From: Ralstonia pickettii DTP0602
GTDB taxonomy: Bacteria > Pseudomonadota > Gammaproteobacteria > Burkholderiales > Burkholderiaceae
DNA length: 64,000 nucleotides
Assembly (NCBI GenBank): GCA_000471925.1
Contig: CP006667.1
Location: forward strand, 1,674,001-1,738,000
Direction of reading: 5' to 3'
Positions within the stretch are counted from its first letter, which is position 1. Each line of letters begins with the position of its first letter. Below the pieces are notes generated by a model. That model was not told the DNA's origin and made no database searches. It saw only the letters and a list, made by a program, of their open reading frames with translations. Positions 1 to 64,000 of this stretch are shown here, piece by piece. The translations under genes were made by a program, and so were the position numbers.

Positions 1-444
1 CAGCGCTAGGACCTGCCGGTACCAGCGCAGGTAGTCCATCCACTGCAGCCGCGGGATCTTGTCCAGCGCCTGCCACGCGGCCTCGCCGAAATGCGCTTCG
101 AACCAGGCGCGGAAGGTCAGCGCCGGCAGCCCCAGCGCGGGGCCGGTGAGCTGCTTGGGCGAGCGCAGCGTCTCCATGCGCGCGGTGGTGGCCCACGGGC
201 CTTCGAAGCCTTGCGGGGCACGGTCGAAGGCGCGCACGCGGATGCCCAGCTGCGTCAGCGTGGCGCAGGCCGCGAGCCCCGCCATGCCGCCGCCGATGAT
301 GGCGACGTCGAGCACGTCGTGTCCGTCGTGGGTGCGCGGCATGGTCCAGGCCTTGGCCGGCAGTTCCAGCCAGGACAGGTCCTGGCGCAGGCGCGCTTCG
401 AGCGCGGCCAGGCCAGCAAGGGTGGGAGCGGGTTGGTCAGTCAT
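1..444 (-). CDS. FAD-dependent oxidoreductase, N-terminal part (runs off the window)
   Basis: The frame is open from an ATG at 444 to base 1, giving the first 148 residues. A Rossmann dinucleotide-binding motif (VAIIGGGMAGLAA) near residues 48-60 shows an FAD or NAD(P) flavoprotein of the monooxygenase/hydroxylase type; the C-terminal half lies outside the window, so the substrate cannot be told. The start overlaps the end of the upstream LysR gene by 8 bases, so the two are probably co-transcribed and translationally coupled. Confidence 0.75.
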   Translation of the reverse strand, partial: MTDQPAPTLAGLAALEARLRQDLSWLELPAKAWTMPRTHDGHDVLDVAIIGGGMAGLAACATLTQLGIRVRAFDRAPQGFEGPWATTARMETLRSPKQLTGPALGLPALTFRAWFEAHFGEAAWQALDKIPRLQWMDYLRWYRQVLAL

Positions 445-1447
445 GGCTTGAGGGTCCGGCATCTTGTGAGAGCGTTTCGGCGTCGGCGCTGGCGTCGCCA
501 TAGAGCGATTGCAGCAGCGCACCGTGTTCGGCTGGCGCGCGCCGCACCAGGTCGGGCAGCAGTGCGGCAGCGGCGTCGGCCACCGCCTGCACCAGTCCCA
601 GCACCGCGGTGCTGGCGGGGCGCGCCTGCGGCGTGATCACGCCGAAGTAAAAGGGAATATCGGCATCGATCGGCCGCACGGCGATATCGGCCAGCGGCAG
701 GCCGCGCGCGGTCACCGGCTCCAGCACCGCGATGCCTAGCCCGGCGCGCACCAGCGTCAGCGCGCTGATCGAGGTGTTGGTGTCGATCACGCCAGCTGCT
801 GGCACGCCTGCGCCGGCCAGCGCGCGGTCCACGCGCCGGCGCAGGCGGTAAGGGTTCTGCATGGTGACGATGCGGCGCGCGCCGCAGTCGTGCAGGGCGA
901 TGGACACCTGCGCGGCGAGGGGATCGTCGGCGCGGACAGCTGCCACGCAGGCGGACTGGCCGATCCAGTGCACGATCACGCCGCGGTGCTCCAGCGGCAG
1001 GCTGTTCAGGCCGATCTCGGCGGCGCCGGTCAGCACCGCGTGCACCACCTGTTCCGGCGACACGCTCTGCACCTCGACGCGTTCGGGCGTGCACAGCCCG
1101 CGTTCGAAGGCGAGCGCCAGCGCGGGCGGCAACAGCCCGGCGGCAAGCGCCGGCGTGGCGGCTATCCGCAAAGGGCGGCCTTCACCGCGCGCCAGTGCCG
1201 CGGCCCGCATGCGGATCTGCTGCATGCCGGTCAGCGTCTGCTCGACCTCGTCATAGAGCAGGAAGCCCTGTTCGGTCGGGCTTACGCGGGGGCCGCTGCG
1301 AGTGAACAGCGCAAAGCCCAGCTCGGCCTCCAGCTCCTGGATCAACCGCGTGATCGCCGGTTGCGAACGGCCGAGCAGCCGCCCGGCGGCGGTGACGCTG
1401 CCGGTGGTCACGACTGCGGCGAAGGCTTCCAGTTGCCGGATTTCCAT
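437..1447 (-). CDS. LysR-family transcriptional regulator
   Basis: 336 residues starting at ATG 1447. The N-terminus is a classic LysR winged helix-turn-helix (MEIRQLEAFAAVVTTGSVTA, with GRSQPAITRLIQELE as recognition region), followed by a periplasmic-binding-like effector domain to about residue 300. It overlaps the flavoprotein gene downstream and is divergent from the ABC protein gene at 1549 across a 101-base gap, where its operators would be expected. The effector is unknown. No clear ribosome binding site precedes the start. Confidence 0.88.
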   Translation of the reverse strand: MEIRQLEAFAAVVTTGSVTAAGRLLGRSQPAITRLIQELEAELGFALFTRSGPRVSPTEQGFLLYDEVEQTLTGMQQIRMRAAALARGEGRPLRIAATPALAAGLLPPALALAFERGLCTPERVEVQSVSPEQVVHAVLTGAAEIGLNSLPLEHRGVIVHWIGQSACVAAVRADDPLAAQVSIALHDCGARRIVTMQNPYRLRRRVDRALAGAGVPAAGVIDTNTSISALTLVRAGLGIAVLEPVTARGLPLADIAVRPIDADIPFYFGVITPQARPASTAVLGLVQAVADAAAALLPDLVRRAPAEHGALLQSLYGDASADAETLSQDAGPSSHD

Positions 1448-1548
1448 GGCGGAGGTTGATGTATGCGTAATTCGGATTCTGATGCCTTAATCATGCAGTT
1501 GGCAAATACTATTTAGGGATAAGACCATGCGGCAGCTATGATGTAGCG

Positions 1549-3141
1549 ATGCCGGGCGCACACCGGTTCACCATCGGGACAGACGATTTGGCTTGGATCC
1601 GTGGCAGTCGGCGTATCGGAAAGGCAGGGCGAACGCTGTGGCAGCTTGGGGCGTGGGTGCTGGCTGGAGCACTCGCAGCCGCCACGCCTGCGCAGGCGGC
1701 GGATGCTTTGCGCGTCGGCTCCAAGCGCTTTACCGAGTCCTACATCCTTGGCGAACTGCTGACGCAGGCGGCAGGCCCGCCCGGCATCGCCCAGCACTTG
1801 CCGGGCCTGGGCAACACCGCGATCGTGTTCGAAGCGCTGAAGGCCGGCAGCATCGACCTGTATCCCGACTACACCGGCACGCTCGCCGCGGAAATCCTGA
1901 AGCTGCCGCACGGCGCCGGGCTCGACGCCATCCAGAAGGCACTGGCGCCAATGGGATTGGGCGCGGCGATCCGGCTAGGCTTCGAGAACACCTACGCGCT
2001 TGCCGTCTCCGACAGCCGCGCGCCCGGCAGCCTGCACCGGCTCAGCGACCTGGCCGCGCAGCCGCAGCTCAGGCTCGGCCTGTCGCACGAGTTCCTCGGC
2101 CGCGCCGACGGCTGGCCGGGGCTGGCCAGCCGCTACGGCCTGCCGCAGCGCCCGGTCGGGCTGGACCACGGCGTCGCCTATGAAGCGCTGGCAGCGGGGC
2201 AGGTCGATGCGATCGACATCTATTCCACCGACGCCAAGATCCGCAAGTACCAGCTGCGCGTGCTGGAGGACGACCGGCACTACTTCCCGCGCTATGACGC
2301 CGTGGTGGTGTACCGGCTGGACGTGCCACAGCGCTTCCCGCAGGCGTGGCAGGCGCTGCAGCGGCTGGCTGGCCGCGTCGGCGCCGACGACATGATCGCC
2401 ATGAATGCGGCTGCCGAGATCGACGCCCAGCCGTTCGATGCGATTGCGCGCGCGTTTCTCGCCGGCACACAAGCGCAGCAAGCAGGGCATGGCAATGACG
2501 CGCCGCGCAGCCGGCTGTGGTCGGCGCTGTTCGGCCCGGACACCACGCGCCTCGCCCGGCGCCATGTCGGCCTGGTGGCGGGCGCGGTCGGTGCGGCGAC
2601 GCTGGTCGGCGTGCCGCTGGGCATCGTTGCGGCGAGACGGCGCCGCACCGGGCAAGTGGTGCTGGGCGCGGTCAGCGTGCTGCAGACCGTGCCGTCGCTG
2701 GCGCTGCTGGCCATGCTGATCCCGCTGCTGGGCCGCATCGGCGTGTGGCCGGCCATGGTCGCGCTGTTCCTCTATGCCTTGCTGCCGATCGTGCGCAATA
2801 CCAGCACCGGGCTGGAACAGGTACCGCAGGGCATGCGCGATGCGGCGCGCGCGCTAGGCCTGCGCGGCGGCCAGGTGCTGCGCTACGTGGAACTGCCGCT
2901 GGCGCTGCCGGTGCTGCTGGCCGGCGTCAAGACCGCGGCCATCATCAGCGTGGGCACGGCGACGATCGCGGCCTTTGTCGGCGCGGGCGGCTTTGGCGAG
3001 CGCATCGCCACCGGCCTGGCGCTCAACGACGCCACGCTGCTGCTGGCCGGCGCGATCCCGGCCGCGGTGCTGGCGCTGGTGGTGCAGGCAGGATTCGAGA
3101 CGCTCGAATGGGCGCTGCGCCGCCGGCGCGACGCGCGCTAG
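1549..3141 (+). CDS. osmoprotectant-type ABC transporter: substrate-binding domain fused to permease
   Basis: 530 residues. A signal segment ends near residue 50 (ATPAQA-AD). Residues about 52-300 are an OpuAC/OsmF-type binding domain (VGSKRFTESYILGELL, DLYPDYTGTLA), which in this family binds betaine, choline or similar quaternary amines. Residues about 325-525 form a permease domain with several membrane helices and an EAA-like loop (DAARALGLRGGQVLRYVELP). The order binding domain then permease is the reverse of the better-known OpuC/EgtU-like fusions. No ATPase gene is next to it, so one must be supplied from elsewhere. The ATG at 1549 has no strong ribosome binding site and a later start is possible. 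Its stop overlaps the convergent MocR stop. Confidence 0.85.
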   Translation: MPGAHRFTIGTDDLAWIRGSRRIGKAGRTLWQLGAWVLAGALAAATPAQAADALRVGSKRFTESYILGELLTQAAGPPGIAQHLPGLGNTAIVFEALKAGSIDLYPDYTGTLAAEILKLPHGAGLDAIQKALAPMGLGAAIRLGFENTYALAVSDSRAPGSLHRLSDLAAQPQLRLGLSHEFLGRADGWPGLASRYGLPQRPVGLDHGVAYEALAAGQVDAIDIYSTDAKIRKYQLRVLEDDRHYFPRYDAVVVYRLDVPQRFPQAWQALQRLAGRVGADDMIAMNAAAEIDAQPFDAIARAFLAGTQAQQAGHGNDAPRSRLWSALFGPDTTRLARRHVGLVAGAVGAATLVGVPLGIVAARRRRTGQVVLGAVSVLQTVPSLALLAMLIPLLGRIGVWPAMVALFLYALLPIVRNTSTGLEQVPQGMRDAARALGLRGGQVLRYVELPLALPVLLAGVKTAAIISVGTATIAAFVGAGGFGERIATGLALNDATLLLAGAIPAAVLALVVQAGFETLEWALRRRRDAR

Positions 3142-4556
3142 CCTTGCCCTTGCTGCGCGATCAGCCGCCCGAGCGTGGCGACGGCGGCCTCCGCCTCCTC
3201 GTCCCACAAGTGCCCATAGTTGAGCCGGATGCAGTTGCGATACCCCTGCCGCGCCGAGAAGATCGGCCCCGGCGCAATGCCGATGCCGGCCTCCAGCGCG
3301 GCATGGTGCAATGCCAGCGCATCGAATCCCGCCGCGAACTCGACCCACAGGAAGTAGCCGCCCTCCGGCCGCGACACGCGCACGTCTTCCGGGAAATGCT
3401 GGCCGATGGCATCGATCATGCGCCCCTGCTGCATCTCCAGCACGTGGCGCAGCTTGCGCAGGTGCTTGTCGTAGCCGCCATGCTGCAGGTACTCGGCCAG
3501 TGCCACCTGCGTGGGCACGCCGGCCGACAGCGTGGTCATCAGCTTGAGCCGCTGGATCGCCTCGCCGAAGCGGCCCGGCGCCACCCAGCCGATGCGGAAG
3601 CCCGGCGCCAGCGTCTTCGAGAACGAGCTGCAATGCATCACCAGCCCCTGGGTATCGAAGGCCTTGGCCGGCAACGGACAGCGGTTGCCAAAGTAGAGCT
3701 CGCCATAGACATCGTCTTCGATCAGCGGTACCTGGTGCCGCGCCAGCAGCGCCACCAGCGCCTTCTTCTTGTCTTCCGACATGCTGGCGCCCAGCGGATT
3801 CTGGAACTGCGTCATAAACCAGCACGCCTTGACCGGATGCCGCGCCAGCGCCGCGTCCAGCGCGCCCAGGTCGATGCCCTCGGCCGGGTCGACCGGGATC
3901 TCCACGGCCTTGAGGCGCAGCCGCTCCAGCGCCTGCAGCGAGGCATAGAAGCCGGGCGATTCGATCGCGACCACGTCACCTGGCTGGGTCACGGCCATCA
4001 GGCACAGGTTCAGCGCCTCGAGCGCGCCGTTGGTGACGACCAGGTCCTCGGCCGGCTGCGGTGCGCCCGCGCCGAGGTAGCGCAGCGCAATCTGCCGGCG
4101 CAGCGCGGTATTGCCCGGCGGCAGGTCGTTGACCGAATGCCACGGGTCGAGCGCGCGGCCCGCACGCGCCAGCGACTTGCCCAGCCGCTCCCACGGAAAC
4201 AGCTCGGGCGAGGGGAAGGCCGAGCCGAACTGCACCAGCTTGCGGTCGCGCGCGGCTTCCAGCACCGAGAACACCAGCTTGGAGATATCCACCTGCGTCG
4301 ATACCTGGCGCGAGGGCCGTACCTGCGGCTGCGGCAGCTCGCGCCGTGCCGGCCCCGCCACGTAGTAGCCGGAGCGTTCGCGCGCCCGCACCAGCCCGCG
4401 TTCTTCCAGCCGGTAGTAGGCCTGGAACGCGGTGGAGGGGCTGACGCCGTACTGCGCCACGGTCTTGCGGATCGACGGCAGGCGCGTGCCCGGCGGCAGG
4501 CTGCCGTTGCGGATATCGGCGGCCAGGGTTTCGGCGAGGGCTTCGTACCGTTTCAT
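3138..4556 (-). CDS. MocR-type regulator (GntR HTH fused to aminotransferase-like domain)
   Basis: 472 residues from ATG 4556; a longer frame reaches a TTG at 4607 but the GntR domain begins right at MKRYEALAETLAADIRNG. Residues 1-75 are a GntR winged helix (GTRLPSIRKTVAQYGVSPST). The rest is a type I PLP aminotransferase fold with the cofactor lysine in SSFSKTLAPGFRIGW. MocR proteins usually sense PLP or an amine and control neighbouring amine or amino-acid genes; which gene it controls here is unclear, though the divergent DUF2970/cytochrome genes are adjacent. It ends inside the stop codon of the convergent ABC gene. Confidence 0.88.
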   Translation of the reverse strand: MKRYEALAETLAADIRNGSLPPGTRLPSIRKTVAQYGVSPSTAFQAYYRLEERGLVRARERSGYYVAGPARRELPQPQVRPSRQVSTQVDISKLVFSVLEAARDRKLVQFGSAFPSPELFPWERLGKSLARAGRALDPWHSVNDLPPGNTALRRQIALRYLGAGAPQPAEDLVVTNGALEALNLCLMAVTQPGDVVAIESPGFYASLQALERLRLKAVEIPVDPAEGIDLGALDAALARHPVKACWFMTQFQNPLGASMSEDKKKALVALLARHQVPLIEDDVYGELYFGNRCPLPAKAFDTQGLVMHCSSFSKTLAPGFRIGWVAPGRFGEAIQRLKLMTTLSAGVPTQVALAEYLQHGGYDKHLRKLRHVLEMQQGRMIDAIGQHFPEDVRVSRPEGGYFLWVEFAAGFDALALHHAALEAGIGIAPGPIFSARQGYRNCIRLNYGHLWDEEAEAAVATLGRLIAQQGQG

Positions 4557-4705
4557 CGGGGGCGGGCAGGGGAGCAGGGTGGTGTCATTATCGCCGGCTC
4601 CCGGCAAACTGATATGTAAATTTTTCAGGTATCTGATGCTGTTATGGCTGACGCAGGCGGCTCATAATCCGCTCTTGTATCCACAGGCTTTATCCAGGAG
4701 ATGCC

Positions 4706-4945
4706 ATGAGTCAGTTAAGGCTGTTGCGAACCGTGCTGTGGGGTTTTTTCGGCCTGCGCAAGGGGCAGGAGCACCAGCGCGACCTGGAGAACCTGCGCCC
4801 GGTGCCGCTGATCCTGACCGGCGCAGCCGTGGCCGCCGTGCTGGTGGCATGCCTGGTGCTGCTGGCCAACTGGGCCGTGTCCAGCGCAACAGCGCAGGTG
4901 TCTGCCCATACTTTCGCCATTACACCCGCGATTGCACTGGCCTGA
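4706..4945 (+). CDS. DUF2970 small membrane protein
   Basis: 79 residues. The N-terminal half (LRTVLWGFFGLRKGQEHQRD) matches the conserved start of the DUF2970 family. Residues about 33-58 form one transmembrane helix. The family is common in Betaproteobacteria and has no known function. It sits 60 bases before the cytochrome gene on the same strand and may be co-transcribed. Confidence 0.7.
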   Translation: MSQLRLLRTVLWGFFGLRKGQEHQRDLENLRPVPLILTGAAVAAVLVACLVLLANWAVSSATAQVSAHTFAITPAIALA

Positions 4946-5005
4946 TTGGCCGGGTTTGTGCCAGCATGGATAAACAACCCACCCGATAATAAGCTGACCG
5001 TCCCC

Positions 5006-6337
5006 ATGTTTCGCCCCACCGGGCGGCATCGCGCCGCCGCATCGTTGCCGGCGCGCCTGCTGCCCTGGCTGTGGCTGGCGCTGGCTATGCTGGTGCCGCT
5101 GCTGTCCGCGCCGCGCCTGGCGCTGGCCGCCACCGGCGCCGACGCGCAGCAGATCGAGCGCGGCCGCTACCTGGCCCGCATCGCCAACTGTGCCGCCTGC
5201 CATACGCGCGAAGGCGGCAAGCCGTTCGCCGGCGGGCTGCCGATCCGCACCGCGGTCGGCACCATCCACTCGACCAACATCACGCCGGATGCGGCCAGCG
5301 GCATCGGCGCCTACACGCTGCCCGAATTCGACCGTGCGCTGCGCAAGGGCGTGGCGCGGGACGGCAAGCGGCTGTACCCGGCCATGCCGTACCCGTCGTA
5401 TGCACGCATGCGCGCCGAAGACGTGGCGGCGCTCTACGCCTACCTGCGCGCCGAGGTGGCGCCGGTCGCGCAGCGCAACCCGGCGCCTGAAATGCGCTGG
5501 CCGTTCGGCGTGCGCGGGCTGCTGTCCGTGTGGAACGTGCTGTTCCTCGACGACGACCCGGTCCGCACCGACCCGGCACGCGGCGAGGCCTGGAACCGCG
5601 GCGCCTACCTGGTGCAGGCGGTGGCCCACTGCGGCGCCTGCCACACGCCGCGCGGCCCGCTCTTTGCCGAGAAGGGCCTGGACGAGCGCAGCCGCCACTT
5701 CCTGGCCGGTGCCAGTGTGGAAGGCTGGTCCGCCACCAACCTGACCGGCGACCAGCTCACCGGCCTGGGCGCATGGTCGCGCGCCGATATCGCCGAGTTC
5801 CTGCGCACCGGGCGCAATGGGCACGCGACCTCGTTCGGGCCGATGTCGACGGTGATCTCCACCGCCACGCAGTACATGAGCCCGGCCGACCTCGAAGCCG
5901 TGGCCGCCTACCTCAAGTCGATCCCCGGCGCACGCGGCGAGGACAAGCCGTTCCGGCCCGATCCCGCCACCGCGCAGCAGCTGCACCAGGGCCGCTTCGA
6001 CCAGCTCGGCGCGCGCCAGTATGCGGTGTTCTGCATGCCGTGCCACGGCGCCGACGGCAAGGGCTTTGCGCGCGTGTTCCCGCCGCTGGCCGGCAACCCG
6101 ACCGTGGCCGATCCGGACCCCGCCTCGCTGGTGAACCTGCTGCTCGACGGCGCCGTGACTGCACGCGTGGGCACCGCACCGGCGGACTACCACATGCCCG
6201 GCTACGGCTGGACCCTGGACGACCAGGAGCTGGCCAACGTGCTGACCTTTATCCGCGCCGGCTGGGGCAACCGCGCCGCGCCGGTGCGGGAAGCCGAGGT
6301 GGCGGCGCGGCGCAAGGCGCTCGCCGGGCACCGCTGA
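5006..6337 (+). CDS. triheme c-type cytochrome, dehydrogenase electron-acceptor subunit
   Basis: 443 residues from ATG 5006 (a TTG at 4946 extends the frame but lies before the signal peptide). A signal peptide ends near PRLALA-AT. Three CxxCH heme sites (NCAACH, HCGACH, CMPCH) divide the protein into three cytochrome c domains, the layout of the cytochrome subunit of membrane alcohol/gluconate dehydrogenases. It is periplasmic or membrane-attached and would pass electrons to the quinone pool or an oxidase. The flavoprotein gene begins 25 bases downstream, so the two probably form one flavocytochrome complex. Confidence 0.88.
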   Translation: MFRPTGRHRAAASLPARLLPWLWLALAMLVPLLSAPRLALAATGADAQQIERGRYLARIANCAACHTREGGKPFAGGLPIRTAVGTIHSTNITPDAASGIGAYTLPEFDRALRKGVARDGKRLYPAMPYPSYARMRAEDVAALYAYLRAEVAPVAQRNPAPEMRWPFGVRGLLSVWNVLFLDDDPVRTDPARGEAWNRGAYLVQAVAHCGACHTPRGPLFAEKGLDERSRHFLAGASVEGWSATNLTGDQLTGLGAWSRADIAEFLRTGRNGHATSFGPMSTVISTATQYMSPADLEAVAAYLKSIPGARGEDKPFRPDPATAQQLHQGRFDQLGARQYAVFCMPCHGADGKGFARVFPPLAGNPTVADPDPASLVNLLLDGAVTARVGTAPADYHMPGYGWTLDDQELANVLTFIRAGWGNRAAPVREAEVAARRKALAGHR

Positions 6338-6362
6338 GCCGAAGCCTTTCGATGAGCACCCG

Positions 6363-8207
6363 ATGACGATCACGCGCAGAGACTTCCTCAACGGCACCGC
6401 CCTGACCATCGCCGCGGGGCTCGCCCCCGTGCAACTGCTGCACGCGCAGCAGGCCGGGGGCGGGGCGGTGTATCCGCCGGCGCTGACCGGGCTGCGCGGC
6501 AACCACGCGGGCACCTTTACGCTGGCCCACAGCCTGGCGCGCGAAGGCGCGAAATATCCCGTGGTACTGGCGCGCGAAGCCTACGACCTGGTAGTGGTCG
6601 GCGGCGGCCTCAGCGGGCTGGCCGCGGCGTGGTTCTACCGGCGCCGCTTCGGCGCCAACCGCCGCATCCTGATCCTGGACAACCACGACGACTTCGGTGG
6701 CCATGCCAAGCGCAATGAGTTCACGGTGCGCGGCAAGCGGCTGGTGACCTATGGCGGCAGCGCGGAGATGCCGCCCAGTGCCGCCACCGACGCCGCGGTG
6801 CGCGAACTGCTGGCGGGGGTGGGGCTCGACGCCGCGCGCCTGCCCGGCCCACCGCCCGCGGACCCGTATGCCGCGCTCGGCATGGGCCGCGCCGTGTTCT
6901 TCGATGCCGAGCATTTTGGCCGCGACCAGTGGGTGCCGGGCGATCCCTTCGGCGAGCTGATCGATACGCGCAGCGGACAACGGCCGGGCAGTCCCGAGGC
7001 CGCGGCGCTGATGCGCTTTCTCGACAACACGCCGCTCCCCGCCGCGGACCGTGCCGCGCTGGCGCGGCTGGCAGCCGGCACCACCGACTACCTGCCGGGC
7101 GTTTCCGCGACCGAGCGCGCCACCGCACTGCGCACGCTGCGCTACAGCGCCTTCCTGCGCGACAAGGCCGGCATCGGCCTGGCCGGCCAGCGCTTCCTGC
7201 GCAGCCGCAGCAACGATGCCTATGCGCTCGATGCCGATGGCATTTCCGTCACCGATGCGATCGCAATCGGGCTGCCGGCCGGCGCCAACATGCCCGCGCC
7301 GGCGGGCAATGCGCGGCTCGGCAAGTCGCCGGCATCGCGCCTGTGGTTCCCGGACGGCAACGCTTCGCTGGCGCGGCTGCTGGTGCAGAAACTGATCCCG
7401 GGCGTGGCGTCGCTCGCCAGGCCGGCCGATGTGGCCACGGCCGCGTTCGACTACAGCCGGCTGGACCGCGACGGCGCGCCGGTGCGCCTGCGCCTGAACA
7501 GCACCGCGATCGCGGTCGAGCCCGACGGCAATATCACGCGGGTGACCTACGGCTTCAGCGGCAACCTGCATCGCGTCGAGGCGCGCCATGTGGTGCTGGC
7601 CGGCTACAACATGATGATCCCGTACCTGCTGCCGTCGCTGCCGGCGGCGCAGAAGGCCGTGCTGCACGACGAAGCCAAGGCGCCGCTGGTCTACACCAAG
7701 GTGGCGCTGGACCACTGGCAGTCCTTCGCCACGCTGCGCACGCGCCGCATCCACGCACCGGCCATGGCCTATACCGACCTGTGGCTGGAACCGCCGGCGG
7801 GCGACCAGCCCTCCGACCCGGCGGTGCTGCACATGCTCTACGTGCCTACCGTACCCGACAGCGGCATGCGCGCGCGCGACCGCTTCCGCGCCGGCCGCGC
7901 CTTCCTGCTCGGCACGCCGTTCGACGCGCTCGAGCGCGAGATCCGCGCGCAGCTCGACCGCATGCTCGGGCATGCCGGCTTTGCGTCGAAGGACGTGATC
8001 CGCGGCATCACCGTCAACCGCTGGGCGCACGGCTACAGCTACATGCCGGACAGCCTGGCGGGCGAGAACGTCGCGCCCGATGCGGTGTGGCCCGGCCTGG
8101 CCGGCGTGGGCAATATCAGCATCGCCAACAGCGACAATGCCGGCAGCCCGTCGGTGACGGCAGCGGTCGCGCAGGGGAAACGGGCAGTGGCCCGGTTGCC
8201 CGGGTAG
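6363..8207 (+). CDS. Tat-exported flavoprotein, spermidine dehydrogenase-like
   Basis: 614 residues. The N-terminus TRRDFLNGTALTIAAGL is a twin-arginine-type signal, fitting export of a folded flavoprotein. An FAD-binding motif follows at about residues 78-92 (VVVGGGLSGLAAAWF), then NHDDFGGHAKRNEF, a segment I recognise from SpdH-type spermidine dehydrogenases and relatives of about 620 residues. Paired with the triheme cytochrome just upstream it probably oxidises an amine or other small substrate in the periplasm. The true substrate is not shown by the sequence. Confidence 0.75.
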   Translation: MTITRRDFLNGTALTIAAGLAPVQLLHAQQAGGGAVYPPALTGLRGNHAGTFTLAHSLAREGAKYPVVLAREAYDLVVVGGGLSGLAAAWFYRRRFGANRRILILDNHDDFGGHAKRNEFTVRGKRLVTYGGSAEMPPSAATDAAVRELLAGVGLDAARLPGPPPADPYAALGMGRAVFFDAEHFGRDQWVPGDPFGELIDTRSGQRPGSPEAAALMRFLDNTPLPAADRAALARLAAGTTDYLPGVSATERATALRTLRYSAFLRDKAGIGLAGQRFLRSRSNDAYALDADGISVTDAIAIGLPAGANMPAPAGNARLGKSPASRLWFPDGNASLARLLVQKLIPGVASLARPADVATAAFDYSRLDRDGAPVRLRLNSTAIAVEPDGNITRVTYGFSGNLHRVEARHVVLAGYNMMIPYLLPSLPAAQKAVLHDEAKAPLVYTKVALDHWQSFATLRTRRIHAPAMAYTDLWLEPPAGDQPSDPAVLHMLYVPTVPDSGMRARDRFRAGRAFLLGTPFDALEREIRAQLDRMLGHAGFASKDVIRGITVNRWAHGYSYMPDSLAGENVAPDAVWPGLAGVGNISIANSDNAGSPSVTAAVAQGKRAVARLPG

Positions 8208-8216
8208 GCAACGGCT

Positions 8217-8246
8217 GCCGGCGCAGGGCGTTCGCGCTGCGCCGGC
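8217..8246. terminator. strong hairpin between convergent genes
   Basis: A 10-base perfect stem (GCCGGCGCAG / CTGCGCCGGC) whose loop itself contains GCG-TTCG-CGC. It lies between the stops of the flavoprotein gene (8207) and the acyltransferase gene (8255). There is no T-tract on either side, so its action as a terminator is inferred from position. Confidence 0.5.
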
Positions 8247-8254
8247 GGGAGCGG

Positions 8255-9256
8255 TCAGTCAGCGCGCGGGGCGACCAGCGCCTCGATCTCGGCGTCCTTG
8301 GCGTCCCACTGCTGTGCCAGCCAGTGATGGAATTCGGTCCGGAAGGCCTTGTCGCTGCCGTAATCGGCTTCGCAGAATGACGGCGGCACTGGCAATTGCC
8401 GCATGCGCACCAGCACCGGGCCGGCGCGCCCGCAGGCGAGGTCCCAGAAGCTCGGCGCGCCTTCCGGGTAGGCGATGGTGACGTCGATCATCGAGCGGAA
8501 CCTGTTCCCCATCGCATTCAGCGCCACCGCCAGCCCGCCGGCCTTGGGCTTGAGCAGGTGGCGATACGGCGACGCCTGCGCCTCGCGCTTGGCCTCGGTA
8601 AAGCGGGTCCCTTCGGCAAACACCATCACGCTGGTCGGCACCAATGAAAACTTCGCGCACGCGCGCCGCGCGGTTTCCTGGTCCTGCCGCCGCAGCGCCG
8701 GATTGCGCCGCAGCTGCGCCTTGCCATGGCGCTTCATGAACGGGAAATCCAGCGCCCACCACGCCAGGCCGATCACCGGCACATAGATCAGCTGGTGCTT
8801 CAGGAAAAACTTCAGCAGCGGAATGCGCCGGTTCAGCGACCGCTGCAGCACGAAGATATCGGCCCATGACTGGTGGTTGCAGTTCACCAGGTACCAGTCG
8901 GCATAGCGCAGTCCGTCATTGCCCTGAACATCCCAGGGCTCGCGCTGGATCCACGCAAACCAGCCGGCATTGCAGGAAATCCATGCGGTGGCGATCCCGT
9001 TCAGCAGCGGATCGATGCGGCGCCGGACCGCCGCGAACGGCAGCGCCAGCTTCAGCAACGCCAGAGCGAACAGCAGCAGGCACCAGAACAAGGTGCTGGC
9101 GATCAGCAGCGTCCAGCTCACGACGCCGGTGATCCAGGCCAGGCGGCCGTGCGGCATGAAGGCCCGGCGGCGCCGGCGCAAGGCCACCGTCGGTTCGTCG
9201 ATCTTCGGTTCAGGGGTACCGGGGGCGCGGGAGGGCGAGGAAGGAATGGTGGTCAT
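8255..9256 (-). CDS. lysophospholipid acyltransferase family protein (PlsC/YihG-like)
   Basis: 333 residues from ATG 9256. A hydrophobic segment at about residues 38-75 anchors it in the inner membrane. The acyltransferase motif HxxxxD is present (NHQSWADIFVLQ), as is the second motif around FAEGTRFTEAK. The length and spacing fit the YihG branch of 1-acyl-glycerol-3-phosphate acyltransferases, which remodel phospholipid acyl chains. It is a single-gene unit, convergent with the flavoprotein. Confidence 0.85.
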   Translation of the reverse strand: MTTIPSSPSRAPGTPEPKIDEPTVALRRRRRAFMPHGRLAWITGVVSWTLLIASTLFWCLLLFALALLKLALPFAAVRRRIDPLLNGIATAWISCNAGWFAWIQREPWDVQGNDGLRYADWYLVNCNHQSWADIFVLQRSLNRRIPLLKFFLKHQLIYVPVIGLAWWALDFPFMKRHGKAQLRRNPALRRQDQETARRACAKFSLVPTSVMVFAEGTRFTEAKREAQASPYRHLLKPKAGGLAVALNAMGNRFRSMIDVTIAYPEGAPSFWDLACGRAGPVLVRMRQLPVPPSFCEADYGSDKAFRTEFHHWLAQQWDAKDAEIEALVAPRAD

Positions 9257-9647
9257 GGGTGCCAGTTTGCGGGCCGCGATTGGATCAGGGCTTGCGCATG
9301 GTCAAGGCGGGCGGTGTTGGGTGGGGTCTGTGGAAACCCCGACTCCCTTCAGCAGCCCGATCGTCATCAGAAGGAATCTCGCAAGAAAATCGGTCAACAG
9401 GCGGACTCGCGTGGGTAACCGGTCCCGGCTGGGGAAAACAGCCGGGAGCGGGGGCGCAATGCACTGTCCACTATGGCAACGATTGTACGAGATCGCAGCG
9501 CCAACAATCATCGGGCACATCCTGGCCGGCCAGAGACCGACGCCGGCGCCGCAACGGATGCCTTCGTGCGCGGCATTCCGGCAATTACATCATGCCGTGA
9601 CATAACGAAGCCACGCAGTGAAACGAAGTGTGCCGTAAATGCCTGTC

Positions 9648-9736
9648 CATTACAAAAACGTAATGAGGGAATCCGCTTTCCCTCATTGCAAAAATGTAAT
9701 GAATGGGCCGTCTGCCCTCATTACGAAAATGTAATG
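9648..9736. repeat. three 18-bp inverted-repeat boxes at 35-36 bp spacing
   Basis: CATTAC-N6-GTAATG occurs at 9648-9665, 9684-9701 (CATTGC-N6-GTAATG) and 9719-9736. Each is an AT-rich dyad of two 6-base arms; the boxes start 36 and 35 bases apart and their flanks (GAGGGAA, CCCTC) also repeat. Regular helical-phase spacing upstream of a TATAAC -10 element at 9791 looks like an array of binding sites for a dimeric activator. The regulator is not identified. Confidence 0.75.
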
Positions 9737-9790
9737 AGGGAACCCGCACGCTGAGGGCTTGTTTCTATTTATTAACATTGAAAACTCGCC

Positions 9791-9868
9791 TATAACATGC
9801 AGTACATGTTGCGGCCGATGTCCCGCATCATGACTCAGCCCGTGGAGCGACTCCGCGGGCTTTTTTTT
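9791..9868 (+). ncRNA. candidate small RNA (promoter -10 to terminator)
   Basis: A TATAAC -10 element at 9791-9796 without a good -35 is followed by about 65 bases that end in an intrinsic terminator at 9837-9868. No ORF with a ribosome binding site lies between them. TGCGG/CCGCA arms can form a further small hairpin. The lack of a -35 and the box array upstream suggest an activator-dependent small RNA. Alternatively this could be a leaky remnant of an old gene end. Confidence 0.4.
9837..9868 (+). terminator. intrinsic terminator
   Basis: An 11-base stem (AGCCCGTGGAG / CTCCGCGGGCT, one G-U pair) with a CGA loop is followed by seven T residues. It is one of the best terminators in the window although no protein gene ends just upstream. 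Confidence 0.8.
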
Positions 9869-9929
9869 GGCCGCAATAATGATGCGATACCCATGTGAGC
9901 GCATATTTGCTTCGCTCATGAATCGAGTC

Positions 9930-10160
9930 GGGGAAAACCCTGCGATTCAGCTCCAGTTGAAGCCACCGCCTTTTCCCGTCGATTCAGCAGGAATGCTCAT
10001 CTATTAACGGTATATATGCGGGAAGCGGGGGAAAGCCTGGGATTTCCGCCCGCCAACCCATGCTGGTGGCGGATTTAGCGTGGGGAATGATACGCAGCCA
10101 ATGTGAATCTCCGGTTCCCATCTGGCGCGGTAATAAATCTGGTGAAAACCCTGCCATTCC
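9930..10160. repeat. three dispersed ~20-bp repeats upstream of the MFS gene
   Basis: The element GGGGAAAACCCTGCGATTC recurs with changes at 9930-9949, 10028-10047 (GGGGAAAGCCTGGGATTTCC) and 10141-10160 (GGTGAAAACCCTGCCATTCC). The third copy abuts the -35 of the predicted promoter at 10167. They may be binding sites for a regulator of the transporter gene; no protein is assigned. Confidence 0.5.
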
Positions 10161-10166
10161 TTTCGC

Positions 10167-10195
10167 TTGAACTTACTTGATATATCACATACTGT
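10167..10195 (+). promoter_or_regulatory. predicted sigma-70 promoter for the MFS transporter
   Basis: TTGAAC at 10167-10172, a 17-base spacer and TACTGT at 10190-10195. It lies about 100 bases before a leader ORF and 200 bases before the MFS start. Confidence 0.4.
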
Positions 10196-10298
10196 GTATC
10201 CCATCGCCACTCTTGATTTTTAGAGGCAGGTGAGGGCGGAGACGCCAGTCCGGCGTCGCATTAAAAGGCAACAAATGCCAATGACCAGGAGACATAAA

Positions 10299-10400
10299 AT
10301 GCCAGCAGCCATATCCAAGCTGGGGCGCAGCGCGTCCGCATACCCGTCCGCACTCTCGGATCAGCCAAATCAGACGATTCAAGGAGCGCGCCATGAGTAA
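10299..10400 (+). CDS. 33-residue leader ORF overlapping the transporter start
   Basis: ATG 10299 is preceded by AGGAG at a 7-base distance. The 33-residue peptide (MPAAISKLGRSASAYPSA at its start) ends at a TAA at 10398-10400, eight bases inside the MFS gene. It has no membrane segment and no recognised relative. Its good ribosome binding site and overlapping stop suggest a leader peptide coupled to translation of the transporter; a chance ORF remains possible. Confidence 0.35.
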   Translation: MPAAISKLGRSASAYPSALSDQPNQTIQGARHE

Positions 10401-11712
10401 TCCGTCGGCAGCATTTCGCCCCAATCCCCAGGTCCCCGAAGCCGCCCGGTGGACCCAGCTGCTCGTTGGCGTCGTTTGCATGATCGCCACCGCCAATATC
10501 CAGTACGCCTGGACCTTATTCGTCCCGGAAATCCAGGATACCTATGGCTGGTCGCGCGCAAGCATCCAGATCGCCTTCACGGTGTTCGTGCTGGTCCAGA
10601 CCTGGCTCGCGCCGATCGAGGGCTACTTCATCGACAAGTTCGGCCCGCGGCTGATGGTCGCCTTCGGTGCGCTGTTCATTGGCGCAGCGTGGTGCATCAA
10701 TTCGCAGGCCACCACCCTGATGGGCTTCTATGTCGGCGCGGCAGTCGGCGGTCTCGGCGTGGGCTCGATTTATGCGACCTGCATCAACAACGCGCTCAAG
10801 TGGTTCCCGGACCGGCGCGGCCTCGCGGTTGGCCTGACCGCCGGCGGTTACGGCGCGGGCTCCGCGGCGACGATCCTGCCCATCGCGGCCATGATCGAGT
10901 CGCAGGGCTTCCAGCACACCTTCCTGTTCTTCGGGCTGCTGCAAGGCTCCCTCGCGTTTATCGCCGCGTGGTTCCTGCGCTCGCCCAAGGCGCATGAGGT
11001 GAAGGCGTCGCAGAAGCTGGTCCAGGCCACGCGTGACTACACGCTCAAGGAAGCGATGTGCACCAAGCTGTTCTGGCTGATGCTGGTGATGTTCATCCTG
11101 GTGGTCACCGGCGGCATGATGGCCGTTGCCCAGCTCGGTGTCATCGCCAAGGACCTCGGCGTCAAGGAATTCAAGGTCGACCTGCACTTCTTCGTGATGG
11201 CCGCCTTGCCGCTGGCGCTGATGCTCGACCGCATCATGAACGGCATCTCGCGTCCGCTGTTCGGCTGGATCTCGGACAATATCGGGCGCGAGAAGACCAT
11301 GGTCATCGCCTTTACGCTGGAAGGGATCGGCATCATTGCGCTCGGCTACTTTGGCAGCAACCCGTATGCGTTCCTGATCCTGTCAGGGGTGGTGTTCCTG
11401 GCCTGGGGCGAAGTCTACTCGCTGTTCTCGGCCCTGGCCGGCGACGCCTTCGGTACCAAGCACATCGGCAAGATCTACGGCGTGCTCTACACCGCCAAGG
11501 GTATCGGCGCACTGTTCGTTCCGATCGGCAACCTGATGATGGAGGCGACCGGTACCTGGTCGACGGTCCTCTACACGGTGGCGTGCATGGACCTGACCGC
11601 AGCCTTCCTGGCGATCATGGTGCTGCGGCCAGTGCTGGCGAATCACGTCGCAACGTCCAGGAGCCTCTTCTCGAAGGAAAAGGCGGCGGCTAGCACGCAG
11701 GTACCTGCCTGA
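10393..11712 (+). CDS. MFS transporter, oxalate/formate antiporter (OFA) family
   Basis: 439 residues with twelve predicted membrane helices. AAGGAG lies 6 bases before the ATG. The N-terminal half (NIQYAWTLFVPEIQDTYGWS, RRGLAVGLTAGGYGAGSA) is typical of OxlT-like members of the major facilitator superfamily, which exchange oxalate, formate or other small carboxylates in the inner membrane. No oxalate catabolic genes are adjacent, so the substrate is uncertain. A terminator follows directly. Confidence 0.85.
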   Translation: MSNPSAAFRPNPQVPEAARWTQLLVGVVCMIATANIQYAWTLFVPEIQDTYGWSRASIQIAFTVFVLVQTWLAPIEGYFIDKFGPRLMVAFGALFIGAAWCINSQATTLMGFYVGAAVGGLGVGSIYATCINNALKWFPDRRGLAVGLTAGGYGAGSAATILPIAAMIESQGFQHTFLFFGLLQGSLAFIAAWFLRSPKAHEVKASQKLVQATRDYTLKEAMCTKLFWLMLVMFILVVTGGMMAVAQLGVIAKDLGVKEFKVDLHFFVMAALPLALMLDRIMNGISRPLFGWISDNIGREKTMVIAFTLEGIGIIALGYFGSNPYAFLILSGVVFLAWGEVYSLFSALAGDAFGTKHIGKIYGVLYTAKGIGALFVPIGNLMMEATGTWSTVLYTVACMDLTAAFLAIMVLRPVLANHVATSRSLFSKEKAAASTQVPA

Positions 11713-11747
11713 CGCGCTTTACGCAAGCCTTCGGAAACAAGCCGGGC

Positions 11748-11771
11748 GGGCTCCTTCGGGAGCCCTTTTTT
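11748..11771 (+). terminator. intrinsic terminator of the MFS gene
   Basis: GGGCTCC-TTCG-GGAGCCC followed by six T residues, 36 bases after the MFS stop codon. Confidence 0.9.
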
Positions 11772-11882
11772 GCGTGCGTGCGGGAGTAGTATCGGGACGT
11801 ACGGCGTACAGTCTGACCGGTTGACGACGTGCGCCGGATTCGAGGAATCCAGGTTCTCCGAAACGACTGTCAGGAGCAGGCT

Positions 11883-12155
11883 ATGGACGACGACCTCAAT
11901 GCGATGAGCCGGGATCAGCTCGCCGAGGAAGTGCGCAAACTGCGCGCCGGCATACGCCGGCACCGGGATGCTTCCGGCCATGATTTGTGCTGGCATCACC
12001 CCGATCTGTGGGCGTTGCTGCCGGACACGAGCAGCCAGGTTCCGGTCGTTCCCGACTGGCCGCAGTTCATGCGCGGCTGCGTGAAGTATCGGGAGTCGCT
12101 GGACGCGCAATGCCCGCAGGCACCGCGCAGTCGGCGGGAGTTTGGGGAAGGCTAG
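11883..12155 (+). CDS. conserved hypothetical protein, 90 residues
   Basis: ATG 11883 is preceded by AGGAG. The protein is soluble and acidic at the N-terminus (MDDDLNAMSRDQLAEEVRKL), with a short coiled-coil-like helix and then a Trp/Pro-rich segment (GHDLCWHHPDLWALLP). Similar small proteins occur in Burkholderiales, but I know of no function. The 201 bases after it, before the potassium transporter, hold nothing I can support. Confidence 0.65.
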   Translation: MDDDLNAMSRDQLAEEVRKLRAGIRRHRDASGHDLCWHHPDLWALLPDTSSQVPVVPDWPQFMRGCVKYRESLDAQCPQAPRSRREFGEG

Positions 12156-12356
12156 CGATGCCGCATCGGCGCGGGGCAAGCCGGCAGAAGCGGCGGGACG
12201 TTGAGACGCATGCTCTACATGAGCCTCCGGCACCGCGCCCCTTGAACCTGCCTCGGCCATCGACGGCCTGGCCGGCGGGGAGTGGGGCTTCAGCGGACGC
12301 CGAACGGCTCGTCTGGAAACATGGATTTGTGCCAGACTTCGGGACACAATTCCGGC

Positions 12357-13685
12357 ATGAGAGCAGCTCTGCATCCAGCCCGCGCCGTCGCCATGGGGTT
12401 CCTGCTGGCCATCGTGGCGGGCAGTGCACTGCTGATGTTGCCATGGGCCCGGATCGGCGATGGGAGCGTGCCGTGGCTGACCGCCTTCTTCACCTCGGTC
12501 TCGGCGGTCTGCGTGACCGGCCTGGTAGTCGTGGATACCGGAACGTACTGGTCCGGCTTCGGCCAGGTAGTCATCATGGTGCTGTTCCAGCTTGGCGGCT
12601 TTGGCATGATGACCGCGTCCACGCTGCTTGGCCTGATGGTCAATCGTTCGCTGCGATTGCGGACCAAGCTGCTCACCCAGGTCGAGACCCACGCGATCGG
12701 TCTGGGCGATGTGGTCGGCGTAGCCAAGCTGGTACTGGTGGTGACGTTCGCTGTCGAACTGGCCCTCACGGCATGGCTGACGTCGAGGCTGCATTTCACC
12801 TATGGCATTCCGTGGCGCGAGGCCGCATGGGACGGCGTGTTTCACGCGATCTCCGCCTACAACAATGCCGGCTTCTCGACGCACCCGGACAACCTCATGC
12901 GTTATGCGGCCGACCAGTGGATCCTGGCGCCGGTGATGGTGGCGGCCGTCGTCGGTGGCATCGGATTTCCCGTGCTGCACGACTTGCGCAACAAGACCTT
13001 TAGTCCACGCCGATGGTCCCTGCATAGCAAGCTCACCCTGGCGACCACGGCGGTGCTGTTCGTGGTGGGCTTTATTGGCCTGCTATTGTTCGAATGGAGC
13101 AATGCACTCACCATCGGCGCGATGCCGTCGGGCCAGAAGCTCTGGTCCGCGGCGTTTGCCTCGGTCTCGGCCCGCACCGTCGGCTTCAACTCGTTCGACA
13201 TCAGCGCACTGACCCATGAAAGCATGGCGCTGCATTACTTCCTGATGTTCGTCGGCGGCGGCAGTGCGAGTACCGCTGGCGGCGTCAAAGTCGGCACGAT
13301 CGCCATCCTGGCATTGCTGGTGATTGCCGAGATCCGCGGGCGCGGCGACAGCGAGGCGTTCGGGCGGCGGGTCAGCAGTTCGGCGCAGCGACAGGCGATC
13401 ACGGTATTGGTGCTGGGAAGCGCTTTGACTACGCTAGGGACATTGGCCATCCTGTTCGTCACCGAGTTCCCGACCGATCAAGTCATCTTCGAGGTCATTG
13501 CGGCCTTCGGCTCGGCTGGCTTGTCGACCGGCATCACGGCGGACCTGCCGGCTTCCGGCCAGCTTATTCTGGCCGGGCTCATGTATGCCGGCCGGGTCGG
13601 CACCATCACGCTCGCGGTTTCCCTGGCAATGGGCGAACATCGCACGCCATACCGCTATCCCGAGGAGCACCCAATTGTTGGCTAG
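12357..13685 (+). CDS. ktrB: potassium uptake protein, TrkH/KtrB family
   Basis: 442 residues from ATG 12357; the frame extends upstream to a GTG at 12282 but the family start fits MRAALHPARA. The four pore-loop repeats of Trk/Ktr channels are present, each with a filter glycine (VCVTGL, NNAGFSTHP, ARTVGFNSF, GSAGLSTG). It is an inner-membrane cation channel subunit importing K+ (in KtrB often coupled to Na+). The gene for its gating ring overlaps its end. Confidence 0.9.
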   Translation: MRAALHPARAVAMGFLLAIVAGSALLMLPWARIGDGSVPWLTAFFTSVSAVCVTGLVVVDTGTYWSGFGQVVIMVLFQLGGFGMMTASTLLGLMVNRSLRLRTKLLTQVETHAIGLGDVVGVAKLVLVVTFAVELALTAWLTSRLHFTYGIPWREAAWDGVFHAISAYNNAGFSTHPDNLMRYAADQWILAPVMVAAVVGGIGFPVLHDLRNKTFSPRRWSLHSKLTLATTAVLFVVGFIGLLLFEWSNALTIGAMPSGQKLWSAAFASVSARTVGFNSFDISALTHESMALHYFLMFVGGGSASTAGGVKVGTIAILALLVIAEIRGRGDSEAFGRRVSSSAQRQAITVLVLGSALTTLGTLAILFVTEFPTDQVIFEVIAAFGSAGLSTGITADLPASGQLILAGLMYAGRVGTITLAVSLAMGEHRTPYRYPEEHPIVG

Positions 13686-14373
13686 ATTATTTACCGAACA
13701 GTTCGCCTTCTCCGCAGGCGACAGCATCGTCGTGATCGGGCTTGGGCGTTTTGGCAGTTCCGTGGCGCAATCGCTCATGCGCCTGGGACACGATGTCATG
13801 GGCATCGACAGGGATGCCGAACTGGTGCAGCGCTGGTCGAATGTATTGACCTGCGCGGTTCAGGCCGACTCGACCGATGTGAACGTGATGCGCCAGCTCG
13901 GCGTGGCCGATTTCTCTCACGCCATTGTCGGCATTGGCACGGATATGTCGTCCAGCCTGATGACCTTGATGACGCTGACCGAACTCGAGATCAAGGATAT
14001 CTGGGTCAAGGCCTTTACCGCCGAGCATGGGCAGATCGCGCAACGCATCGGTGCGCACCACGTCGTCTTCCCGGAAGCAGACATGGGAGCGCGGGTTGCA
14101 CACCTGATTACAGGCAAGATGATCGATTTCATCGAATTCGAAGATGGCTTTGCCATCGCCAGGATCCATGCGCCGGCATCCACCCACAACAAGACGCTGT
14201 TGGAGTCCAGGGTACGTGAGCATTTCGGCGTCACGGTGGTTGGCATCAAGCGTGCCAACGAAGAATTCGAGCACGCGACAGCCACCACCATGGTCCAGCC
14301 GAAAGACCTGTTGGTCGTCTCCGGGCCGACCCGCAAGATCGAGCGCTTCGCGGGCAGTTCAGATAAGGGGTAG
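13675..14373 (+). CDS. ktrA: potassium uptake regulator, TrkA/KtrA (RCK) family
   Basis: 232 residues if translation starts at TTG 13675, which has GAGGAG seven bases upstream; a second TTG follows at once. This start overlaps the last codons of ktrB, so translation is probably coupled. A Rossmann RCK_N domain (VVIGLGRFGSSVAQSL) binds ATP/ADP or NAD(H), and an RCK_C domain covers about residues 145-225. It forms the cytoplasmic ring that gates KtrB. The frame reads far upstream, but only as a shadow of ktrB. Confidence 0.88.
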   Translation: MLARLFTEQFAFSAGDSIVVIGLGRFGSSVAQSLMRLGHDVMGIDRDAELVQRWSNVLTCAVQADSTDVNVMRQLGVADFSHAIVGIGTDMSSSLMTLMTLTELEIKDIWVKAFTAEHGQIAQRIGAHHVVFPEADMGARVAHLITGKMIDFIEFEDGFAIARIHAPASTHNKTLLESRVREHFGVTVVGIKRANEEFEHATATTMVQPKDLLVVSGPTRKIERFAGSSDKG

Positions 14374-14432
14374 CTGCGCTACGGTCTTTCAGCGTGCATG
14401 GGGGCGACAAAAGCTCTGGGTGGACAGTGCGA

Positions 14433-15746
14433 TCAGCCAAACTTGTCGAGCAAACTGTACCAGGCGACCCCGGCGGCGATATAGAAGCGCTGCAGGCCAT
14501 GCAGCGGAATCGGCGCCAGCGGCGAAACCGGGTAGGGGAATGGCGCGCCATTCGCCGTCAGCCTGGCCGCCAGATGCTTGCCGAAGCTCGTGCACAGCGC
14601 GATGCCCCGTCCGTTGCACCCCACCGCCATCGTCACGCCGGGGGCCGGTTCGTGGATATGCGGCATGAAGTCGCGGGTGACGGCGATGCGGCCTGCCCAG
14701 CGGTACTCATATTCCAGTGGCCCCAACTGCGGGAACAGCAGCGCCAGAGAACGCTCCAGATGCGCAAAATCCTGCGGCTGGCGTGGATCGGCAAAGAAGC
14801 CGCGCCCCCCCATCAGCAGCCGCCCGGCGCGGTCCTTGCGGAAGTAAAGCAGCAGGCGTTGCGAGGTCGACGCCGTCTCGCCGCGCGCAAGGATGGCCCG
14901 GGCATTCTCGCCTTCGAGCGGGCGCGTGGCCACGATAAAGCTGTTGGCGCTGAGCAGCGTCTGCTGCAGGCCGGGCCAGAGCGGACCGGTATAGCCGTTG
15001 GTGGCAATCACCACGCGGTCGGCAGTGACGGTCGCGCCCGTCGCAATGTTCGCCACCCACTTCGCACCTTGCCGCACCAGCGCCGTGACGCCGCTGCCAC
15101 CATGGATGGCGGCTCCCGCGTGCTGTGCCGCCCGGACCAGTCCGCGCACGTAGGTCAGCGGCTGGATGGCACCTGCGCGGCCATCGAGCCAACCGCCTGC
15201 GAACGCCTGCGTCCCGACGCGCCGCGCCACTTCCGCCTGGTCGAGCATTTCGACAGGCGCGCCACGACGTTGCCACTGACGCGCTCGTGCGTGCATGGCC
15301 GGCACGGCCTTGGGCGAATAGGAGAGCTGCAGCCAGCCGCTGCGCACCGGCTGGCAGTCAATGCCGTGGCGGGCGATCAGGTCGAAGACCAGGTCGGCGG
15401 AGCGCGAAACGGCGTCGATCAGGGGTTCGGCGCGCGCGCCGCCAAGCATCCGGACCAGCTCGTCCGGATCGTGCTTCAGCGTGGGATTGACTTGCCCGCC
15501 GTTGCGCCCCGATGCACCCCAGCCAGGCTCATTGGCTTCGACCACGCACACCTGGGCCCCGGCCTCGGCGAGGTGCAACGCCGTCGACAGGCCGGTGTAG
15601 CCGCCGCCGATCACAAGCACATCGACCGTCCTCGAATCCCGCAACGGGGGTGTGGCGGGGGCTGGTGGGGCGGTGGCGGCCCACAGCGACGGCGGCAGCG
15701 GGGCGGCGCAGCCTGGCTGCTCCGGCGCGAACTGAGTGAGGGTCAT
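14433..15746 (-). CDS. FAD-dependent amine/amino-acid oxidoreductase (DAO family)
   Basis: 437 residues. The FAD-binding motif [20 protein letters not shown] lies at about residues 42-62, followed by [14 protein letters not shown], a signature of the DadA/PuuB-like branch that oxidises amino acids, gamma-glutamylputrescine or sarcosine-like compounds. Its ATG overlaps the stop of the ABC ATPase gene (ATGA), placing it last in the uptake operon 17948-14433: import of an amino compound followed by its oxidation. The substrate is not shown by sequence. Confidence 0.85.
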
Positions 15747-16501
15747 AACGCGAGGTCTCCCGTTGCCTCGGCCGGCTTGTGCAGCACGCGGCGCAGAAAG
15801 TCCTGGGTGCGCGGCTGGCGGGGCGCGCCCAGTACCTGCGCGGAGGGGCCTTCTTCGACGATGGTGCCGCTGTGCAGGAAGCAGACGCGGTCGGCCACCT
15901 CCCGCGCAAAGCCCATTTCATGCGTGACCACGATCATGGTCATGCCTTCGCGCGCGAGGTCGCGCATGACCTCGAGTACGTCGCCGACCAGTTCAGGGTC
16001 GAGGGCCGAGGTCGGCTCATCGAACAACATGGCCTCGGGCTTCATTGCCAGCGCGCGGGCGATCGCCACGCGCTGCTGCTGGCCGCCGGAGAGTTGTGCC
16101 GGGTGCGCCTGTGCCTTTGCCGCCAGCCCGACCTTGTCGAGCAGGCTCATCGCATCGGCGCGGGCTTTGTCGCGGCTCTCGCCTCTCACGTAGACCGGGC
16201 CTTCCATCACGTTTTCAAGCACAGTGCGATGCGGGAACAGGTTGAAGCGCTGGAACACCATGCCCATGCGGCTGCGCAGCCGATGGATGTCCTTGCTGTC
16301 CCGGTCCACGCGCTCCCCGAACGCGCGGATCTCGCCGCCGTCATAGGATTCCAGCCCGTTGATGCAGCGCAGGACGGTGGATTTGCCGGAGCCGGACGGG
16401 CCGATCAGGCAGACCACCTCGCCTTTGCTGACATGCAGGCTGACGCCGCGCAGCACGTGGTGATTGCCGAAGTGCTTCTGCAGGTTCTGGATGTCGATCA
16501 T
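15743..16501 (-). CDS. polar amino-acid ABC transporter, ATP-binding protein
   Basis: 252 residues from ATG 16501. It has Walker [10 protein letters not shown]-loop [10 protein letters not shown], signature LSGGQQQR and Walker [13 protein letters not shown] in the usual order. The length and the FNLFPH segment fit the GlnQ/HisP group. The start overlaps the permease stop by 4 bases and its own stop overlaps the oxidoreductase start by 4 bases, so the operon is tightly coupled. The frame extends upstream only as an antisense-like shadow. Confidence 0.93.
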
Positions 16502-17169
16502 GCCTTCTTCCTCCCGGCACCGAAGCGCTGCTCCAGGCGGCGCAGGCCATAGACCAGCGGCAGGCTCATCAGCAGGTAGAGCAGGGCCACCAGCGTGTAG
16601 ACCGTCATGTTCTGGAACGTCGACGACGCGATCAGCTGGCCCGCGCGCGTCATCTCCGCCACGGTGATGGTGGAAACGAGCGACGAGTCCTTGAGCATCA
16701 TCACCAGCGTATTGCCATAGGGCGGCAGCGCGATGCGGAAGGCCTGCGGCAGGATCACGCGGCGCATGATGAGCGGTCCGCGCATGCCCATCGCCTGGGC
16801 CGCCTCGCGTTGGCCGGGATCGACGGCCTCGATGCCCGCGCGGAAGTTCTCGGCCTGGTAGGCGGAGTAGGCAATGCCAAGCCCGATCACACCCGCCTGG
16901 AAGGCGGTGAGTTGGATACCCGCCTCCGGCAGCACGAAGTAGATATAGAAAAGCTGGACGATGATCGGCAGGCCGCGGATCACATTGATCGCCGCCGCCG
17001 CCCCGTTGGAGAGCACGCTGACGGGAGACAGCTTCATCAGCGCCAGCCCCAGCCCGATGACACTGCTGAGCAGGAACGACAGCACGGTCACCTGTACCGT
17101 GACCACCGCGCCCTGAAGCAGGATCGGCAGGAACTCGCGCGCGTGGTTGAGGAACGTTGCGCCGTCCAT
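16498..17169 (-). CDS. polar amino-acid ABC transporter, permease
   Basis: 223 residues from ATG 17169; an ATG at 17187 would overlap the binding-protein gene and add six residues. It has about five membrane helices and the EAA loop ([20 protein letters not shown]) of HisM/GlnP-type permeases. It lies 5 bases after the binding-protein gene and couples to the ATPase by ATGA overlap. With a single permease gene it would work as a homodimer. Confidence 0.9.
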
Positions 17170-17174
17170 GGCTG

Positions 17175-17948
17175 TTACAGCCCCCATTTCTGGACGATCT
17201 TCGCCAGCGTGCCGTCGGCCTTGATCTGCGCGATGGCCTTGTTGACCTTTGCCAGCGTTTCGGCGTCACCCTTGCGAACCACCAGGCAGACGTCGCCCAC
17301 ATTCACCGGCTTGTAGCTCGTGACGAGCTTGACGCCCGGAAACGCGTGCTGGCGCAACTGGTAGGCGATCAGCGGCTGGTCGCCCAGGCCTGCCTTGATG
17401 CGGCCAAGCGACAGGTCGCGCGTCATGTCCGCGATCGAGTCGTAGCTGCGCACTTCCTTGAAGATGCCCTTCTTGTTGAGCATGTCGAGGAACACCGTGC
17501 CGACCTGCGCGCCGACGGTCTCGCCCTTGAGCTCATCCAGCGTGGTGTAGGCCTAGTTGTCCTCGCTCTTGACGATCAGCCCCTCGCCGTAGGAGTAGAC
17601 CGGCTCGCTGAAATCCACCACTTGCTGCCGCGCGGGCGTCTTGAGCATCGCCGCCGAGATGATGTCGATCTTGCTGGAGGTCAGCGAAGGAATCAGTGCC
17701 GCGAACGCGGTTTGCTGCACATTGACGTTGAAGCCGCCAGCCTTGCCCACGGCGGTTACCGTGTCGACCATCATGCCCTGGATGCTGTTGGTCTTCACAT
17801 CGAGGAATGTAAACGGCACGCCTGTGGCCGTCGCGCCCACGTTGTAGGTTGGTGCACCTCCCTGGGCCCAGGCGAACGAAGCGGTCGAAAGGGTGCCGGC
17901 CACGCACAGAACCAGTGCGGCGCGGCGGGAAATGGTGGCGATAGACAT
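17175..17948 (-). pseudogene. amino-acid ABC transporter substrate-binding protein with in-frame amber codon
   Basis: From ATG 17948 (AGGAG upstream) the frame encodes a signal peptide (LSTASFAWA-QG) and an SBP_bac_3-type binding domain. Codon 132 is TAG (17555-17553), right after KSEDN. The same frame then continues without shift to a normal C-terminus (VQKWGL) at 17175. Without the stop the protein would be 257 residues, the usual length. The downstream permease, ATPase and oxidase genes are intact. It may be a recent nonsense mutation, a read-through case or a sequence error. Confidence 0.8.
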
Positions 17949-18079
17949 GGGAACACTCCTAGCTTGGGGGTCAGGGGGCGCGCCAAGGTGCGCGTTTCGC
18001 GGTTTACGCAACCTGCATGCCAATATTCGATCTGCATCGATCAATAAGTAATAGATAAAAACCACTAGTTGCTTCATAT

Positions 18080-18096
18080 GAATCGATATGCGATTC
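18080..18096. promoter_or_regulatory. candidate IclR operator dyad
   Basis: GAATCG-N5-CGATTC is a perfect 6-base-arm inverted repeat with a 5-base centre in the region between the divergent binding-protein and IclR genes. Size and place fit an IclR-family operator controlling both directions. Confidence 0.45.
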
Positions 18097-18125
18097 TTAT
18101 GACGCCAACCCTGAGGTCTACAGTG

Positions 18126-18926
18126 ATGCCAGACTCACATCCCCCGGTCGAAGAAGCGGCCAGCCTGCTGTTCAACCAGTCGCTGGAAAAAGGGCAGGCC
18201 GTGCTGGCCGCCTTCAGCGCCGTGCGGCGCACCATGACCATCGGCGAGGTTGCCGAGGCGGCTGGCATCAACAAGAGTTCCGCACAGCGCATGGTTTTCA
18301 CGCTGGAGCACCTGGGCTACCTGCGCAAACATCCCAAGACACGGCGCTACCAGTTGACGCCGCGGGTGATGAGGATCGGATTCAATTACCTGGCCGCCGA
18401 TCCGCTGATCGACGTGGCCAATCCATTCCTGTCGGAACTGACCAAGCTGACGACGGAAACCACCTGCCTGACGGAGCCAGACCAGGCGGACATGGTGTAC
18501 GTCGCACGCTTTGTCAGCGCCCAGTTCGTGCCGGTGCACATGCCGATTGGCAGCCGCATCCCCATGTATTGCACCGGCTCCGGCCGCGCCTACCTGAGCG
18601 CTTTGCCGGAAGGCGAGGCGCTGACGCTGATCGAGCGCTCGGAACGCGTCGCGCACACGCCGTATACACGCACGGATATCGCGGAAATCGTGGCGACGCT
18701 GCGTGAAGCGCGCCAGCGGGGCTATGCGGTAAATAGCGAGGAACTGTTTCTCGGAGACATGACGATTGCCGCGCCGGTGATCGGCGGCAACGGACGGCCG
18801 GTGGGTGCCATCCATGTGGTGGCGCCCACCGGCCGCTGGTCGTTGGAAGAGGCGCAGGCCAGGCTGGCGCCGCCGTTGCTGCAATGTGCGCGTGCCATCA
18901 GCAGTTCCGTGCGTGCGCTGGGCTGA
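18126..18926 (+). CDS. IclR-family transcriptional regulator
   Basis: 266 residues from ATG 18126 (GAGG about 9 bases upstream); earlier in-frame starts at 18069 (TTG) and 18078 lack a ribosome binding site. An N-terminal winged helix (MTIGEVAEAAGINKSSAQRM) is followed by the IclR effector domain (GSRIPMYCTGSGRAYLSALP). It is divergent from the amino-acid transporter/oxidase operon, its likely target. Confidence 0.9.
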   Translation: MPDSHPPVEEAASLLFNQSLEKGQAVLAAFSAVRRTMTIGEVAEAAGINKSSAQRMVFTLEHLGYLRKHPKTRRYQLTPRVMRIGFNYLAADPLIDVANPFLSELTKLTTETTCLTEPDQADMVYVARFVSAQFVPVHMPIGSRIPMYCTGSGRAYLSALPEGEALTLIERSERVAHTPYTRTDIAEIVATLREARQRGYAVNSEELFLGDMTIAAPVIGGNGRPVGAIHVVAPTGRWSLEEAQARLAPPLLQCARAISSSVRALG

Positions 18927-19084
18927 GCCTGGTGCGGGTGGGTGCAGGGGGTGGTGCTGTCAGCGTCTCGATGAGGAAGGGATTGAGCGGGGATAGTCCG
19001 TATAGCCGCGCGTGTCGCCGCCATGGAAGGTCCGGCAGCGAACTCCTCGTGGACGGAGGTATGTGCTCCGTGTGAGTTTCGAAG

Positions 19085-19131
19085 ATATCCCGGGCGACAG
19101 GACGGGGGCGTCTTGTCGCCACCGGGGATAA
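19085..19131. terminator. long imperfect hairpin between convergent genes
   Basis: Arms around GCGACA (19094-19099) and TGTCGC (19114-19119) extend outward with bulges into CCCGG/CCGGGG. It lies between the convergent IclR and crotonase genes. No T-tract is seen, so a two-way terminator role is only inferred. The rest of 18927-19204 shows no gene. Confidence 0.3.
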
Positions 19132-19204
19132 CCCCCGGCACCTGCTGCGGGACCAATTGAAACACCCATCATGCGACAACTGGCAGCGCATGCTGCGTGG
19201 CCGT

Positions 19205-19936
19205 CTACCTGGCCGCGAGCTCGGCAAGGCGTCGCGCAGTCTCTTCTGAGCGCAGGGAGGCTTCATAGGCCGACCTGCCGATGGTTTCGTTCCATTCACC
19301 GCCGGCAATCGCATCGATGTGCCGCTTCATGGAACGAACAGCGGCCGGGTCGCAACGCCCAATGCATTCGGCATACATGTCGATGGCAGCGGCGAGGTCC
19401 TCGCGGCGGACAAGGTCAGTGAGAAAGCCGACCCGGAGCAATTCCTCGCTTTCGAGCGTCATGGAAGTCAGGAAGATCTTCTTGGCTGCCGGAGAGCCCA
19501 GGCGCGAGACGAAGCGCCGCAGACCCCCTGGGTAGTAGTGCAGCCCAAACTTCGCGGCGGGCATGAACAGCTTGCAACCGTGGACGCCGATCCGGAAATC
19601 GCAGGCCAACGCGAGGTCGGTGCCACCACCGTAGACGCTGCCGTTCATCGCGCATAAAGTCGGGAGCTCGAGGGTTTCCAGGGCGTCGATCATGTCTTCG
19701 AGCGAGCGGTCCAGGCGGGTGCCGATCTGGCTCAGGGTATAGCCCGAACAGAAGGTCTTCTCGCCTTCGCCCGTCAGCACGAGCAGCCGCAAGGTCGGGT
19801 CGCGCCTCACTTGTTCCACGAGCCGCAGCAGGACCCCGATATCGTCGGGGTCAAGCCGATTGTGCTCGGAGGGGCGCCGAAGTGTGATCGTCGCCGTCCC
19901 GCCGGCGATTTCAAGGGTAGGGTTTGCGGATTTCAT
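19205..19936 (-). CDS. enoyl-CoA hydratase/isomerase (crotonase) family protein
   Basis: 243 residues. The crotonase fold is clear: oxyanion-hole segments FCSGYTLSQIG and GSVYGGGTDLALACDF and a C-terminal helical part. The two glutamates of true hydratases are not seen: the GGGxEL position reads GGGTDL and the second reads KFGLHYYPGG. It may therefore be a dehydratase, isomerase or hydrolase of the superfamily rather than a hydratase. Its ATG overlaps the CoA-transferase stop (ATGA), so the pair acts together on one CoA ester. Confidence 0.85.
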   Translation of the reverse strand: MKSANPTLEIAGGTATITLRRPSEHNRLDPDDIGVLLRLVEQVRRDPTLRLLVLTGEGEKTFCSGYTLSQIGTRLDRSLEDMIDALETLELPTLCAMNGSVYGGGTDLALACDFRIGVHGCKLFMPAAKFGLHYYPGGLRRFVSRLGSPAAKKIFLTSMTLESEELLRVGFLTDLVRREDLAAAIDMYAECIGRCDPAAVRSMKRHIDAIAGGEWNETIGRSAYEASLRSEETARRLAELAAR

Positions 19937-21156
19937 GGCTTGGGGTCGTGGCCGTGTTGCAGGATGATGCCTTCGCGCGCCAGTGCTTCCAGGTCGGACG
20001 TGGGGAATCCATGTTCCCGAAGGACGTCAAACGTGTGCTCGCCGAGCATGGGCGGCGCGCGGCGAATGGATTTCCCATGGCGGCCGTCGAAGGCGATCGG
20101 GCTGCCGACTTGCCGGATGCAACCCAGCTCTGCGTGCTGGACTTGCTCCACAAGCCGGGAGTGAATGACCTGCTCGTCAGCAAAGACGTCCGCGACGTTG
20201 TAGATCGGGCCAGCTGGAATATCTGCCGCCAGCAGCCGTTGCGTCCACTCCTTGCGGCTGTGCGCCTTCAGCCTGGCCTCGATCACCTCCTTGAGCTCGG
20301 CGCGCCGCTCGATCCGCGCTGCATTCGTCGCGTAGCGCGGATCATCGATCAGCTCTTGCAATCCAAGCACCTCGCAGAGGCGCTTCCACATCTCGGCTGT
20401 CGCCGGTGCGATGTTCAATGGCCCATCCGCGGTCTGGAATACCCCATACGGCGCAATCACAGGGTGCGTATTCCCGGCAAGACCGGGAATCTCCCCCAGG
20501 CTCAGGTAACGCTGGGCCTGTACGCTCATGAGTCCGACGAGTCCCGCCAACAGTGAGGTTTCCACCCGCCGACCGCGCCCGGTTGCATGGCGCTGCGCTA
20601 CGGCAGCCAGGATGCCGATGGCACACCACATCCCGGCAGTCTGGTCGCCGATCGCCACACCCACCCTGACCGGTCCCGATTCCGGCATGCCCGTCACGCT
20701 CATGAGTCCGGAGTACCCCTGGGCAATCTGGTCGAACCCGGGACGTTGACTCGCTGGTCCCGTACGGCCGAAACCGGTGACGCTCGCATAGATGAGCCGA
20801 GGGTTCGCTTCGGCAAGCGCCTCGTACCCAAGACCCATGGATTCCATGGCGCCGGCGCGAAAGTTCTCCACGATCACGTCGTACTGGCCGGCGAGATCGC
20901 GCAGCAGGTCAAGCGCGCGAGGATCGCGGAAGTTGACGGCGATCCCGCGCTTGTTGCGGTTGCCGCTCAGGTAGTAAGCGCTGGTGCCGCGGTCGAAAGG
21001 CCCCCAGTGGCGGATCATGTCCCCGCCCGCGGGCTCGACCTTGATCACGTCGGCGCCCAGGTCGCCCAGGACCATCGTGCAGAAGGGGCCCGCAAGCGCC
21101 CTGGTGAGGTCCAGGACACGTATCCCCGAAAGTGGCAAGGATGTTGGGTCGGTCAC
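19933..21156 (-). CDS. class III CoA-transferase (CaiB/BaiF family)
   Basis: 407 residues starting at GTG 21156, which has GAGGAG upstream. The family N-terminus is clear (LSGIRVLDLTRALAGPF, LGDLGADVIKVEP), and the catalytic aspartate is expected at Asp171 in AIGDQTAG. Such enzymes move CoA between carboxylic acids in the cytoplasm. It is divergent from the sulfatase operon across a short region carrying a perfect palindrome, so both are probably controlled together. Confidence 0.9.
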   Translation of the reverse strand: MTDPTSLPLSGIRVLDLTRALAGPFCTMVLGDLGADVIKVEPAGGDMIRHWGPFDRGTSAYYLSGNRNKRGIAVNFRDPRALDLLRDLAGQYDVIVENFRAGAMESMGLGYEALAEANPRLIYASVTGFGRTGPASQRPGFDQIAQGYSGLMSVTGMPESGPVRVGVAIGDQTAGMWCAIGILAAVAQRHATGRGRRVETSLLAGLVGLMSVQAQRYLSLGEIPGLAGNTHPVIAPYGVFQTADGPLNIAPATAEMWKRLCEVLGLQELIDDPRYATNAARIERRAELKEVIEARLKAHSRKEWTQRLLAADIPAGPIYNVADVFADEQVIHSRLVEQVQHAELGCIRQVGSPIAFDGRHGKSIRRAPPMLGEHTFDVLREHGFPTSDLEALAREGIILQHGHDPKP

Positions 21157-21193
21157 GCGTTCTCCTCTTGTCAGATCGTATTTCCTACTCTAT

Positions 21194-21205
21194 GTTGTAT
21201 ACAAC
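21194..21205. promoter_or_regulatory. candidate GntR/FCD operator (perfect palindrome)
   Basis: GTTGTATACAAC is a perfect 12-base palindrome centred between the divergent CoA-transferase (start 21156) and sulfatase (start 21239) genes. It fits the TnGTnnACnA pattern known for FadR/VanR-type GntR regulators, and a GntR/FCD gene lies at the end of the sulfatase operon. Confidence 0.6.
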
Positions 21206-21238
21206 GGAAATGCAACCGTTGTGCAAAAAAGGAGACTC

Positions 21239-22762
21239 ATGCGCAAGCCCAACATTCTTTTCATCATGGCCGACCAACTCTCGGCACCGGTTTTGCCCTT
21301 CCACGGCAACACCGTCGTGAAGGCGCCTCACCTCCAGGCGCTCGCCGAACGGTCCGCAGTCTTTGACAACGCCTACTGCAACTTTCCCTTGTGCGCACCT
21401 GCCAGGTCCTCGCTGCTTGCAGGCCAGTTCGCCACGCGCATCGGCGCGTTCGACAACGCGTGCGAGTTCCAGGCTGCCACGCCCACGCTGCCTTATTACC
21501 TTGCGCAGCAGGGCTACAAGACCATCCTCGGCGGGAAGATGCACTTCGTCGGCCCTGACCAGAAGCACGGCTTCGAGGAGCGCCTTACCACCGACATCTA
21601 CCCGGCGGACTTCGGCTGGGCAGCGGACTGGGCGGAGGGCGAGTTCAGCTTCTACTCACCTGGGCACAACCTGAGTACTGTGGATGAAAGCGGCTCTTGC
21701 TTCCGCAGCCTGCAACTCGATTACGACGAGGAGGTCGAGGCGAAGGCGATCCAGCGTCTGTACGACCTCGCGAGGGAAGACGAGCAGCCGTTCTTCATGT
21801 GCGTTTCCTATACGCACCCCCATCCGCCGTATCACATCCTGCCCGAGTACCTGGATCGTTACTCGCCTGAGGAGATCAACCTGCCTGTCGTCGGCGACAT
21901 GCCGATGCAGGAGCGCGACAAGCTCAGCCAGTGGGTGCAGTATTCCCACGGGCTGGACAAGCAAGGGGCGACCGACGAACAGGTGCGGCGTGCGCGCCAC
22001 GCCTACTATGCGATGGTGAGCTACGTCGACGACAAAGTGGGCCGTCTTCTGGAGACGCTCAAGCGCGCGGGCTTCGCGGACAACACCATCGTCGTGTTCA
22101 CTTCCGATCATGGCGACATGCTGGGCGAGCGCGGCATGTGGTTCAAGCGGGTGTTCTTCGACTGGTCGGCCAAGGTTCCGCTGCTCGTCTACGACCCGCG
22201 CAAGCGCGAACCCCGGCGAATCGCGGAGCCGGTTTCCCACGTGGACCTGCTCCCCACATTGCTGGATCTTGCGATGGATGGCCAAACGCCGGCCTGGGTC
22301 GAGCCGATCGACGGACGCAGCCTCGTGCCGCTGGTCGCAACGGGCGATGACGACGGCGAGGCGGAAGCGTTCGTCGAGTACACCGCCGAGGGCGTCACGG
22401 GTCCATGCTGCATGCTGCGCCGTGGCCGATACAAGTACGTGTACACCCATGGCCATCCAGACCTGCTTTTCGACATGGAGGCCGACCCGAACGAGCTGGT
22501 GAACATCGCGCAAGAGCAGCCGCAGGTGCTTGCCGAGTTCAAGGCACGCGTGCTCTCCCGATGGGATCCCGCTGCAATCACGCAGCAGGTGCTTGCCAGC
22601 CAGGCACGCCGCAAATTTATCAACTCGCTGCCCGAGGGCATTCAGCCCGCCTGGGACTACCAGGCGGCCACGGACGACACACGCCGGTTTGTGCGCCGGG
22701 GCAGCGCTCGCGTGATTAAGGTAAAGAAGCGCTGGCCGGCAGTGGCGCCCGTCGCCAAGTGA
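21239..22762 (+). CDS. type I sulfatase, choline-sulfatase-like
   Basis: 507 residues from ATG 21239 with AAGGAG upstream; the frame runs upstream only as a shadow. The N-terminus KPNILFIMADQL gives metal ligands near Asp12. The formylglycine motif C-x-P-x-R is Cys52-Ala-Pro-Ala-Arg56. A metal-binding SDHGDMLGERG lies at Asp290/His291, and the sequence around it resembles BetC choline sulfatases. No signal peptide is seen, so it acts in the cytoplasm on an imported sulfate ester. It needs a formylglycine-generating enzyme, not found in this window. A related alkaline-phosphatase-fold hydrolase cannot be excluded. Confidence 0.85.
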   Translation: MRKPNILFIMADQLSAPVLPFHGNTVVKAPHLQALAERSAVFDNAYCNFPLCAPARSSLLAGQFATRIGAFDNACEFQAATPTLPYYLAQQGYKTILGGKMHFVGPDQKHGFEERLTTDIYPADFGWAADWAEGEFSFYSPGHNLSTVDESGSCFRSLQLDYDEEVEAKAIQRLYDLAREDEQPFFMCVSYTHPHPPYHILPEYLDRYSPEEINLPVVGDMPMQERDKLSQWVQYSHGLDKQGATDEQVRRARHAYYAMVSYVDDKVGRLLETLKRAGFADNTIVVFTSDHGDMLGERGMWFKRVFFDWSAKVPLLVYDPRKREPRRIAEPVSHVDLLPTLLDLAMDGQTPAWVEPIDGRSLVPLVATGDDDGEAEAFVEYTAEGVTGPCCMLRRGRYKYVYTHGHPDLLFDMEADPNELVNIAQEQPQVLAEFKARVLSRWDPAAITQQVLASQARRKFINSLPEGIQPAWDYQAATDDTRRFVRRGSARVIKVKKRWPAVAPVAK

Positions 22763-22775
22763 AAGGAGGCCGATA

Positions 22776-24275
22776 ATGACGCAGAACAAGCTCACGGCGG
22801 ACATCGATCCGCACCGTCTGGCTCGCGCGATAAGCGGCTACAACCTGATCGGCGGCGGCCTGGTGGGGGCGCGCTCGGGAAACACTTTCCCGGTAGCCAA
22901 CCCTGCAACCGGACGCGAGATCGGGCACGCGGCTGAAAGCGACGCAAGCGACGTCGACCGCGCAGTGCGTGCGGCGGCCCAGGCGCAGCCCGCGTGGGCC
23001 GCGATGCCGGCTCGCAAGCGTGGCGCGCTGCTGGCCGACTGCGCGCGCCTGATTGGCGAGCACGTGGAGGAACTGGGCCGGCTGGTGGCGCTCGAAACCG
23101 GCAAGGCCCTGCGCACCGAGAGCCGGGTCGAAGCCTCCGTCGTTGCCGACGCTTTGCAGTTCTACGGCGGCCTGGCTTCGGAACTCAAGGGCGAAACCGT
23201 GCCGTTCAGCCCGGACATGCTGACACTCACGCAGCGCGAACCGATCGGGGTGGTGGGCGTCATCATTCCCTGGAATGCCCCCATGATGCTGATGGCGCTG
23301 AAGATCGCCCCGGCGCTGGTGGCCGGCAACACGGTCGTCGTGAAATCGGCCGAAGAGGCGCCGCTGGCGGTCCTGAGGCTCTGCCAGATCATGAACCAGG
23401 CGCTGCCCGCCGGGGTGCTGAACATCGTCTCGGGCTTCGGCCCCGAATGCGGGGCGCCCCTGGTCGCGCACCCCGCGGTCGGCAAGGTGACGTTCACCGG
23501 CTCCGTCGAAACCGGAAGAATCGTGGCGCGCACGGCCGGAGAGAAGCTCATCCCCGTCACGCTGGAACTCGGCGGCAAGAGCCCGATGATCGTCATGGAC
23601 GACGCCGACATCGCGAAGGCCGTCGCCGGCGCGGTGAGCGGCATGCGCTTCACCCGCCAGGGACAGAGCTGCACGGCCGCCAGCCGCATTTTCGTGCACG
23701 AGAAGGTGCACGAAGAATTCGTCGCCTTGCTCAAGGAGCGAGTTGACGCGCTGAAGATGGGTGACCCGCTGGATGAAGCGACGGACATCGGCACGGTCAT
23801 CTCGCGCACCCAGCTCGACAAGATTCTCGGCTACATCGAAAGCGGTCGGGCCGAGCCTCATTCCCGGGCGCTCGAATGCTCCCAGTTGCCTGCGGATGAG
23901 TCGCTTCGGGAAGGCCTGTTCGTCAGGCCGGTCATCTTTACCGGCCTGGACAACACATCCCGGCTGGCGCGCGAAGAAATCTTCGGACCCGTGACGTGCG
24001 TGATCCGCTTCTCAAGTTACGAAGAAGCCGTGGCACAGGCCAACGACAGCGACTACGGACTGGCTGCAACCATCTGGACGCAGAACCTGAAGACCGCGCT
24101 GGATGCCACCCGACGCCTGCAGGCAGGCTTCGTGCAGGTGAACCAGAACATCGTGGTCCAGCCTGGATTGTCCTACGGGGGCGTGAAGCAATCCGGCCTT
24201 GGCCGCGAGGCGTCGTTGGAGGCAATGCTGGACCACTTCACGCACAAGAAGACCGTGATCTTCAACATGAACTAA
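22776..24275 (+). CDS. NAD(P)+-dependent aldehyde dehydrogenase
   Basis: 499 residues with AAGGAGG before the ATG, 13 bases after the sulfatase. The catalytic residues are Glu264 (LELGGKSP) and Cys299 (GQSCTAASR), and the cofactor site GSVETGR is in place. The length and sequence type fit the betaine/semialdehyde dehydrogenase group. In this operon it probably oxidises an aldehyde made from the alcohol set free by the sulfatase. Confidence 0.9.
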   Translation: MTQNKLTADIDPHRLARAISGYNLIGGGLVGARSGNTFPVANPATGREIGHAAESDASDVDRAVRAAAQAQPAWAAMPARKRGALLADCARLIGEHVEELGRLVALETGKALRTESRVEASVVADALQFYGGLASELKGETVPFSPDMLTLTQREPIGVVGVIIPWNAPMMLMALKIAPALVAGNTVVVKSAEEAPLAVLRLCQIMNQALPAGVLNIVSGFGPECGAPLVAHPAVGKVTFTGSVETGRIVARTAGEKLIPVTLELGGKSPMIVMDDADIAKAVAGAVSGMRFTRQGQSCTAASRIFVHEKVHEEFVALLKERVDALKMGDPLDEATDIGTVISRTQLDKILGYIESGRAEPHSRALECSQLPADESLREGLFVRPVIFTGLDNTSRLAREEIFGPVTCVIRFSSYEEAVAQANDSDYGLAATIWTQNLKTALDATRRLQAGFVQVNQNIVVQPGLSYGGVKQSGLGREASLEAMLDHFTHKKTVIFNMN

Positions 24276-24299
24276 GACGCTCGTTACGAGGAGACAAGA

Positions 24300-25175
24300 A
24301 TGGCTGCGATCGGTTTCATCGGGTTGGGCAATATGGGATTTCCTATGGCGTGCCGACTGAAGGAGGCAGGGCATGAGGTTCGCTGCTTCGATCTCAACGC
24401 GAGCTCGATGGAGCGCGCATTGCATGCGGGCCTCGGGCCGCGGGCTTCGGTCGAGGAAACGGTATCCGGGGCGGAGGTTGTCATCACCATGCTGCCCAGC
24501 GGTCGGCATGTGCTGGACGTGCTCACGGCAGACACGCTGCCGCTCGCGCCTGGAGCGCTTGTGATCGATTGCTCGACGATCGATGTCGCGTCCTGCGCTG
24601 TCTTCCACGAAACGCTGCGCAAGAAGGGGCTGGTCACGCTTGACGCTCCCGTTTCCGGCGGCGTAAGCGGCGCGGCGGCGGGGTCGCTCACGTTCATGGT
24701 CGGAGGCACTGAATCAGCCTTCGCGCGTGCCCTCGAACTGCTGCGCGCGATGGGCAAGAACATCTTCCATGCAGGCGCGGCGGGCGCCGGCCAGGCGGCA
24801 AAGATCTGCAACAACATGCTGGCAGGCATTTCCATGGTGGCCGTCTCCGAGGCCCTGCATCTGGCCAAGCGACTGGGGCTGGATCCACGGAGGTTCTACG
24901 AGATTGCGTCGACGTCTTCCGGCCAATGCTGGGCGCTCACGAGCTATGCGCCTGAGCCCGGCCTGGTGGCGTCCGCGCCGGCCAATCGTGGGTACGAAGG
25001 CGGCTTCGCTTCCGAGCTGATGTTGAAGGACTTGCGGCTGGCGGAGCAGGCTGCGGTTGCGAGCCAGTCGCCGGCCTTGCTGGGCGCGGCGGCCGCCTCC
25101 GTCTACGCGATGCATTGCGCCGCCGGGCGTGGCCGGCTCGACTTTTCCTCCATCATCAAGATGCTCGGCGCATAA
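24300..25175 (+). CDS. NAD(P)-dependent beta-hydroxyacid dehydrogenase (HIBADH family)
   Basis: 291 residues. The Rossmann motif IGFIGLGNMGFPMA opens the protein; the substrate motif DAPVSGGVSGAAAGS and the catalytic lysine Lys168 (GQAAKICNN) follow. Family members oxidise 3-hydroxyisobutyrate, tartronate semialdehyde, sulfolactaldehyde and similar compounds. It lies 24 bases after the aldehyde dehydrogenase, suggesting alcohol to aldehyde to acid steps on one small hydroxy acid; the exact substrate is open. Confidence 0.9.
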   Translation: MAAIGFIGLGNMGFPMACRLKEAGHEVRCFDLNASSMERALHAGLGPRASVEETVSGAEVVITMLPSGRHVLDVLTADTLPLAPGALVIDCSTIDVASCAVFHETLRKKGLVTLDAPVSGGVSGAAAGSLTFMVGGTESAFARALELLRAMGKNIFHAGAAGAGQAAKICNNMLAGISMVAVSEALHLAKRLGLDPRRFYEIASTSSGQCWALTSYAPEPGLVASAPANRGYEGGFASELMLKDLRLAEQAAVASQSPALLGAAAASVYAMHCAAGRGRLDFSSIIKMLGA

Positions 25176-25213
25176 GCTGCCCGCAGCAAAATCAAGCAGC
25201 AAGGAGACCAACC

Positions 25214-26185
25214 ATGGCAATCGTCCGACGCGTATTCCAGGTGGCTGTTGTCGCTGTTCTGTTCGTCAGCGGCGCAGCCTTCGCGCAGAAGGAAACGGGT
25301 AAATTGATTGTGGGTTACCCCTCGGGCCAGTCTGTCGACGTGGTCGCCCGGATCCTGGCCAACCGCCTCGGTCCGGCGATCGGGCGGTTGCTGATCGTGG
25401 AGAACATGCCGGGGCAGTCCGGCAGCCTGGCGCTGGCAGCGGTTGCGCGCATGCCCGCTGACGGCAGCGTGATGACGCTGTCGGCTTCGGCGGCCCTGGC
25501 TGGCAATCCTTCCCTGTATCGGAACCTGCGTTACGACACGGCTCGAGATTTCGAGCCGATCGGCCTGGTCTACGATGCGCCGCTCCTGCTGATGGTTAAT
25601 AGCGCGCTTCCCATTCACTCGCTGAAGGAGCTGATTGCCTACGCGAAGGCGAACGCGGGAAAGGTCAACTATTCGTCCCCCGGCAACGGTTCGGTGTCCC
25701 ATCTTGCGATGTCGGAGCTCCTGCGGCGAACCGGCATGGAAATGACGCATGTCCCCTATGCCGGTTCCGCCAAGTCGCTGACCGACCTTGCGGCAGGTGA
25801 GGTGCAGGTAGCCTTCGATGCCTTTGCGGGCGCGCAGCCCTACCTCGCCAGCGGCAAGGTGCGTGCCATTGCGGTGAGTTCCCGGGAGCGCCTGACCGCA
25901 CTGCCGTCCGTACCGACAGTCGCCGAGAGCGGCCTGGGCATGGAAGACTTCGACGTGGTCCCGTGGGTGGGTCTGCTCGCGCCCGCCGGCACCCCGAAAC
26001 CTGTCGTGGACAGGGTGAGCGCCGAGCTCGCCAGGATCGTCCAGTCTCCCGAACTGTCCCAACGGATCGCCGCCTTGGGCGGCCGCCCGCGCAGCAGCAC
26101 TGCGGCGGAATTCAGGACCTTCCTGCGCGGCGAAATGGGACGGTGGGCGGACGTCGTCAAGGCGTCCGGCGCTCGCCTGGAGTGA
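25214..26185 (+). CDS. Bug-family tripartite tricarboxylate-type binding protein
   Basis: 323 residues from ATG 25214 (AAGGAGA at 25201). The signal peptide ends at GAAFA-QK. The domain pattern (GKLIVGYPSGQSVDVVARIL, VENMPGQSG) is that of Bug/TctC periplasmic receptors, which bind carboxylates, amides or aromatic acids. No TctA/TctB membrane genes are present, as is common for Bug proteins in this group. It probably captures the substrate of this operon. Confidence 0.9.
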   Translation: MAIVRRVFQVAVVAVLFVSGAAFAQKETGKLIVGYPSGQSVDVVARILANRLGPAIGRLLIVENMPGQSGSLALAAVARMPADGSVMTLSASAALAGNPSLYRNLRYDTARDFEPIGLVYDAPLLLMVNSALPIHSLKELIAYAKANAGKVNYSSPGNGSVSHLAMSELLRRTGMEMTHVPYAGSAKSLTDLAAGEVQVAFDAFAGAQPYLASGKVRAIAVSSRERLTALPSVPTVAESGLGMEDFDVVPWVGLLAPAGTPKPVVDRVSAELARIVQSPELSQRIAALGGRPRSSTAAEFRTFLRGEMGRWADVVKASGARLE

Positions 26186-26265
26186 TGGCCGTTCACCTCC
26201 TCGTGCTGCGGGTCCCGGTCATGGCTGGCCGGTACCTGCCTGTCCGTTGAAGCGCGTCACATCTT

Positions 26266-26275
26266 CTGTATACTG
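26266..26275. promoter_or_regulatory. degenerate GntR operator-like site before the regulator gene
   Basis: CTGTATACTG shares the GTATAC core with the palindrome at 21194-21205 and lies directly before the GntR start codon, as expected for weak autoregulation. It is not a perfect dyad. Confidence 0.35.
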
Positions 26276-26280
26276 TCTGA

Positions 26281-26967
26281 ATGAGCACAGCAAAATCGAG
26301 CGCATTGCGAAAACGGGATCCACAGCCGCTGTCCGTGGAGCAGGTCAGCGAGCGGATTCGCTCCGCCATCCTGCGCGGAGACTTGCGGCCAGGCGCAAAA
26401 CTGACAGAGCAGGATCTTGCGGCGGAATTCGAAGTGAGCCGCACGCCCATCCGGGAGGCTATCCGCCAACTCGAGACCGAGCGGCTCGTCACCCGGACGC
26501 CGTTCGTCGGTGTCACGGTGAGGCAGCTGACGCCAGAAGATGTGCTTGAGCTGCTGGACATCCGCGAGGTGCTCGAGGGTCTGGTGGCACGTCTGGCGAC
26601 GCGGCATATGGATGCCGCGCACCTGCAGAAGCTGAATAAGTTGTTCCAGCAACTGACTGCCTGCGCAAAGAAGGGGGATGTCCCCGGCTATCTTGACCAC
26701 GCGCTGGCGTTTCGCCGTGTGCTCGTCGAATGCTGCCGCAGCGACACGCTGGCTGAGTACGTCCTCGACATCGAGAACCAGTTGCGCCTGATGGGCAATC
26801 GAACCGCCATGCTGCCGGGCCGCATGGAAGCCGCGATCGAGGAACACGAGAAGTTGCTGGATGCCATCGCTCGCGGCGATGGCGCTGCGGCGGAGCAGTT
26901 GAACCGGGAGCGCATCCAGCATATCCGCGACGCGGTTGCGAAGTCGATTACCTTCTCGATCTTCTAG
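26281..26967 (+). CDS. GntR-family regulator with FCD domain
   Basis: 228 residues. The N-terminal winged helix (VSERIRSAILRGDLRPGAKL, FEVSRTPIREAIRQLE) and an all-helical FCD effector domain (about residues 90-215) place it in the FadR/VanR subfamily, usually repressors released by an acid. It closes the sulfatase operon and probably binds the palindrome at 21194 and the related site in front of itself. Confidence 0.9.
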   Translation: MSTAKSSALRKRDPQPLSVEQVSERIRSAILRGDLRPGAKLTEQDLAAEFEVSRTPIREAIRQLETERLVTRTPFVGVTVRQLTPEDVLELLDIREVLEGLVARLATRHMDAAHLQKLNKLFQQLTACAKKGDVPGYLDHALAFRRVLVECCRSDTLAEYVLDIENQLRLMGNRTAMLPGRMEAAIEEHEKLLDAIARGDGAAAEQLNRERIQHIRDAVAKSITFSIF

Positions 26968-26996
26968 GCCGCAGCTGCAGCCGCCAAGGCAGACTC

Positions 26997-27794
26997 TCAA
27001 GTGCGGTACGAGGTACCGCGCTCCCGCTCGAGCTTGCGCAAGAGGCCAGGCCATTCGACCTTGCCAACCTCCAGGAAGCCGCCAGGACCGAGCATCTTGC
27101 GCCCCTGAGCGCGGGTATGCTGGATGGTGGCCTCGGACAATGCCTGAAGGGGCACGCCAGCGGCCTGGCCATCAATCTGGTACTGACATGCCGTCTCCAG
27201 GCGCAGCATCCAGCAGAACGCCTCACCCACACTGCGGCCAACCGTGAGCGCACCGTGGTTGCGCAGGATCAGAACGCGGCCTTCCGGGCCGAGGTCGCGC
27301 ACCAGTCGCTGCCGTTCGTCCTCATCGAGCGCCGCGCCCTCGTAGTCGTGGTAGCCGAGAAAGTCCAGCATGACGCAGGCCTTCTGGCTGAGAGGTCGCA
27401 GCCCCATGGCCTGCATCGCGACAGCGTTGTTGGCGCGCGTGTGGCTGTGCATGACGCATAGCAGATCAGACTGCGACATGTGAATGGCGCTGTGGATGAT
27501 GAAGCCGGCGGGGTTGAGCAGCGACGGATCGCCCTCCACGACGCGGCCGGCCAGGTCCACCTTGAGCAGGGCCGAAGCCGTCATCTCGTCGAAAAGCGTG
27601 CCCAGCGGGTTGACCAGGAAATGGTGTTCGGGCCCGGGCAGCAGGACCGAGATGTGCGTCGACGCGAGGTCGGACATTCCATAGAGGTCGGTGAGCTGAT
27701 AGCACGCTGCGAGGTCGCAGCGCAGCCGCCACTCGGCCGGATCCATGCCGTCGGGCATCGCGGGGAAAGCTAGCTGGGCGGTATCGCTTCTCAT
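26997..27794 (-). CDS. class II aldolase/adducin-family protein
   Basis: 265 residues. The Zn-binding HxH motif lies in VMHSHTRANNAV and the third histidine in ILRNHGALTVGRS, as in fuculose-phosphate aldolases. Many members of this group in aromatic or amide catabolic loci act as aldolases or decarboxylases on non-phosphorylated acids. It is the last gene of the operon amidase-Bug-aldolase (30265 to 26997). Confidence 0.85.
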   Translation of the reverse strand: MRSDTAQLAFPAMPDGMDPAEWRLRCDLAACYQLTDLYGMSDLASTHISVLLPGPEHHFLVNPLGTLFDEMTASALLKVDLAGRVVEGDPSLLNPAGFIIHSAIHMSQSDLLCVMHSHTRANNAVAMQAMGLRPLSQKACVMLDFLGYHDYEGAALDEDERQRLVRDLGPEGRVLILRNHGALTVGRSVGEAFCWMLRLETACQYQIDGQAAGVPLQALSEATIQHTRAQGRKMLGPGGFLEVGKVEWPGLLRKLERERGTSYRT

Positions 27795-27839
27795 GTCTTT
27801 GTCTCCTTACTATGGCTTTGGTGGTCTGCGTGAGCCTGC

Positions 27840-28832
27840 TCAGTCCTCGTTGCGGAATCCCGATGCCTGGACGAGCGGACGCCAGAACTCGCGCTCGGCG
27901 TGCAGCGTGCGGGTCACGGTCGCGCCAGGCAGACCCGTTGCTTCCAGACCGACACGCGACAACAAGACTTTCATCTGCGGTTTGTGCATGGCGGCGACGA
28001 ACGTCCGCTCCAACCGTTGCACTACATCCGGGGGCGTTCCCGCAGGCACAAAGGCGCTGTACGACGCATTCGCGTGATCGAATGCGCCGATGCCAGCCTC
28101 GCGCACGGTCGGCACATCGGGAAGGGCCGCGTTTCGATGGGTGCCAGAGACGGCCAGGATGCGAATCTTTCCTGCGCGATAAAGCTCCAGCTGGCTGGCC
28201 AGGGCGTCTGTGGCTAGCGGAACGTGCCCGCCCACGAGGTCCGTCACAAGCGGCGCGCCTCCTTTGTAGGCCACCGGCCTGAGAGGGACGCCTACCGTTT
28301 GCCCCATGCCGAGGATGGCGAAATGCAGTGTCCCGCCCAGCGAGGTGAGGCCGATATTGCCCTGCGCAGGGTTCGCACGGACCCAGCTCACGTACTCCTG
28401 CAGCGTCTTGTAGGGGCGATCCGCGCCCGCCGATATCACCGTGGGGACTTCTGCAAGCTGAGCCACGGCAATGAAGTCGCGATCGACGTCATAATCAAGC
28501 CGTCGGTAGGTCATCGGGAAGATGACCAGCGGCGCATTCGATGAAAGCAGCACAGTCCGGCCGTCCGGCTGCGACCGTTTCACGGCGTCGATGGAGATGC
28601 GTGTCGATGCGCCCGGCCTGTTTTCCACGATCACCGTGCCCATGCCTGCCAAGCGCAGCTGGTCTGCCAGCGCGCGCGCGAGGGTGTCCAGCGCCCCCCC
28701 GGGCGGGAAGCCGACAACAAGCCGCAAGGGCGTTGCGTTCGTCGCAGAGGCTTGCGCGCAGGCCGGGTTCGCTGCCAGGGCGGCCAGGGCGGCCACCGAG
28801 CCAACCGCAAGCAAACGGCGTATCGATTTCAT
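27840..28832 (-). CDS. Bug-family periplasmic binding protein
   Basis: 330 residues with signal peptide ending near ANPACA-QA. It has the Bug hallmarks LRLVVGFPPGGALDTLARAL and VIVENRPGAS. The ATG overlaps the amidase stop by 4 bases, so receptor and amidase are made together. It probably binds the amide that the amidase hydrolyses. Confidence 0.9.
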   Translation of the reverse strand: MKSIRRLLAVGSVAALAALAANPACAQASATNATPLRLVVGFPPGGALDTLARALADQLRLAGMGTVIVENRPGASTRISIDAVKRSQPDGRTVLLSSNAPLVIFPMTYRRLDYDVDRDFIAVAQLAEVPTVISAGADRPYKTLQEYVSWVRANPAQGNIGLTSLGGTLHFAILGMGQTVGVPLRPVAYKGGAPLVTDLVGGHVPLATDALASQLELYRAGKIRILAVSGTHRNAALPDVPTVREAGIGAFDHANASYSAFVPAGTPPDVVQRLERTFVAAMHKPQMKVLLSRVGLEATGLPGATVTRTLHAEREFWRPLVQASGFRNED

Positions 28833-30265
28833 CTTGCCACCTCCACATCTGGCCAGCGGGACAAGAGATCCTGGGAAGCCTCGAACAGCGCAGCCGCGCC
28901 GAGAAGGTCGGACTCCCCGCGCAGACGACCCACCAACTGCAACCCGATGGGCAGTCCGTCACGGCCAAAGCCGCAAGGCAGGGTGATGGCGGGGTGGCCG
29001 GTCAGGTTGAACGGCATGGTCCAGGGGAACCAGTTGGATCGCACCTCGTCGTACAGCCGGCCATCGATCTCTATCTGCCCGAACAGATCCTGATCAATCG
29101 GCAGCGCAGTGCGCGCAATGGTGGGAACGGCGATGAAGTCGTGGTCACGCAGCAGCGCCTGCACGTGCCGGAACAGCCGGGTGCGTTCGAAGTTGGCCCG
29201 TTGGTAGTCGACCGCACTGTAGTCATTGGCAAGGGCCAGCTGCTGCAACAGCGAAGGGCTGAGCCGGTCAGGCTGCTCCCGGGCCATCTGACCGAAGCGC
29301 GCTCGCCATACGGTGTGGTTGATGGTTCGCCAGAGCGGCTCGATGTTGAAGCCCGAGCCAGGCATTTCTGCGAGCTCCGCACCCAGGTCCTGCAACCGCT
29401 CCAGGGCAGAGGCGAAACACGCGGCCACATCTGCCGCGAGCGGTCGGCCTGGCGGCGCGCTTGCGAACAGGATCCGCTTATGCCGCAGGTCAGTGACAGA
29501 CCGCATTTCACCGAGGTAATCGGTGGCCTGTACGCCGGCAGACCACGGGTCCGACGCGTCTTCGCCGGCCATTGCCTGGAGCATCAAGGCAGTGTCGGCC
29601 ACCGTGCGCGAGATAGGGGTGACGTAGGTGAGGTTGCCGAAGGCATCCTCCACTTGAGAATGCGGCACCAACCCGATGCTTTGCTTCAGGCCAACGACAC
29701 CATTGCAGGCCGCCGGAATGCGGGTGGAACCGCCCCCGTCTGTGGCGATGCCTATCGGGGCGAGGCCGGTCGCTACTGCCACCGCCGCGCCGCCGCTGGA
29801 GCCACCGCTGGTGCGGTCAGGGTGCCAGGCATTGCCAGTGCGTCCAAACAGAGGGGCATCGGTCAGGCACTTCGCGCCGAATTCCGATGTGGTCGTTTTC
29901 CCGATGAGGATGGCTCCCTGGCGGCGTAGCCGGGCGGTGGCTACCGCGTCCTCGGTCGGAACGTTGTCCGCGAACAGCAGCGAGCCGAAGGTCGTACGCA
30001 CTCCCTGCGTGTTCACCAGGTCCTTGCATGCGTAAGGAATGCCATGCAGCAATCCTGCAGGCTCCCCGCGCATGAGCGCTTGCTCTGCGGCCCGTGCCTC
30101 GCGCATGGCCTCGTCCGGGCACAGCGTGATGAAGCAGTTGAGGTTCGATTGAAGCCGGGTGGCACGGTCCAGCACGGCACGCGTCACTTCGACCGGGGAA
30201 ATCTCGCGGGCGGTTATCGCTTCGCGAAGCCGCACCGCAGGCAAAAAGCAAAGTTCCTCATTCAT
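28829..30265 (-). CDS. amidase (amidase-signature family)
   Basis: 478 residues from ATG 30265; the frame extends to 30343 but MNEELCFLPAVRLREAI aligns with the paralogue at 41629. The catalytic triad Lys81 (ACKDLVN), Ser156 (GGSSGG) and Ser180 (GGGSTRIP) is complete. It hydrolyses a carboxamide to acid and ammonia in the cytoplasm. It heads the operon and is divergent from a LysR regulator. Confidence 0.9.
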   Translation of the reverse strand: MNEELCFLPAVRLREAITAREISPVEVTRAVLDRATRLQSNLNCFITLCPDEAMREARAAEQALMRGEPAGLLHGIPYACKDLVNTQGVRTTFGSLLFADNVPTEDAVATARLRRQGAILIGKTTTSEFGAKCLTDAPLFGRTGNAWHPDRTSGGSSGGAAVAVATGLAPIGIATDGGGSTRIPAACNGVVGLKQSIGLVPHSQVEDAFGNLTYVTPISRTVADTALMLQAMAGEDASDPWSAGVQATDYLGEMRSVTDLRHKRILFASAPPGRPLAADVAACFASALERLQDLGAELAEMPGSGFNIEPLWRTINHTVWRARFGQMAREQPDRLSPSLLQQLALANDYSAVDYQRANFERTRLFRHVQALLRDHDFIAVPTIARTALPIDQDLFGQIEIDGRLYDEVRSNWFPWTMPFNLTGHPAITLPCGFGRDGLPIGLQLVGRLRGESDLLGAAALFEASQDLLSRWPDVEVAR

Positions 30266-30383
30266 CCGAAACACCCTGGGAGATTCCGGCTCAAGTGACC
30301 GGCGACGAATCAAAGTTGACACGCACCTCCCCACCCGGTCCAATACTCGTTCACAATCAGGCCATATGGGAATCGTATGACTT

Positions 30384-31265
30384 ATGGACCTTAAGAGCCT
30401 GCGTTATTTCGTTGCCGTAGCCGAGGCCCGCAGCGTGGGCAAGGCCGCCGAGCGCCTGCATATGGCGCAACCGCCGCTGTCCGTCCAGATTCGCAACCTC
30501 GAGGCACAACTCGGCACGGCGCTCTTTGTGCGCGAATCCACCGGAATGCGACTGACAGACGCGGGAAGCGCGCTCTTCGCCCGCGCGCGCGAAGCGCTGG
30601 CGTTGGCTCACGAGGGGTTCGAGGCTGCACGCGCCGTAGGGTCGGGGCGGCGCGGGCGGCTGTCTGTCGGCTACATGTTTTCGCTCGGCTACGCTGTACT
30701 GCCGAAGCTCGTGCCGCAGTTGCGCCGCACACTCCCGGACGTCGAACTGCAGTTCGTCGAGATGAGCACCGCGACGTATGAAGCGCAAATCGTTGACCAC
30801 AAGGTAACACTTGGTTTGTGCATGCCACCGATTCAGCGGCCGGACCTGTCCACGACGATCGTGGGCATGCAACCGCTACGGCTGGCCTTGCCTGCACGTG
30901 CGCAGCTCGCACGGCTTTCGTCGGTACCGGTGGCACGGCTGCAGGGGCAGAGGCTGATTGCGCTGCCCACACTGAAAGAGGGCGCAGACACTTCGATGGT
31001 TGCGGCTTTGCTGCGGCGCCACCAGGTCACCATGCAAATCGTCGAACGGGTGGAAACGGTTCACGCAGCACTGGCTCTGGTGCTTGCAGGCGAGGGGTAT
31101 GCGATCGTGCCCGCGTGCGCGGAAATCGGCCGGCCTCCGGGTGTAGTGTTCCGAAAGCTCAGGGAGGTCACAGAGGGGTTCGAGGTGGCCGTCTGCCGGC
31201 GCCGCGATCTGGAAAGCCCTTTCATCGAGCCGTTCATCGCGGCGGCGCGGCACGCGCTTCGATGA
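30384..31265 (+). CDS. LysR-family transcriptional regulator
   Basis: 293 residues. The N-terminus MDLKSLRYFVAVAEARSVGK and ERLHMAQPPLSVQIRNLE is a typical CbbR/BenM-like helix-turn-helix, followed by an effector domain. The 118 bases between it and the amidase start would hold its sites; it probably activates the amidase operon. Confidence 0.9.
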   Translation: MDLKSLRYFVAVAEARSVGKAAERLHMAQPPLSVQIRNLEAQLGTALFVRESTGMRLTDAGSALFARAREALALAHEGFEAARAVGSGRRGRLSVGYMFSLGYAVLPKLVPQLRRTLPDVELQFVEMSTATYEAQIVDHKVTLGLCMPPIQRPDLSTTIVGMQPLRLALPARAQLARLSSVPVARLQGQRLIALPTLKEGADTSMVAALLRRHQVTMQIVERVETVHAALALVLAGEGYAIVPACAEIGRPPGVVFRKLREVTEGFEVAVCRRRDLESPFIEPFIAAARHALR

Positions 31266-31283
31266 CCGCTATGCATCGGCGGA

Positions 31284-31922
31284 TCAATTCAGGCTGGTTA
31301 TGTAGTTGGCGAGATTCCTGATATCGTCATCACTCAGGTTGCGCGACACGCTCGTCATATTCCCCGCGTCATTCGTACGCCGGCTGGCCCGGAAATCCTC
31401 CAGCTGCTTGACGATATACGCGTACTGCTGCCCGGCTACCCGCGGTATTTCGTTCTGCCCGGCGAATCCGCCCAGGTGGCACATCGTGCAAAGCACTTCC
31501 TCCGATTTGCTGCGTCCGGCCGCGACACGCGCTGCATCGACCTTGTAGGTCGAAGCCATCGGCTTCTGCGCGGCAAAGTAATCGGACAGGTCCAGCATGT
31601 CTTCTTTTGACAACGGCGTGGCCATGGGCGACATGGCAGGGTCGTTGCGCCGTCCTTCCTTGAAGTCACGTAACTGCAGGTAGAGGTAGCGCGCAGTCTG
31701 TCCCGCCAGTTGCGGATAGGCAGGATCGGTGGAATTGCCCTGCGGGCCGTGGCAGGCAACGCATACCTGTGCCTTGGCCTGCCCGGCGGCCGCATCGGCG
31801 CGGGCATTGCCGCTTGCGGCCGACAGTGCCAGCAGGGCACACACAACGGCGAGCACCGTGGCGGGCACCACGGCGCGCCGCGCCGCGGAATGGCGGCGCG
31901 GACGGATCGGGGTGTCCGGCAT
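31284..31922 (-). CDS. diheme c4-type cytochrome c
   Basis: 212 residues from ATG 31922. A signal peptide ends at GNARA-DA. Two CxxCH sites (VCVACHG and LCTMCHLG) mark two homologous cytochrome domains of about 85 residues. It lies 22 bases after the PQQ dehydrogenase on the same strand, so it is the likely periplasmic electron acceptor of that enzyme. Confidence 0.9.
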   Translation of the reverse strand: MPDTPIRPRRHSAARRAVVPATVLAVVCALLALSAASGNARADAAAGQAKAQVCVACHGPQGNSTDPAYPQLAGQTARYLYLQLRDFKEGRRNDPAMSPMATPLSKEDMLDLSDYFAAQKPMASTYKVDAARVAAGRSKSEEVLCTMCHLGGFAGQNEIPRVAGQQYAYIVKQLEDFRASRRTNDAGNMTSVSRNLSDDDIRNLANYITSLN

Positions 31923-31944
31923 GCTCGGCTCCCTTGCCACGAGC

Positions 31945-33675
31945 CTATGGCAACGCAAAGACAAAGATGCTGTTGCCGCGCTTGAAGTCCAGCTGGGTGT
32001 TGCCGCCGGCCGCGACGGCAATGTACTGCTTGCCGCCGACGGTATAGGACACTGGCGGTGAATTGACGCCGGCTCCGCACTGGAACTGCCACAGCATCTT
32101 GCCGTTGGCCGCATCAAACGCCTTGAACAGGCCGTTGCCTTCGCCAGTGAAGACCAGCCCGCCGGCCGTAGCCAGCACGCCGCCGATCAGCGGCTGCTCG
32201 GTCTTGTAGTCCCATGCCACCTTGCCGCTATCGATATTGACCGCCGAGAGCTTGCCCCACTGCTGCTCGCCCGGGATGACTTTGAAGGCGCCGCCCAGCC
32301 AAAGCTTGCCGCCCGGGTAGGGCACGTCTTCCACCTGGTAGGTCATCGGCTGATGCAGGTTGGCGGCATAGGCAAGCCGCATCCTGGGGTTGAACGCCAT
32401 CGGCGACCATTCCACGCCGCCGTTTGCGCCCGGCAGCATGCGCGCGCCTTGTGGGGTGGGCAGGGCCCACATGTTCTCCTGCGGGATCATCGCCTGCGAA
32501 TAGCGGATCAGGCGGCCGTCGCGGCGGTCGTGCACATAGACGTGCCCGGTCTTGCCGCCGTGGATGACGCCCGGGATCATCTGGCCTTTTTCATCGCGCA
32601 CGTCGACCAGGATCGCCGGGCTGGCTGCATCCAGGTCCCACACGTCATGGGCGATATATTGCGAGTGCCACTTGTAGGCGCCGGTGTTCAGGTCGACCGC
32701 GACCAGCGAATCGGTGTACAGGTTGTCTCCGGGACGGATCGCGCCGTACAGGTCCGGGGACGGATTACCCACCAGGAAGATCGCCAGCTTGTTGGCACGG
32801 TCGACGGCCGGGGCCATCCACACACCGCCACCAAGTGTCTTGTAGAAGTCGCCGCCCTTGTCGGCCAGCATCTTCTTCTCTGCGGCGATGTCGCGCTTCA
32901 TGTCGCGCCCGGTGGCGTCCTTGGTGGCCCATACGCCTTCATGGCCCTTCTCGGGGATGGTGTGGAAGGTCCACAGCAGCTTGCCGTCGGTGGCGCTGTA
33001 CGCCTTGACGAAGCCGCGGATGCCGTACTCGCCGCCATTGGTGCCGATCAGGATCTTGTCGTCGACGACCACCGGCGCCATGGTCTCGGAGTAGCCGAGT
33101 TCGGGGTCCGCGATCTGCGTTTCCCACAGCAACTTGCCGGTCCTGGCGTCAAGCGCGACCAGCTTGGCGTCGAGCGTGCCCATGTAGAGACGATCGCCAC
33201 TGATTGCGACGCCACGGTTGTTGGGCCCACAGCAGAACGTGGTGACCGGTCCCATCTTGTGCTTGTAGTGCCAGAACTCCTTGCCCGTCACTGCGTCGAT
33301 GGCATAGATGTGGTTGTAGGAAGTCGTCAGGAACATGACCCCGTTGACGACGATCGGCGCGGTCTCCATGGACTCCATCACTGCCGTCTGGAAGACGAAG
33401 GCGGGCCGCAGCCTGGCGACGTTCTTTGTGTTGATCTGCGCCGCCGGGTAGAAGCGCGTCTGCACGTACGACCCGTTGGAGTGCAGCCAGTCGTTGCCAT
33501 TGGTGCCCGCGGCATCGAGCTGCGCCTGCGTGACCGGCCGCAGTGCACTGGACATCGGCGCACCGGGCGTAGTCGCACCGCCCTGGATTTCCTCGGCGCC
33601 GAGCGCGGCGGAAGCAGTGAAGGCAAGGACCAGCAGGGGGAGGGCGTGCCTGGAGAGGCGAGGGACTGAGAGCAT
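31945..33675 (-). CDS. PQQ-dependent alcohol dehydrogenase
   Basis: 576 residues from ATG 33675 (AAGGAG upstream). A signal peptide ends at SAALG-AE, so the enzyme is periplasmic. An eight-blade PQQ propeller is indicated by repeated blades, the adjacent disulfide cysteines Cys148-Cys149 (FCCGPNNRG) and the active-site segment [11 protein letters not shown]. There Asp347 is the catalytic base and Asp349, two residues later, is the position that is Asp in lanthanide (XoxF/PedH-like) enzymes and Ala/Ser in calcium ones. It has no fused cytochrome domain; the next gene supplies one. Confidence 0.9.
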
Positions 33676-33800
33676 GGGGCGCTCCTTATTCGAGTCTTGT
33701 CGACCTGGCCGCTTGGGTGAGCGAAACGCACAAGTCGATGCGCATCGTTGCGACGCAAAGCAGGTCCTGCCGCGCGTCGAAGTGGCCCGAGGTGAAGTGC

Positions 33801-33828
33801 AGTATAGGCAAGAACCCAAGCAAAACAA
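33801..33828 (-). promoter_or_regulatory. predicted promoter of the PQQ dehydrogenase operon
   Basis: On the minus strand TTGTTT (33828-33823), a 16-base spacer and TATACT (33806-33801) precede the dehydrogenase by about 125 bases. The rest of the 351-base gap 33676-34026 shows no gene. Confidence 0.45.
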
Positions 33829-34026
33829 CCAGCACACCAGGCGCGGTTTGCAGGCTGCGGGGGCACCGTTGAAGCGGTGCGTTGCAGCATGAAAAGGCGG
33901 CTTGAATTTGTGCTTCGCGCGCACCAAACTTAGCGGGCGGGCCAGCAGAGGCGGCCGGGAACGGCCTTGCAGTGCGGTACCCGTCTTGCGCAACGCGACG
34001 CGCCGGTTGTCATCGGAGGGGCCGAA

Positions 34027-34707
34027 ATGAATCGTCATCTGCGGAGGATTTCAGTAGCGTGCCTGTGCGCGCTCGGCCTGCTCGCAGGCAAGGCAGCTGC
34101 AGAAGGCGACATCAGCGTGAACGCGCGGCTGCTTGCTTCGGCGCGCGCCGGGGATGAGGCCGGCGTGCGCAGTGCGCTGGCACAGGGCGCTGCGGTGGAC
34201 TCGCGCAACCGTATCGGCGACACGCCGTTGCTGACTGCCTCCAAGCGCGGCCTGAGCGGCATGGCGCGCGCGCTGGTCGAACACGGCGCCAATGTCAGCC
34301 AGCCGAACCTGCAAGGCGTGACGCCGCTGATGGCGGCTGCTTTTGGTGGCTACCAGGAGATCACCGCGATGCTGCTGGCGCGTCATGCCGAGCTGAACGC
34401 CACCGACCGCGTCAGCAAGACCGCCATGATCTACGCAGCGGGAGAGGGTCGCACGGTGGTGGTGAAGCAGTTGCTCGATGCCGGCATCGATATCAACGCG
34501 CGCTATGCACATGGCCTGACGGCGCTGATGTGGGCGGCCGGCTACGACAAGAATGATGTCGTGCAACTGCTGCTCGCGCGTGGCGCCGATGCCTCGCTGC
34601 GGGATGATCGCGGGCTGACTGCGCGCGAGATTGCCGAGCAGGCAGGCGCGAAGAACGTGATAGCTACCCTGGCGCGCAGCCAGACCGCGGCGGCGCCGGT
34701 GAAGTAG
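34027..34707 (+). CDS. secreted ankyrin-repeat protein
   Basis: 226 residues from ATG 34027 with GGAGGGG upstream. A signal peptide ends at GKAAA-EG. Five ankyrin repeats follow (for example [56 protein letters not shown]). It is probably a periplasmic protein-protein interaction module. It is divergent from the PQQ dehydrogenase operon and convergent with the beta-propeller gene, so a role with them is only suggested by place. Confidence 0.85.
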
Positions 34708-34718
34708 CGCCGCTCCGC

Positions 34719-35783
34719 TCACGGCGAATCGATCGAACCCACGCTCTTCGGATAGGTCACGATGCCCCAGCTTAGCGGCAGTCCGTCGAATTGCCGCACC
34801 GGCTGGTAGGTGCTTGCGTCGAAGACAAACACCGCATTGGAGCGCCCGCACGCCACCAGCAGCCGCGCATCGTCCGGCGTGAAGCTGAAATGCCAGCAGC
34901 GCTTGCCTACCGCGATGTCGGCCAACGACGCGAAGGTCTGCGCATCGAACACCTGCAGGGTATCGGCGCGCGCTGCGGCGACGAACAGCCGCGCGCCGGC
35001 GCGATCGAACGCCACCCCGTAGGGACCGGTGCGCGTCGGCACGGTGCGCTGCACGCGGAAGTCCGTGGCGTCGAGCACGACGAAGGCATTGGCCAGTTCC
35101 AGCGTCACCACGTAGCGCTTGCCGTCCGGGCTCGCTTTTATCCCGCGCGGGCGCGAGCCAGCCGGCATCGGCAGCAGCTTCACTTGCCTGCCGCTGGCCT
35201 TCTCATAGACCGTGACGGTGTCGTCGCCTTCGTTGGTGACCAGCATCAGCTTGCCATCGCGCGAGAACTCGATGCCTTCGGTTTCCAGGCCGCTGCGGAT
35301 CGTCCGGCTCACGCGCCAGTCCTTTAGGTCGATCACGGCGATCTCCGCCGGCAGGGGCTTGTCGTCATTGCCTTTGGTCTTTGCGGATGGTGGCGGCGCG
35401 GCTCCGGGCGGGCCGGAGCGCTCGCCCGGTTCGTAAGTGACGAAGGCCTGGTTGCCGGCCACGCGCACGAACTCCGGGTTCTGTCCGATCGGCACGCGTC
35501 GAAGCACCTGGCCCGTGGCAATGTCGATCACCGACAGGTCGCCCGTGTCCTTGTTGGCCGCCAGCAGGTATTTGCCATCGGCGGTCACGCCCAGTCCGCG
35601 CGGCCCCTTGCCCCCGACCGGGAGGGTGGCCACGGCTTCGAGCCGGTCCAGGTCGATGACGGTAATGCCACCGCCTTCGGTCGATACGTAGGCCTGCGCT
35701 GCGTTGGCTGCAGCGGGACACGCCAGCGCCAGTAAGGCAGCGGCCAGCCGGTGCCGCGTACGGCAGGGAAGTTGCGAAGGCAT
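34719..35783 (-). CDS. YVTN-type beta-propeller protein linked to PQQ metabolism
   Basis: 354 residues with a signal peptide ending at AAANA-AQ. It is built from repeated blades such as GGITVIDLDRLEAVATLPVG and DLSVIDIATGQVLRRVPIG. Its form is that of the periplasmic 'PQQ-dependent catabolism-associated beta-propeller' proteins. It lies 36 bases after the TonB receptor on the same strand, so both are likely one operon. Function in the family is not settled. Confidence 0.8.
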   Translation of the reverse strand: MPSQLPCRTRHRLAAALLALACPAAANAAQAYVSTEGGGITVIDLDRLEAVATLPVGGKGPRGLGVTADGKYLLAANKDTGDLSVIDIATGQVLRRVPIGQNPEFVRVAGNQAFVTYEPGERSGPPGAAPPPSAKTKGNDDKPLPAEIAVIDLKDWRVSRTIRSGLETEGIEFSRDGKLMLVTNEGDDTVTVYEKASGRQVKLLPMPAGSRPRGIKASPDGKRYVVTLELANAFVVLDATDFRVQRTVPTRTGPYGVAFDRAGARLFVAAARADTLQVFDAQTFASLADIAVGKRCWHFSFTPDDARLLVACGRSNAVFVFDASTYQPVRQFDGLPLSWGIVTYPKSVGSIDSP

Positions 35784-35819
35784 GGCGTCTCCTCGTTGCT
35801 TGGATGGTTGGCGGCCCGC

Positions 35820-38141
35820 TCAGCGTCCGTCCCATTCATAGCGCACGCCGACCAGGAACAGCCGGGGCGCGCCGGGTGCGACAAAGCGCTCGATGGGTAC
35901 GGCCGCGCCCGGTTGCAGCAGCGTGCCGCCCGGGAACAGGTTGTAGCCCACCTGTCCGTAGGTCTCGTAGCGGCGGTCGAACAGGTTGTCGATGCGCCCA
36001 TAGAGCTGCCAGCGCGGTGAGAACTGCCAGCTGGCGCGCAGGTTCAGCAGCAGGTAGCCAGCGGTGCGGGCGAGACCGGGGTCCTGCGCGCTGAGCGCGC
36101 CATCCTCGTTGCCCGCGACCGGACGCGAGGACGACACGATCACGTCGCCTCCCACGTTGACGCTGGCGGTCGCGCGCCAGTCGGCCCCGAGCTTGAAGCT
36201 GTGCAGCGGAATGCCTGCCATGCGCGTGCCCGGATGCACCGCCACCGGTGCGGCGAACGGTGTTTGCAGCTGGCCGTCCGCCTGGTAGGTTGCCTGCGTG
36301 TAGCTGTAACCCGCGCGCAGCGTCAACCGGTTCAGCCGCTGGCGCAAGCCGAACTCCAGGCCCTGGTTGCGCGTCTTCGGAAAGTTCGAGAAATACCCCA
36401 GCGGACTGAACGGCGAGCGCTGGAAGATGATGTCGTCGGTGTTGTCGCTGCGGTACAGCGCCAGGGTCAGCTCCGCGGCATCGGTCGGCTGCCAGCGTCC
36501 GCCCAGCTCCACGGTGCGCGTGACCACCTGGCGCAGGAACGGATCGGCCTGCAGGCCGGTCGGCAGCTGGCAGGCATTGGCCGGGTCCGCGCAACCCAGC
36601 TCGATCGCCGTGGGCATGCGCGTGCCTTGCGAGGCGGAGCCGAAGATCGTCAGGCTGTCGAACAGCAGGTGCGATGCCCCCACCGACGGGTTGAGCCGCG
36701 AGAACGTGAAGCGTTCGTCCGATTGCGTGGGCGCGCCCAGCACAGTATGCCGGCGGCCGTCGTTCCAGCGGGCGGCCAGCGTCAGGAAGGTGTGGGGAAG
36801 CAGGCGGATGGTGTCAGTGGCGTACAGCCCTACGGTGCTGTCGTGGCCGTCCAGCGCGGCGTTGGTGACCACCGGCGCGCCGGGATCGCCCAGCGCAGTG
36901 CGCGCAGCATCGAAGCTGGCCAGCTGCGTAGTCTGCGTGTAGCGCGACTGGTTCAGGTCCAGCGCGGCACCCAGTGCGAAGCGGTGCGTCTCGCCATCGT
37001 GCGACCACTGCGCCGACACGCCATAGGTGGTCTCGCGCACGGTGGAAGCATTGAGTACGGCATTGGCGGGCGCGTCATCCCGCTCGCAGTCATCAGTGCC
37101 GGCGGCACCCTGGCAATCAAGCAGGGTGTCGAGGTAATCATCGTGGATATCGCCGCCGTTGGCACGCGAGCGGGTGTGCCGCACATAAGCGGTCAGCTGC
37201 AGCTGGTCTTGCGCATTGAACTGGTGTGCGCCATTGAGCGTCAGCTGCAGCGACTTGACGCGCGTGACGTCCGGTGCGGTGTAGATAGCGCGCCGGTCGG
37301 GGCCGTAGATGCTGTCCGGCGTCAGGCCGTTGCCCGACAGCCGGCTGTTGCTGCCGAGCAGGCTGAGGCTCCATTGCGTGGCGCTGGTCGAGCGGCCCAG
37401 CTTGAAGAAGAGGTTGCCGAGATCGCTGTCGGAGCGGTCGCGCCAGCCGTCCTCGCGCCAGCCGGTGCCGGCAAAGTAAGCGTGCCAGCCGTCGCCCAGC
37501 GAGTTGCCCGCGCTGGCATCGAGCCGCGCGCGGCCGTAGCTGCCGATGCTGAGGTCGGCCTCCACGCCCTGGTGCGTTTCGCCGGACTTGGTGACCAGCG
37601 CGAGCGCGCCGCCCAGCGTGTTGAGCCCGTAGAGCGGGTTGCTGCCGGGCACCAGCGTCACCGTGCTGATGGCGGCTTCCGGAATGCCGGCCCAGTTGAT
37701 GACATCGCCCAGTGCCGCGTTCTGGCGCACGCCGTCGAGGTACAGCGACAGCCCTTGTGCGGAACCCAGCGTGGGCGAGAGCCGGTAGCCGCGATAGAGG
37801 ATGTCCTGCGCGAACGGATTGCCCTGCGCGTCATTGACCACGATCCCGTTCATGTTCTCCGCCAGGAAGGACGAGAGATTGGCGGATTTTGCACGTTCCA
37901 GGTCGCCATCGGTGGCAGTCTGGACGTTGGCGGGAAAAGCCTGTCGCTCGATGGTGAAGCCGGGCAACGGCGTCGGGGCCACGACGGTGACCTCTTGCAG
38001 GTTGTGGACCTGGTCCGCCTGGCCGCCCGCGTCAGTCTGGCTGGCTTGCTGCGCTGCGACAGGCGTAGCCGCCGCCAGCGCAATGACGACCATGCCCGGC
38101 GCATGCCGGGACGGGCGGGTGCGGCGTCGGGCGTGGGCCAT
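35820..38141 (-). CDS. TonB-dependent outer-membrane receptor
   Basis: 773 residues from ATG 38141 (GAGGGG upstream). A signal peptide ends near ATPVAA-QQ; a TonB-box-like NLQEVTVVAP follows, then a plug domain (DILYRGYRLSP, NPLYGLNTLGGALALVTKSG) and a long beta-barrel ending at GVRYEWDGR. It imports a scarce ligand, such as a metal chelate or cofactor, across the outer membrane. Its operon partner and the nearby PQQ enzyme suggest a link to alcohol oxidation, for instance uptake of PQQ or of a metal complex, but this is inference. Confidence 0.88.
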   Translation of the reverse strand: MAHARRRTRPSRHAPGMVVIALAAATPVAAQQASQTDAGGQADQVHNLQEVTVVAPTPLPGFTIERQAFPANVQTATDGDLERAKSANLSSFLAENMNGIVVNDAQGNPFAQDILYRGYRLSPTLGSAQGLSLYLDGVRQNAALGDVINWAGIPEAAISTVTLVPGSNPLYGLNTLGGALALVTKSGETHQGVEADLSIGSYGRARLDASAGNSLGDGWHAYFAGTGWREDGWRDRSDSDLGNLFFKLGRSTSATQWSLSLLGSNSRLSGNGLTPDSIYGPDRRAIYTAPDVTRVKSLQLTLNGAHQFNAQDQLQLTAYVRHTRSRANGGDIHDDYLDTLLDCQGAAGTDDCERDDAPANAVLNASTVRETTYGVSAQWSHDGETHRFALGAALDLNQSRYTQTTQLASFDAARTALGDPGAPVVTNAALDGHDSTVGLYATDTIRLLPHTFLTLAARWNDGRRHTVLGAPTQSDERFTFSRLNPSVGASHLLFDSLTIFGSASQGTRMPTAIELGCADPANACQLPTGLQADPFLRQVVTRTVELGGRWQPTDAAELTLALYRSDNTDDIIFQRSPFSPLGYFSNFPKTRNQGLEFGLRQRLNRLTLRAGYSYTQATYQADGQLQTPFAAPVAVHPGTRMAGIPLHSFKLGADWRATASVNVGGDVIVSSSRPVAGNEDGALSAQDPGLARTAGYLLLNLRASWQFSPRWQLYGRIDNLFDRRYETYGQVGYNLFPGGTLLQPGAAVPIERFVAPGAPRLFLVGVRYEWDGR

Positions 38142-38356
38142 GGGGTTCCCCTCTCGCGCCGCATCGCGCGGGCGGCTGTGATGGAGATTTCTTGGCGTGG
38201 CGCAAATGCTACCTAATCTAGTCCAGCGTGCAGGCGGTGCCAAGGGCGATTGCCCGGTTCGCCATTTTTTCGCCTAGAGTTTCTTGGGCGGCCACTGTGC
38301 AGCAGGAGATCTTGCGTACCGGCCGCAGGGCCAGGCAGTCATCCCAGGAGCGCGCG

Positions 38357-39118
38357 ATGCAAGAGCCGGTAGTTGTCATCGATCCCGAACGCCGCCGGAT
38401 GCTGCGGGCGGGGGCACTGGCCATCCTGACGCTGAGCCTTCCGCCGTTGACCGGCTGCGCTCAGCGAACCGCCGCTGCCGGGAACGCGGGGCCGGCGCGC
38501 ATCGGCGTGATCGGCTCCGGGCGCATCGGCGGGACCGTCGGCGGGCTCTGGGTCAAGGCGGGGCACCCGGTCCTGTTCTCGTCGCGGCATCCTGAATCGC
38601 TCAAGCCGCTGGTCGACGGCCTTGGCCCGCTGGCGCGGGCGGGCACGGTCGCTGAGGCAATCGCCTTTGCCGATGTGCTGTTCCTCGCCACCCCTTATGG
38701 CGCTTTGCCGCAACTCAGCCAGGAGAATGCCGGGGCGTGGTCAGGCAAGATCGTGCTGGATGCCACCAATGCCATTGCCCAGCGCGACGGCGCCATTGCC
38801 GATGAAGCCCAGCGCAACGGCATTGGCATCACCACGGCAAAATACCTGCGCGGCGCGCGCGTGGTGCGGGCATTCAATTTCATGGGGGCGACCAACTTCG
38901 CCAATGAACATCACCGGCCCGGCGGCCTGATTGCCGTGCCGATCGCCGGCGACGACCAGACGGCGCTGCAGGTGGCGGCGCAACTGGTGCGCGACGCGGG
39001 GTTTGAACCGGTGGTGGTGGGCCCGCTCGCCAGCGCAGACAAATTCGCGCCGGGCGGGCCCTTGTTCCGTCAGATTGGCACTGCCGAAGAATTTCGCAGG
39101 AAGATGAGCGGGCAATAG
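38357..39118 (+). CDS. NADPH-binding F420-reductase-like protein with Tat/lipoprotein signal
   Basis: 253 residues from ATG 38357 (AGGAG upstream). The N-terminus has arginines 12-14 and a hydrophobic stretch ending in a lipobox LTGC with Cys34. A Rossmann motif IGVIGSGRIGGTVGGLW and segment AFNFMGATNF place it near F420H2:NADP+ oxidoreductase-like proteins. A dinucleotide enzyme attached outside the cytoplasm would have to be exported folded with cofactor, which the Tat-like signal would allow. The role is unknown. Confidence 0.75.
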   Translation: MQEPVVVIDPERRRMLRAGALAILTLSLPPLTGCAQRTAAAGNAGPARIGVIGSGRIGGTVGGLWVKAGHPVLFSSRHPESLKPLVDGLGPLARAGTVAEAIAFADVLFLATPYGALPQLSQENAGAWSGKIVLDATNAIAQRDGAIADEAQRNGIGITTAKYLRGARVVRAFNFMGATNFANEHHRPGGLIAVPIAGDDQTALQVAAQLVRDAGFEPVVVGPLASADKFAPGGPLFRQIGTAEEFRRKMSGQ

Positions 39119-39167
39119 CCGCCGGGAGGGTTGCTTGCCGGGTCAGGGCCGGCGGTGGCCTGCGGAC

Positions 39168-40160
39168 TCAGTCTTCCGCTACGAAGCCTGTCGCCTCGAC
39201 GATCGGCTTCCACGCGGCCCGCTCTACCTGGATGCGTCGCCGTGCATCCTGGCCGGATCGTGCCACTACCTCGAGGCCGAGGGCTTCCAGCTTTGCCGCA
39301 GTTGCGGCGTTGCCGGAGGCGGCGATGAACATCTTCTCGACCTTGGCCAGCACGTCGGGCTGGGTGCCCGCGGGTACAAACACACCGTACCAGCTGGTGG
39401 CATAGTCATACTGGTTGAACCCCTGTTCCTTCATGGTCGGCACGTCCGGCAGAGCCTTGGCGCGCCGCGTGCCGCTCACGCCGAGAAACTGCAGCTTGCC
39501 GCCCTTGTAGAGCGGCATCATGCTGGCGACCGCGTCCCAGCCGATCGACACGTTGCCGCTGATCACATCCACCAGCATCGGCGCCGCACCACGGTAAGCA
39601 GCCGGCGTGATCGAAATGCCTGCGGACTTGCCCAGCGCCACCGTGCCAAGGTGGCCCGCACTGCCAATCGTCGCCAGGCCCAGGCTGGCTCCACCGGGGT
39701 TGCGCTTCGCCCAGTCGACGTACTCCTTCATGTTGCGGTAGGGCTGCTGCGGGCCTGCTGCGACGGCGGTTGGAACGTCAGTCAGCACCGCGGCAGGTAT
39801 CAGATCCTTGTCGGCATCGTAGCCCAGCTTCTTGTAGGTCAGCGGGAAGATCGTGAACAGTGGCGACGGGCCGATGAATACCGTCCTGCCGTCCGGCTTT
39901 GCCCGCTTCACATAGTCAAGCGCCAGCCGCGCCGACGCGCCAGGCCGGTTTTCTACGACCACGGTGCCGTGGCCATCCTGGCGCAGTTGCTCGGCGTATA
40001 GCCGGGCCAGGCTGTCGGCAGCGCCGCCTGGCGCGTAGCCGACGATGATGTGCATCGGCTCGGCATCGGCTGCCCGGGCAGGGGTGGACATGGCGACGGC
40101 GGCTGCGGCAATCGTGGTCACGGCAAGCAGGCCTCGCGCAAGGCGGAGAGTGGGGATCAT
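39168..40160 (-). CDS. Bug-family periplasmic binding protein
   Basis: 330 residues from ATG 40160, which gives a normal signal peptide ending at TPARA-AD; an upstream ATG at 40220 overlaps the amidase gene and neither has a clear ribosome binding site. The Bug hallmarks MHIIVGYAPGGAADSLARLY and VVVENRPGASA are present. It follows an amidase gene exactly as the related pair at 27840-30265 does. Confidence 0.88.
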   Translation of the reverse strand: MIPTLRLARGLLAVTTIAAAAVAMSTPARAADAEPMHIIVGYAPGGAADSLARLYAEQLRQDGHGTVVVENRPGASARLALDYVKRAKPDGRTVFIGPSPLFTIFPLTYKKLGYDADKDLIPAAVLTDVPTAVAAGPQQPYRNMKEYVDWAKRNPGGASLGLATIGSAGHLGTVALGKSAGISITPAAYRGAAPMLVDVISGNVSIGWDAVASMMPLYKGGKLQFLGVSGTRRAKALPDVPTMKEQGFNQYDYATSWYGVFVPAGTQPDVLAKVEKMFIAASGNAATAAKLEALGLEVVARSGQDARRRIQVERAAWKPIVEATGFVAED

Positions 40161-40201
40161 GTCAGCGAAAGCAGGAATGAGAGGAGAAAAAAAGCGCGTA
40201 C

Positions 40202-41629
40202 TCAGGGCAAGGCTGGCCATTGCGCGCGGAAATCATGCACGGACTCGAATAGCGCCGCTGCGCGCAGCAATGCCGCGTCCTGGCGGAACTGTCCTACCAG
40301 TTGCAGGCCGATGGGCAGGCCGTCCTGGCCAAAACCGCACGGCAGGCTGATGGCCGGGTGTCCGGTCATGTTGAATGGCATGGTCCATGGAAACCAATGG
40401 GCCCGCACATCTTCATAGGACTGTCCGTCGATCTCGATCCGGCCGAACAGGTCCTGGTCCAGCGGCAGTGCTGTGCGCGTCAGCGTCGGCATGGCGAGCA
40501 GGTCGGCACGCGCCAACAGCGCCTGCACCCGCAGGAATAGCTGTGAGCGCTCGAACATGGCCTGCTGGTACTCCACGCCGCTAATATGGGCGGCGGATTC
40601 CACCTGTCTCACGAAGGTGGGGCTCAGCAGATCGGCATGCTTCTCGACGATGGGTGCGAAGCGGGTGCGCCAGACCGTATGGTTGATGGCGCGCCAGATC
40701 GGCTCCACGTCGAAACCCTCGCCGGAGAATGGCTCCAGCTGCGCCCCCAAGGCGCGCAAGCGTTCCAGGCTGGCCTCGAATGCCGTCGCCACATCCGCCG
40801 ATACCGGCCGCCCTGGTGGTGCCAGGCAATACAGAACGCGCCGCCCGCGCAAATCGCCCTGCGGCTGCGCAGCGGCGATGTAGTCCGGCACTGGCACGCC
40901 GATCGACCACGGATCGCAAGCATGCTCGCCTGCCATTGCCTGCATCATCAAGCCGGTATCGGCCACTGTCCGCGTGGTCGGCGTGACATAGGTCTGGTTG
41001 CCGAAGAGATCTTGCGCCTGGCTATGCGGGATCACGCCCTGGCTTTGCTTGATGCCCACCACCCCGTTGCACGCGGCCGGTATGCGAGTCGAGCCGCCGC
41101 CGTCCGTCGCCACGGCTAGCGGCGCGATGCCGCTGGCCACCGCCACCGCCGCGCCCCCACTCGACCCGCCACTGGTTCGGTCCGGATGCCATGCATTGCG
41201 AGTGCGGCCGAATAGCGGAGAATCCGTCAGGCATTTCGACCCGAACTCCGGCGTGGTGGTCTTGCCGATCAGGATTGCGCCCTGGGCTAACAGGCGCGCG
41301 ACCGACACGGCATCTTCTGCCGGCACGTTCTCGCGCATAGGCTGTGCGCCGAAGCTTGTCCGTATGCCGCGTGTATTGACGATGTCCTTGACGGTGAATG
41401 GGATACCGTGCAGCAGGCCCAATGATCGTCCCGCCATGACATCCTGCTCAGCCGTGCGAGCTGCCGCCATGGCCTCGTCGGTGCACAGCGTGATAAAGCA
41501 GTTCAATGTCGGCTGCAAGCGTTCTGCGCGAGCCAGCACCGCTTCAGTCAGCGCCACCGGCGAGACTTCCTTGCGGCGGATGCGAAGCTGCAATTCTGCA
41601 GCGGAAAGAAAACAAAGCGCTTCGCTCAT
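40202..41629 (-). CDS. amidase (amidase-signature family), paralogue of the one at 28829
   Basis: 475 residues from ATG 41629 with AAGGAG upstream. The triad Lys81, Ser156 (GGSSGG) and Ser180 (GGGSTRIP) is complete, at the same positions as in the 28829-30265 enzyme, and the two align along their whole length. It is cytoplasmic and heads a two-gene operon with a Bug receptor. The frame continues far upstream across poxR, but only as an antisense shadow. Confidence 0.9.
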   Translation of the reverse strand: MSEALCFLSAAELQLRIRRKEVSPVALTEAVLARAERLQPTLNCFITLCTDEAMAAARTAEQDVMAGRSLGLLHGIPFTVKDIVNTRGIRTSFGAQPMRENVPAEDAVSVARLLAQGAILIGKTTTPEFGSKCLTDSPLFGRTRNAWHPDRTSGGSSGGAAVAVASGIAPLAVATDGGGSTRIPAACNGVVGIKQSQGVIPHSQAQDLFGNQTYVTPTTRTVADTGLMMQAMAGEHACDPWSIGVPVPDYIAAAQPQGDLRGRRVLYCLAPPGRPVSADVATAFEASLERLRALGAQLEPFSGEGFDVEPIWRAINHTVWRTRFAPIVEKHADLLSPTFVRQVESAAHISGVEYQQAMFERSQLFLRVQALLARADLLAMPTLTRTALPLDQDLFGRIEIDGQSYEDVRAHWFPWTMPFNMTGHPAISLPCGFGQDGLPIGLQLVGQFRQDAALLRAAALFESVHDFRAQWPALP

Positions 41630-41878
41630 GAGGCGCGTCTCCTTGCGCGCGGTCCGGTACATGGCCGGCCATTGTGAGGTAATTTCAGATATTAACGCGG
41701 CGGGCGAAGGGGCGGGGAGAATTAGCCGCACGGCCTTCGCCGGGGCGCATACGGGGGGCGCTGCCGGACGACAGCAGGGGAGTCCCACTAGAGGGTTGTC
41801 CTCCCCATGGCACATAATGTGCATACCATGCGGCCAAAAGACAAACGAGCGGAACACCCGCCGCCACAAGGGGAGACA

Positions 41879-43600
<1,722 letters not shown>

Positions 43601-43632
43601 GGCCGCTGAGCAGCGTCGCTCATAGTTGGTTT

Positions 43633-43663
43633 GCGCCCTCTCACCGCTTGCGGGAGAGGGCGC
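43633..43663. repeat. dispersed hairpin element, copy 1
   Basis: GCGCCCTCTC and GAGAGGGCGC flank CCGC-TT-GCGG, a long stem directly after poxR. The same design is found at 50067-50095. It may end poxR transcription although no T-tract is present. The stretch 43664-43911 shows no gene. Confidence 0.6.
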
Positions 43664-43911
43664 TTGCATCTGACTGTTCGCGTTCCGTCGCGCTTCCCGG
43701 CCGCCATGATGGCCTGTTCCCCTGGCTTCACCATTTGATGCACTGCTAATCACCCAGGCATCCACGCGCCGCAGCGCAATGCTGCAACGCGCCAGCCAGT
43801 TTCCCTTGCCAGATCAAGCCCCTGCATCCTCGCCGGCACGCCTTGCTGTTGCGTCGCGGGACACTCGCGCAGCGCCGCCCCGGCTACCCGCAAACGCCCG
43901 CCCGGCGCGGC

Positions 43912-43929
43912 TTTTGATCATTTGATCAA
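43912..43929. promoter_or_regulatory. PoxR upstream activating site
   Basis: The dyad TTTTGATCATTTGATCAA resembles the DmpR/XylR upstream sites (TTGATCAATTGATCAA type). A second, weaker copy (TTCATCAAATCATCG) lies at 43944-43958. They stand about 100-140 bases before the -24/-12 promoter, the usual distance for looping activation. Confidence 0.75.
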
Positions 43930-44048
43930 GCCCCGCGCGCAGCTTCATCAAATCATCGACGCCGCCGGCCCGCCGCCTTCCGGGTTAACGCCGACACCGA
44001 GCCCCGCCGCTTCCCCGCAACCCTTGTCCCATCGCGCTTTGCGCCCGC

Positions 44049-44065
44049 TGGCACGCTCTTCGCAA
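44049..44065 (+). promoter_or_regulatory. sigma-54 promoter of the pox/meta operon
   Basis: TGGCACG-N4-TCGCA carries GG at 44050-44051 and GC at 44062-44063 with exactly 10 bases between, matching the -24/-12 consensus with one change (TCGC for TTGC). The first gene starts 36 bases downstream. Confidence 0.8.
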
Positions 44066-44100
44066 TAAGGGCTGCAACCAGCCAGGCAAAGGAGCGCGCC

Positions 44101-44325
44101 ATGAACACCCCGTCGTCGGTACCCCTGTTCGAAGCCACGCCCCGCTACGTGCGGGTGGAGGGCCGCACGCCCGAGGGGTTCGTGCAGTTCGCCTTCAGCG
44201 TGGCCGACCCCGAGCTCAACGTCGAACTGATCATGCCCCAGCCGATGTTTGAAGCCTTCTGCTGCGTCAACCGCGTGCGCTTCCTGCCGCCGCTGGCAGA
44301 CGCGTCCCAGGAATCCGGGGACTGA
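44101..44325 (+). CDS. poxA: phenol hydroxylase assembly/activation subunit P0
   Basis: 74 residues, AAAGGAG before the ATG. The sequence (YVRVEGRTPEGFVQFAFSV, FEAFCCVNRVRFL) is that of DmpK/PoxA/PhyZ-type proteins, thought to help insert iron into the hydroxylase rather than take part in turnover. It opens the operon, as in other multicomponent phenol hydroxylase clusters. Confidence 0.88.
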   Translation: MNTPSSVPLFEATPRYVRVEGRTPEGFVQFAFSVADPELNVELIMPQPMFEAFCCVNRVRFLPPLADASQESGD

Positions 44326-44394
44326 GCCCGCCCAACGCAAGCCGCCGCATCAAAAGCCACCGCATCACAAGAGAAGGACACAGGAGACCAAGCG

Positions 44395-45390
44395 ATGCAA
44401 GTCGATATCAAGACCCAGCAGATCCAGCCGCTGCGCCAGACCTACGGCCACGTTGCGCGCCGTTTCGGCGACAAGCCGGCGTCGCGCTACCAGGAGGCGA
44501 CCTATGACGTGCAGTCGGAGGTGAATTTCCACTACCGCCCGACCTGGGACCCCGGCTTCGAGCTGTACGACAAGCGCCGCACCGCGGTCGTCATGCAGGA
44601 TTGGTACGCGCTGAAGGACCCGCGCCAGTACTACTACGGCGCTTACGTGACCACGCGCGGGCGCCAGCAGGATGCCGCCGAGAAGAACTTTGCCTTTGTC
44701 GAGAAGCGCGGCCTGCTGCAGGCGCTGCCGGCTGAATGGCAGGAGCGCCTGGCCGCGGGGCTGCTGCCGCTGCGCCATGTGGAGTGGGGCGCCAACATGA
44801 ACAATTTTTACTGCGCCGACTACGGCTGGGGCACGGCGATCACGCAGGCCTGTACCTACTGCGCGATGGACCGCCTTGGCATTGCACAGTACCTGTCGCG
44901 CATCGGCATGCTGCTTGACGGCAATACCGGCGTGGCGCTGGAGCGCGCCAAGGTGGCGTGGCTGGAGGGCGCTGCCTGGCAGCCGCTGCGCCGCTTTGTC
45001 GAGCACAGCTTCGTGATCGATGACTGGTTCGAGACCTTCGTCGCCCAGAACCTGGTGCTCGACGGGCTGCTCTACCCGCTCATCTACCAGCACGCCGATG
45101 CGGCGATCGTGCGCGCCTGTGGCACCGGCCTGGCCGTGCTGACCGAGTTCATGAACGACTGGCGCGACGAGCACGCGCGCTGGGTCGATGCGGTGATCCA
45201 GGCGGCCGCCGCCGAGTCCGAGGCTAACCGCGTGCTGCTGTCCGGCTGGGCGCGTGCCGCCACGGCGGAAGTGGCCGAGGCGCTGGTGCCCGTTGCCAGC
45301 GTGCTGACCAGCGAAGACGGCGCGCAGATGGTCGCGCTGTGCCGCGAACAGTTTGAAGTCCGGCTGCGCAAGCTCGGCCTTGCCGCCTGA
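44395..45390 (+). CDS. poxB: phenol hydroxylase P1, small (beta) oxygenase subunit
   Basis: 331 residues, the usual length for DmpL. It has the ferritin-like beta-subunit fold without iron ligands; SEVNFHYRPTWDPGFELYDK near residue 45 and WGANMNNFYCADYGWGTA are family segments. Together with PoxD and PoxE it forms the (alpha-beta-gamma)2 hydroxylase. Confidence 0.92.
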   Translation: MQVDIKTQQIQPLRQTYGHVARRFGDKPASRYQEATYDVQSEVNFHYRPTWDPGFELYDKRRTAVVMQDWYALKDPRQYYYGAYVTTRGRQQDAAEKNFAFVEKRGLLQALPAEWQERLAAGLLPLRHVEWGANMNNFYCADYGWGTAITQACTYCAMDRLGIAQYLSRIGMLLDGNTGVALERAKVAWLEGAAWQPLRRFVEHSFVIDDWFETFVAQNLVLDGLLYPLIYQHADAAIVRACGTGLAVLTEFMNDWRDEHARWVDAVIQAAAAESEANRVLLSGWARAATAEVAEALVPVASVLTSEDGAQMVALCREQFEVRLRKLGLAA

Positions 45391-45415
45391 CCAGCCCGCC
45401 ATCCGGAGACACGCC

Positions 45416-45688
45416 ATGCAAGCCAACGTCTACATCGCCCTGCAGAACAACGACGACACCCGCCCGATCATCGACGCCATCACTGAAGCCAACCCGCACG
45501 CGGTGGTCTCGCAGTTCCCGGCCATGGTCAAGATCGACGCCCCCGGCCACCTGACCATCGTGCGCGAGCGCGTCGCCGACAAGCTCGGCCGCGACTGGGA
45601 CCTGCAAGAGATCCACCTGAACCTGATCTCGCTGTGCGGGAACATCGACGAGGACGAAGACGCCTTCACCCTGCGCTGGAACGCCTGA
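45416..45688 (+). CDS. poxC: phenol hydroxylase P2, effector/coupling protein
   Basis: 90 residues from ATG 45416, which follows CCGGAGAC. It matches the MmoB/DmpM regulatory proteins (VYIALQNNDDTRPIIDAI, GRDWDLQEIHLNLISLCG). It carries no cofactor; it docks on the hydroxylase and tunes the diiron centre and substrate entry. Confidence 0.92.
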   Translation: MQANVYIALQNNDDTRPIIDAITEANPHAVVSQFPAMVKIDAPGHLTIVRERVADKLGRDWDLQEIHLNLISLCGNIDEDEDAFTLRWNA

Positions 45689-45721
45689 TCCGGCGGCGCC
45701 ACAGAACACTACGGAGACATC

Positions 45722-47233
45722 ATGGACGCACGCAAGAAGCTCAACCTGCGCGAGAAGTACGCCTCGATGACGCGGGACCTGTCCTGGGAAACCACCTATG
45801 AGCCGATGGACAAGGTCTTTCCCTTCGACAAGTACGAAGGCATCCGCATCCACGACTGGGACAAATGGGAAGACCCGTTCCGCATGACCATGGATGCGTA
45901 CTGGAAATACCAGTCGGAGAAGGAGCGCAAGCTGTACGCGATCATCGACTCGTTCGTGCAGAACAACGGCCACCTGAACGTGTCCGACCCGCGCTACCTG
46001 AACGCGCTGCGGCTGTTCCTGACCGGCGTGACGCCGCTGGAATATGCCGCGCACCGCGGCTACGCGCACCTGGGCCGGCACTTCCGCGGCGTCGGCGCGC
46101 GCGTGGCGGCGCAGATGCAGTCGATCGACGAGCTGCGCCACGCCCAGACCCAGCTGCATACGCTGTCGGTCTATAACAAGTATTTCCACGGCTTTGGCGA
46201 ATGGCGCCATATGCATGACCGGGTCTGGTACCTGTCCGTGCCCAAGTCGTACTTCGAAGACGCAATGAGCGCCGGGCCGTTCGAGTTCATCACGGCGATC
46301 TCGTTCTCGTTCGAATACGTGCTGACCAACCTGCTGTTCATGCCGTTCATGTCCGGTGCGGCCTACAACGGCGACATGGCGACCGTGACTTTCGGCTTCT
46401 CCGCGCAATCGGATGAGTCGCGCCACATGACGCTCGGGCTGGAAGTGGTCAAGTTCCTGTGCGAGCAGGACCCCGGCAATATCCCCATCCTGCAGAAGTG
46501 GCTGGACAAGTGGTTCTGGCGCGGCTTCCGCCTGCTGACGCTGGTCGGGATGATGATGGACTACATGCTGCCCAAGCGCGTGATGTCGTGGGGCGAGGCG
46601 TGGGAGATGTATTTTGAGCAGGCCGGCGGTGCGCTGTTCAAGGACCTGGAGCGTTACGGCCTGCGCATGCCCAAGTACCACGACGTGGCCACCAAGACCA
46701 AGGACCGCATTACGCACGAAGCCTGGGGCACCTTCTACAACTACGCCGCCGCGGCCGGCTTCCATACCTGGGTGCCGAAGGAAGACGAGATGGCGTGGCT
46801 GGCCGAGAAGTACCCGCAGACCTTCGATCGCTACTACAAGCCGCGGCTGGACCACTGGCAGGAGCGCCAGCAGGCCGGCGAGCGCTTCTACAACGCCACG
46901 CTGCCGATGCTGTGCCAGACCTGCCAGATCCCGATGGTGTTCTCCGAGCCGGACGACCCCACCCAGACCTGCTATCGCGAAAGCAGCTACCACGGCATGA
47001 AGTTCCATTTCTGCTCGGACGGCTGCAAGGACATCTTCGACGTCGAGCCCGCCAAGTACGCGCAGGCGTGGCTGCCGGTGCACCAGATCTACCAGGGCAA
47101 CTGCGGCGGCGCCTCGCTGGACGACGTGCTCAAGTGGTACCGCCTGAATCCCGGCGCGGACAACCTCGACTTCGAGGGTTCGCAGGACCAGCGCAACTGG
47201 AACGCCTGGAAGGGCATCACCCCTGCCGCCTGA
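45722..47233 (+). CDS. poxD: phenol hydroxylase P3, large (alpha) diiron subunit
   Basis: 503 residues. The diiron ligands are Glu107 (LEYAAHRG), Glu137/His140 (DELRH), Glu198 (SFEYVLTN) and Glu232/His235 (DESRH), in the spacing of toluene/phenol monooxygenases. A C-terminal Cys-rich segment (CQTCQIPM, CSDGCKDIF) is the YHS-type zinc region found in DmpN. It performs the hydroxylation of phenol to catechol with O2. Confidence 0.95.
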   Translation: MDARKKLNLREKYASMTRDLSWETTYEPMDKVFPFDKYEGIRIHDWDKWEDPFRMTMDAYWKYQSEKERKLYAIIDSFVQNNGHLNVSDPRYLNALRLFLTGVTPLEYAAHRGYAHLGRHFRGVGARVAAQMQSIDELRHAQTQLHTLSVYNKYFHGFGEWRHMHDRVWYLSVPKSYFEDAMSAGPFEFITAISFSFEYVLTNLLFMPFMSGAAYNGDMATVTFGFSAQSDESRHMTLGLEVVKFLCEQDPGNIPILQKWLDKWFWRGFRLLTLVGMMMDYMLPKRVMSWGEAWEMYFEQAGGALFKDLERYGLRMPKYHDVATKTKDRITHEAWGTFYNYAAAAGFHTWVPKEDEMAWLAEKYPQTFDRYYKPRLDHWQERQQAGERFYNATLPMLCQTCQIPMVFSEPDDPTQTCYRESSYHGMKFHFCSDGCKDIFDVEPAKYAQAWLPVHQIYQGNCGGASLDDVLKWYRLNPGADNLDFEGSQDQRNWNAWKGITPAA

Positions 47234-47266
47234 CGCGCAGGCCATCAGAGAGACAAGGAGACAACC

Positions 47267-47626
47267 ATGCCAGTCGTATCCATCGGCGACTATGCATTCG
47301 AGGCGGCCGACCGCGAATCCGTGTTCCACGGCAACCGCCTGCTCTACATCGGCTGGGACGGCCACCTGCTGTTCTGCGCGCCGCACTGCTTCCCGTTCCC
47401 GCCGTCGATGCCGCTGCGCGCGGTGGTGGAGGACGTGCTCCCCGGCGTCTACGGCTATCACCCGGACTTTGCCCGCATCGACTGGCAAAAGGTGGAGTGG
47501 CTGCGCGGCGGCCAGCCCTGGCAGCCCGACCTGGACCGCTCGCTGGAAGAGAACGGCCTGGGCCACAAGACCGTGATCCGCTTCCGCACGCCGGGCCTTG
47601 ACGGCATCGGCGGAAGCCGCAGCTGA
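47267..47626 (+). CDS. poxE: phenol hydroxylase P4, gamma subunit
   Basis: 119 residues with AAGGAG upstream. The sequence (FHGNRLLYIGWDGHLLFCAP, FPFPPSMPLRAVVEDVLPG) is typical of DmpO. It is the small structural subunit of the oxygenase. Confidence 0.9.
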   Translation: MPVVSIGDYAFEAADRESVFHGNRLLYIGWDGHLLFCAPHCFPFPPSMPLRAVVEDVLPGVYGYHPDFARIDWQKVEWLRGGQPWQPDLDRSLEENGLGHKTVIRFRTPGLDGIGGSRS

Positions 47627-47662
47627 GCGCAGCGCAGCGCGCAACACCGGAAGGAGACCGAG

Positions 47663-48730
47663 ATGTATTCGCTGACGATTGAACCGATCGGCCAGACCAT
47701 CCCCATCGCGCCGGGGCAGACCGTGCTGGACGCCTGCCTGCGCAACGGCGTGTGGCTGCCGCACGCCTGCTGCCACGGCCTGTGCGCTACCTGCAAGGTG
47801 CAGGTGGTGGACGGCGAGGTCGACCAGGGCGAGGCCTCCAGCTTCGCGCTGATGGACTTCGAGCGCGACAACGGCCAGTGCCTGGCCTGCTGCGCCACCG
47901 CGCAGTCAGACCTGGTGATCGAAGCCGATATCGAGGAAGACGCCGACGCCGAGGGCCTGCCGCTGGACGACTATTGCGCGGAGGTGGTGGAGACGCGTGC
48001 GCTCACGCCGACCATCCTCGGCATCTGGCTCAAGCCCAGGGACGGCAAGCGCGCCGCGTTCCAGGCCGGGCAGTACCTGAACCTGATGGTGCCCGGCTGC
48101 GACCAGCCGCGCGCGTTCTCGCTGGCCAACCGGCCGGGCGAAGAGCTGGTGGAACTGCACGTGCGTCGCGTGGAAGGCGGCCCAGCCACCGCCTGGCTGC
48201 ACGAACAGCTGGCGGTGGGCAACAAGCTGCGCTTCTCCGCCCCGTACGGGCGCTTCTTCGTGCGCAAGTCGGCGCAGGTGCCGATGCTGTTCCTGGCGGG
48301 CGGCTCGGGCCTGTCCAGCCCGCGCGCGATGATCCTGGACCTGCTGGCCGCCGGTGAAACGCTGCCGATCACGCTGGTCCAGGGCGCGCGCAACCGCGGC
48401 GAGCTGTATTACGACGACGAGTTCCACGCGCTGGCGCAGGCCCATCCCAACTTCCGCTACGTGCCGGCGCTGTCGGACGAACCCGCCGACAGCGGCTGGA
48501 ACGGCGCGCGCGGCTACGTGCACGACGTGCTGCACCAGCTCTACGCGCAGGACGGCAGCGCCGACTTCCGCGGCCACAAGGCCTACCTGTGCGGCCCGCC
48601 GCCGATGATCGAGGCCTGCATCCGCACGCTGATGCAGGGGCGCCTGTTCGAGGCGGACATCCATACCGAGAAGTTCCTGTCGGCCGGTGACGCGCAGAAC
48701 AGTGCGCGCAGTCCGCTGTTCAAGATCTGA
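47663..48730 (+). CDS. poxF: phenol hydroxylase P5, NADH:ferredoxin-type reductase
   Basis: 355 residues with AAGGAG upstream. The N-terminal plant-type [2Fe-2S] domain has Cys residues in CCHGLCATC and CLACC. An FAD domain (RAFSLANRPGEE) and an NAD-binding domain (LAGGSGLSSPRAM) follow. It moves electrons from NADH through FAD and the cluster to the PoxD diiron centre. Confidence 0.94.
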   Translation: MYSLTIEPIGQTIPIAPGQTVLDACLRNGVWLPHACCHGLCATCKVQVVDGEVDQGEASSFALMDFERDNGQCLACCATAQSDLVIEADIEEDADAEGLPLDDYCAEVVETRALTPTILGIWLKPRDGKRAAFQAGQYLNLMVPGCDQPRAFSLANRPGEELVELHVRRVEGGPATAWLHEQLAVGNKLRFSAPYGRFFVRKSAQVPMLFLAGGSGLSSPRAMILDLLAAGETLPITLVQGARNRGELYYDDEFHALAQAHPNFRYVPALSDEPADSGWNGARGYVHDVLHQLYAQDGSADFRGHKAYLCGPPPMIEACIRTLMQGRLFEADIHTEKFLSAGDAQNSARSPLFKI

Positions 48731-48745
48731 GCAAGGAGGCCATGC

Positions 48746-49069
48746 ATGCATACCGTCGAGATCGCCGGCAGCGGGCAGCGCTACGCCTGCGCGCCGGAGC
48801 AGAACCTGTTGCGGGCCATGGAAGTGCTGGGCCAGCGTGGCATTCCCGCCGGCTGCCGCGGTGGCGGCTGCGGCGTGTGCAAGGTACGCATTGAGGCCGG
48901 GCACTACCACGTGGGGAAGATGAGCCGGGCCTGCCTGTCCGAAGCGGAACAGCGCGACGGGCTGGTGCTGGCGTGCAAGACCTATCCCGACAGCGATATC
49001 CGGCTGCGCCCGGTGGCGCTGCTGCAGCGCTGCCTGGAGCGGTACGCGGCCAGGCGCGCGCAAGCATGA
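48746..49069 (+). CDS. poxG: [2Fe-2S] ferredoxin (DmpQ/XylT-like)
   Basis: 107 residues. The cluster cysteines lie in GCRGGGCGVCKVRI with the last in VLACKTYP. Ferredoxins at this place in phenol/toluene operons keep the iron of catechol 2,3-dioxygenase reduced; the dioxygenase gene follows 43 bases later. An ATG at 48742 is out of frame. Confidence 0.9.
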   Translation: MHTVEIAGSGQRYACAPEQNLLRAMEVLGQRGIPAGCRGGGCGVCKVRIEAGHYHVGKMSRACLSEAEQRDGLVLACKTYPDSDIRLRPVALLQRCLERYAARRAQA

Positions 49070-49112
49070 ACCCGCATGACCACGCAGTAAAGACACACAC
49101 AAGGAGACAGAC

Positions 49113-50048
49113 ATGGCATTGACAGGCGTATTGCGCCCGGGGCACGTGGCCCTGCGCGTGCTGGAGCTGGAGCCGGCGGTGAAGCACTACACCGAGGTAC
49201 TCGGCCTGATCGAGACCGCCCGCGACGAACAGGGCCGGGTGTTCCTGAAGGCGTGGGACGAGCACGACCACCACAGCGTGGTGCTGCGCGAGGCCGACAG
49301 CCCGGGCATGGACTACATGGGCTTCCGCGTCGACAGCGGCCGCACGCTGGAGCGTCTGGCGCAGGAGGTCGAGCAATCCGGGCTGGCAACGGCCTACCAG
49401 TGGATCGCCGCGGGCGAGCATCCGCACACCGGCGTGCGTTTCCGCTTCACCATCCCCACCGGCCACGCCATCGAGCTGTTCGCCGAGAAGGACAAGCCCG
49501 GCTGCAAGACCGGCGACCTGAACCCGGACCCCTGGCCGGACGACCTGCGCGGCATGGCACCCAGCCGCTTTGACCACTGCCTGCTGTATGGCGACGATGT
49601 CGACGGCACGGTCAAGCTGTTCCGCGAGGTGCTGGGCTTCTCGATGGCCGAGCAGGTGGTGGCTGGCCCGGATGGCGAGATGCTGATCGGCGCCTTCCTG
49701 ACGTGCTCGAACAAGGCGCACGACATCGCCTTTATCCGCCATCCGGAGAAGAACCGCTTCCACCATGCGTCGTTCCTGCTCGACAACTGGAGCGAGGTGC
49801 TGAAGGCGGCTGACATCATCTCCAAGAAGGATGTGTCGCTCGATATCGGGCCGACCCGTCACGGCATTACGCGCGGGGCGACGATTTATTTCTTCGATCC
49901 TTCAGGGAACCGCAACGAGGTGTTCTCCGGTGGCTATATCCACTATCCGGACAAGCCGACGATAACGTGGACGGACAACGAGTTGGGCAGGGCGATCTTC
50001 TATCACGACCGCAAGCTGAACGAGGCGTTCCTGAATGTGCTGACCTGA
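49113..50048 (+). CDS. dmpB: catechol 2,3-dioxygenase (extradiol)
   Basis: 311 residues with AAGGAG upstream. Two vicinal-oxygen-chelate domains are seen. The Fe(II) ligands are His155 (RFDHCLLYG), one of His217/His218 (RFHHASF) and Glu269 (NRNEVFSGG), matching XylE. It opens catechol between C2 and C3 to give 2-hydroxymuconic semialdehyde. Confidence 0.95.
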
Positions 50049-50066
50049 ACGGAGCCCTTGGTTTGC

Positions 50067-50095
50067 TCCCCTCTCCCCGCAAGCGGGAGAGGGGA
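50067..50095. repeat. dispersed hairpin element, copy 2
   Basis: TCCCCTCTCCCCGC-AA-GCGGGAGAGGGGA forms a stem of 13 pairs with one bulge between the dioxygenase and the dehydrogenase gene. It is related to the element after poxR. Inside an operon it could give partial termination or mRNA end protection. Confidence 0.6.
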
Positions 50096-50118
50096 CACTT
50101 CCACACAAGAGAACCAAC

Positions 50119-51573
50119 ATGAAAGACTTCAAGAACTTCATCAATGGCGAGTGGGTCGGCACCGCACGCACCTTCGAGAACCGCAACCCCGCCGACAACA
50201 CCCTGATCGGCCACGTGCACGAAGCCGGCCAGGCCGAAGTCGATGCCGCCGTGCAGGCCGCGCGCAACGCCTTGCATGGCCCGTGGGGCCGCATGACGGT
50301 GGCGCAGCGCGTGGAGCTGCTGCACGCCGTCGCCGACGGCATCAACCGCCGCTTCGACGAGTTCGTGCAGGCCGAGATCGCCGACACCGGCAAGCCCTAC
50401 GTCCTCGCCAGCCATATCGACATCCCGCGCGGCGCGGCCAATTTCAAGGTCTTTGCCGACCTGATCCGGAACGTGCCGACCGAGAGCTTCGCCATGGACA
50501 CGCCGGACGGCGGCAAGGCCATCAACTACGCGGTGCGCAGCCCGCGCGGCGTGATCGGCGTGGTGTGCCCGTGGAACCTGCCGCTGCTGCTGATGACATG
50601 GAAGGTCGGGCCGGCGCTGGCATGCGGCAATACCGTGGTAGTCAAGCCGTCAGAGGAAACGCCCGCCACCGCCACGCTGCTGGGCGAGGTGATGAACGAG
50701 GCCGGCGTGCCGCCGGGCGTCTACAACGTCGTACACGGCTTCGGGCCGGACTCTGCCGGCGCCTTCCTGACCGGCCACCCGCAAGTCAACGGCATCACCT
50801 TCACGGGCGAGACCCGCACCGGCGAGGCCATCATGAAGGCAGCCGCCAATGGCGTGCGGCCGGTGTCGTTCGAACTGGGCGGCAAGAACGCCGGCATCGT
50901 GTTTGCCGATGCGGATTTCGACAAGGCCGTGGCCGGCATCACGCGCTCGGCATTCGAGAACAGCGGACAGGTCTGCCTTGGGACGGAGCGTGTCTACGTG
51001 CAGCGCCCGATCTTCGAGCGCTTTGTCGCCGCGCTGAAGGCGAAGGCCGAAGGCCTGAAGCTCGGGCGGCCGACCGACGATGGCGTCAACATGGGCCCGC
51101 TGGTCTCGCACGAGCATCGCGACAAGGTGCTGTCCTACTATCGCAAGGCCGCCGAAGCCGGCGCCACGGTCGTGACCGGCGGCGGCGTGCCGCAGATGCC
51201 GGGCGTGCTCGCCGAAGGCGCCTGGGTGCAGCCGACCATCTGGACCGGCCTGCCGGAGAGCGCGGCAGTGATCCGCGAAGAAATCTTCGGGCCGTGCTGC
51301 CATATCGCCCCGTTCGACACTGAAGAAGAAGTCATTGAACTGGCCAACGATACCCCATACGGCCTGGCGGCCACCGTCTGGACCAGCGACCTTGGCACCG
51401 CGCACCGCATGGGCAGCGCGCTGGAGGTCGGCATCTGCTGGATCAATGCCTGGTTCCTGCGCGACCTGCGCACGGCCTTCGGCGGCGCCAGGCAGTCCGG
51501 CATCGGCCGCGAAGGCGGCGTCCATTCGCTGGAGTTCTACACCGAACTGCGCAACGTCTGCGTCAAACTGTGA
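50119..51573 (+). CDS. dmpC: 2-hydroxymuconic semialdehyde dehydrogenase
   Basis: 484 residues, the length of DmpC/XylG. The catalytic pair is Glu252 (FELGGKN) and Cys286 (SGQVCLGTE). It oxidises the ring-cleavage product with NAD+ to 2-hydroxymuconate (4-oxalocrotonate enol). The next gene begins right at its stop. Confidence 0.93.
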   Translation: MKDFKNFINGEWVGTARTFENRNPADNTLIGHVHEAGQAEVDAAVQAARNALHGPWGRMTVAQRVELLHAVADGINRRFDEFVQAEIADTGKPYVLASHIDIPRGAANFKVFADLIRNVPTESFAMDTPDGGKAINYAVRSPRGVIGVVCPWNLPLLLMTWKVGPALACGNTVVVKPSEETPATATLLGEVMNEAGVPPGVYNVVHGFGPDSAGAFLTGHPQVNGITFTGETRTGEAIMKAAANGVRPVSFELGGKNAGIVFADADFDKAVAGITRSAFENSGQVCLGTERVYVQRPIFERFVAALKAKAEGLKLGRPTDDGVNMGPLVSHEHRDKVLSYYRKAAEAGATVVTGGGVPQMPGVLAEGAWVQPTIWTGLPESAAVIREEIFGPCCHIAPFDTEEEVIELANDTPYGLAATVWTSDLGTAHRMGSALEVGICWINAWFLRDLRTAFGGARQSGIGREGGVHSLEFYTELRNVCVKL

Positions 51574-51581
51574 GTCCCATC

Positions 51582-52364
51582 ATGCATAGCGAACTGATCC
51601 GCGAAATCGGCGCCAGCCTGCACCAGGCGCTTGCCACCCGGCACCCGCTGGCGCCGCTGACCGACTCCTGGCCCGACCTGACCATCGACGACGCCTACCG
51701 TATCCAGCTGGCCATGGTGCAGCACCGGCTCGACGCCGGCGAGCGCGTGGTCGGCAAGAAGATCGGCGTCACCAGCCGGGTGGTGATGGACATGCTCAAC
51801 GTGCGCCAGCCTGACTTTGGCCACCTGCTGTCCGGCATGGTCTACCCGGACGGTGCCGCCATCGCCGCCGACACGCTGATCGCACCCAAGGCCGAGGGCG
51901 AGATCGCCTTCGTGCTGAAGGACGACCTCGAAGGCCCGGGGGTGACCAATGCCGACGTGCTGCGCGCGACCGCCTATGTGCTGCCGTGCTTCGAGATCGT
52001 CGACTCGCGCATCCGCGACTGGAAGATCCGCATCCAGGACACGGTGGCTGACAACGCGTCCTCCGGCGTCTTCGTGCTGGGCGACGCCGCGGTCGATGCG
52101 CGCAGCGTGGACCTGGGGACCGTCGGCATGACGCTGGAGAAAAACGGCGAGATCGTCGCCACCGGTGCCGGCGCCGCCGCACTGGGGCATCCCGTCAACG
52201 CGGTCGCATGGCTGGCCAACACGCTGGGAAGGCTGGGCATCGGCCTGAAGCGCGGCGAAGTGATCCTGTCCGGCTCGCTGGCCGCGATGGTGCCGGTGGC
52301 CGCCGGCGACCAGCTGCGCATCAGCCTGGGCGACATCGGCTCGGCCGGCGTGCGCTTCGTCTGA
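51582..52364 (+). CDS. dmpE: 2-oxopent-4-enoate (2-hydroxypentadienoate) hydratase
   Basis: 260 residues from ATG 51582; a GTG at 51570 overlapping the previous stop is an alternative. It matches DmpE (GERVVGKKIGVTS, MLNVRQPDFGHLLSGMVY, RAEGEIAF-like KAEGEIAFVLKDDL with metal-binding acids). It adds water to the dienoate to give 4-hydroxy-2-oxovalerate. It shares its fold with the decarboxylase encoded next. Confidence 0.9.
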   Translation: MHSELIREIGASLHQALATRHPLAPLTDSWPDLTIDDAYRIQLAMVQHRLDAGERVVGKKIGVTSRVVMDMLNVRQPDFGHLLSGMVYPDGAAIAADTLIAPKAEGEIAFVLKDDLEGPGVTNADVLRATAYVLPCFEIVDSRIRDWKIRIQDTVADNASSGVFVLGDAAVDARSVDLGTVGMTLEKNGEIVATGAGAAALGHPVNAVAWLANTLGRLGIGLKRGEVILSGSLAAMVPVAAGDQLRISLGDIGSAGVRFV

Positions 52365-52398
52365 TCACCTTTTATCGATTATCCGTGCAGGACAAGCC

Positions 52399-53187
52399 AT
52401 GAACCTGACCCAAGAGACCATCGCCAGCCTTGCCGAGTTGCTGGAGAACGCCGAGCTGCAGCGCGAGGCGGTACCCAAGATCACCGATGACCACCCCGAC
52501 ATGGACTGGGACGACGCCTATGCGATCCAGGACGCCATCCGCGCGCGCAAGGAAGGACGCGGCACCCGCATCGCCGGCCTCAAGATGGGCCTGGCCTCGT
52601 TCGCCAAGATGCGCCAGATGGGCGTGAGCGAACCGGTGTACGGCTTCCTGACCGACTACGGCGCGTGCATGGATGGCGCCGCCATCGATACCGGCACGCT
52701 GATCCATCCCAAGATCGAGGCCGAGATCGCCTTTGTGCTGAAGGCGCCGCTGAAGGGGCCGGGCTGCCATATCGGCGATGTGCTGGCCGCGACCGACTTC
52801 GTCGTGCCGGCGGTAGAGGTGATCGACTCGCGCTACGAGAACTTCCGCTTCGACCTGAAGAGCGTGATTGCCGACAACACCTCGTCGGCCCGCTTTGTCG
52901 TCGGCGGCAGCCATCGCAGCGCGCAAGGACTCGACCTGAAGAACCTCGGCGTGGTGCTGGAGAAGAACGGCGAGGTGGTTGCCACCGCCGCGGGCGCGGC
53001 AGTGCTGGGCCATCCGGCCAACAGCGTTGCGATGCTGGCCAACATGCTTGGCGCACGCGGGCGCGAGCTGCCGGCCGGCACTTTCATCATGACCGGCGGC
53101 GTGACCGAGGCGATTGCGGTAGCGGCCGGCGACAACATCACCGTCAGGTACCAGCACCTCGGCACCGTGTCGATGCGCTTCCTCTGA
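52399..53187 (+). CDS. dmpH: 4-oxalocrotonate decarboxylase
   Basis: 262 residues. The segments [34 protein letters not shown] and [15 protein letters not shown] are those of DmpH and distinguish it from the hydratase. It removes CO2 from the keto form made by the tautomerase; in related systems DmpE and DmpH form a complex, fitting their adjacent genes. Confidence 0.92.
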
Positions 53188-53207
53188 GCGGACCCGGGAG
53201 ACACACC

Positions 53208-53399
53208 ATGCCAATCATGCAGGTTTTCCTGATCGAAGGCCGTACCGAAGAACAGAAGGCGCGCCTGATCCGCGCGCTGACCGATGCCGCGGTGGAAGCG
53301 GTCGGCGCGCCGGTGGAAACCGTGCGCGTGCTGATCACCGAAGTGCCGAAGACGCAGTTCGGCATCGGCGGCAAGACGGCCAGGGAACTGGGCCGCTGA
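53208..53399 (+). CDS. dmpI: 4-oxalocrotonate tautomerase
   Basis: 63 residues from ATG 53208 with CGGGAG upstream. Removal of Met leaves the catalytic Pro1 ([16 protein letters not shown]), and the arginines of the family (near residues 12 and 39) are in place. It forms hexamers and converts the enol to the keto form of 4-oxalocrotonate. Confidence 0.93.
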
Positions 53400-53431
53400 C
53401 GCGGCAAGACAACCACGACAAGGACAGCGAC

Positions 53432-54376
53432 ATGGACATGAAAGCAAGCGCCCGGCACAAGGTGGCCATCATCGGCTCCGGCAATATCGGCACCGACCTG
53501 ATGATCAAGGTGATGCGGCACGGACGGAACCTGGAGATGGGGGCCATGGTCGGCATTGATCCGGCTTCAGACGGTCTGGCCCGCGCGGCGCGCCTGGGGG
53601 TGCCGACCACGGCAGGGGGCATTGAAGGGCTGGCCGGCATGCCGGGCTTTGGCGACATCCGCATCGCCTTCGACGCCACCTCCGCCGGCGCCCACGCGCA
53701 CCACAACCGCGTGCTGCAGCAGCATGGGGTGCGGGTGATCGATCTCACGCCGGCCTCGATCGGTCCGCATGTGGTGCCGGTGGTCAACCTCGACCAGCAC
53801 CTGGCTGCGCCCAATATCAACATGGTGACGTGCGGCGGCCAGGCCACCATCCCGATGGTGGCGGCGGTGTCGCGCGTGGCGAAGGTGCACTACGCCGAGA
53901 TCGTGGCATCGATTTCCAGCAAGTCGGCGGGGCCGGGGACGCGCGCCAATATCGACGAGTTCACCGAGACCACCAGCCAGGCGCTGTGCTCGGTGGGCGG
54001 CGCCGCGCGCGGCAAGGCCATCATCGTGCTCAACCCGGCCGAGCCGCCGCTGATGATGCGCGATACCGTCTTCACGCTGTCCGAGGATGCCGATCCCGCC
54101 GGGATCGAAGCCAGCGTCGAAGCGATGGCGCAGGCCGTACAGGCCTATGTGCCCGGCTACCGGCTCAAGCAGCGCGTGCAGTTCGAGCGCATCGACCCGT
54201 CCGCGCCGCTGAACATCCCCGGCCTGGGGCCGATGAGCGGTCTCAAGACCTCGATCTTCCTCGAGGTGGAGGGCGCCGCCCACTACCTGCCGGCCTATGC
54301 CGGTAACCTCGACATCATGACCAGCGCGGCGCTGGCCTGTGCCGAGCGCCTCGCCGAAACCCGGCTGGCCGCATGA
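53432..54376 (+). CDS. dmpF: acetaldehyde dehydrogenase (acylating)
   Basis: 314 residues. The NAD-binding motif [14 protein letters not shown] and the catalytic Cys134 ([14 protein letters not shown]) are clear. It turns acetaldehyde, channelled from the aldolase, into acetyl-CoA. Its stop overlaps an ATG by ATGA, although the aldolase start used is later. Confidence 0.94.
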
Positions 54377-54411
54377 AGACCGCACCACGCACCGAACGCA
54401 GGGAGCCTGAT

Positions 54412-55464
54412 ATGACCGCAAACTCCGCAAAGAAGCTCTATATCTCCGATGTGACGCTGCGCGACGGCAGCCACGCCATCCGCCACCAGTACAGCCTGGA
54501 CCAGGTACGCCGCATCGCCGCGGCGCTCGATGCCGCCCGCGTGGATTCCATTGAAGTGGCGCATGGCGACGGCTTGTCCGGCTCCAGCTTCAACTATGGC
54601 TTTGGCGCCCACACCGACCTGGAATGGATCGCCGCCGTCGCCGAGACCGTGCGCCATGCGCGCGTCGCCACGCTGCTCCTGCCTGGCGTCGGCACCGTGC
54701 ACGACCTGCGGGCCGCCTACGATGCGGGCGCTCGCGTGGTGCGCGTGGCCACCCACTGCACCGAGGCCGACGTTTCGCGCCAGCATATCGAATACGCGCG
54801 CGAGCTGGGCATGGATACCGTCGGCTTCCTGATGATGAGCCACATGACCCCGCCCGCGGCGCTGGCGCAGCAGGCCAAGCTGATGGAGAGCTACGGCGCG
54901 CAGTGCGTGTATGTGGTCGACTCGGGCGGCGCGCTCAGCATGCAGGACGTGCGCGACCGCTTCCGCGCGTTCAAGGACGTGCTCAGGCCCGAGACGGCCA
55001 CCGGCATGCACGCCCACCACAACCTCAGCCTGGGCGTGGCCAATTCCATCGTCGCGGTGGAGGAGGGCTGCGATCGCGTGGACGCCAGCCTTGCCGGGAT
55101 GGGCGCCGGTGCCGGCAACGCGCCGCTGGAAGTGTTCATCGCTGCGGCCGAGCGGCTTGGCTGGAACCATGCCTGCGATCTCTATACGCTGATGGATGCG
55201 GCGGACGATATCGTCCGTCCGCTGCAGGACCGCCCGGTACGCGTGGATCGCGAAACGCTGGCGCTGGGCTACGCCGGGGTGTATTCCAGCTTCCTGCGGC
55301 ATGCGGAGACCGCTGCGGCGCGGTATGGGCTGGGGACGGTCGATATCCTGGTCGAATTGGGCAAGCGCAGGATGGTGGGAGGGCAGGAGGACATGATCGT
55401 GGATGTGGCGCTGGATTTGCTGGCGCGGCGGGCGCAACCGGCAGGCTCGACTGCCGTGGCGTAG
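54412..55464 (+). CDS. dmpG: 4-hydroxy-2-oxovalerate aldolase
   Basis: 350 residues from ATG 54412, which has GGGAG at 6 bases and gives the family start; an ATG at 54373 overlaps dmpF. The active-site [15 protein letters not shown] carries Arg17, Asp18 and His21, and [14 protein letters not shown] supplies the Mn2+ histidines. It splits hydroxy-oxovalerate to pyruvate and acetaldehyde and forms a channel complex with DmpF. It is the last gene of the operon. Confidence 0.95.
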
Positions 55465-55765
55465 AAGCGATTCCTGGATCAGGCGAGGGGTCCGGGTTTC
55501 GCTTCTTGCGCTGCGCACAGCGCCGGTGCGGGATTTGCAGGACCGCACCGGCCAGTTCAACACGGCCGGTAGCGATCTTCGCCGAGCCGGGAACGGGCGC
55601 GACAGGGACTCACCATTGAAAGCTATCTTGTGCCGCCACCATGGTCGGTGATAAATGAAGCGTTTTCGAGCGTCTTCGCGTACTCGATAAAGAAGTCCAG
55701 GCTGCGCGGATTTCGCATGGTGTCCGGGTTGGCGACCTTGCCTAGCTCGGCGCCCAGCAGCATGA
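55465..55765. other. intergenic debris after the meta operon
   Basis: No intact gene is seen in these 301 bases. A minus-strand frame at 55623-55763 (FLRQFMLLGAELGKVANPD in it) reads like protein but has no proper start or known relative; it may be a further gene fragment next to the remnants described at 55766-56440. Confidence 0.4.
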
Positions 55766-55870
55766 ACTGCCGTAGGAAGTGAAACGTATCCAATCGCCTT
55801 GACGCCACACACCTGGGTACATGTCGAAGTAACTAGCGCGGTAACGGCTTCCGTCCGGGTCGTTCCAGAA
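55766..55870 (-). pseudogene. fragment of acetoacetyl-CoA synthetase
   Basis: On the minus strand about 35 residues (FWNDPDGSRYRASYFDMYPG and on to VWRQGDWIRFTSYGSS) match the conserved domain of acetoacetyl-CoA synthetases before their GRSDAT motif. The frame then departs from the family and the N-terminal two thirds are missing. It is an internal scrap left after rearrangement, joined to a transposase fragment on its upstream side. Confidence 0.6.
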
Positions 55871-55884
55871 ATAAAGAACAATGT

Positions 55885-56440
55885 CACGCCACTTGAGGCG
55901 ATGGAGTATTTTATTCGGGGCAAGGAACAGTTGGTGACATGGCTGCCCGAACATCGGCGCTGCACGCTGTGCCTGATGCAATCGGCCAGGCGTTGCACAG
56001 TGCGCGCATACCTCGACCGGGGCGTTCGACCGCACATCAATTTGTATGGCGTGCGCTACACAAGCAGCGTCCTCGCCTGCAGCACGGATCTGATCGGCAA
56101 GAGCCTGCCTATCTATCTGAATGCCGATGATCTTCGCTGTGTCCGTGCGTTTCAACCTGACGGCGTTGAGTTGGGGCTCTTGGAGGCGCAAGGGGGCTGG
56201 GGCGTGATACGGCACAACCTGAAACTACGCCAGCAAATCAATCAGGAGAAGGAAGACAAGAAGCGGTCGCGTGGGCGAGTCGAGGCGGATCCCATCGCAG
56301 ACTACGTCGACGGAAAGCTGGCGCAGGCAAAGAAGACACGGAAGGCTGCATCCGATTTGGCGGAGGCAAAGCGGATCTTGTCGTCCGCGCCGACGGCGCG
56401 AACTCGTAGAACGAACTTTCCTTTGTTCTACGACTGGTGA
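55885..56440 (+). pseudogene. C-terminal fragment of a Mu/TniA-type transposase
   Basis: About 185 residues in frame to a stop at 56440. The part NLYGVRYTSSVLACSTDLIG with LPIYLNADDLRCVRAFQPDG looks like the Mu-transposase C-terminal beta-barrel domain; a basic, helical tail rich in Lys and Arg follows. The catalytic DDE domain is absent because the frame runs upstream into the antisense of the synthetase scrap. No partner ATPase (TniB) or terminal repeats were found. The following 124 bases hold nothing clear. Confidence 0.6.
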
Positions 56441-56564
56441 ACGAGGCGCATTACATAGCAATGTCCATGCGGTGCTCGCGTGGCGCGAATTCAGGCGGCC
56501 GTGGGAAGGGTTTCGGCGTCTCGCGCCGGGTAGATGCCCGCAGGCAGTGCCTTACACTGTGGCG

Positions 56565-57041
56565 ATGACCAGACCCGCTGACACCTCTGCCATGCTGAGC
56601 CAGGACGACTTCCTTTACGTGATACACGCCGCGCCGCTGGTGGCCATCGACCTGGTGGTCTCCGAACCGGGCGGGCGCATCCTGTTGGGCCGGCGCAAGA
56701 ACCGGCCGGCACAGGGCACGTGGTTCGTGCCGGGAGGCCGTATCCGCAAGGACGAGCCTCTGGACGACGCCTTCCAGCGCATCGCGGCCGACGAGCTGGG
56801 TCTCGACCTGCGGCGGCGAGCGGCGCGTATGCTGGGCGCCTTCGAGCATTTTTATCCGGACAACTTTGCCGGCGCGCCGGGCATCGGCACGCACTATGTG
56901 GTGCTGGCGTATGAGGTGCAGGTGCCCAGCATGGCGCTCGCCGCGCCGCAGGAGCAGCACAACGCGTACCGCTGGATGACGCCTGTCGAGATCCTCCGCA
57001 ACGACGACCTGCACGAGAACACGCGGGCCTACTTCCGCTAA
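56565..57041 (+). CDS. gmm: Nudix hydrolase, GDP-mannose mannosyl hydrolase-like
   Basis: 158 residues from ATG 56565. The sequence (SQDDFLYVIHAAPLVAIDLV, LLGRRKNRPAQGTWFVPGGR) follows E. coli Gmm/NudD closely, including the altered Nudix box of that group (GGRIRKDEPLDDAFQRIAAD). Gmm hydrolyses GDP-mannose and GDP-glucose to the sugar and GDP. It fits the polysaccharide genes that follow. Confidence 0.88.
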   Translation: MTRPADTSAMLSQDDFLYVIHAAPLVAIDLVVSEPGGRILLGRRKNRPAQGTWFVPGGRIRKDEPLDDAFQRIAADELGLDLRRRAARMLGAFEHFYPDNFAGAPGIGTHYVVLAYEVQVPSMALAAPQEQHNAYRWMTPVEILRNDDLHENTRAYFR

Positions 57042-57046
57042 CCAAG

Positions 57047-57072
57047 AAAAAGCCCGCGCAAAAGGCGCGGGC
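57047..57072 (-). terminator. intrinsic terminator of galU
   Basis: An 8-base stem (GCCCGCGC / GCGCGGGC) with a 5-base loop is followed, on the minus strand, by five T residues. It lies 52 bases after galU and just after the convergent Nudix gene, which it may also serve. Confidence 0.8.
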
Positions 57073-57123
57073 CAAATGCCTTGCACGCCGCGGCAGCCGG
57101 CGGGGGCCCGGCTGCCAGGCACA

Positions 57124-58119
57124 CTAGGCATCCGCGGCAGCCAGCGCATCATTGGCCATCGACGCTTTGGCGCGCGCTGATTCGGGCTCAGGTTGCGCAG
57201 CGGCGGCGCCGTCAGACGCCGGCAGCGTGGCCAGGAGTGCCGGCAGCGCCAGCGCGTGCTCGGTGCGCAGATATTGCTGGAAGGGCTCGCCCACCTCGGA
57301 GTGGCGAAGCGCGAACTCCACCGTCGCCATCAGGTAGCCCAGCTTGCTCCCGCAGTCGAAGCGGCGGCCGTGATAGCGGTAGGCCAGCACCTGTTCCTCG
57401 GCAAGCAGCACCTGGATCGCATCGGTCAGCTGCAGTTCGCCGCCGGCGCCAGGGGTGAGGGTCTGCAGGTAGTCGAGGATGCGCGGTGTGAACACATAGC
57501 GGCCGACCACGCCGAGCCGCGAGGGTGCGTTCTCCGGCGCCGGCTTCTCGACGATGCCGGACATCTTCATCAGGCGCTCGTCCCAAGGCTTGCCGGCGAC
57601 CACGCCATAGGCGCGCGAGTCTTCCGGCGCGATCTCTTCCACGCCCACCACCGAGCTGTGGTAGTGGTCGAACACGCGGATCATCTGGCTCAGCACCGGC
57701 GTGGGTGCATCGAGCAGGTCGTCGGCCAGGATCACCGCGAACGGTTCGCCGCCGACCAGCTTGCTGGCGCAGCGCACGGCATGGCCCAGCCCCAGCGGCT
57801 CGGCCTGGCGCACGTAGAAGCAGTCGACATGCGACGGCTTGATGTTGCGCACCACGTCGAGCAGTTGCTGCTTGCCGCGCGCCATCAGTTCGGCCTCGAT
57901 CTCGCACGATTTGTCGAAATGATCTTCGATGGCGCGCTTGCTGCGCCCGGTGACAAAGATCAGCTCGGTGATGCCGGCCGCGACTGCTTCTTCCACGGCG
58001 TACTGGATCAGCGGCTTGTCCACCACCGTCAGCATCTCTTTCGGGCTGGCCTTGGTGGCCGGTAGGAATCGCGTGCCGAGACCGGCCACCGGGAACACGG
58101 CTTTCTTGACCTTGAGCAT
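57124..58119 (-). CDS. galU: UTP-glucose-1-phosphate uridylyltransferase
   Basis: 331 residues from ATG 58119 with an AGGA upstream. The nucleotidyltransferase motif [20 protein letters not shown] starts at residue 10; the sugar-binding [13 protein letters not shown] and the lysine of [11 protein letters not shown] are in place. It makes UDP-glucose for surface polysaccharides. The last 40 residues (Ala/Glu-rich) extend beyond the usual GalU length of about 290. Confidence 0.94.
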
Positions 58120-58582
58120 GACGTTGTCCTGTCTTTGGTTGGAACGCTGGGGTCCGGCGGTGCCGCTATGGGGCGTGCAGCGCAACCGGTACTTGCAGCG
58201 TATGGCGCGCGGCGGGTGGCGTTTTGCCAACAGTTCGCCAATTTCGGCCACCGCCGCCATTGGCGCCGCGGCGCTTTGCGGTCCGGGCCGCATTGGTGGG
58301 CGCGCTGCGCTCATCGGCTTCGGCGCGTTAGTCGCACTCGTCGGCTGGAGGTAGGGTTTTGGCCGATTGATCCGGCAGGCCCTGCCTAAGCTTCCGAAAC
58401 CGGCCGGACAGTGCCGGAGCGGCGGTCGTGCACGCCGCCGACCCGCGCCCGCGCCACCACTCCCTGTCCGGTGGACCCCGGCACACCTCGCCGGTGCCAA
58501 GGCGGCATCCCGGACCATGCCGGCATCCATCGCCGCCAGCCCGCGGCGGTGCTGCTGCCGCACGCACCCGCCACGCACCGAC
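58120..58582. other. intergenic region between galU and the lipoprotein gene
   Basis: Long open frames cross these 463 bases on both strands, but none has a start with a ribosome binding site or a recognisable sequence. It probably holds the divergent promoters of galU and the lipoprotein gene; I could not pick clear -35/-10 elements. Confidence 0.4.
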
Positions 58583-58620
58583 TCAGGGACCAACCTCAGG
58601 GACCAACCTCAGGGACCAAC
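58583..58620. repeat. three tandem 13-bp repeats in a leader region
   Basis: TCAGGGACCAACC is repeated head to tail at 58583, 58596 and 58609 (last copy 12 bases). The array ends 12 bases before the start codon at 58633, just before the ribosome binding region GGAGAAG. Confidence 0.9.
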
Positions 58621-58632
58621 GATGGAGAAGCC

Positions 58633-61047
58633 ATGACGATCTGTTCCAGCCCCAAGGCAAGCGCGGCGGCCGTACCGTGCCTGCGCACCGTTTTCGCCAG
58701 CCTGTGCCTGTGGTGTTCCCTGCTGTTTGCGCTGTCCGGCTGCGGCAGCGGCGGTGGCGACGGGGGCGGCGGCGCGCGCCTGGCCGTCGAGGCCTCGGAC
58801 GCCTGGACCCTGTGCGCGACCGAGAACAAGACCTGCGTATTCAGCGGCACCCACCAGGTCAAGTACGGCACCGAGACCCAGTATGTGATCAAGTCCTTTA
58901 CCGGCGGCACGCCCTGTGACAACGGCGTCTTCGGCGACCCTGCGCCGGGCGCGGCCAAGAGTTGCTGGTACGACGCCGGCGCGACGTCTGCGGCGGACAA
59001 CAGCTGGGTCGCGTGCGGCAACGAGAACAGCTTCTGCAGCTTTAACGGCACGCGCGTGGTCAAGTACGGCACCACGACCCAGTACGTTACTAAGACCTTC
59101 TCCGACGGCGTGGGCTGCAACAACGGCGTGTTCGGCGATCCTGCCCCCGGCGCCGCCAAGGGCTGCTGGTATGCAAACACCGCCGCCGAGCCGGCAGCGC
59201 CCACGCCCAGTGCCGGCAGTCCCACGCGCGCGGTGCTCAGCTGCAACAAGCCTGGCACCAGCGTGGCAGCCGGCGGTGCGGGCGATGCCATCGAGGCCGA
59301 CTTTGCTGGCGGCGACGGTACCCGCATGGCGGCGGCGGGCGCGGCCTTCCAGCTTCGCATCACCACCCGCACTGGTGCCGACGTCGTCGTGAACTGGCAG
59401 ATCGCGGACACCTGGGGCACGGTGCGCGCGCAGGGCAGCTTCCCGGCCGCGGCCGGGGCGCGTACCACCACGCTGGACTGCATGTCGGCGCTGGCCGGCT
59501 ATTTCGCCATCTCGGCCAGCCTGGGCTCGGCGCCGTCAGGGCTGCGCGCGCGTGGCACGCGCCCGGACGGCATCGCGACCTTTGGCGTACTGCCTGACAT
59601 GTCACCGGTACTGCCGGCGGCCACCTTTGCACGCCAGGACCTGCGCCGTTTCGGCGGGCAGGGCGCGGCCTACCTGCTGCCGGGCCAGGCCTGCTGCACC
59701 GGCGACGGCTACCGACCGCTCTACACCACGCTGGGGCTGAGCTGGGTCAATGACAACCGCAACTGGTACAAGATGGAGCCGAACGGCCCGAATACCTTCT
59801 CGGCGGAGGCGGACCAGCTCGCGCCGTTCTTCAAGCCCGGCGACCTGATGCGCCTGATCCAGCTCGACGGCATCCCGGCGTGGGCCAGCCCCACCGGTGC
59901 CGCCACCCACAGCTATGCGCCCAAGTCGCTGGCCGACTACCAGAACTACATGGGGCGCGTCGGCCAGGAGTCGGACCGGATCCGCAAGCAGTACTTCCCG
60001 GCGCAGGCGGCCAACTATTACCAGGTGACCTGGGAGCCCGACTATGCCGGCGGCCTGCCCTGGCTGGATACGGATGCCAACCTGGTGGCGATGTACCGGG
60101 CGACGTGGCAGGGCATCCACGGCACCGATCCGTCAGCGGTGGTAATGGGCATCACCAATGCGATGGTGCGCGAGAACAGCAAATGGCTGAACCGGCTGGT
60201 ACCGCAGGGACTGGCGCCTTACCTGGACGGCGTCAGCGTGCATGGCTACTATGACATCGGCACCTCGCCGTCGCATCCGCCGGAACGGCTGGTGGGCGAC
60301 AGCGACGCCGCGGCGGCCGCCAACGCGCTGCCGGCCTCGATGCGTGAGCTGCGCCACGCGGTCGCCAGCCAGCTCAAGCGCGGTGCCCGGTTGTTTGTCA
60401 CCGAGACCGGCATCAGCTACGACATCGGCACCAGCTATGGTCTGGCCTATCCCACGCCCAACGTGCTGTACGGGCATGGCGCGGTGGTGGCGCGCACGCA
60501 CCTGATCCTGCTGGGTGAGGGCGCCGACGTGACCTTTGTGTTCTATGCCAGCGACACGCCCGAGGCCGGGGGCCAGGCCGGCTACGGCCTGTTCTTCGAC
60601 CTGGAGAACGCGCATGGCGGCTACGGGCCGGCGCAGATCAGCCCCAAGCCGGCGGCCATGGCGGTGGCGGCGATGACGCGCCTGATCGATGGCACCAATA
60701 CCCTGGGGCCCCTGACGGACCTGCCCGCCGGCGCCTATGGCTATGCGTTCCAACGGCTGGGCGGCGGCAAGGTCGTGACCGCACTGTGGGCGCACAGCAA
60801 TGCGAGCTGGAACGCGGCGGCGGGCTTCAGCACCACCTTCGGCATTCCGTACAGCCTGCAGGTCGATGCGCCGGGCACCAGCGGCCAGGTCTCTGTGCTC
60901 GACATGATGGGCAACCCCATCTCGGTGCCTTACACCAACGGCGCGGTCAACCTGCAACTGACCGGAACGCCGATCTACGTGGTGTCCGTCAATGCGGCCG
61001 TGATCCAGTCGCGCACGACCGCTCCTGAAGGCTACGTACCGCAGTAG
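58633..61047 (+). CDS. lipoprotein with duplicated Cys-rich domain and glycoside-hydrolase-like domain
   Basis: 804 residues from ATG 58633 (GGAGAAG upstream). The signal ends in lipobox LSGC with Cys37, followed by a Gly-rich tether. Residues 58-113 and 125-180 are two copies of a four-cysteine domain (W-x-x-C-A...GVFGDP-x-x-G-A-A-K-x-CWY), a type seen in carbohydrate-binding parts of secreted enzymes. After a beta-rich linker, residues about 370-720 look like a clan GH-A barrel with candidate acid/base Glu468 (VTWEPDY) and nucleophile Glu591 (FVTETGISYD). A C-terminal beta domain closes it. It probably cuts an exopolysaccharide at the cell surface, as PslG does; the glycosidase call is by motif only. 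Confidence 0.7.
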   Translation: MTICSSPKASAAAVPCLRTVFASLCLWCSLLFALSGCGSGGGDGGGGARLAVEASDAWTLCATENKTCVFSGTHQVKYGTETQYVIKSFTGGTPCDNGVFGDPAPGAAKSCWYDAGATSAADNSWVACGNENSFCSFNGTRVVKYGTTTQYVTKTFSDGVGCNNGVFGDPAPGAAKGCWYANTAAEPAAPTPSAGSPTRAVLSCNKPGTSVAAGGAGDAIEADFAGGDGTRMAAAGAAFQLRITTRTGADVVVNWQIADTWGTVRAQGSFPAAAGARTTTLDCMSALAGYFAISASLGSAPSGLRARGTRPDGIATFGVLPDMSPVLPAATFARQDLRRFGGQGAAYLLPGQACCTGDGYRPLYTTLGLSWVNDNRNWYKMEPNGPNTFSAEADQLAPFFKPGDLMRLIQLDGIPAWASPTGAATHSYAPKSLADYQNYMGRVGQESDRIRKQYFPAQAANYYQVTWEPDYAGGLPWLDTDANLVAMYRATWQGIHGTDPSAVVMGITNAMVRENSKWLNRLVPQGLAPYLDGVSVHGYYDIGTSPSHPPERLVGDSDAAAAANALPASMRELRHAVASQLKRGARLFVTETGISYDIGTSYGLAYPTPNVLYGHGAVVARTHLILLGEGADVTFVFYASDTPEAGGQAGYGLFFDLENAHGGYGPAQISPKPAAMAVAAMTRLIDGTNTLGPLTDLPAGAYGYAFQRLGGGKVVTALWAHSNASWNAAAGFSTTFGIPYSLQVDAPGTSGQVSVLDMMGNPISVPYTNGAVNLQLTGTPIYVVSVNAAVIQSRTTAPEGYVPQ

Positions 61048-61123
61048 CCGACCCCAGCGCCGGCCGGCACGCAACGATGTCGGGCCCGGCGCCATCTCTG
61101 CCCCAGTCGATACCGTCATGCGC

Positions 61124-62296
61124 TCAGGCAGCCGGCCGCTTGCCAGGCAGCGCTGCAGCGCCTTCCACCGCGCCGGCATCGGCATCCGTCACGCGGCGCT
61201 GCCGCGACGGGAACAGCGCGTCGCGCAGCCGCAGGCAGGGAAACTCGATCGCGCGCGTGGTCAGGAAGCCGATCCCGGCCGCCAGCCCGAACTGCAGCAC
61301 CAGCGCCGCGACCCACACCAGCGGCACCGGCACGCCAAAGGCCAGGGCCTTGCGGATAAAGAAGTCACCCGGCGCCAGCGCCAGCGAGTGCCACAGGTAG
61401 ATGCCGTACGAGTAGACGCCGGTCCATGCCACCGCACGATAAAGGCGCGCATTGCTCAGTGCGGCGGAGTACTCCAGCACCAGCACGATCAGCGCGACAA
61501 AGCCGATGGCCTGGACCGTGTAGCCCACGCTTTCCTCGGCGCCCAGCGCCTTCTGCAACCAGCCCAGCCACGCCACCAGGCCCAATACCAGCGCCAGCAG
61601 CAGCGGCATGTTGCGCGCCAGGCGCCGGTACACATCGGGCAGCATCCAGTAGACCGTGGCCAGCATCACGCCGATCAGCAGGCTGTCGATGCGGTACTGG
61701 GTGTAGAACGCGGCCGCGTGCAGGTCGCCCGCCGCCACCACCGCGCAGCGTGCCGCCAGCACCGCGGCGCATAGCGCGCCCAGCGTCCACAGGATGGCGC
61801 GCGCCCTGGCGCGCCAGCGGCCCAGGAACAGCAGCAGCGCGGGCAGCAGCAGGTAGAAGTGTTCTTCCACCGCCAGGCTCCAGGTCTGCGCGATCGACGA
61901 GCCCAGGTAGTTCTGCAGGTGCGTCAGGTTCTGGTACAGGAAGGTGCCGGGCGGGTGGCGGCCCACCAGCACGTGGAACAGGATCAGCGCGTAGTACGCC
62001 GGCCAGATCTTGAAGATGCGCCGGATGATGAAGCGGCCCGCATCGACCTGCCCGCCCTGCGCGTACTGCCGCAGCAGCAGGCCGCCGACGAGGAAGCCGC
62101 TGAGCGTGAAGAACAGGTTCACGCCTTCGCGGCCGTATTGCTTGAACGGGTATTCGATCACGGCCAGCAGCGGGTAGCCAGTGGTGACGGTGTGGAAATG
62201 CATCCCCATCACCATGATGATCGCCACGCCGCGCACGAAGTCGAGTTCGATCGAACGGCCGCGTTCGGCGCTGATCGTCTGTGCCAGATCGCGCAT
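61124..62296 (-). CDS. acyltransferase family 3 membrane protein
   Basis: 390 residues from ATG 62296 with GAGGAG upstream. About ten membrane helices carry the family motifs ELDFVRGVAIIMVMGMHFH (Arg and His near the start), FFTLSGFLVGG and WSLAVEEHFYLLLPALL. Such inner-membrane enzymes (OafA/ExoZ type) add acetyl or other acyl groups to surface polysaccharides. It starts 10 bases after the WcaF-like gene, and it is a close paralogue of the protein at 63158. Confidence 0.9.
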   Translation of the reverse strand: MRDLAQTISAERGRSIELDFVRGVAIIMVMGMHFHTVTTGYPLLAVIEYPFKQYGREGVNLFFTLSGFLVGGLLLRQYAQGGQVDAGRFIIRRIFKIWPAYYALILFHVLVGRHPPGTFLYQNLTHLQNYLGSSIAQTWSLAVEEHFYLLLPALLLFLGRWRARARAILWTLGALCAAVLAARCAVVAAGDLHAAAFYTQYRIDSLLIGVMLATVYWMLPDVYRRLARNMPLLLALVLGLVAWLGWLQKALGAEESVGYTVQAIGFVALIVLVLEYSAALSNARLYRAVAWTGVYSYGIYLWHSLALAPGDFFIRKALAFGVPVPLVWVAALVLQFGLAAGIGFLTTRAIEFPCLRLRDALFPSRQRRVTDADAGAVEGAAALPGKRPAA

Positions 62297-62306
62297 GACA
62301 GTCTCC

Positions 62307-62960
62307 TCAGGGCGCGTTGCCTGCGTTGGGTGCGTTGTGTCCGGGGCTGGTGCCGTCGAACCGGTTGCGGATAAAGCGGCAAGGATTGCCACCGTAGATG
62401 CCTCCGGGTGCGAGCGAGCGGTGCACCACCGACATCGGCGTGACCACCGCGGAGCGCCCGATGGTGACGCCCTTCTGCACGATGCAGCGCGAGGTGACCC
62501 ACGCGCCGTCTTCGATCACGATCGGCGCGACCTGCAGGTCCATGTTGCTGTCGACCGCGTGCGACCCGGTGGTGAGGAAGCTGCCCTGCGAGATGCAGAC
62601 GTGCGAGCCGATACGGATGCGGTCCTGGTTGTACAGCCAGACATCGACGCCGAACCAGCAGGCATCGCCGACTTCCAGGTTCCAGGGGTATTTGACGCGG
62701 ATCGGATGCATCAGCCGGCAGCCGCGGCCGATGTGCGCGCCGAACATCCGCAGCAGCCCTACACGCAGTGCGGAAAACGGCACCAGCTTGTTGTTGATGA
62801 GCGCGGCCTCTAGCACGAACCACAGCGCTTCGACCAGCCGGCCGCGCCGGCGCGCGTAATTGCCCTTGCCGGCCTGGTCCAGCGCGATCACGCGGCCGTC
62901 GTCGCCTGGGCGCCTCAGGCCAGCGCCTTCCGGCCGGTGCGCCAATGCATCGCCTTCCAT
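62307..62960 (-). CDS. left-handed beta-helix acetyltransferase, WcaF-like
   Basis: 217 residues from ATG 62960. Hexapeptide repeats cover about residues 75-195 (FGAHIGRGCRLMHPIRVKYP, IGSHVCISQGSFLTTGSH, VTIGRSAVV), ending in GGIYGGNPCRFIRNR. The pattern is that of colanic-acid WcaF acetyltransferases, which use acetyl-CoA in the cytoplasm to modify polysaccharide sugars. It is co-transcribed with the acyltransferase after it. Confidence 0.88.
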   Translation of the reverse strand: MEGDALAHRPEGAGLRRPGDDGRVIALDQAGKGNYARRRGRLVEALWFVLEAALINNKLVPFSALRVGLLRMFGAHIGRGCRLMHPIRVKYPWNLEVGDACWFGVDVWLYNQDRIRIGSHVCISQGSFLTTGSHAVDSNMDLQVAPIVIEDGAWVTSRCIVQKGVTIGRSAVVTPMSVVHRSLAPGGIYGGNPCRFIRNRFDGTSPGHNAPNAGNAP

Positions 62961-63157
62961 GTTCGACCTCCCGTTCGTGTGCCGCCGGATCGAGTTGTCC
63001 GGCGTGCGGCTGTCTCGCTGCCTGATCTTGTGTTCCCGTTAGGAAAATTATTGATCGTCAATCGGCGCGCAACGCGCCTTGCGGCGCGTTTGGCAAGCAC
63101 GGCGTAGCTTTTGGCGGACGCGTACTAGTGCACTGCGCGCGAGCCTTGCACCGACCG

Positions 63158-64000
63158 CTATGGCAGCGGGTGTTGCATGCCGCGCGCCGGTGTTGCCGCG
63201 ACGCTGGCGCGGTGGTCCGGGAAGACCGCGTCGCGCAGCCGCAGGAACGGGAATTCCACCGCGCGCGTGGTCAGGTAGCCGGCGCAGATGGCAATGGCGA
63301 ACTGGAGCACCACTGCCATTGCCCAGGTCGTCACCGGCGGCACGCCGTATGCGAGCGCGGTGTTGATGAAGATCTTGCCGGGCTCGCGCGCGATGGTATG
63401 CCACAGGTAGATGCCATAGGAGTACAGGCCCACCCACGCCACCCAGCGGTACGGGAGCGTATCGCGCAGCCGGCCCGAGTGCTCCAGCACCAGCACGATC
63501 AGCGCGCTGAAGCCGATCGACTGGATGGTGAAACCGATGCTTTCCTCGACCATGATCTCGTCCTGCAGGAATACCAGCCATACTAGCAGCGCGGCCACGG
63601 CCAGCATCAGCCAGGCCCGCCGCGTCGCCAGCTTGCGGTAGTGGCCGGGCAGCAGCCAGTACAGGATCGCCAGCATCACGCCGAACAGCAGGCTGTCGAC
63701 GCGGTAGTGCGTGTAGACGTAGGCCGCCTGGATCTCGCCGGCGCTCACCGCCGCGCTGCGCGCGGCCAGCACCAGCAGGCAGGCGGCGCAGAGCAGGCAC
63801 AGCAGCGTGCGCGGCCCCAGGCGCAAGCGCGCGGCCAGCAGCAGCGCCGGTGGCAGCAGCAGGTAGAAGTGCTCTTCCACCGCCAGGCTCCACGTCTGCG
63901 CGATGCTCGAACCCAGGTAGTTCTGCAGGTGCACCACGTTCTGCAGCAGGAAGCTGTCGCGCGGATGCCGGCCGACGATGGCATGGAACAGGATCAGCGC
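63158..64000 (-). CDS. acyltransferase family 3 membrane protein, C-terminal part (runs off the window)
   Basis: The frame is open from base 64000 to a stop at 63158, giving the last 280 residues; the N-terminal part lies outside. The motif WSLAVEEHFYLLLPPALLL and the segments YTHYRVDSLLFGVMLAILYW and YSYGIYLWHTIAREPGKIF align along their length with the 61124-62296 protein, so it is its paralogue. The 197 bases between it and the WcaF-like gene show no gene. Confidence 0.9.
   Translation of the reverse strand, partial: ALILFHAIVGRHPRDSFLLQNVVHLQNYLGSSIAQTWSLAVEEHFYLLLPPALLLAARLRLGPRTLLCLLCAACLLVLAARSAAVSAGEIQAAYVYTHYRVDSLLFGVMLAILYWLLPGHYRKLATRRAWLMLAVAALLVWLVFLQDEIMVEESIGFTIQSIGFSALIVLVLEHSGRLRDTLPYRWVAWVGLYSYGIYLWHTIAREPGKIFINTALAYGVPPVTTWAMAVVLQFAIAICAGYLTTRAVEFPFLRLRDAVFPDHRASVAATPARGMQHPLP

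Follow-up and report, generated by a model that had tools for sequence, protein, structure and literature searches.

Choline-sulfatase BetC of Sinorhizobium meliloti (SmCS; PDB 6fny, 6g5z and 7pth), encoded in betICBA, belongs to a group of enzymes whose choline-binding hairpin has the form GW-X13-WYHN (PMC9063841). In the plasmid-borne acesulfame system of Shinella, a formylglycine sulfatase 30% identical to SmCS adjoins an amidase-signature enzyme (ANSA amidase) with a LysR regulator, and a two-step hydrolysis is accompanied by TauE/SafE; oxidation or CoA genes do not feature in the available text of that source (PMC11500405). Two further enzymes relevant to the locus described here are the valine-type 3-hydroxyisobutyrate dehydrogenase (MmsB/HIBADH) and the E. 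coli methylmalonyl-CoA decarboxylase ScpB, whose crotonase fold lacks the Glu pair of hydratases. Hydroxy-carboxylates are the substrates of HIBADH-type enzymes, and aldehyde dehydrogenases (ALDH) of the MmsA type are CoA-acylating.

Here we describe a gene cluster in the window (the whole 64-kb stretch of DNA that was analysed) containing a sulfatase of the choline-sulfatase family. A preliminary description had delimited seven genes ending at 26967. All seven are intact open reading frames and their family names are upheld by profile matches, and the view of a conserved catabolic unit centred on the sulfatase stands; the boundary does not, as an omitted block encoding a class II aldolase, a second Bug receptor, an amidase and a LysR regulator extends the unit to ~31265. 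The features are as follows:

19205..19936, minus strand: crotonase-fold enzyme (ECH; ECH_1), from profile match and residue alignment
19933..21156, minus strand: class III CoA-transferase (CoA_transf_3), from profile match
21195-21204, between CoA-transferase and sulfatase: operator TTGTATACAA, from motif search and clade comparison
21239..22762, plus strand: formylglycine-type sulfatase of the BetC (choline-sulfatase) family (Sulfatase and Choline_sulf_C), with an altered pocket
22776..24275, plus strand: aldehyde dehydrogenase (Aldedh), BADH-like but under the BADH cut-off
24300..25175, plus strand: beta-hydroxyacid dehydrogenase of the 3-hydroxyisobutyrate dehydrogenase type
25214..26185, plus strand: Bug/TctC solute receptor
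26186..26280, plus strand: scar of a cupin-like gene, ~0.69 kb missing relative to relatives
26281..26967, plus strand: GntR/FCD regulator, from profile match
26997..27794, minus strand: class II aldolase/adducin-family enzyme
27840..28832, minus strand: second Bug-type receptor, named by similarity to the first Bug and the SRS16 annotation
28829..30265, minus strand: amidase-signature enzyme with Lys and Ser motifs present
30266..30383: gap between the divergent amidase and LysR genes, containing a conserved site, CATA-N9-TATG (T-N11-A)
30384..31265, plus strand: LysR regulator

The Bug protein encoded at 25214..26185 carries a signal peptide (by eye), and the cluster set includes no gene for a tctAB partner or a sulfate exporter. 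The cupin-like gene, found in 14/18 related loci and reduced to a scar here, takes its name from an HFH motif read by eye; its product has no Pfam match, and its predicted structure (mean pLDDT 53) was not used as evidence.

The sulfatase (start codon at 21239) has no signal peptide by eye, in keeping with the cytoplasmic location proposed earlier, and its maturation is possible because FGE-family genes above the cut-off exist in the genome. It is like SmCS in fold family, length, formylglycine motif and C-terminal tail region, and is likewise followed by an ALDH. The catalytic and metal residues are also shared, with Asp14, Cys54, Arg58, Lys102, His104, His201, Asp296, His297 and Lys309 kept in all 18 sulfatases of its clade (at least 78% identity; n=18 genomes). 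However, it is 44% identical to SmCS, and the SmCS hairpin WWYHN reads SPGHN here, the choline-binding WYHN being replaced by SPGHN throughout the clade (18/18) with loss of W143-Y144. The SmCS gate NLD corresponds to an Arg-rich stretch: in place of Leu499-Asp500, all 17 readable tails carry a basic RRGSAR[VI]IKVKKR without an acidic residue, the exact alignment column of the gate being uncertain since the clade tail is one residue shorter. In WYHN enzymes, the gate is LD (12/14) or LN (2/14). Although the enzyme is labelled choline-sulfatase, these alignments show a changed choline-holding pocket in 18/18 clade members.

The gene neighbourhoods differ in the same sense. Compared with the SmCS locus, the present one has no BetA, BetI or ChoX, and in their place it encodes a Bug receptor, a HIBADH, a CoA-transferase, a crotonase and an amidase; betA, betI or choX lies near 13/13 WYHN enzymes tested and 0/18 clade members, while a Bug gene lies near 18/18 clade members and 0/13 WYHN enzymes, counts that come from related sequences and not from independent events. 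The absence of choline pathway genes reported earlier was borne out, with no match to BetA, BetI or ChoX in the ~10 kb that flank the sulfatase on each side. These observations bear on whether this is a choline-O-sulfate utilisation locus, in which the sulfatase would be BetC, the ALDH would be BetB and the other genes would be passengers or betaine-handling. The sulfatase scores 604.5 bits against the NCBI choline-sulfatase model TIGR03417 (cut-off 433.45), an excess of 171 bits that counts against a non-choline model, and the sulfatase-ALDH order matches S. meliloti betICBA. Four residues of the choline site (Trp129, His145, Asn146 and Glu386) are retained in 18/18 clade sulfatases, which could point to a cationic or zwitterionic substrate and counts against the reading preferred below. 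Yet TIGR03417 is also passed by enzymes whose gene context is of taurine or hydroxyproline type, the WYHN hairpin and acidic gate are gone together with the choline genes, the ALDH falls under the cut-off of the betaine-aldehyde dehydrogenase model (TIGR01804, 463.6 versus 668.6 bits), and the neighbouring dehydrogenase is of a type that takes hydroxy-carboxylates. We consider choline-O-sulfate utilisation improbable, and the locus probably has a function other than choline catabolism.

The beta-hydroxyacid dehydrogenase scores 375.1 bits against the HIBADH model TIGR01692 (cut-off 291.6), and is close to human HIBADH and to its best solved relatives 3q3c/3obb, described as an L-serine dehydrogenase. 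By model scores the ALDH beside it resembles BADH, and it is not of the MmsA type found in valine-type systems. The retention of Glu386, Trp129 and His145 means that a cationic or zwitterionic substrate is possible, such as an amino acid O-sulfate of the L-serine-O-sulfate type or its N-acyl form. The three retained residues would then grip the ammonium group and the new arginines the carboxylate, while the dehydrogenase would oxidize the serine-like side chain. Both the cation site persisting alongside the new basic tail and the proximity to 3q3c/3obb are consistent with such a substrate, as is an extra gene, for a class III aminotransferase, that interrupts the cluster of one relative. That insertion occurs in 1/18 loci, however, the cluster has no constant aminotransferase, lyase or deaminase, and the dehydrogenase satisfies the HIBADH model, making an amino acid O-sulfate unlikely.

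The nearest models and solved relatives of the class III CoA-transferase act on dicarboxylates (succinate-glutarate, mesaconate, oxalate). In the crotonase-fold enzyme, the catalytic pair of enoyl-CoA hydratase, Glu144/Glu164 (PMC3660561), is changed to Asp/Ala in 17/17 aligned orthologues, so a hydration step is unlikely. Like ScpB, it has a Tyr at the Tyr140 position, but unlike ScpB it has Tyr instead of His at the His66 position and scores 82.1 bits against the methylmalonyl-CoA decarboxylase model PRK11423, far under the cut-off of 257; these two differences count against a decarboxylase role.

The neighbourhood survey suggested in the preliminary description found the gene set beyond this strain: the seven-gene core is present in all 18 genomes that carry the sulfatase clade (Cupriavidus, Variovorax, Ramlibacter, Caenimonas and MAGs; sulfatases 78-97% identical to the window copy), laid out as crotonase–CoA-transferase facing sulfatase–ALDH–HIBADH–Bug–GntR. 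The second block (aldolase, Bug, amidase, LysR; 26997–31265) accompanies the core in three arrangements, with no LysR seen at the cluster in one locus. Pantothenate catabolism, prompted by the amidase and aldolase, was dropped as no gene of the set points there. Conceivably, the sulfatase operon and the amidase-aldolase operon serve separate pathways and have nothing but neighbourhood in common, as the two blocks differ in regulator and site, amidase-Bug units also occur where this sulfatase is absent, and in genome G475 the amidase beside the cluster belongs to another clade. Against this, amidases of the same clade are linked to the cluster in 17/18 genomes in varying gene orders. The aldolase occurs together with the core in 18/18 and, among 101 genomes of the Variovorax WS11 genus, has an orthologue in exactly the 8 that have the sulfatase (83-88%; next best among the matches listed, 53%). 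Two separate pathways are an unlikely reading. Amidase paralogue units also adjoin a DHA2 efflux-type pump in three WS11-genus loci and in G475, which gives no substrate hint.

By analogy with acesulfame, the substrate might instead be a xenobiotic sulfamate or sulfate plus amide, attacked by sulfatase and then amidase. The Shinella arrangement of formylglycine sulfatase, amidase and LysR (PMC11500405) offers a precedent, and the hosts SRS16 and PBL-E5 originate from linuron-contaminated soil. The cluster is nevertheless diverged and rearranged, and so seems too old to be a xenobiotic pathway of recent origin; acesulfame needs no oxidation or CoA steps; and, on gene content, the cluster departs from the acesulfame set of two hydrolases plus TauE/SafE exporter, the last being absent. 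A xenobiotic substrate thus seems very unlikely. A link to isoprene degradation, considered for the hosts WS11 and WS9, was also dropped: the iso genes are on megaplasmid 1 (PMC7143210), while the cluster is on pVarWS11_2. Among the matches listed in the open-licence literature, no title or abstract describes this cluster.

The shared divergent operator proposed earlier was confirmed as a near-palindrome conserved in 18/18 loci, with TTGYATACAA in the same CoA-transferase/sulfatase gap in each. It is perfect in this strain and takes the form TTGCATACAA in relatives, and overlaps the end of what reads by eye as a promoter-like pair, TTGTCA-N17-TATGTT. A search for TTGTATACAA allowing up to one mismatch gave a sole match in the 64 kb (0.10 expected), while a longer motif gave one exact match and one elsewhere with two mismatches in the 8.1-Mb genome, and none in the reversed control. 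The operator sequence also occurs on a phage contig, but this contig holds no cluster genes and the match was rejected as chance. The GntR/FCD protein is probably the binder, and would act at TTGYATACAA to control both divergent operons, while the LysR protein would act at the amidase operon; we infer this pairing of regulators and sites.

The reading we prefer, at a probability of roughly 0.4, is that the genes form a catabolic island dedicated to one pathway, its substrate being a small hydroxy-carboxylate in sulfate-ester form, encountered amide-linked. The Bug receptors would capture the anion, the amidase would release the acid from its amide, and the cytoplasmic sulfatase would strip the sulfate. 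The HIBADH-type enzyme would then oxidize the primary beta-alcohol, giving an aldehyde of the malonate-semialdehyde type, and the ALDH would turn this into a dicarboxylate of the malonate type. The class III CoA-transferase would attach CoA, and the crotonase-fold enzyme would remove CO2 without hydration. The scheme gives no role to the aldolase-family and cupin-like proteins. The earlier outline of desulfation, two oxidations and CoA activation fits the enzyme families; every reaction, the substrate class and the step order are inferred. More tentatively, the pathway may be dedicated to amide-linked sulfooxy-carboxylates (3-sulfooxy acids, serine-O-sulfate-like or methylglycerate-sulfate-like organosulfates), with the choline cage rebuilt as a carboxylate site, and the 'choline-sulfatase' family may broadly comprise small-molecule alkyl-sulfatases that differ in pocket (SPGHN, PTG, DWSHH, PSQMS and others) and have transporters to match, with many members misnamed.

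Organic sulfur in soil occurs chiefly as sulfate esters and sulfonates (PMC4267179), and few sulfatases have a characterised substrate (PMC5066984). The SRS16 sulfatase bears the database name choline-sulfatase, which is made doubtful because a sequence box of a few residues agrees with the gene neighbourhood and with the kind of transporter; a specific, testable pathway is offered in its place. The cluster genes probably allow a few soil bacteria to grow on a small sulfated acid, and the same sequence box could help to sort the whole family by substrate.

The seven core genes first described at window 19205-26967 are intact at those coordinates, encoding a crotonase, a class III CoA-transferase, a BetC-type (choline-sulfatase-like) sulfatase with its start codon at 21239, an aldehyde dehydrogenase (ALDH), a HIBADH-type dehydrogenase, a Bug receptor and a GntR/FCD regulator. 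The end set for the locus in the preliminary description has to be moved, with genes for a class II aldolase-family protein, a second Bug receptor, an amidase and a LysR regulator lying just past it (26997-31265). The host genome (8.13 Mb, three contigs) also carries formylglycine-generating-enzyme-family genes; it is taken to be a Cupriavidus, as the genomes of the named Cupriavidus loci are among its congeners. One further feature lies within the core region:

26186-26280, remnant (scar of a deletion) of a cupin-like gene that is present in 14/18 loci of the sulfatase clade

Window 14433-18926 holds a block of FAD oxidoreductase, ABC transporter and IclR genes, which in genome G540 (locus L135) lies on the opposite side of the cluster and is therefore a separate unit. 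Adjoining the LysR gene, window 31284-38093 contains genes that by eye look cytochrome-c-like and quinoprotein-dehydrogenase-like, together with those for a YNCE-like beta-propeller protein and a TonB-dependent receptor. Multicomponent phenol-hydroxylase-type genes, an ALDH and a DmpG-type aldolase at 44395-55464 probably form an aromatic meta-cleavage cluster.

The cluster is real and conserved. A scan of named genomes with the sulfatase yielded 35 loci, and the seven-gene core is intact in all 12 with sulfatase identity of at least 80%. Enlarged with further genomes and plasmid records, the clade comprises 18 distinct proteins (78–100% identity to the window's sulfatase, the nearest sulfatase outside having 68%), and the neighbourhood survey proposed earlier finds the core together with the aldolase gene in 18/18 clade loci, well outside this strain. 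The window's arrangement is shared by 14 of the 18 (by our count). Among the variations are an extra gene between HIBADH and Bug (L015), extra genes ahead of the aldolase (L008, L009, L013), an amidase–aldolase block on the opposite side of the crotonase in three loci (L016, L130/131, L146), and a split cluster in one locus of the 18 (L132, genome G475). LysR is present in 17/18 loci, adjoining the aldolase in L132, with none at L015; one cupin-like copy is truncated by the end of its stretch, and the four of the 18 loci in which no such gene was found are those of the window, C. necator A5-1, L013 and L015. The distribution of the clade is patchy: its sulfatase occurs in 5/60 genomes of the host's own genus, 8/101 of the genus of Variovorax sp. 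WS11, 2/399 of the WS11-family sample and 1/399 of the order-level sample (the host genome itself), and the cluster is plasmid-borne in WS11, SRS16 and PBL-E5.

The second block belongs with the sulfatase core, because an aldolase orthologue (83–88%) and the sulfatase occur in exactly the same 8 of the 101 WS11-genus genomes (Fisher p 5e-12, kinship ignored); the next aldolase match there, the best among the matches listed, has 53%. The linkage of the amidase is looser: its paralogues, some at 58–68% and others further removed, are widespread (matches in 40/101 WS11-genus and 26/60 own-genus genomes). In a tree of 32 amidases, rooted by midpoint only, the 17 cluster-linked sequences (17 genomes) fall within a single 18-row clade (support 99/97), whose 18th row is a long-branched second copy in the L010 genome (L199). 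The amidase beside the G475 cluster lies outside, grouping with paralogues from genomes without the clade sulfatase. Window 39168-41630 encodes another amidase, at 64% to the one in the cluster, accompanied by a separate Bug receptor, and similar amidases occur in many own-genus genomes.

The shared divergent operator anticipated between the CoA-transferase and sulfatase genes corresponds to TTGYATACAA, present in that gap in 18/18 loci and at no other place in the 17 clade loci scanned. The window's copy is perfectly palindromic, and by eye it overlaps a TTGTCA-N17-TATGTT pair at the end of the latter. Across the whole host genome, the long motif matches exactly once and with two mismatches at one other place, while the reversed control gives zero matches. 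CATA-N9-TATG lies upstream of LysR in 13/13 aligned loci and in SRS16; in L132 its neighbour gene is the aldolase. GntR and LysR would be the binders of these sites.

According to published work on solved choline-sulfatase structures, choline sits between two residues of a GW-X13-WYHN hairpin, Trp129 and His145, and Leu499/Asp500 of a neighbouring subunit form the gate (PMC9063841), and Glu386 is likewise emphasised (PMC5870055, in part). Among 68 aligned BetC-like proteins (chosen at a BLAST score of 280 bits or more, with rows sharing the first 400 residues removed), the hairpin box is WYHN in 14, SPGHN, as in the window's clade, in 18, and of other types in 36. All 32 rows with SPGHN or WYHN conserve the nine positions for catalysis and metal binding, as do the other 36 save for one substitution and single gaps. 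In SPGHN proteins P-G replaces W143-Y144, and the tail reads RRGSAR[VI]IKVKKR (17/17 readable), versus tails of the RNHxxLD type in WYHN proteins (LD 12/14, LN 2/14). Judged by these residues, the window's sulfatase is no ordinary BetC. The NCBI choline-sulfatase model accepts 10/10 BetC-like proteins submitted, scoring the two in choline contexts at 893 and 843 bits versus 564–677 for the eight without WYHN, and the clade sulfatase is probably mislabelled in databases.

Gene neighbours were counted for the 65/68 proteins placed on stretches of at least 9 kb. For three SPGHN proteins the locus used was that of a near-identical sister, and L143 duplicates part of L016. Choline genes, at an identity of 35% or more, occur near 13/13 WYHN proteins and 4/34 with other boxes (a BetA-like match, 39–45%), versus 0/18 SPGHN proteins, which extends the absence of choline pathway genes first seen in the window; choline sulfate is an unlikely substrate. 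Bug genes are near 0/13 WYHN, 18/18 SPGHN and 20/34 other proteins.

Sulfatases with PTG, PSQMS or PAGAT boxes (L092, L094-L099, L103, L106, L107, L019) often share a stretch with Bug receptors, L019 having three sulfatase-like and three Bug-like genes inside 8 kb. FGVSS and GGVST sulfatases (L154:5992-12382, L136:8308-15401; Shinella and one WS11-genus genome) adjoin dapA-like, ALDH and proline-racemase-family genes, and these loci possibly serve hydroxyproline-O-sulfate catabolism. The DWSHH sulfatase of Azospirillum lies within a taurine/sulfonate uptake and TauD locus (L147:7285-12440, L153:3285-8452), which suggests sulfur scavenging from a sulfate ester.

As for the other core enzymes, HIBADH passes a curated model, its residues 2–288 of 291 aligning to 3q3c/3obb. 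The CoA-transferase has its nearest matches among enzymes for succinate–glutarate, mesaconate and oxalate, but scores below the cut-off of each. In the crotonase, a Tyr matches ScpB Tyr140 and the His66 position is Tyr, both of which we take to be catalytic positions in ScpB. Asp and Ala replace the two catalytic glutamates in 17/17 aligned orthologues (for the role of the hydratase pair see PMC3660561, in part).

The simplest chain using these families would be a sulfooxy-carboxylate route, in which the amidase may act upstream, the sulfooxy-carboxylate would be converted to a hydroxy acid, then to a semialdehyde and a malonate-type acid, and the latter, as CoA ester, would be decarboxylated. 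Trp129, His145, Asn146 and Glu386 are kept in 18/18 clade sulfatases, which counts against a purely carboxylate substrate, and a serine-O-sulfate-like zwitterion, matching this mixed pocket, fits as well. No description of the cluster appears in titles or abstracts of open-licence literature, among the matches listed. In its logic, the hypothetical sulfooxy-carboxylate route comes closest to the degradation of acesulfame, which employs a formylglycine sulfatase plus an amidase, although the remaining genes differ, as far as the available portions of PMC11500405 and PMC10413263 describe them.
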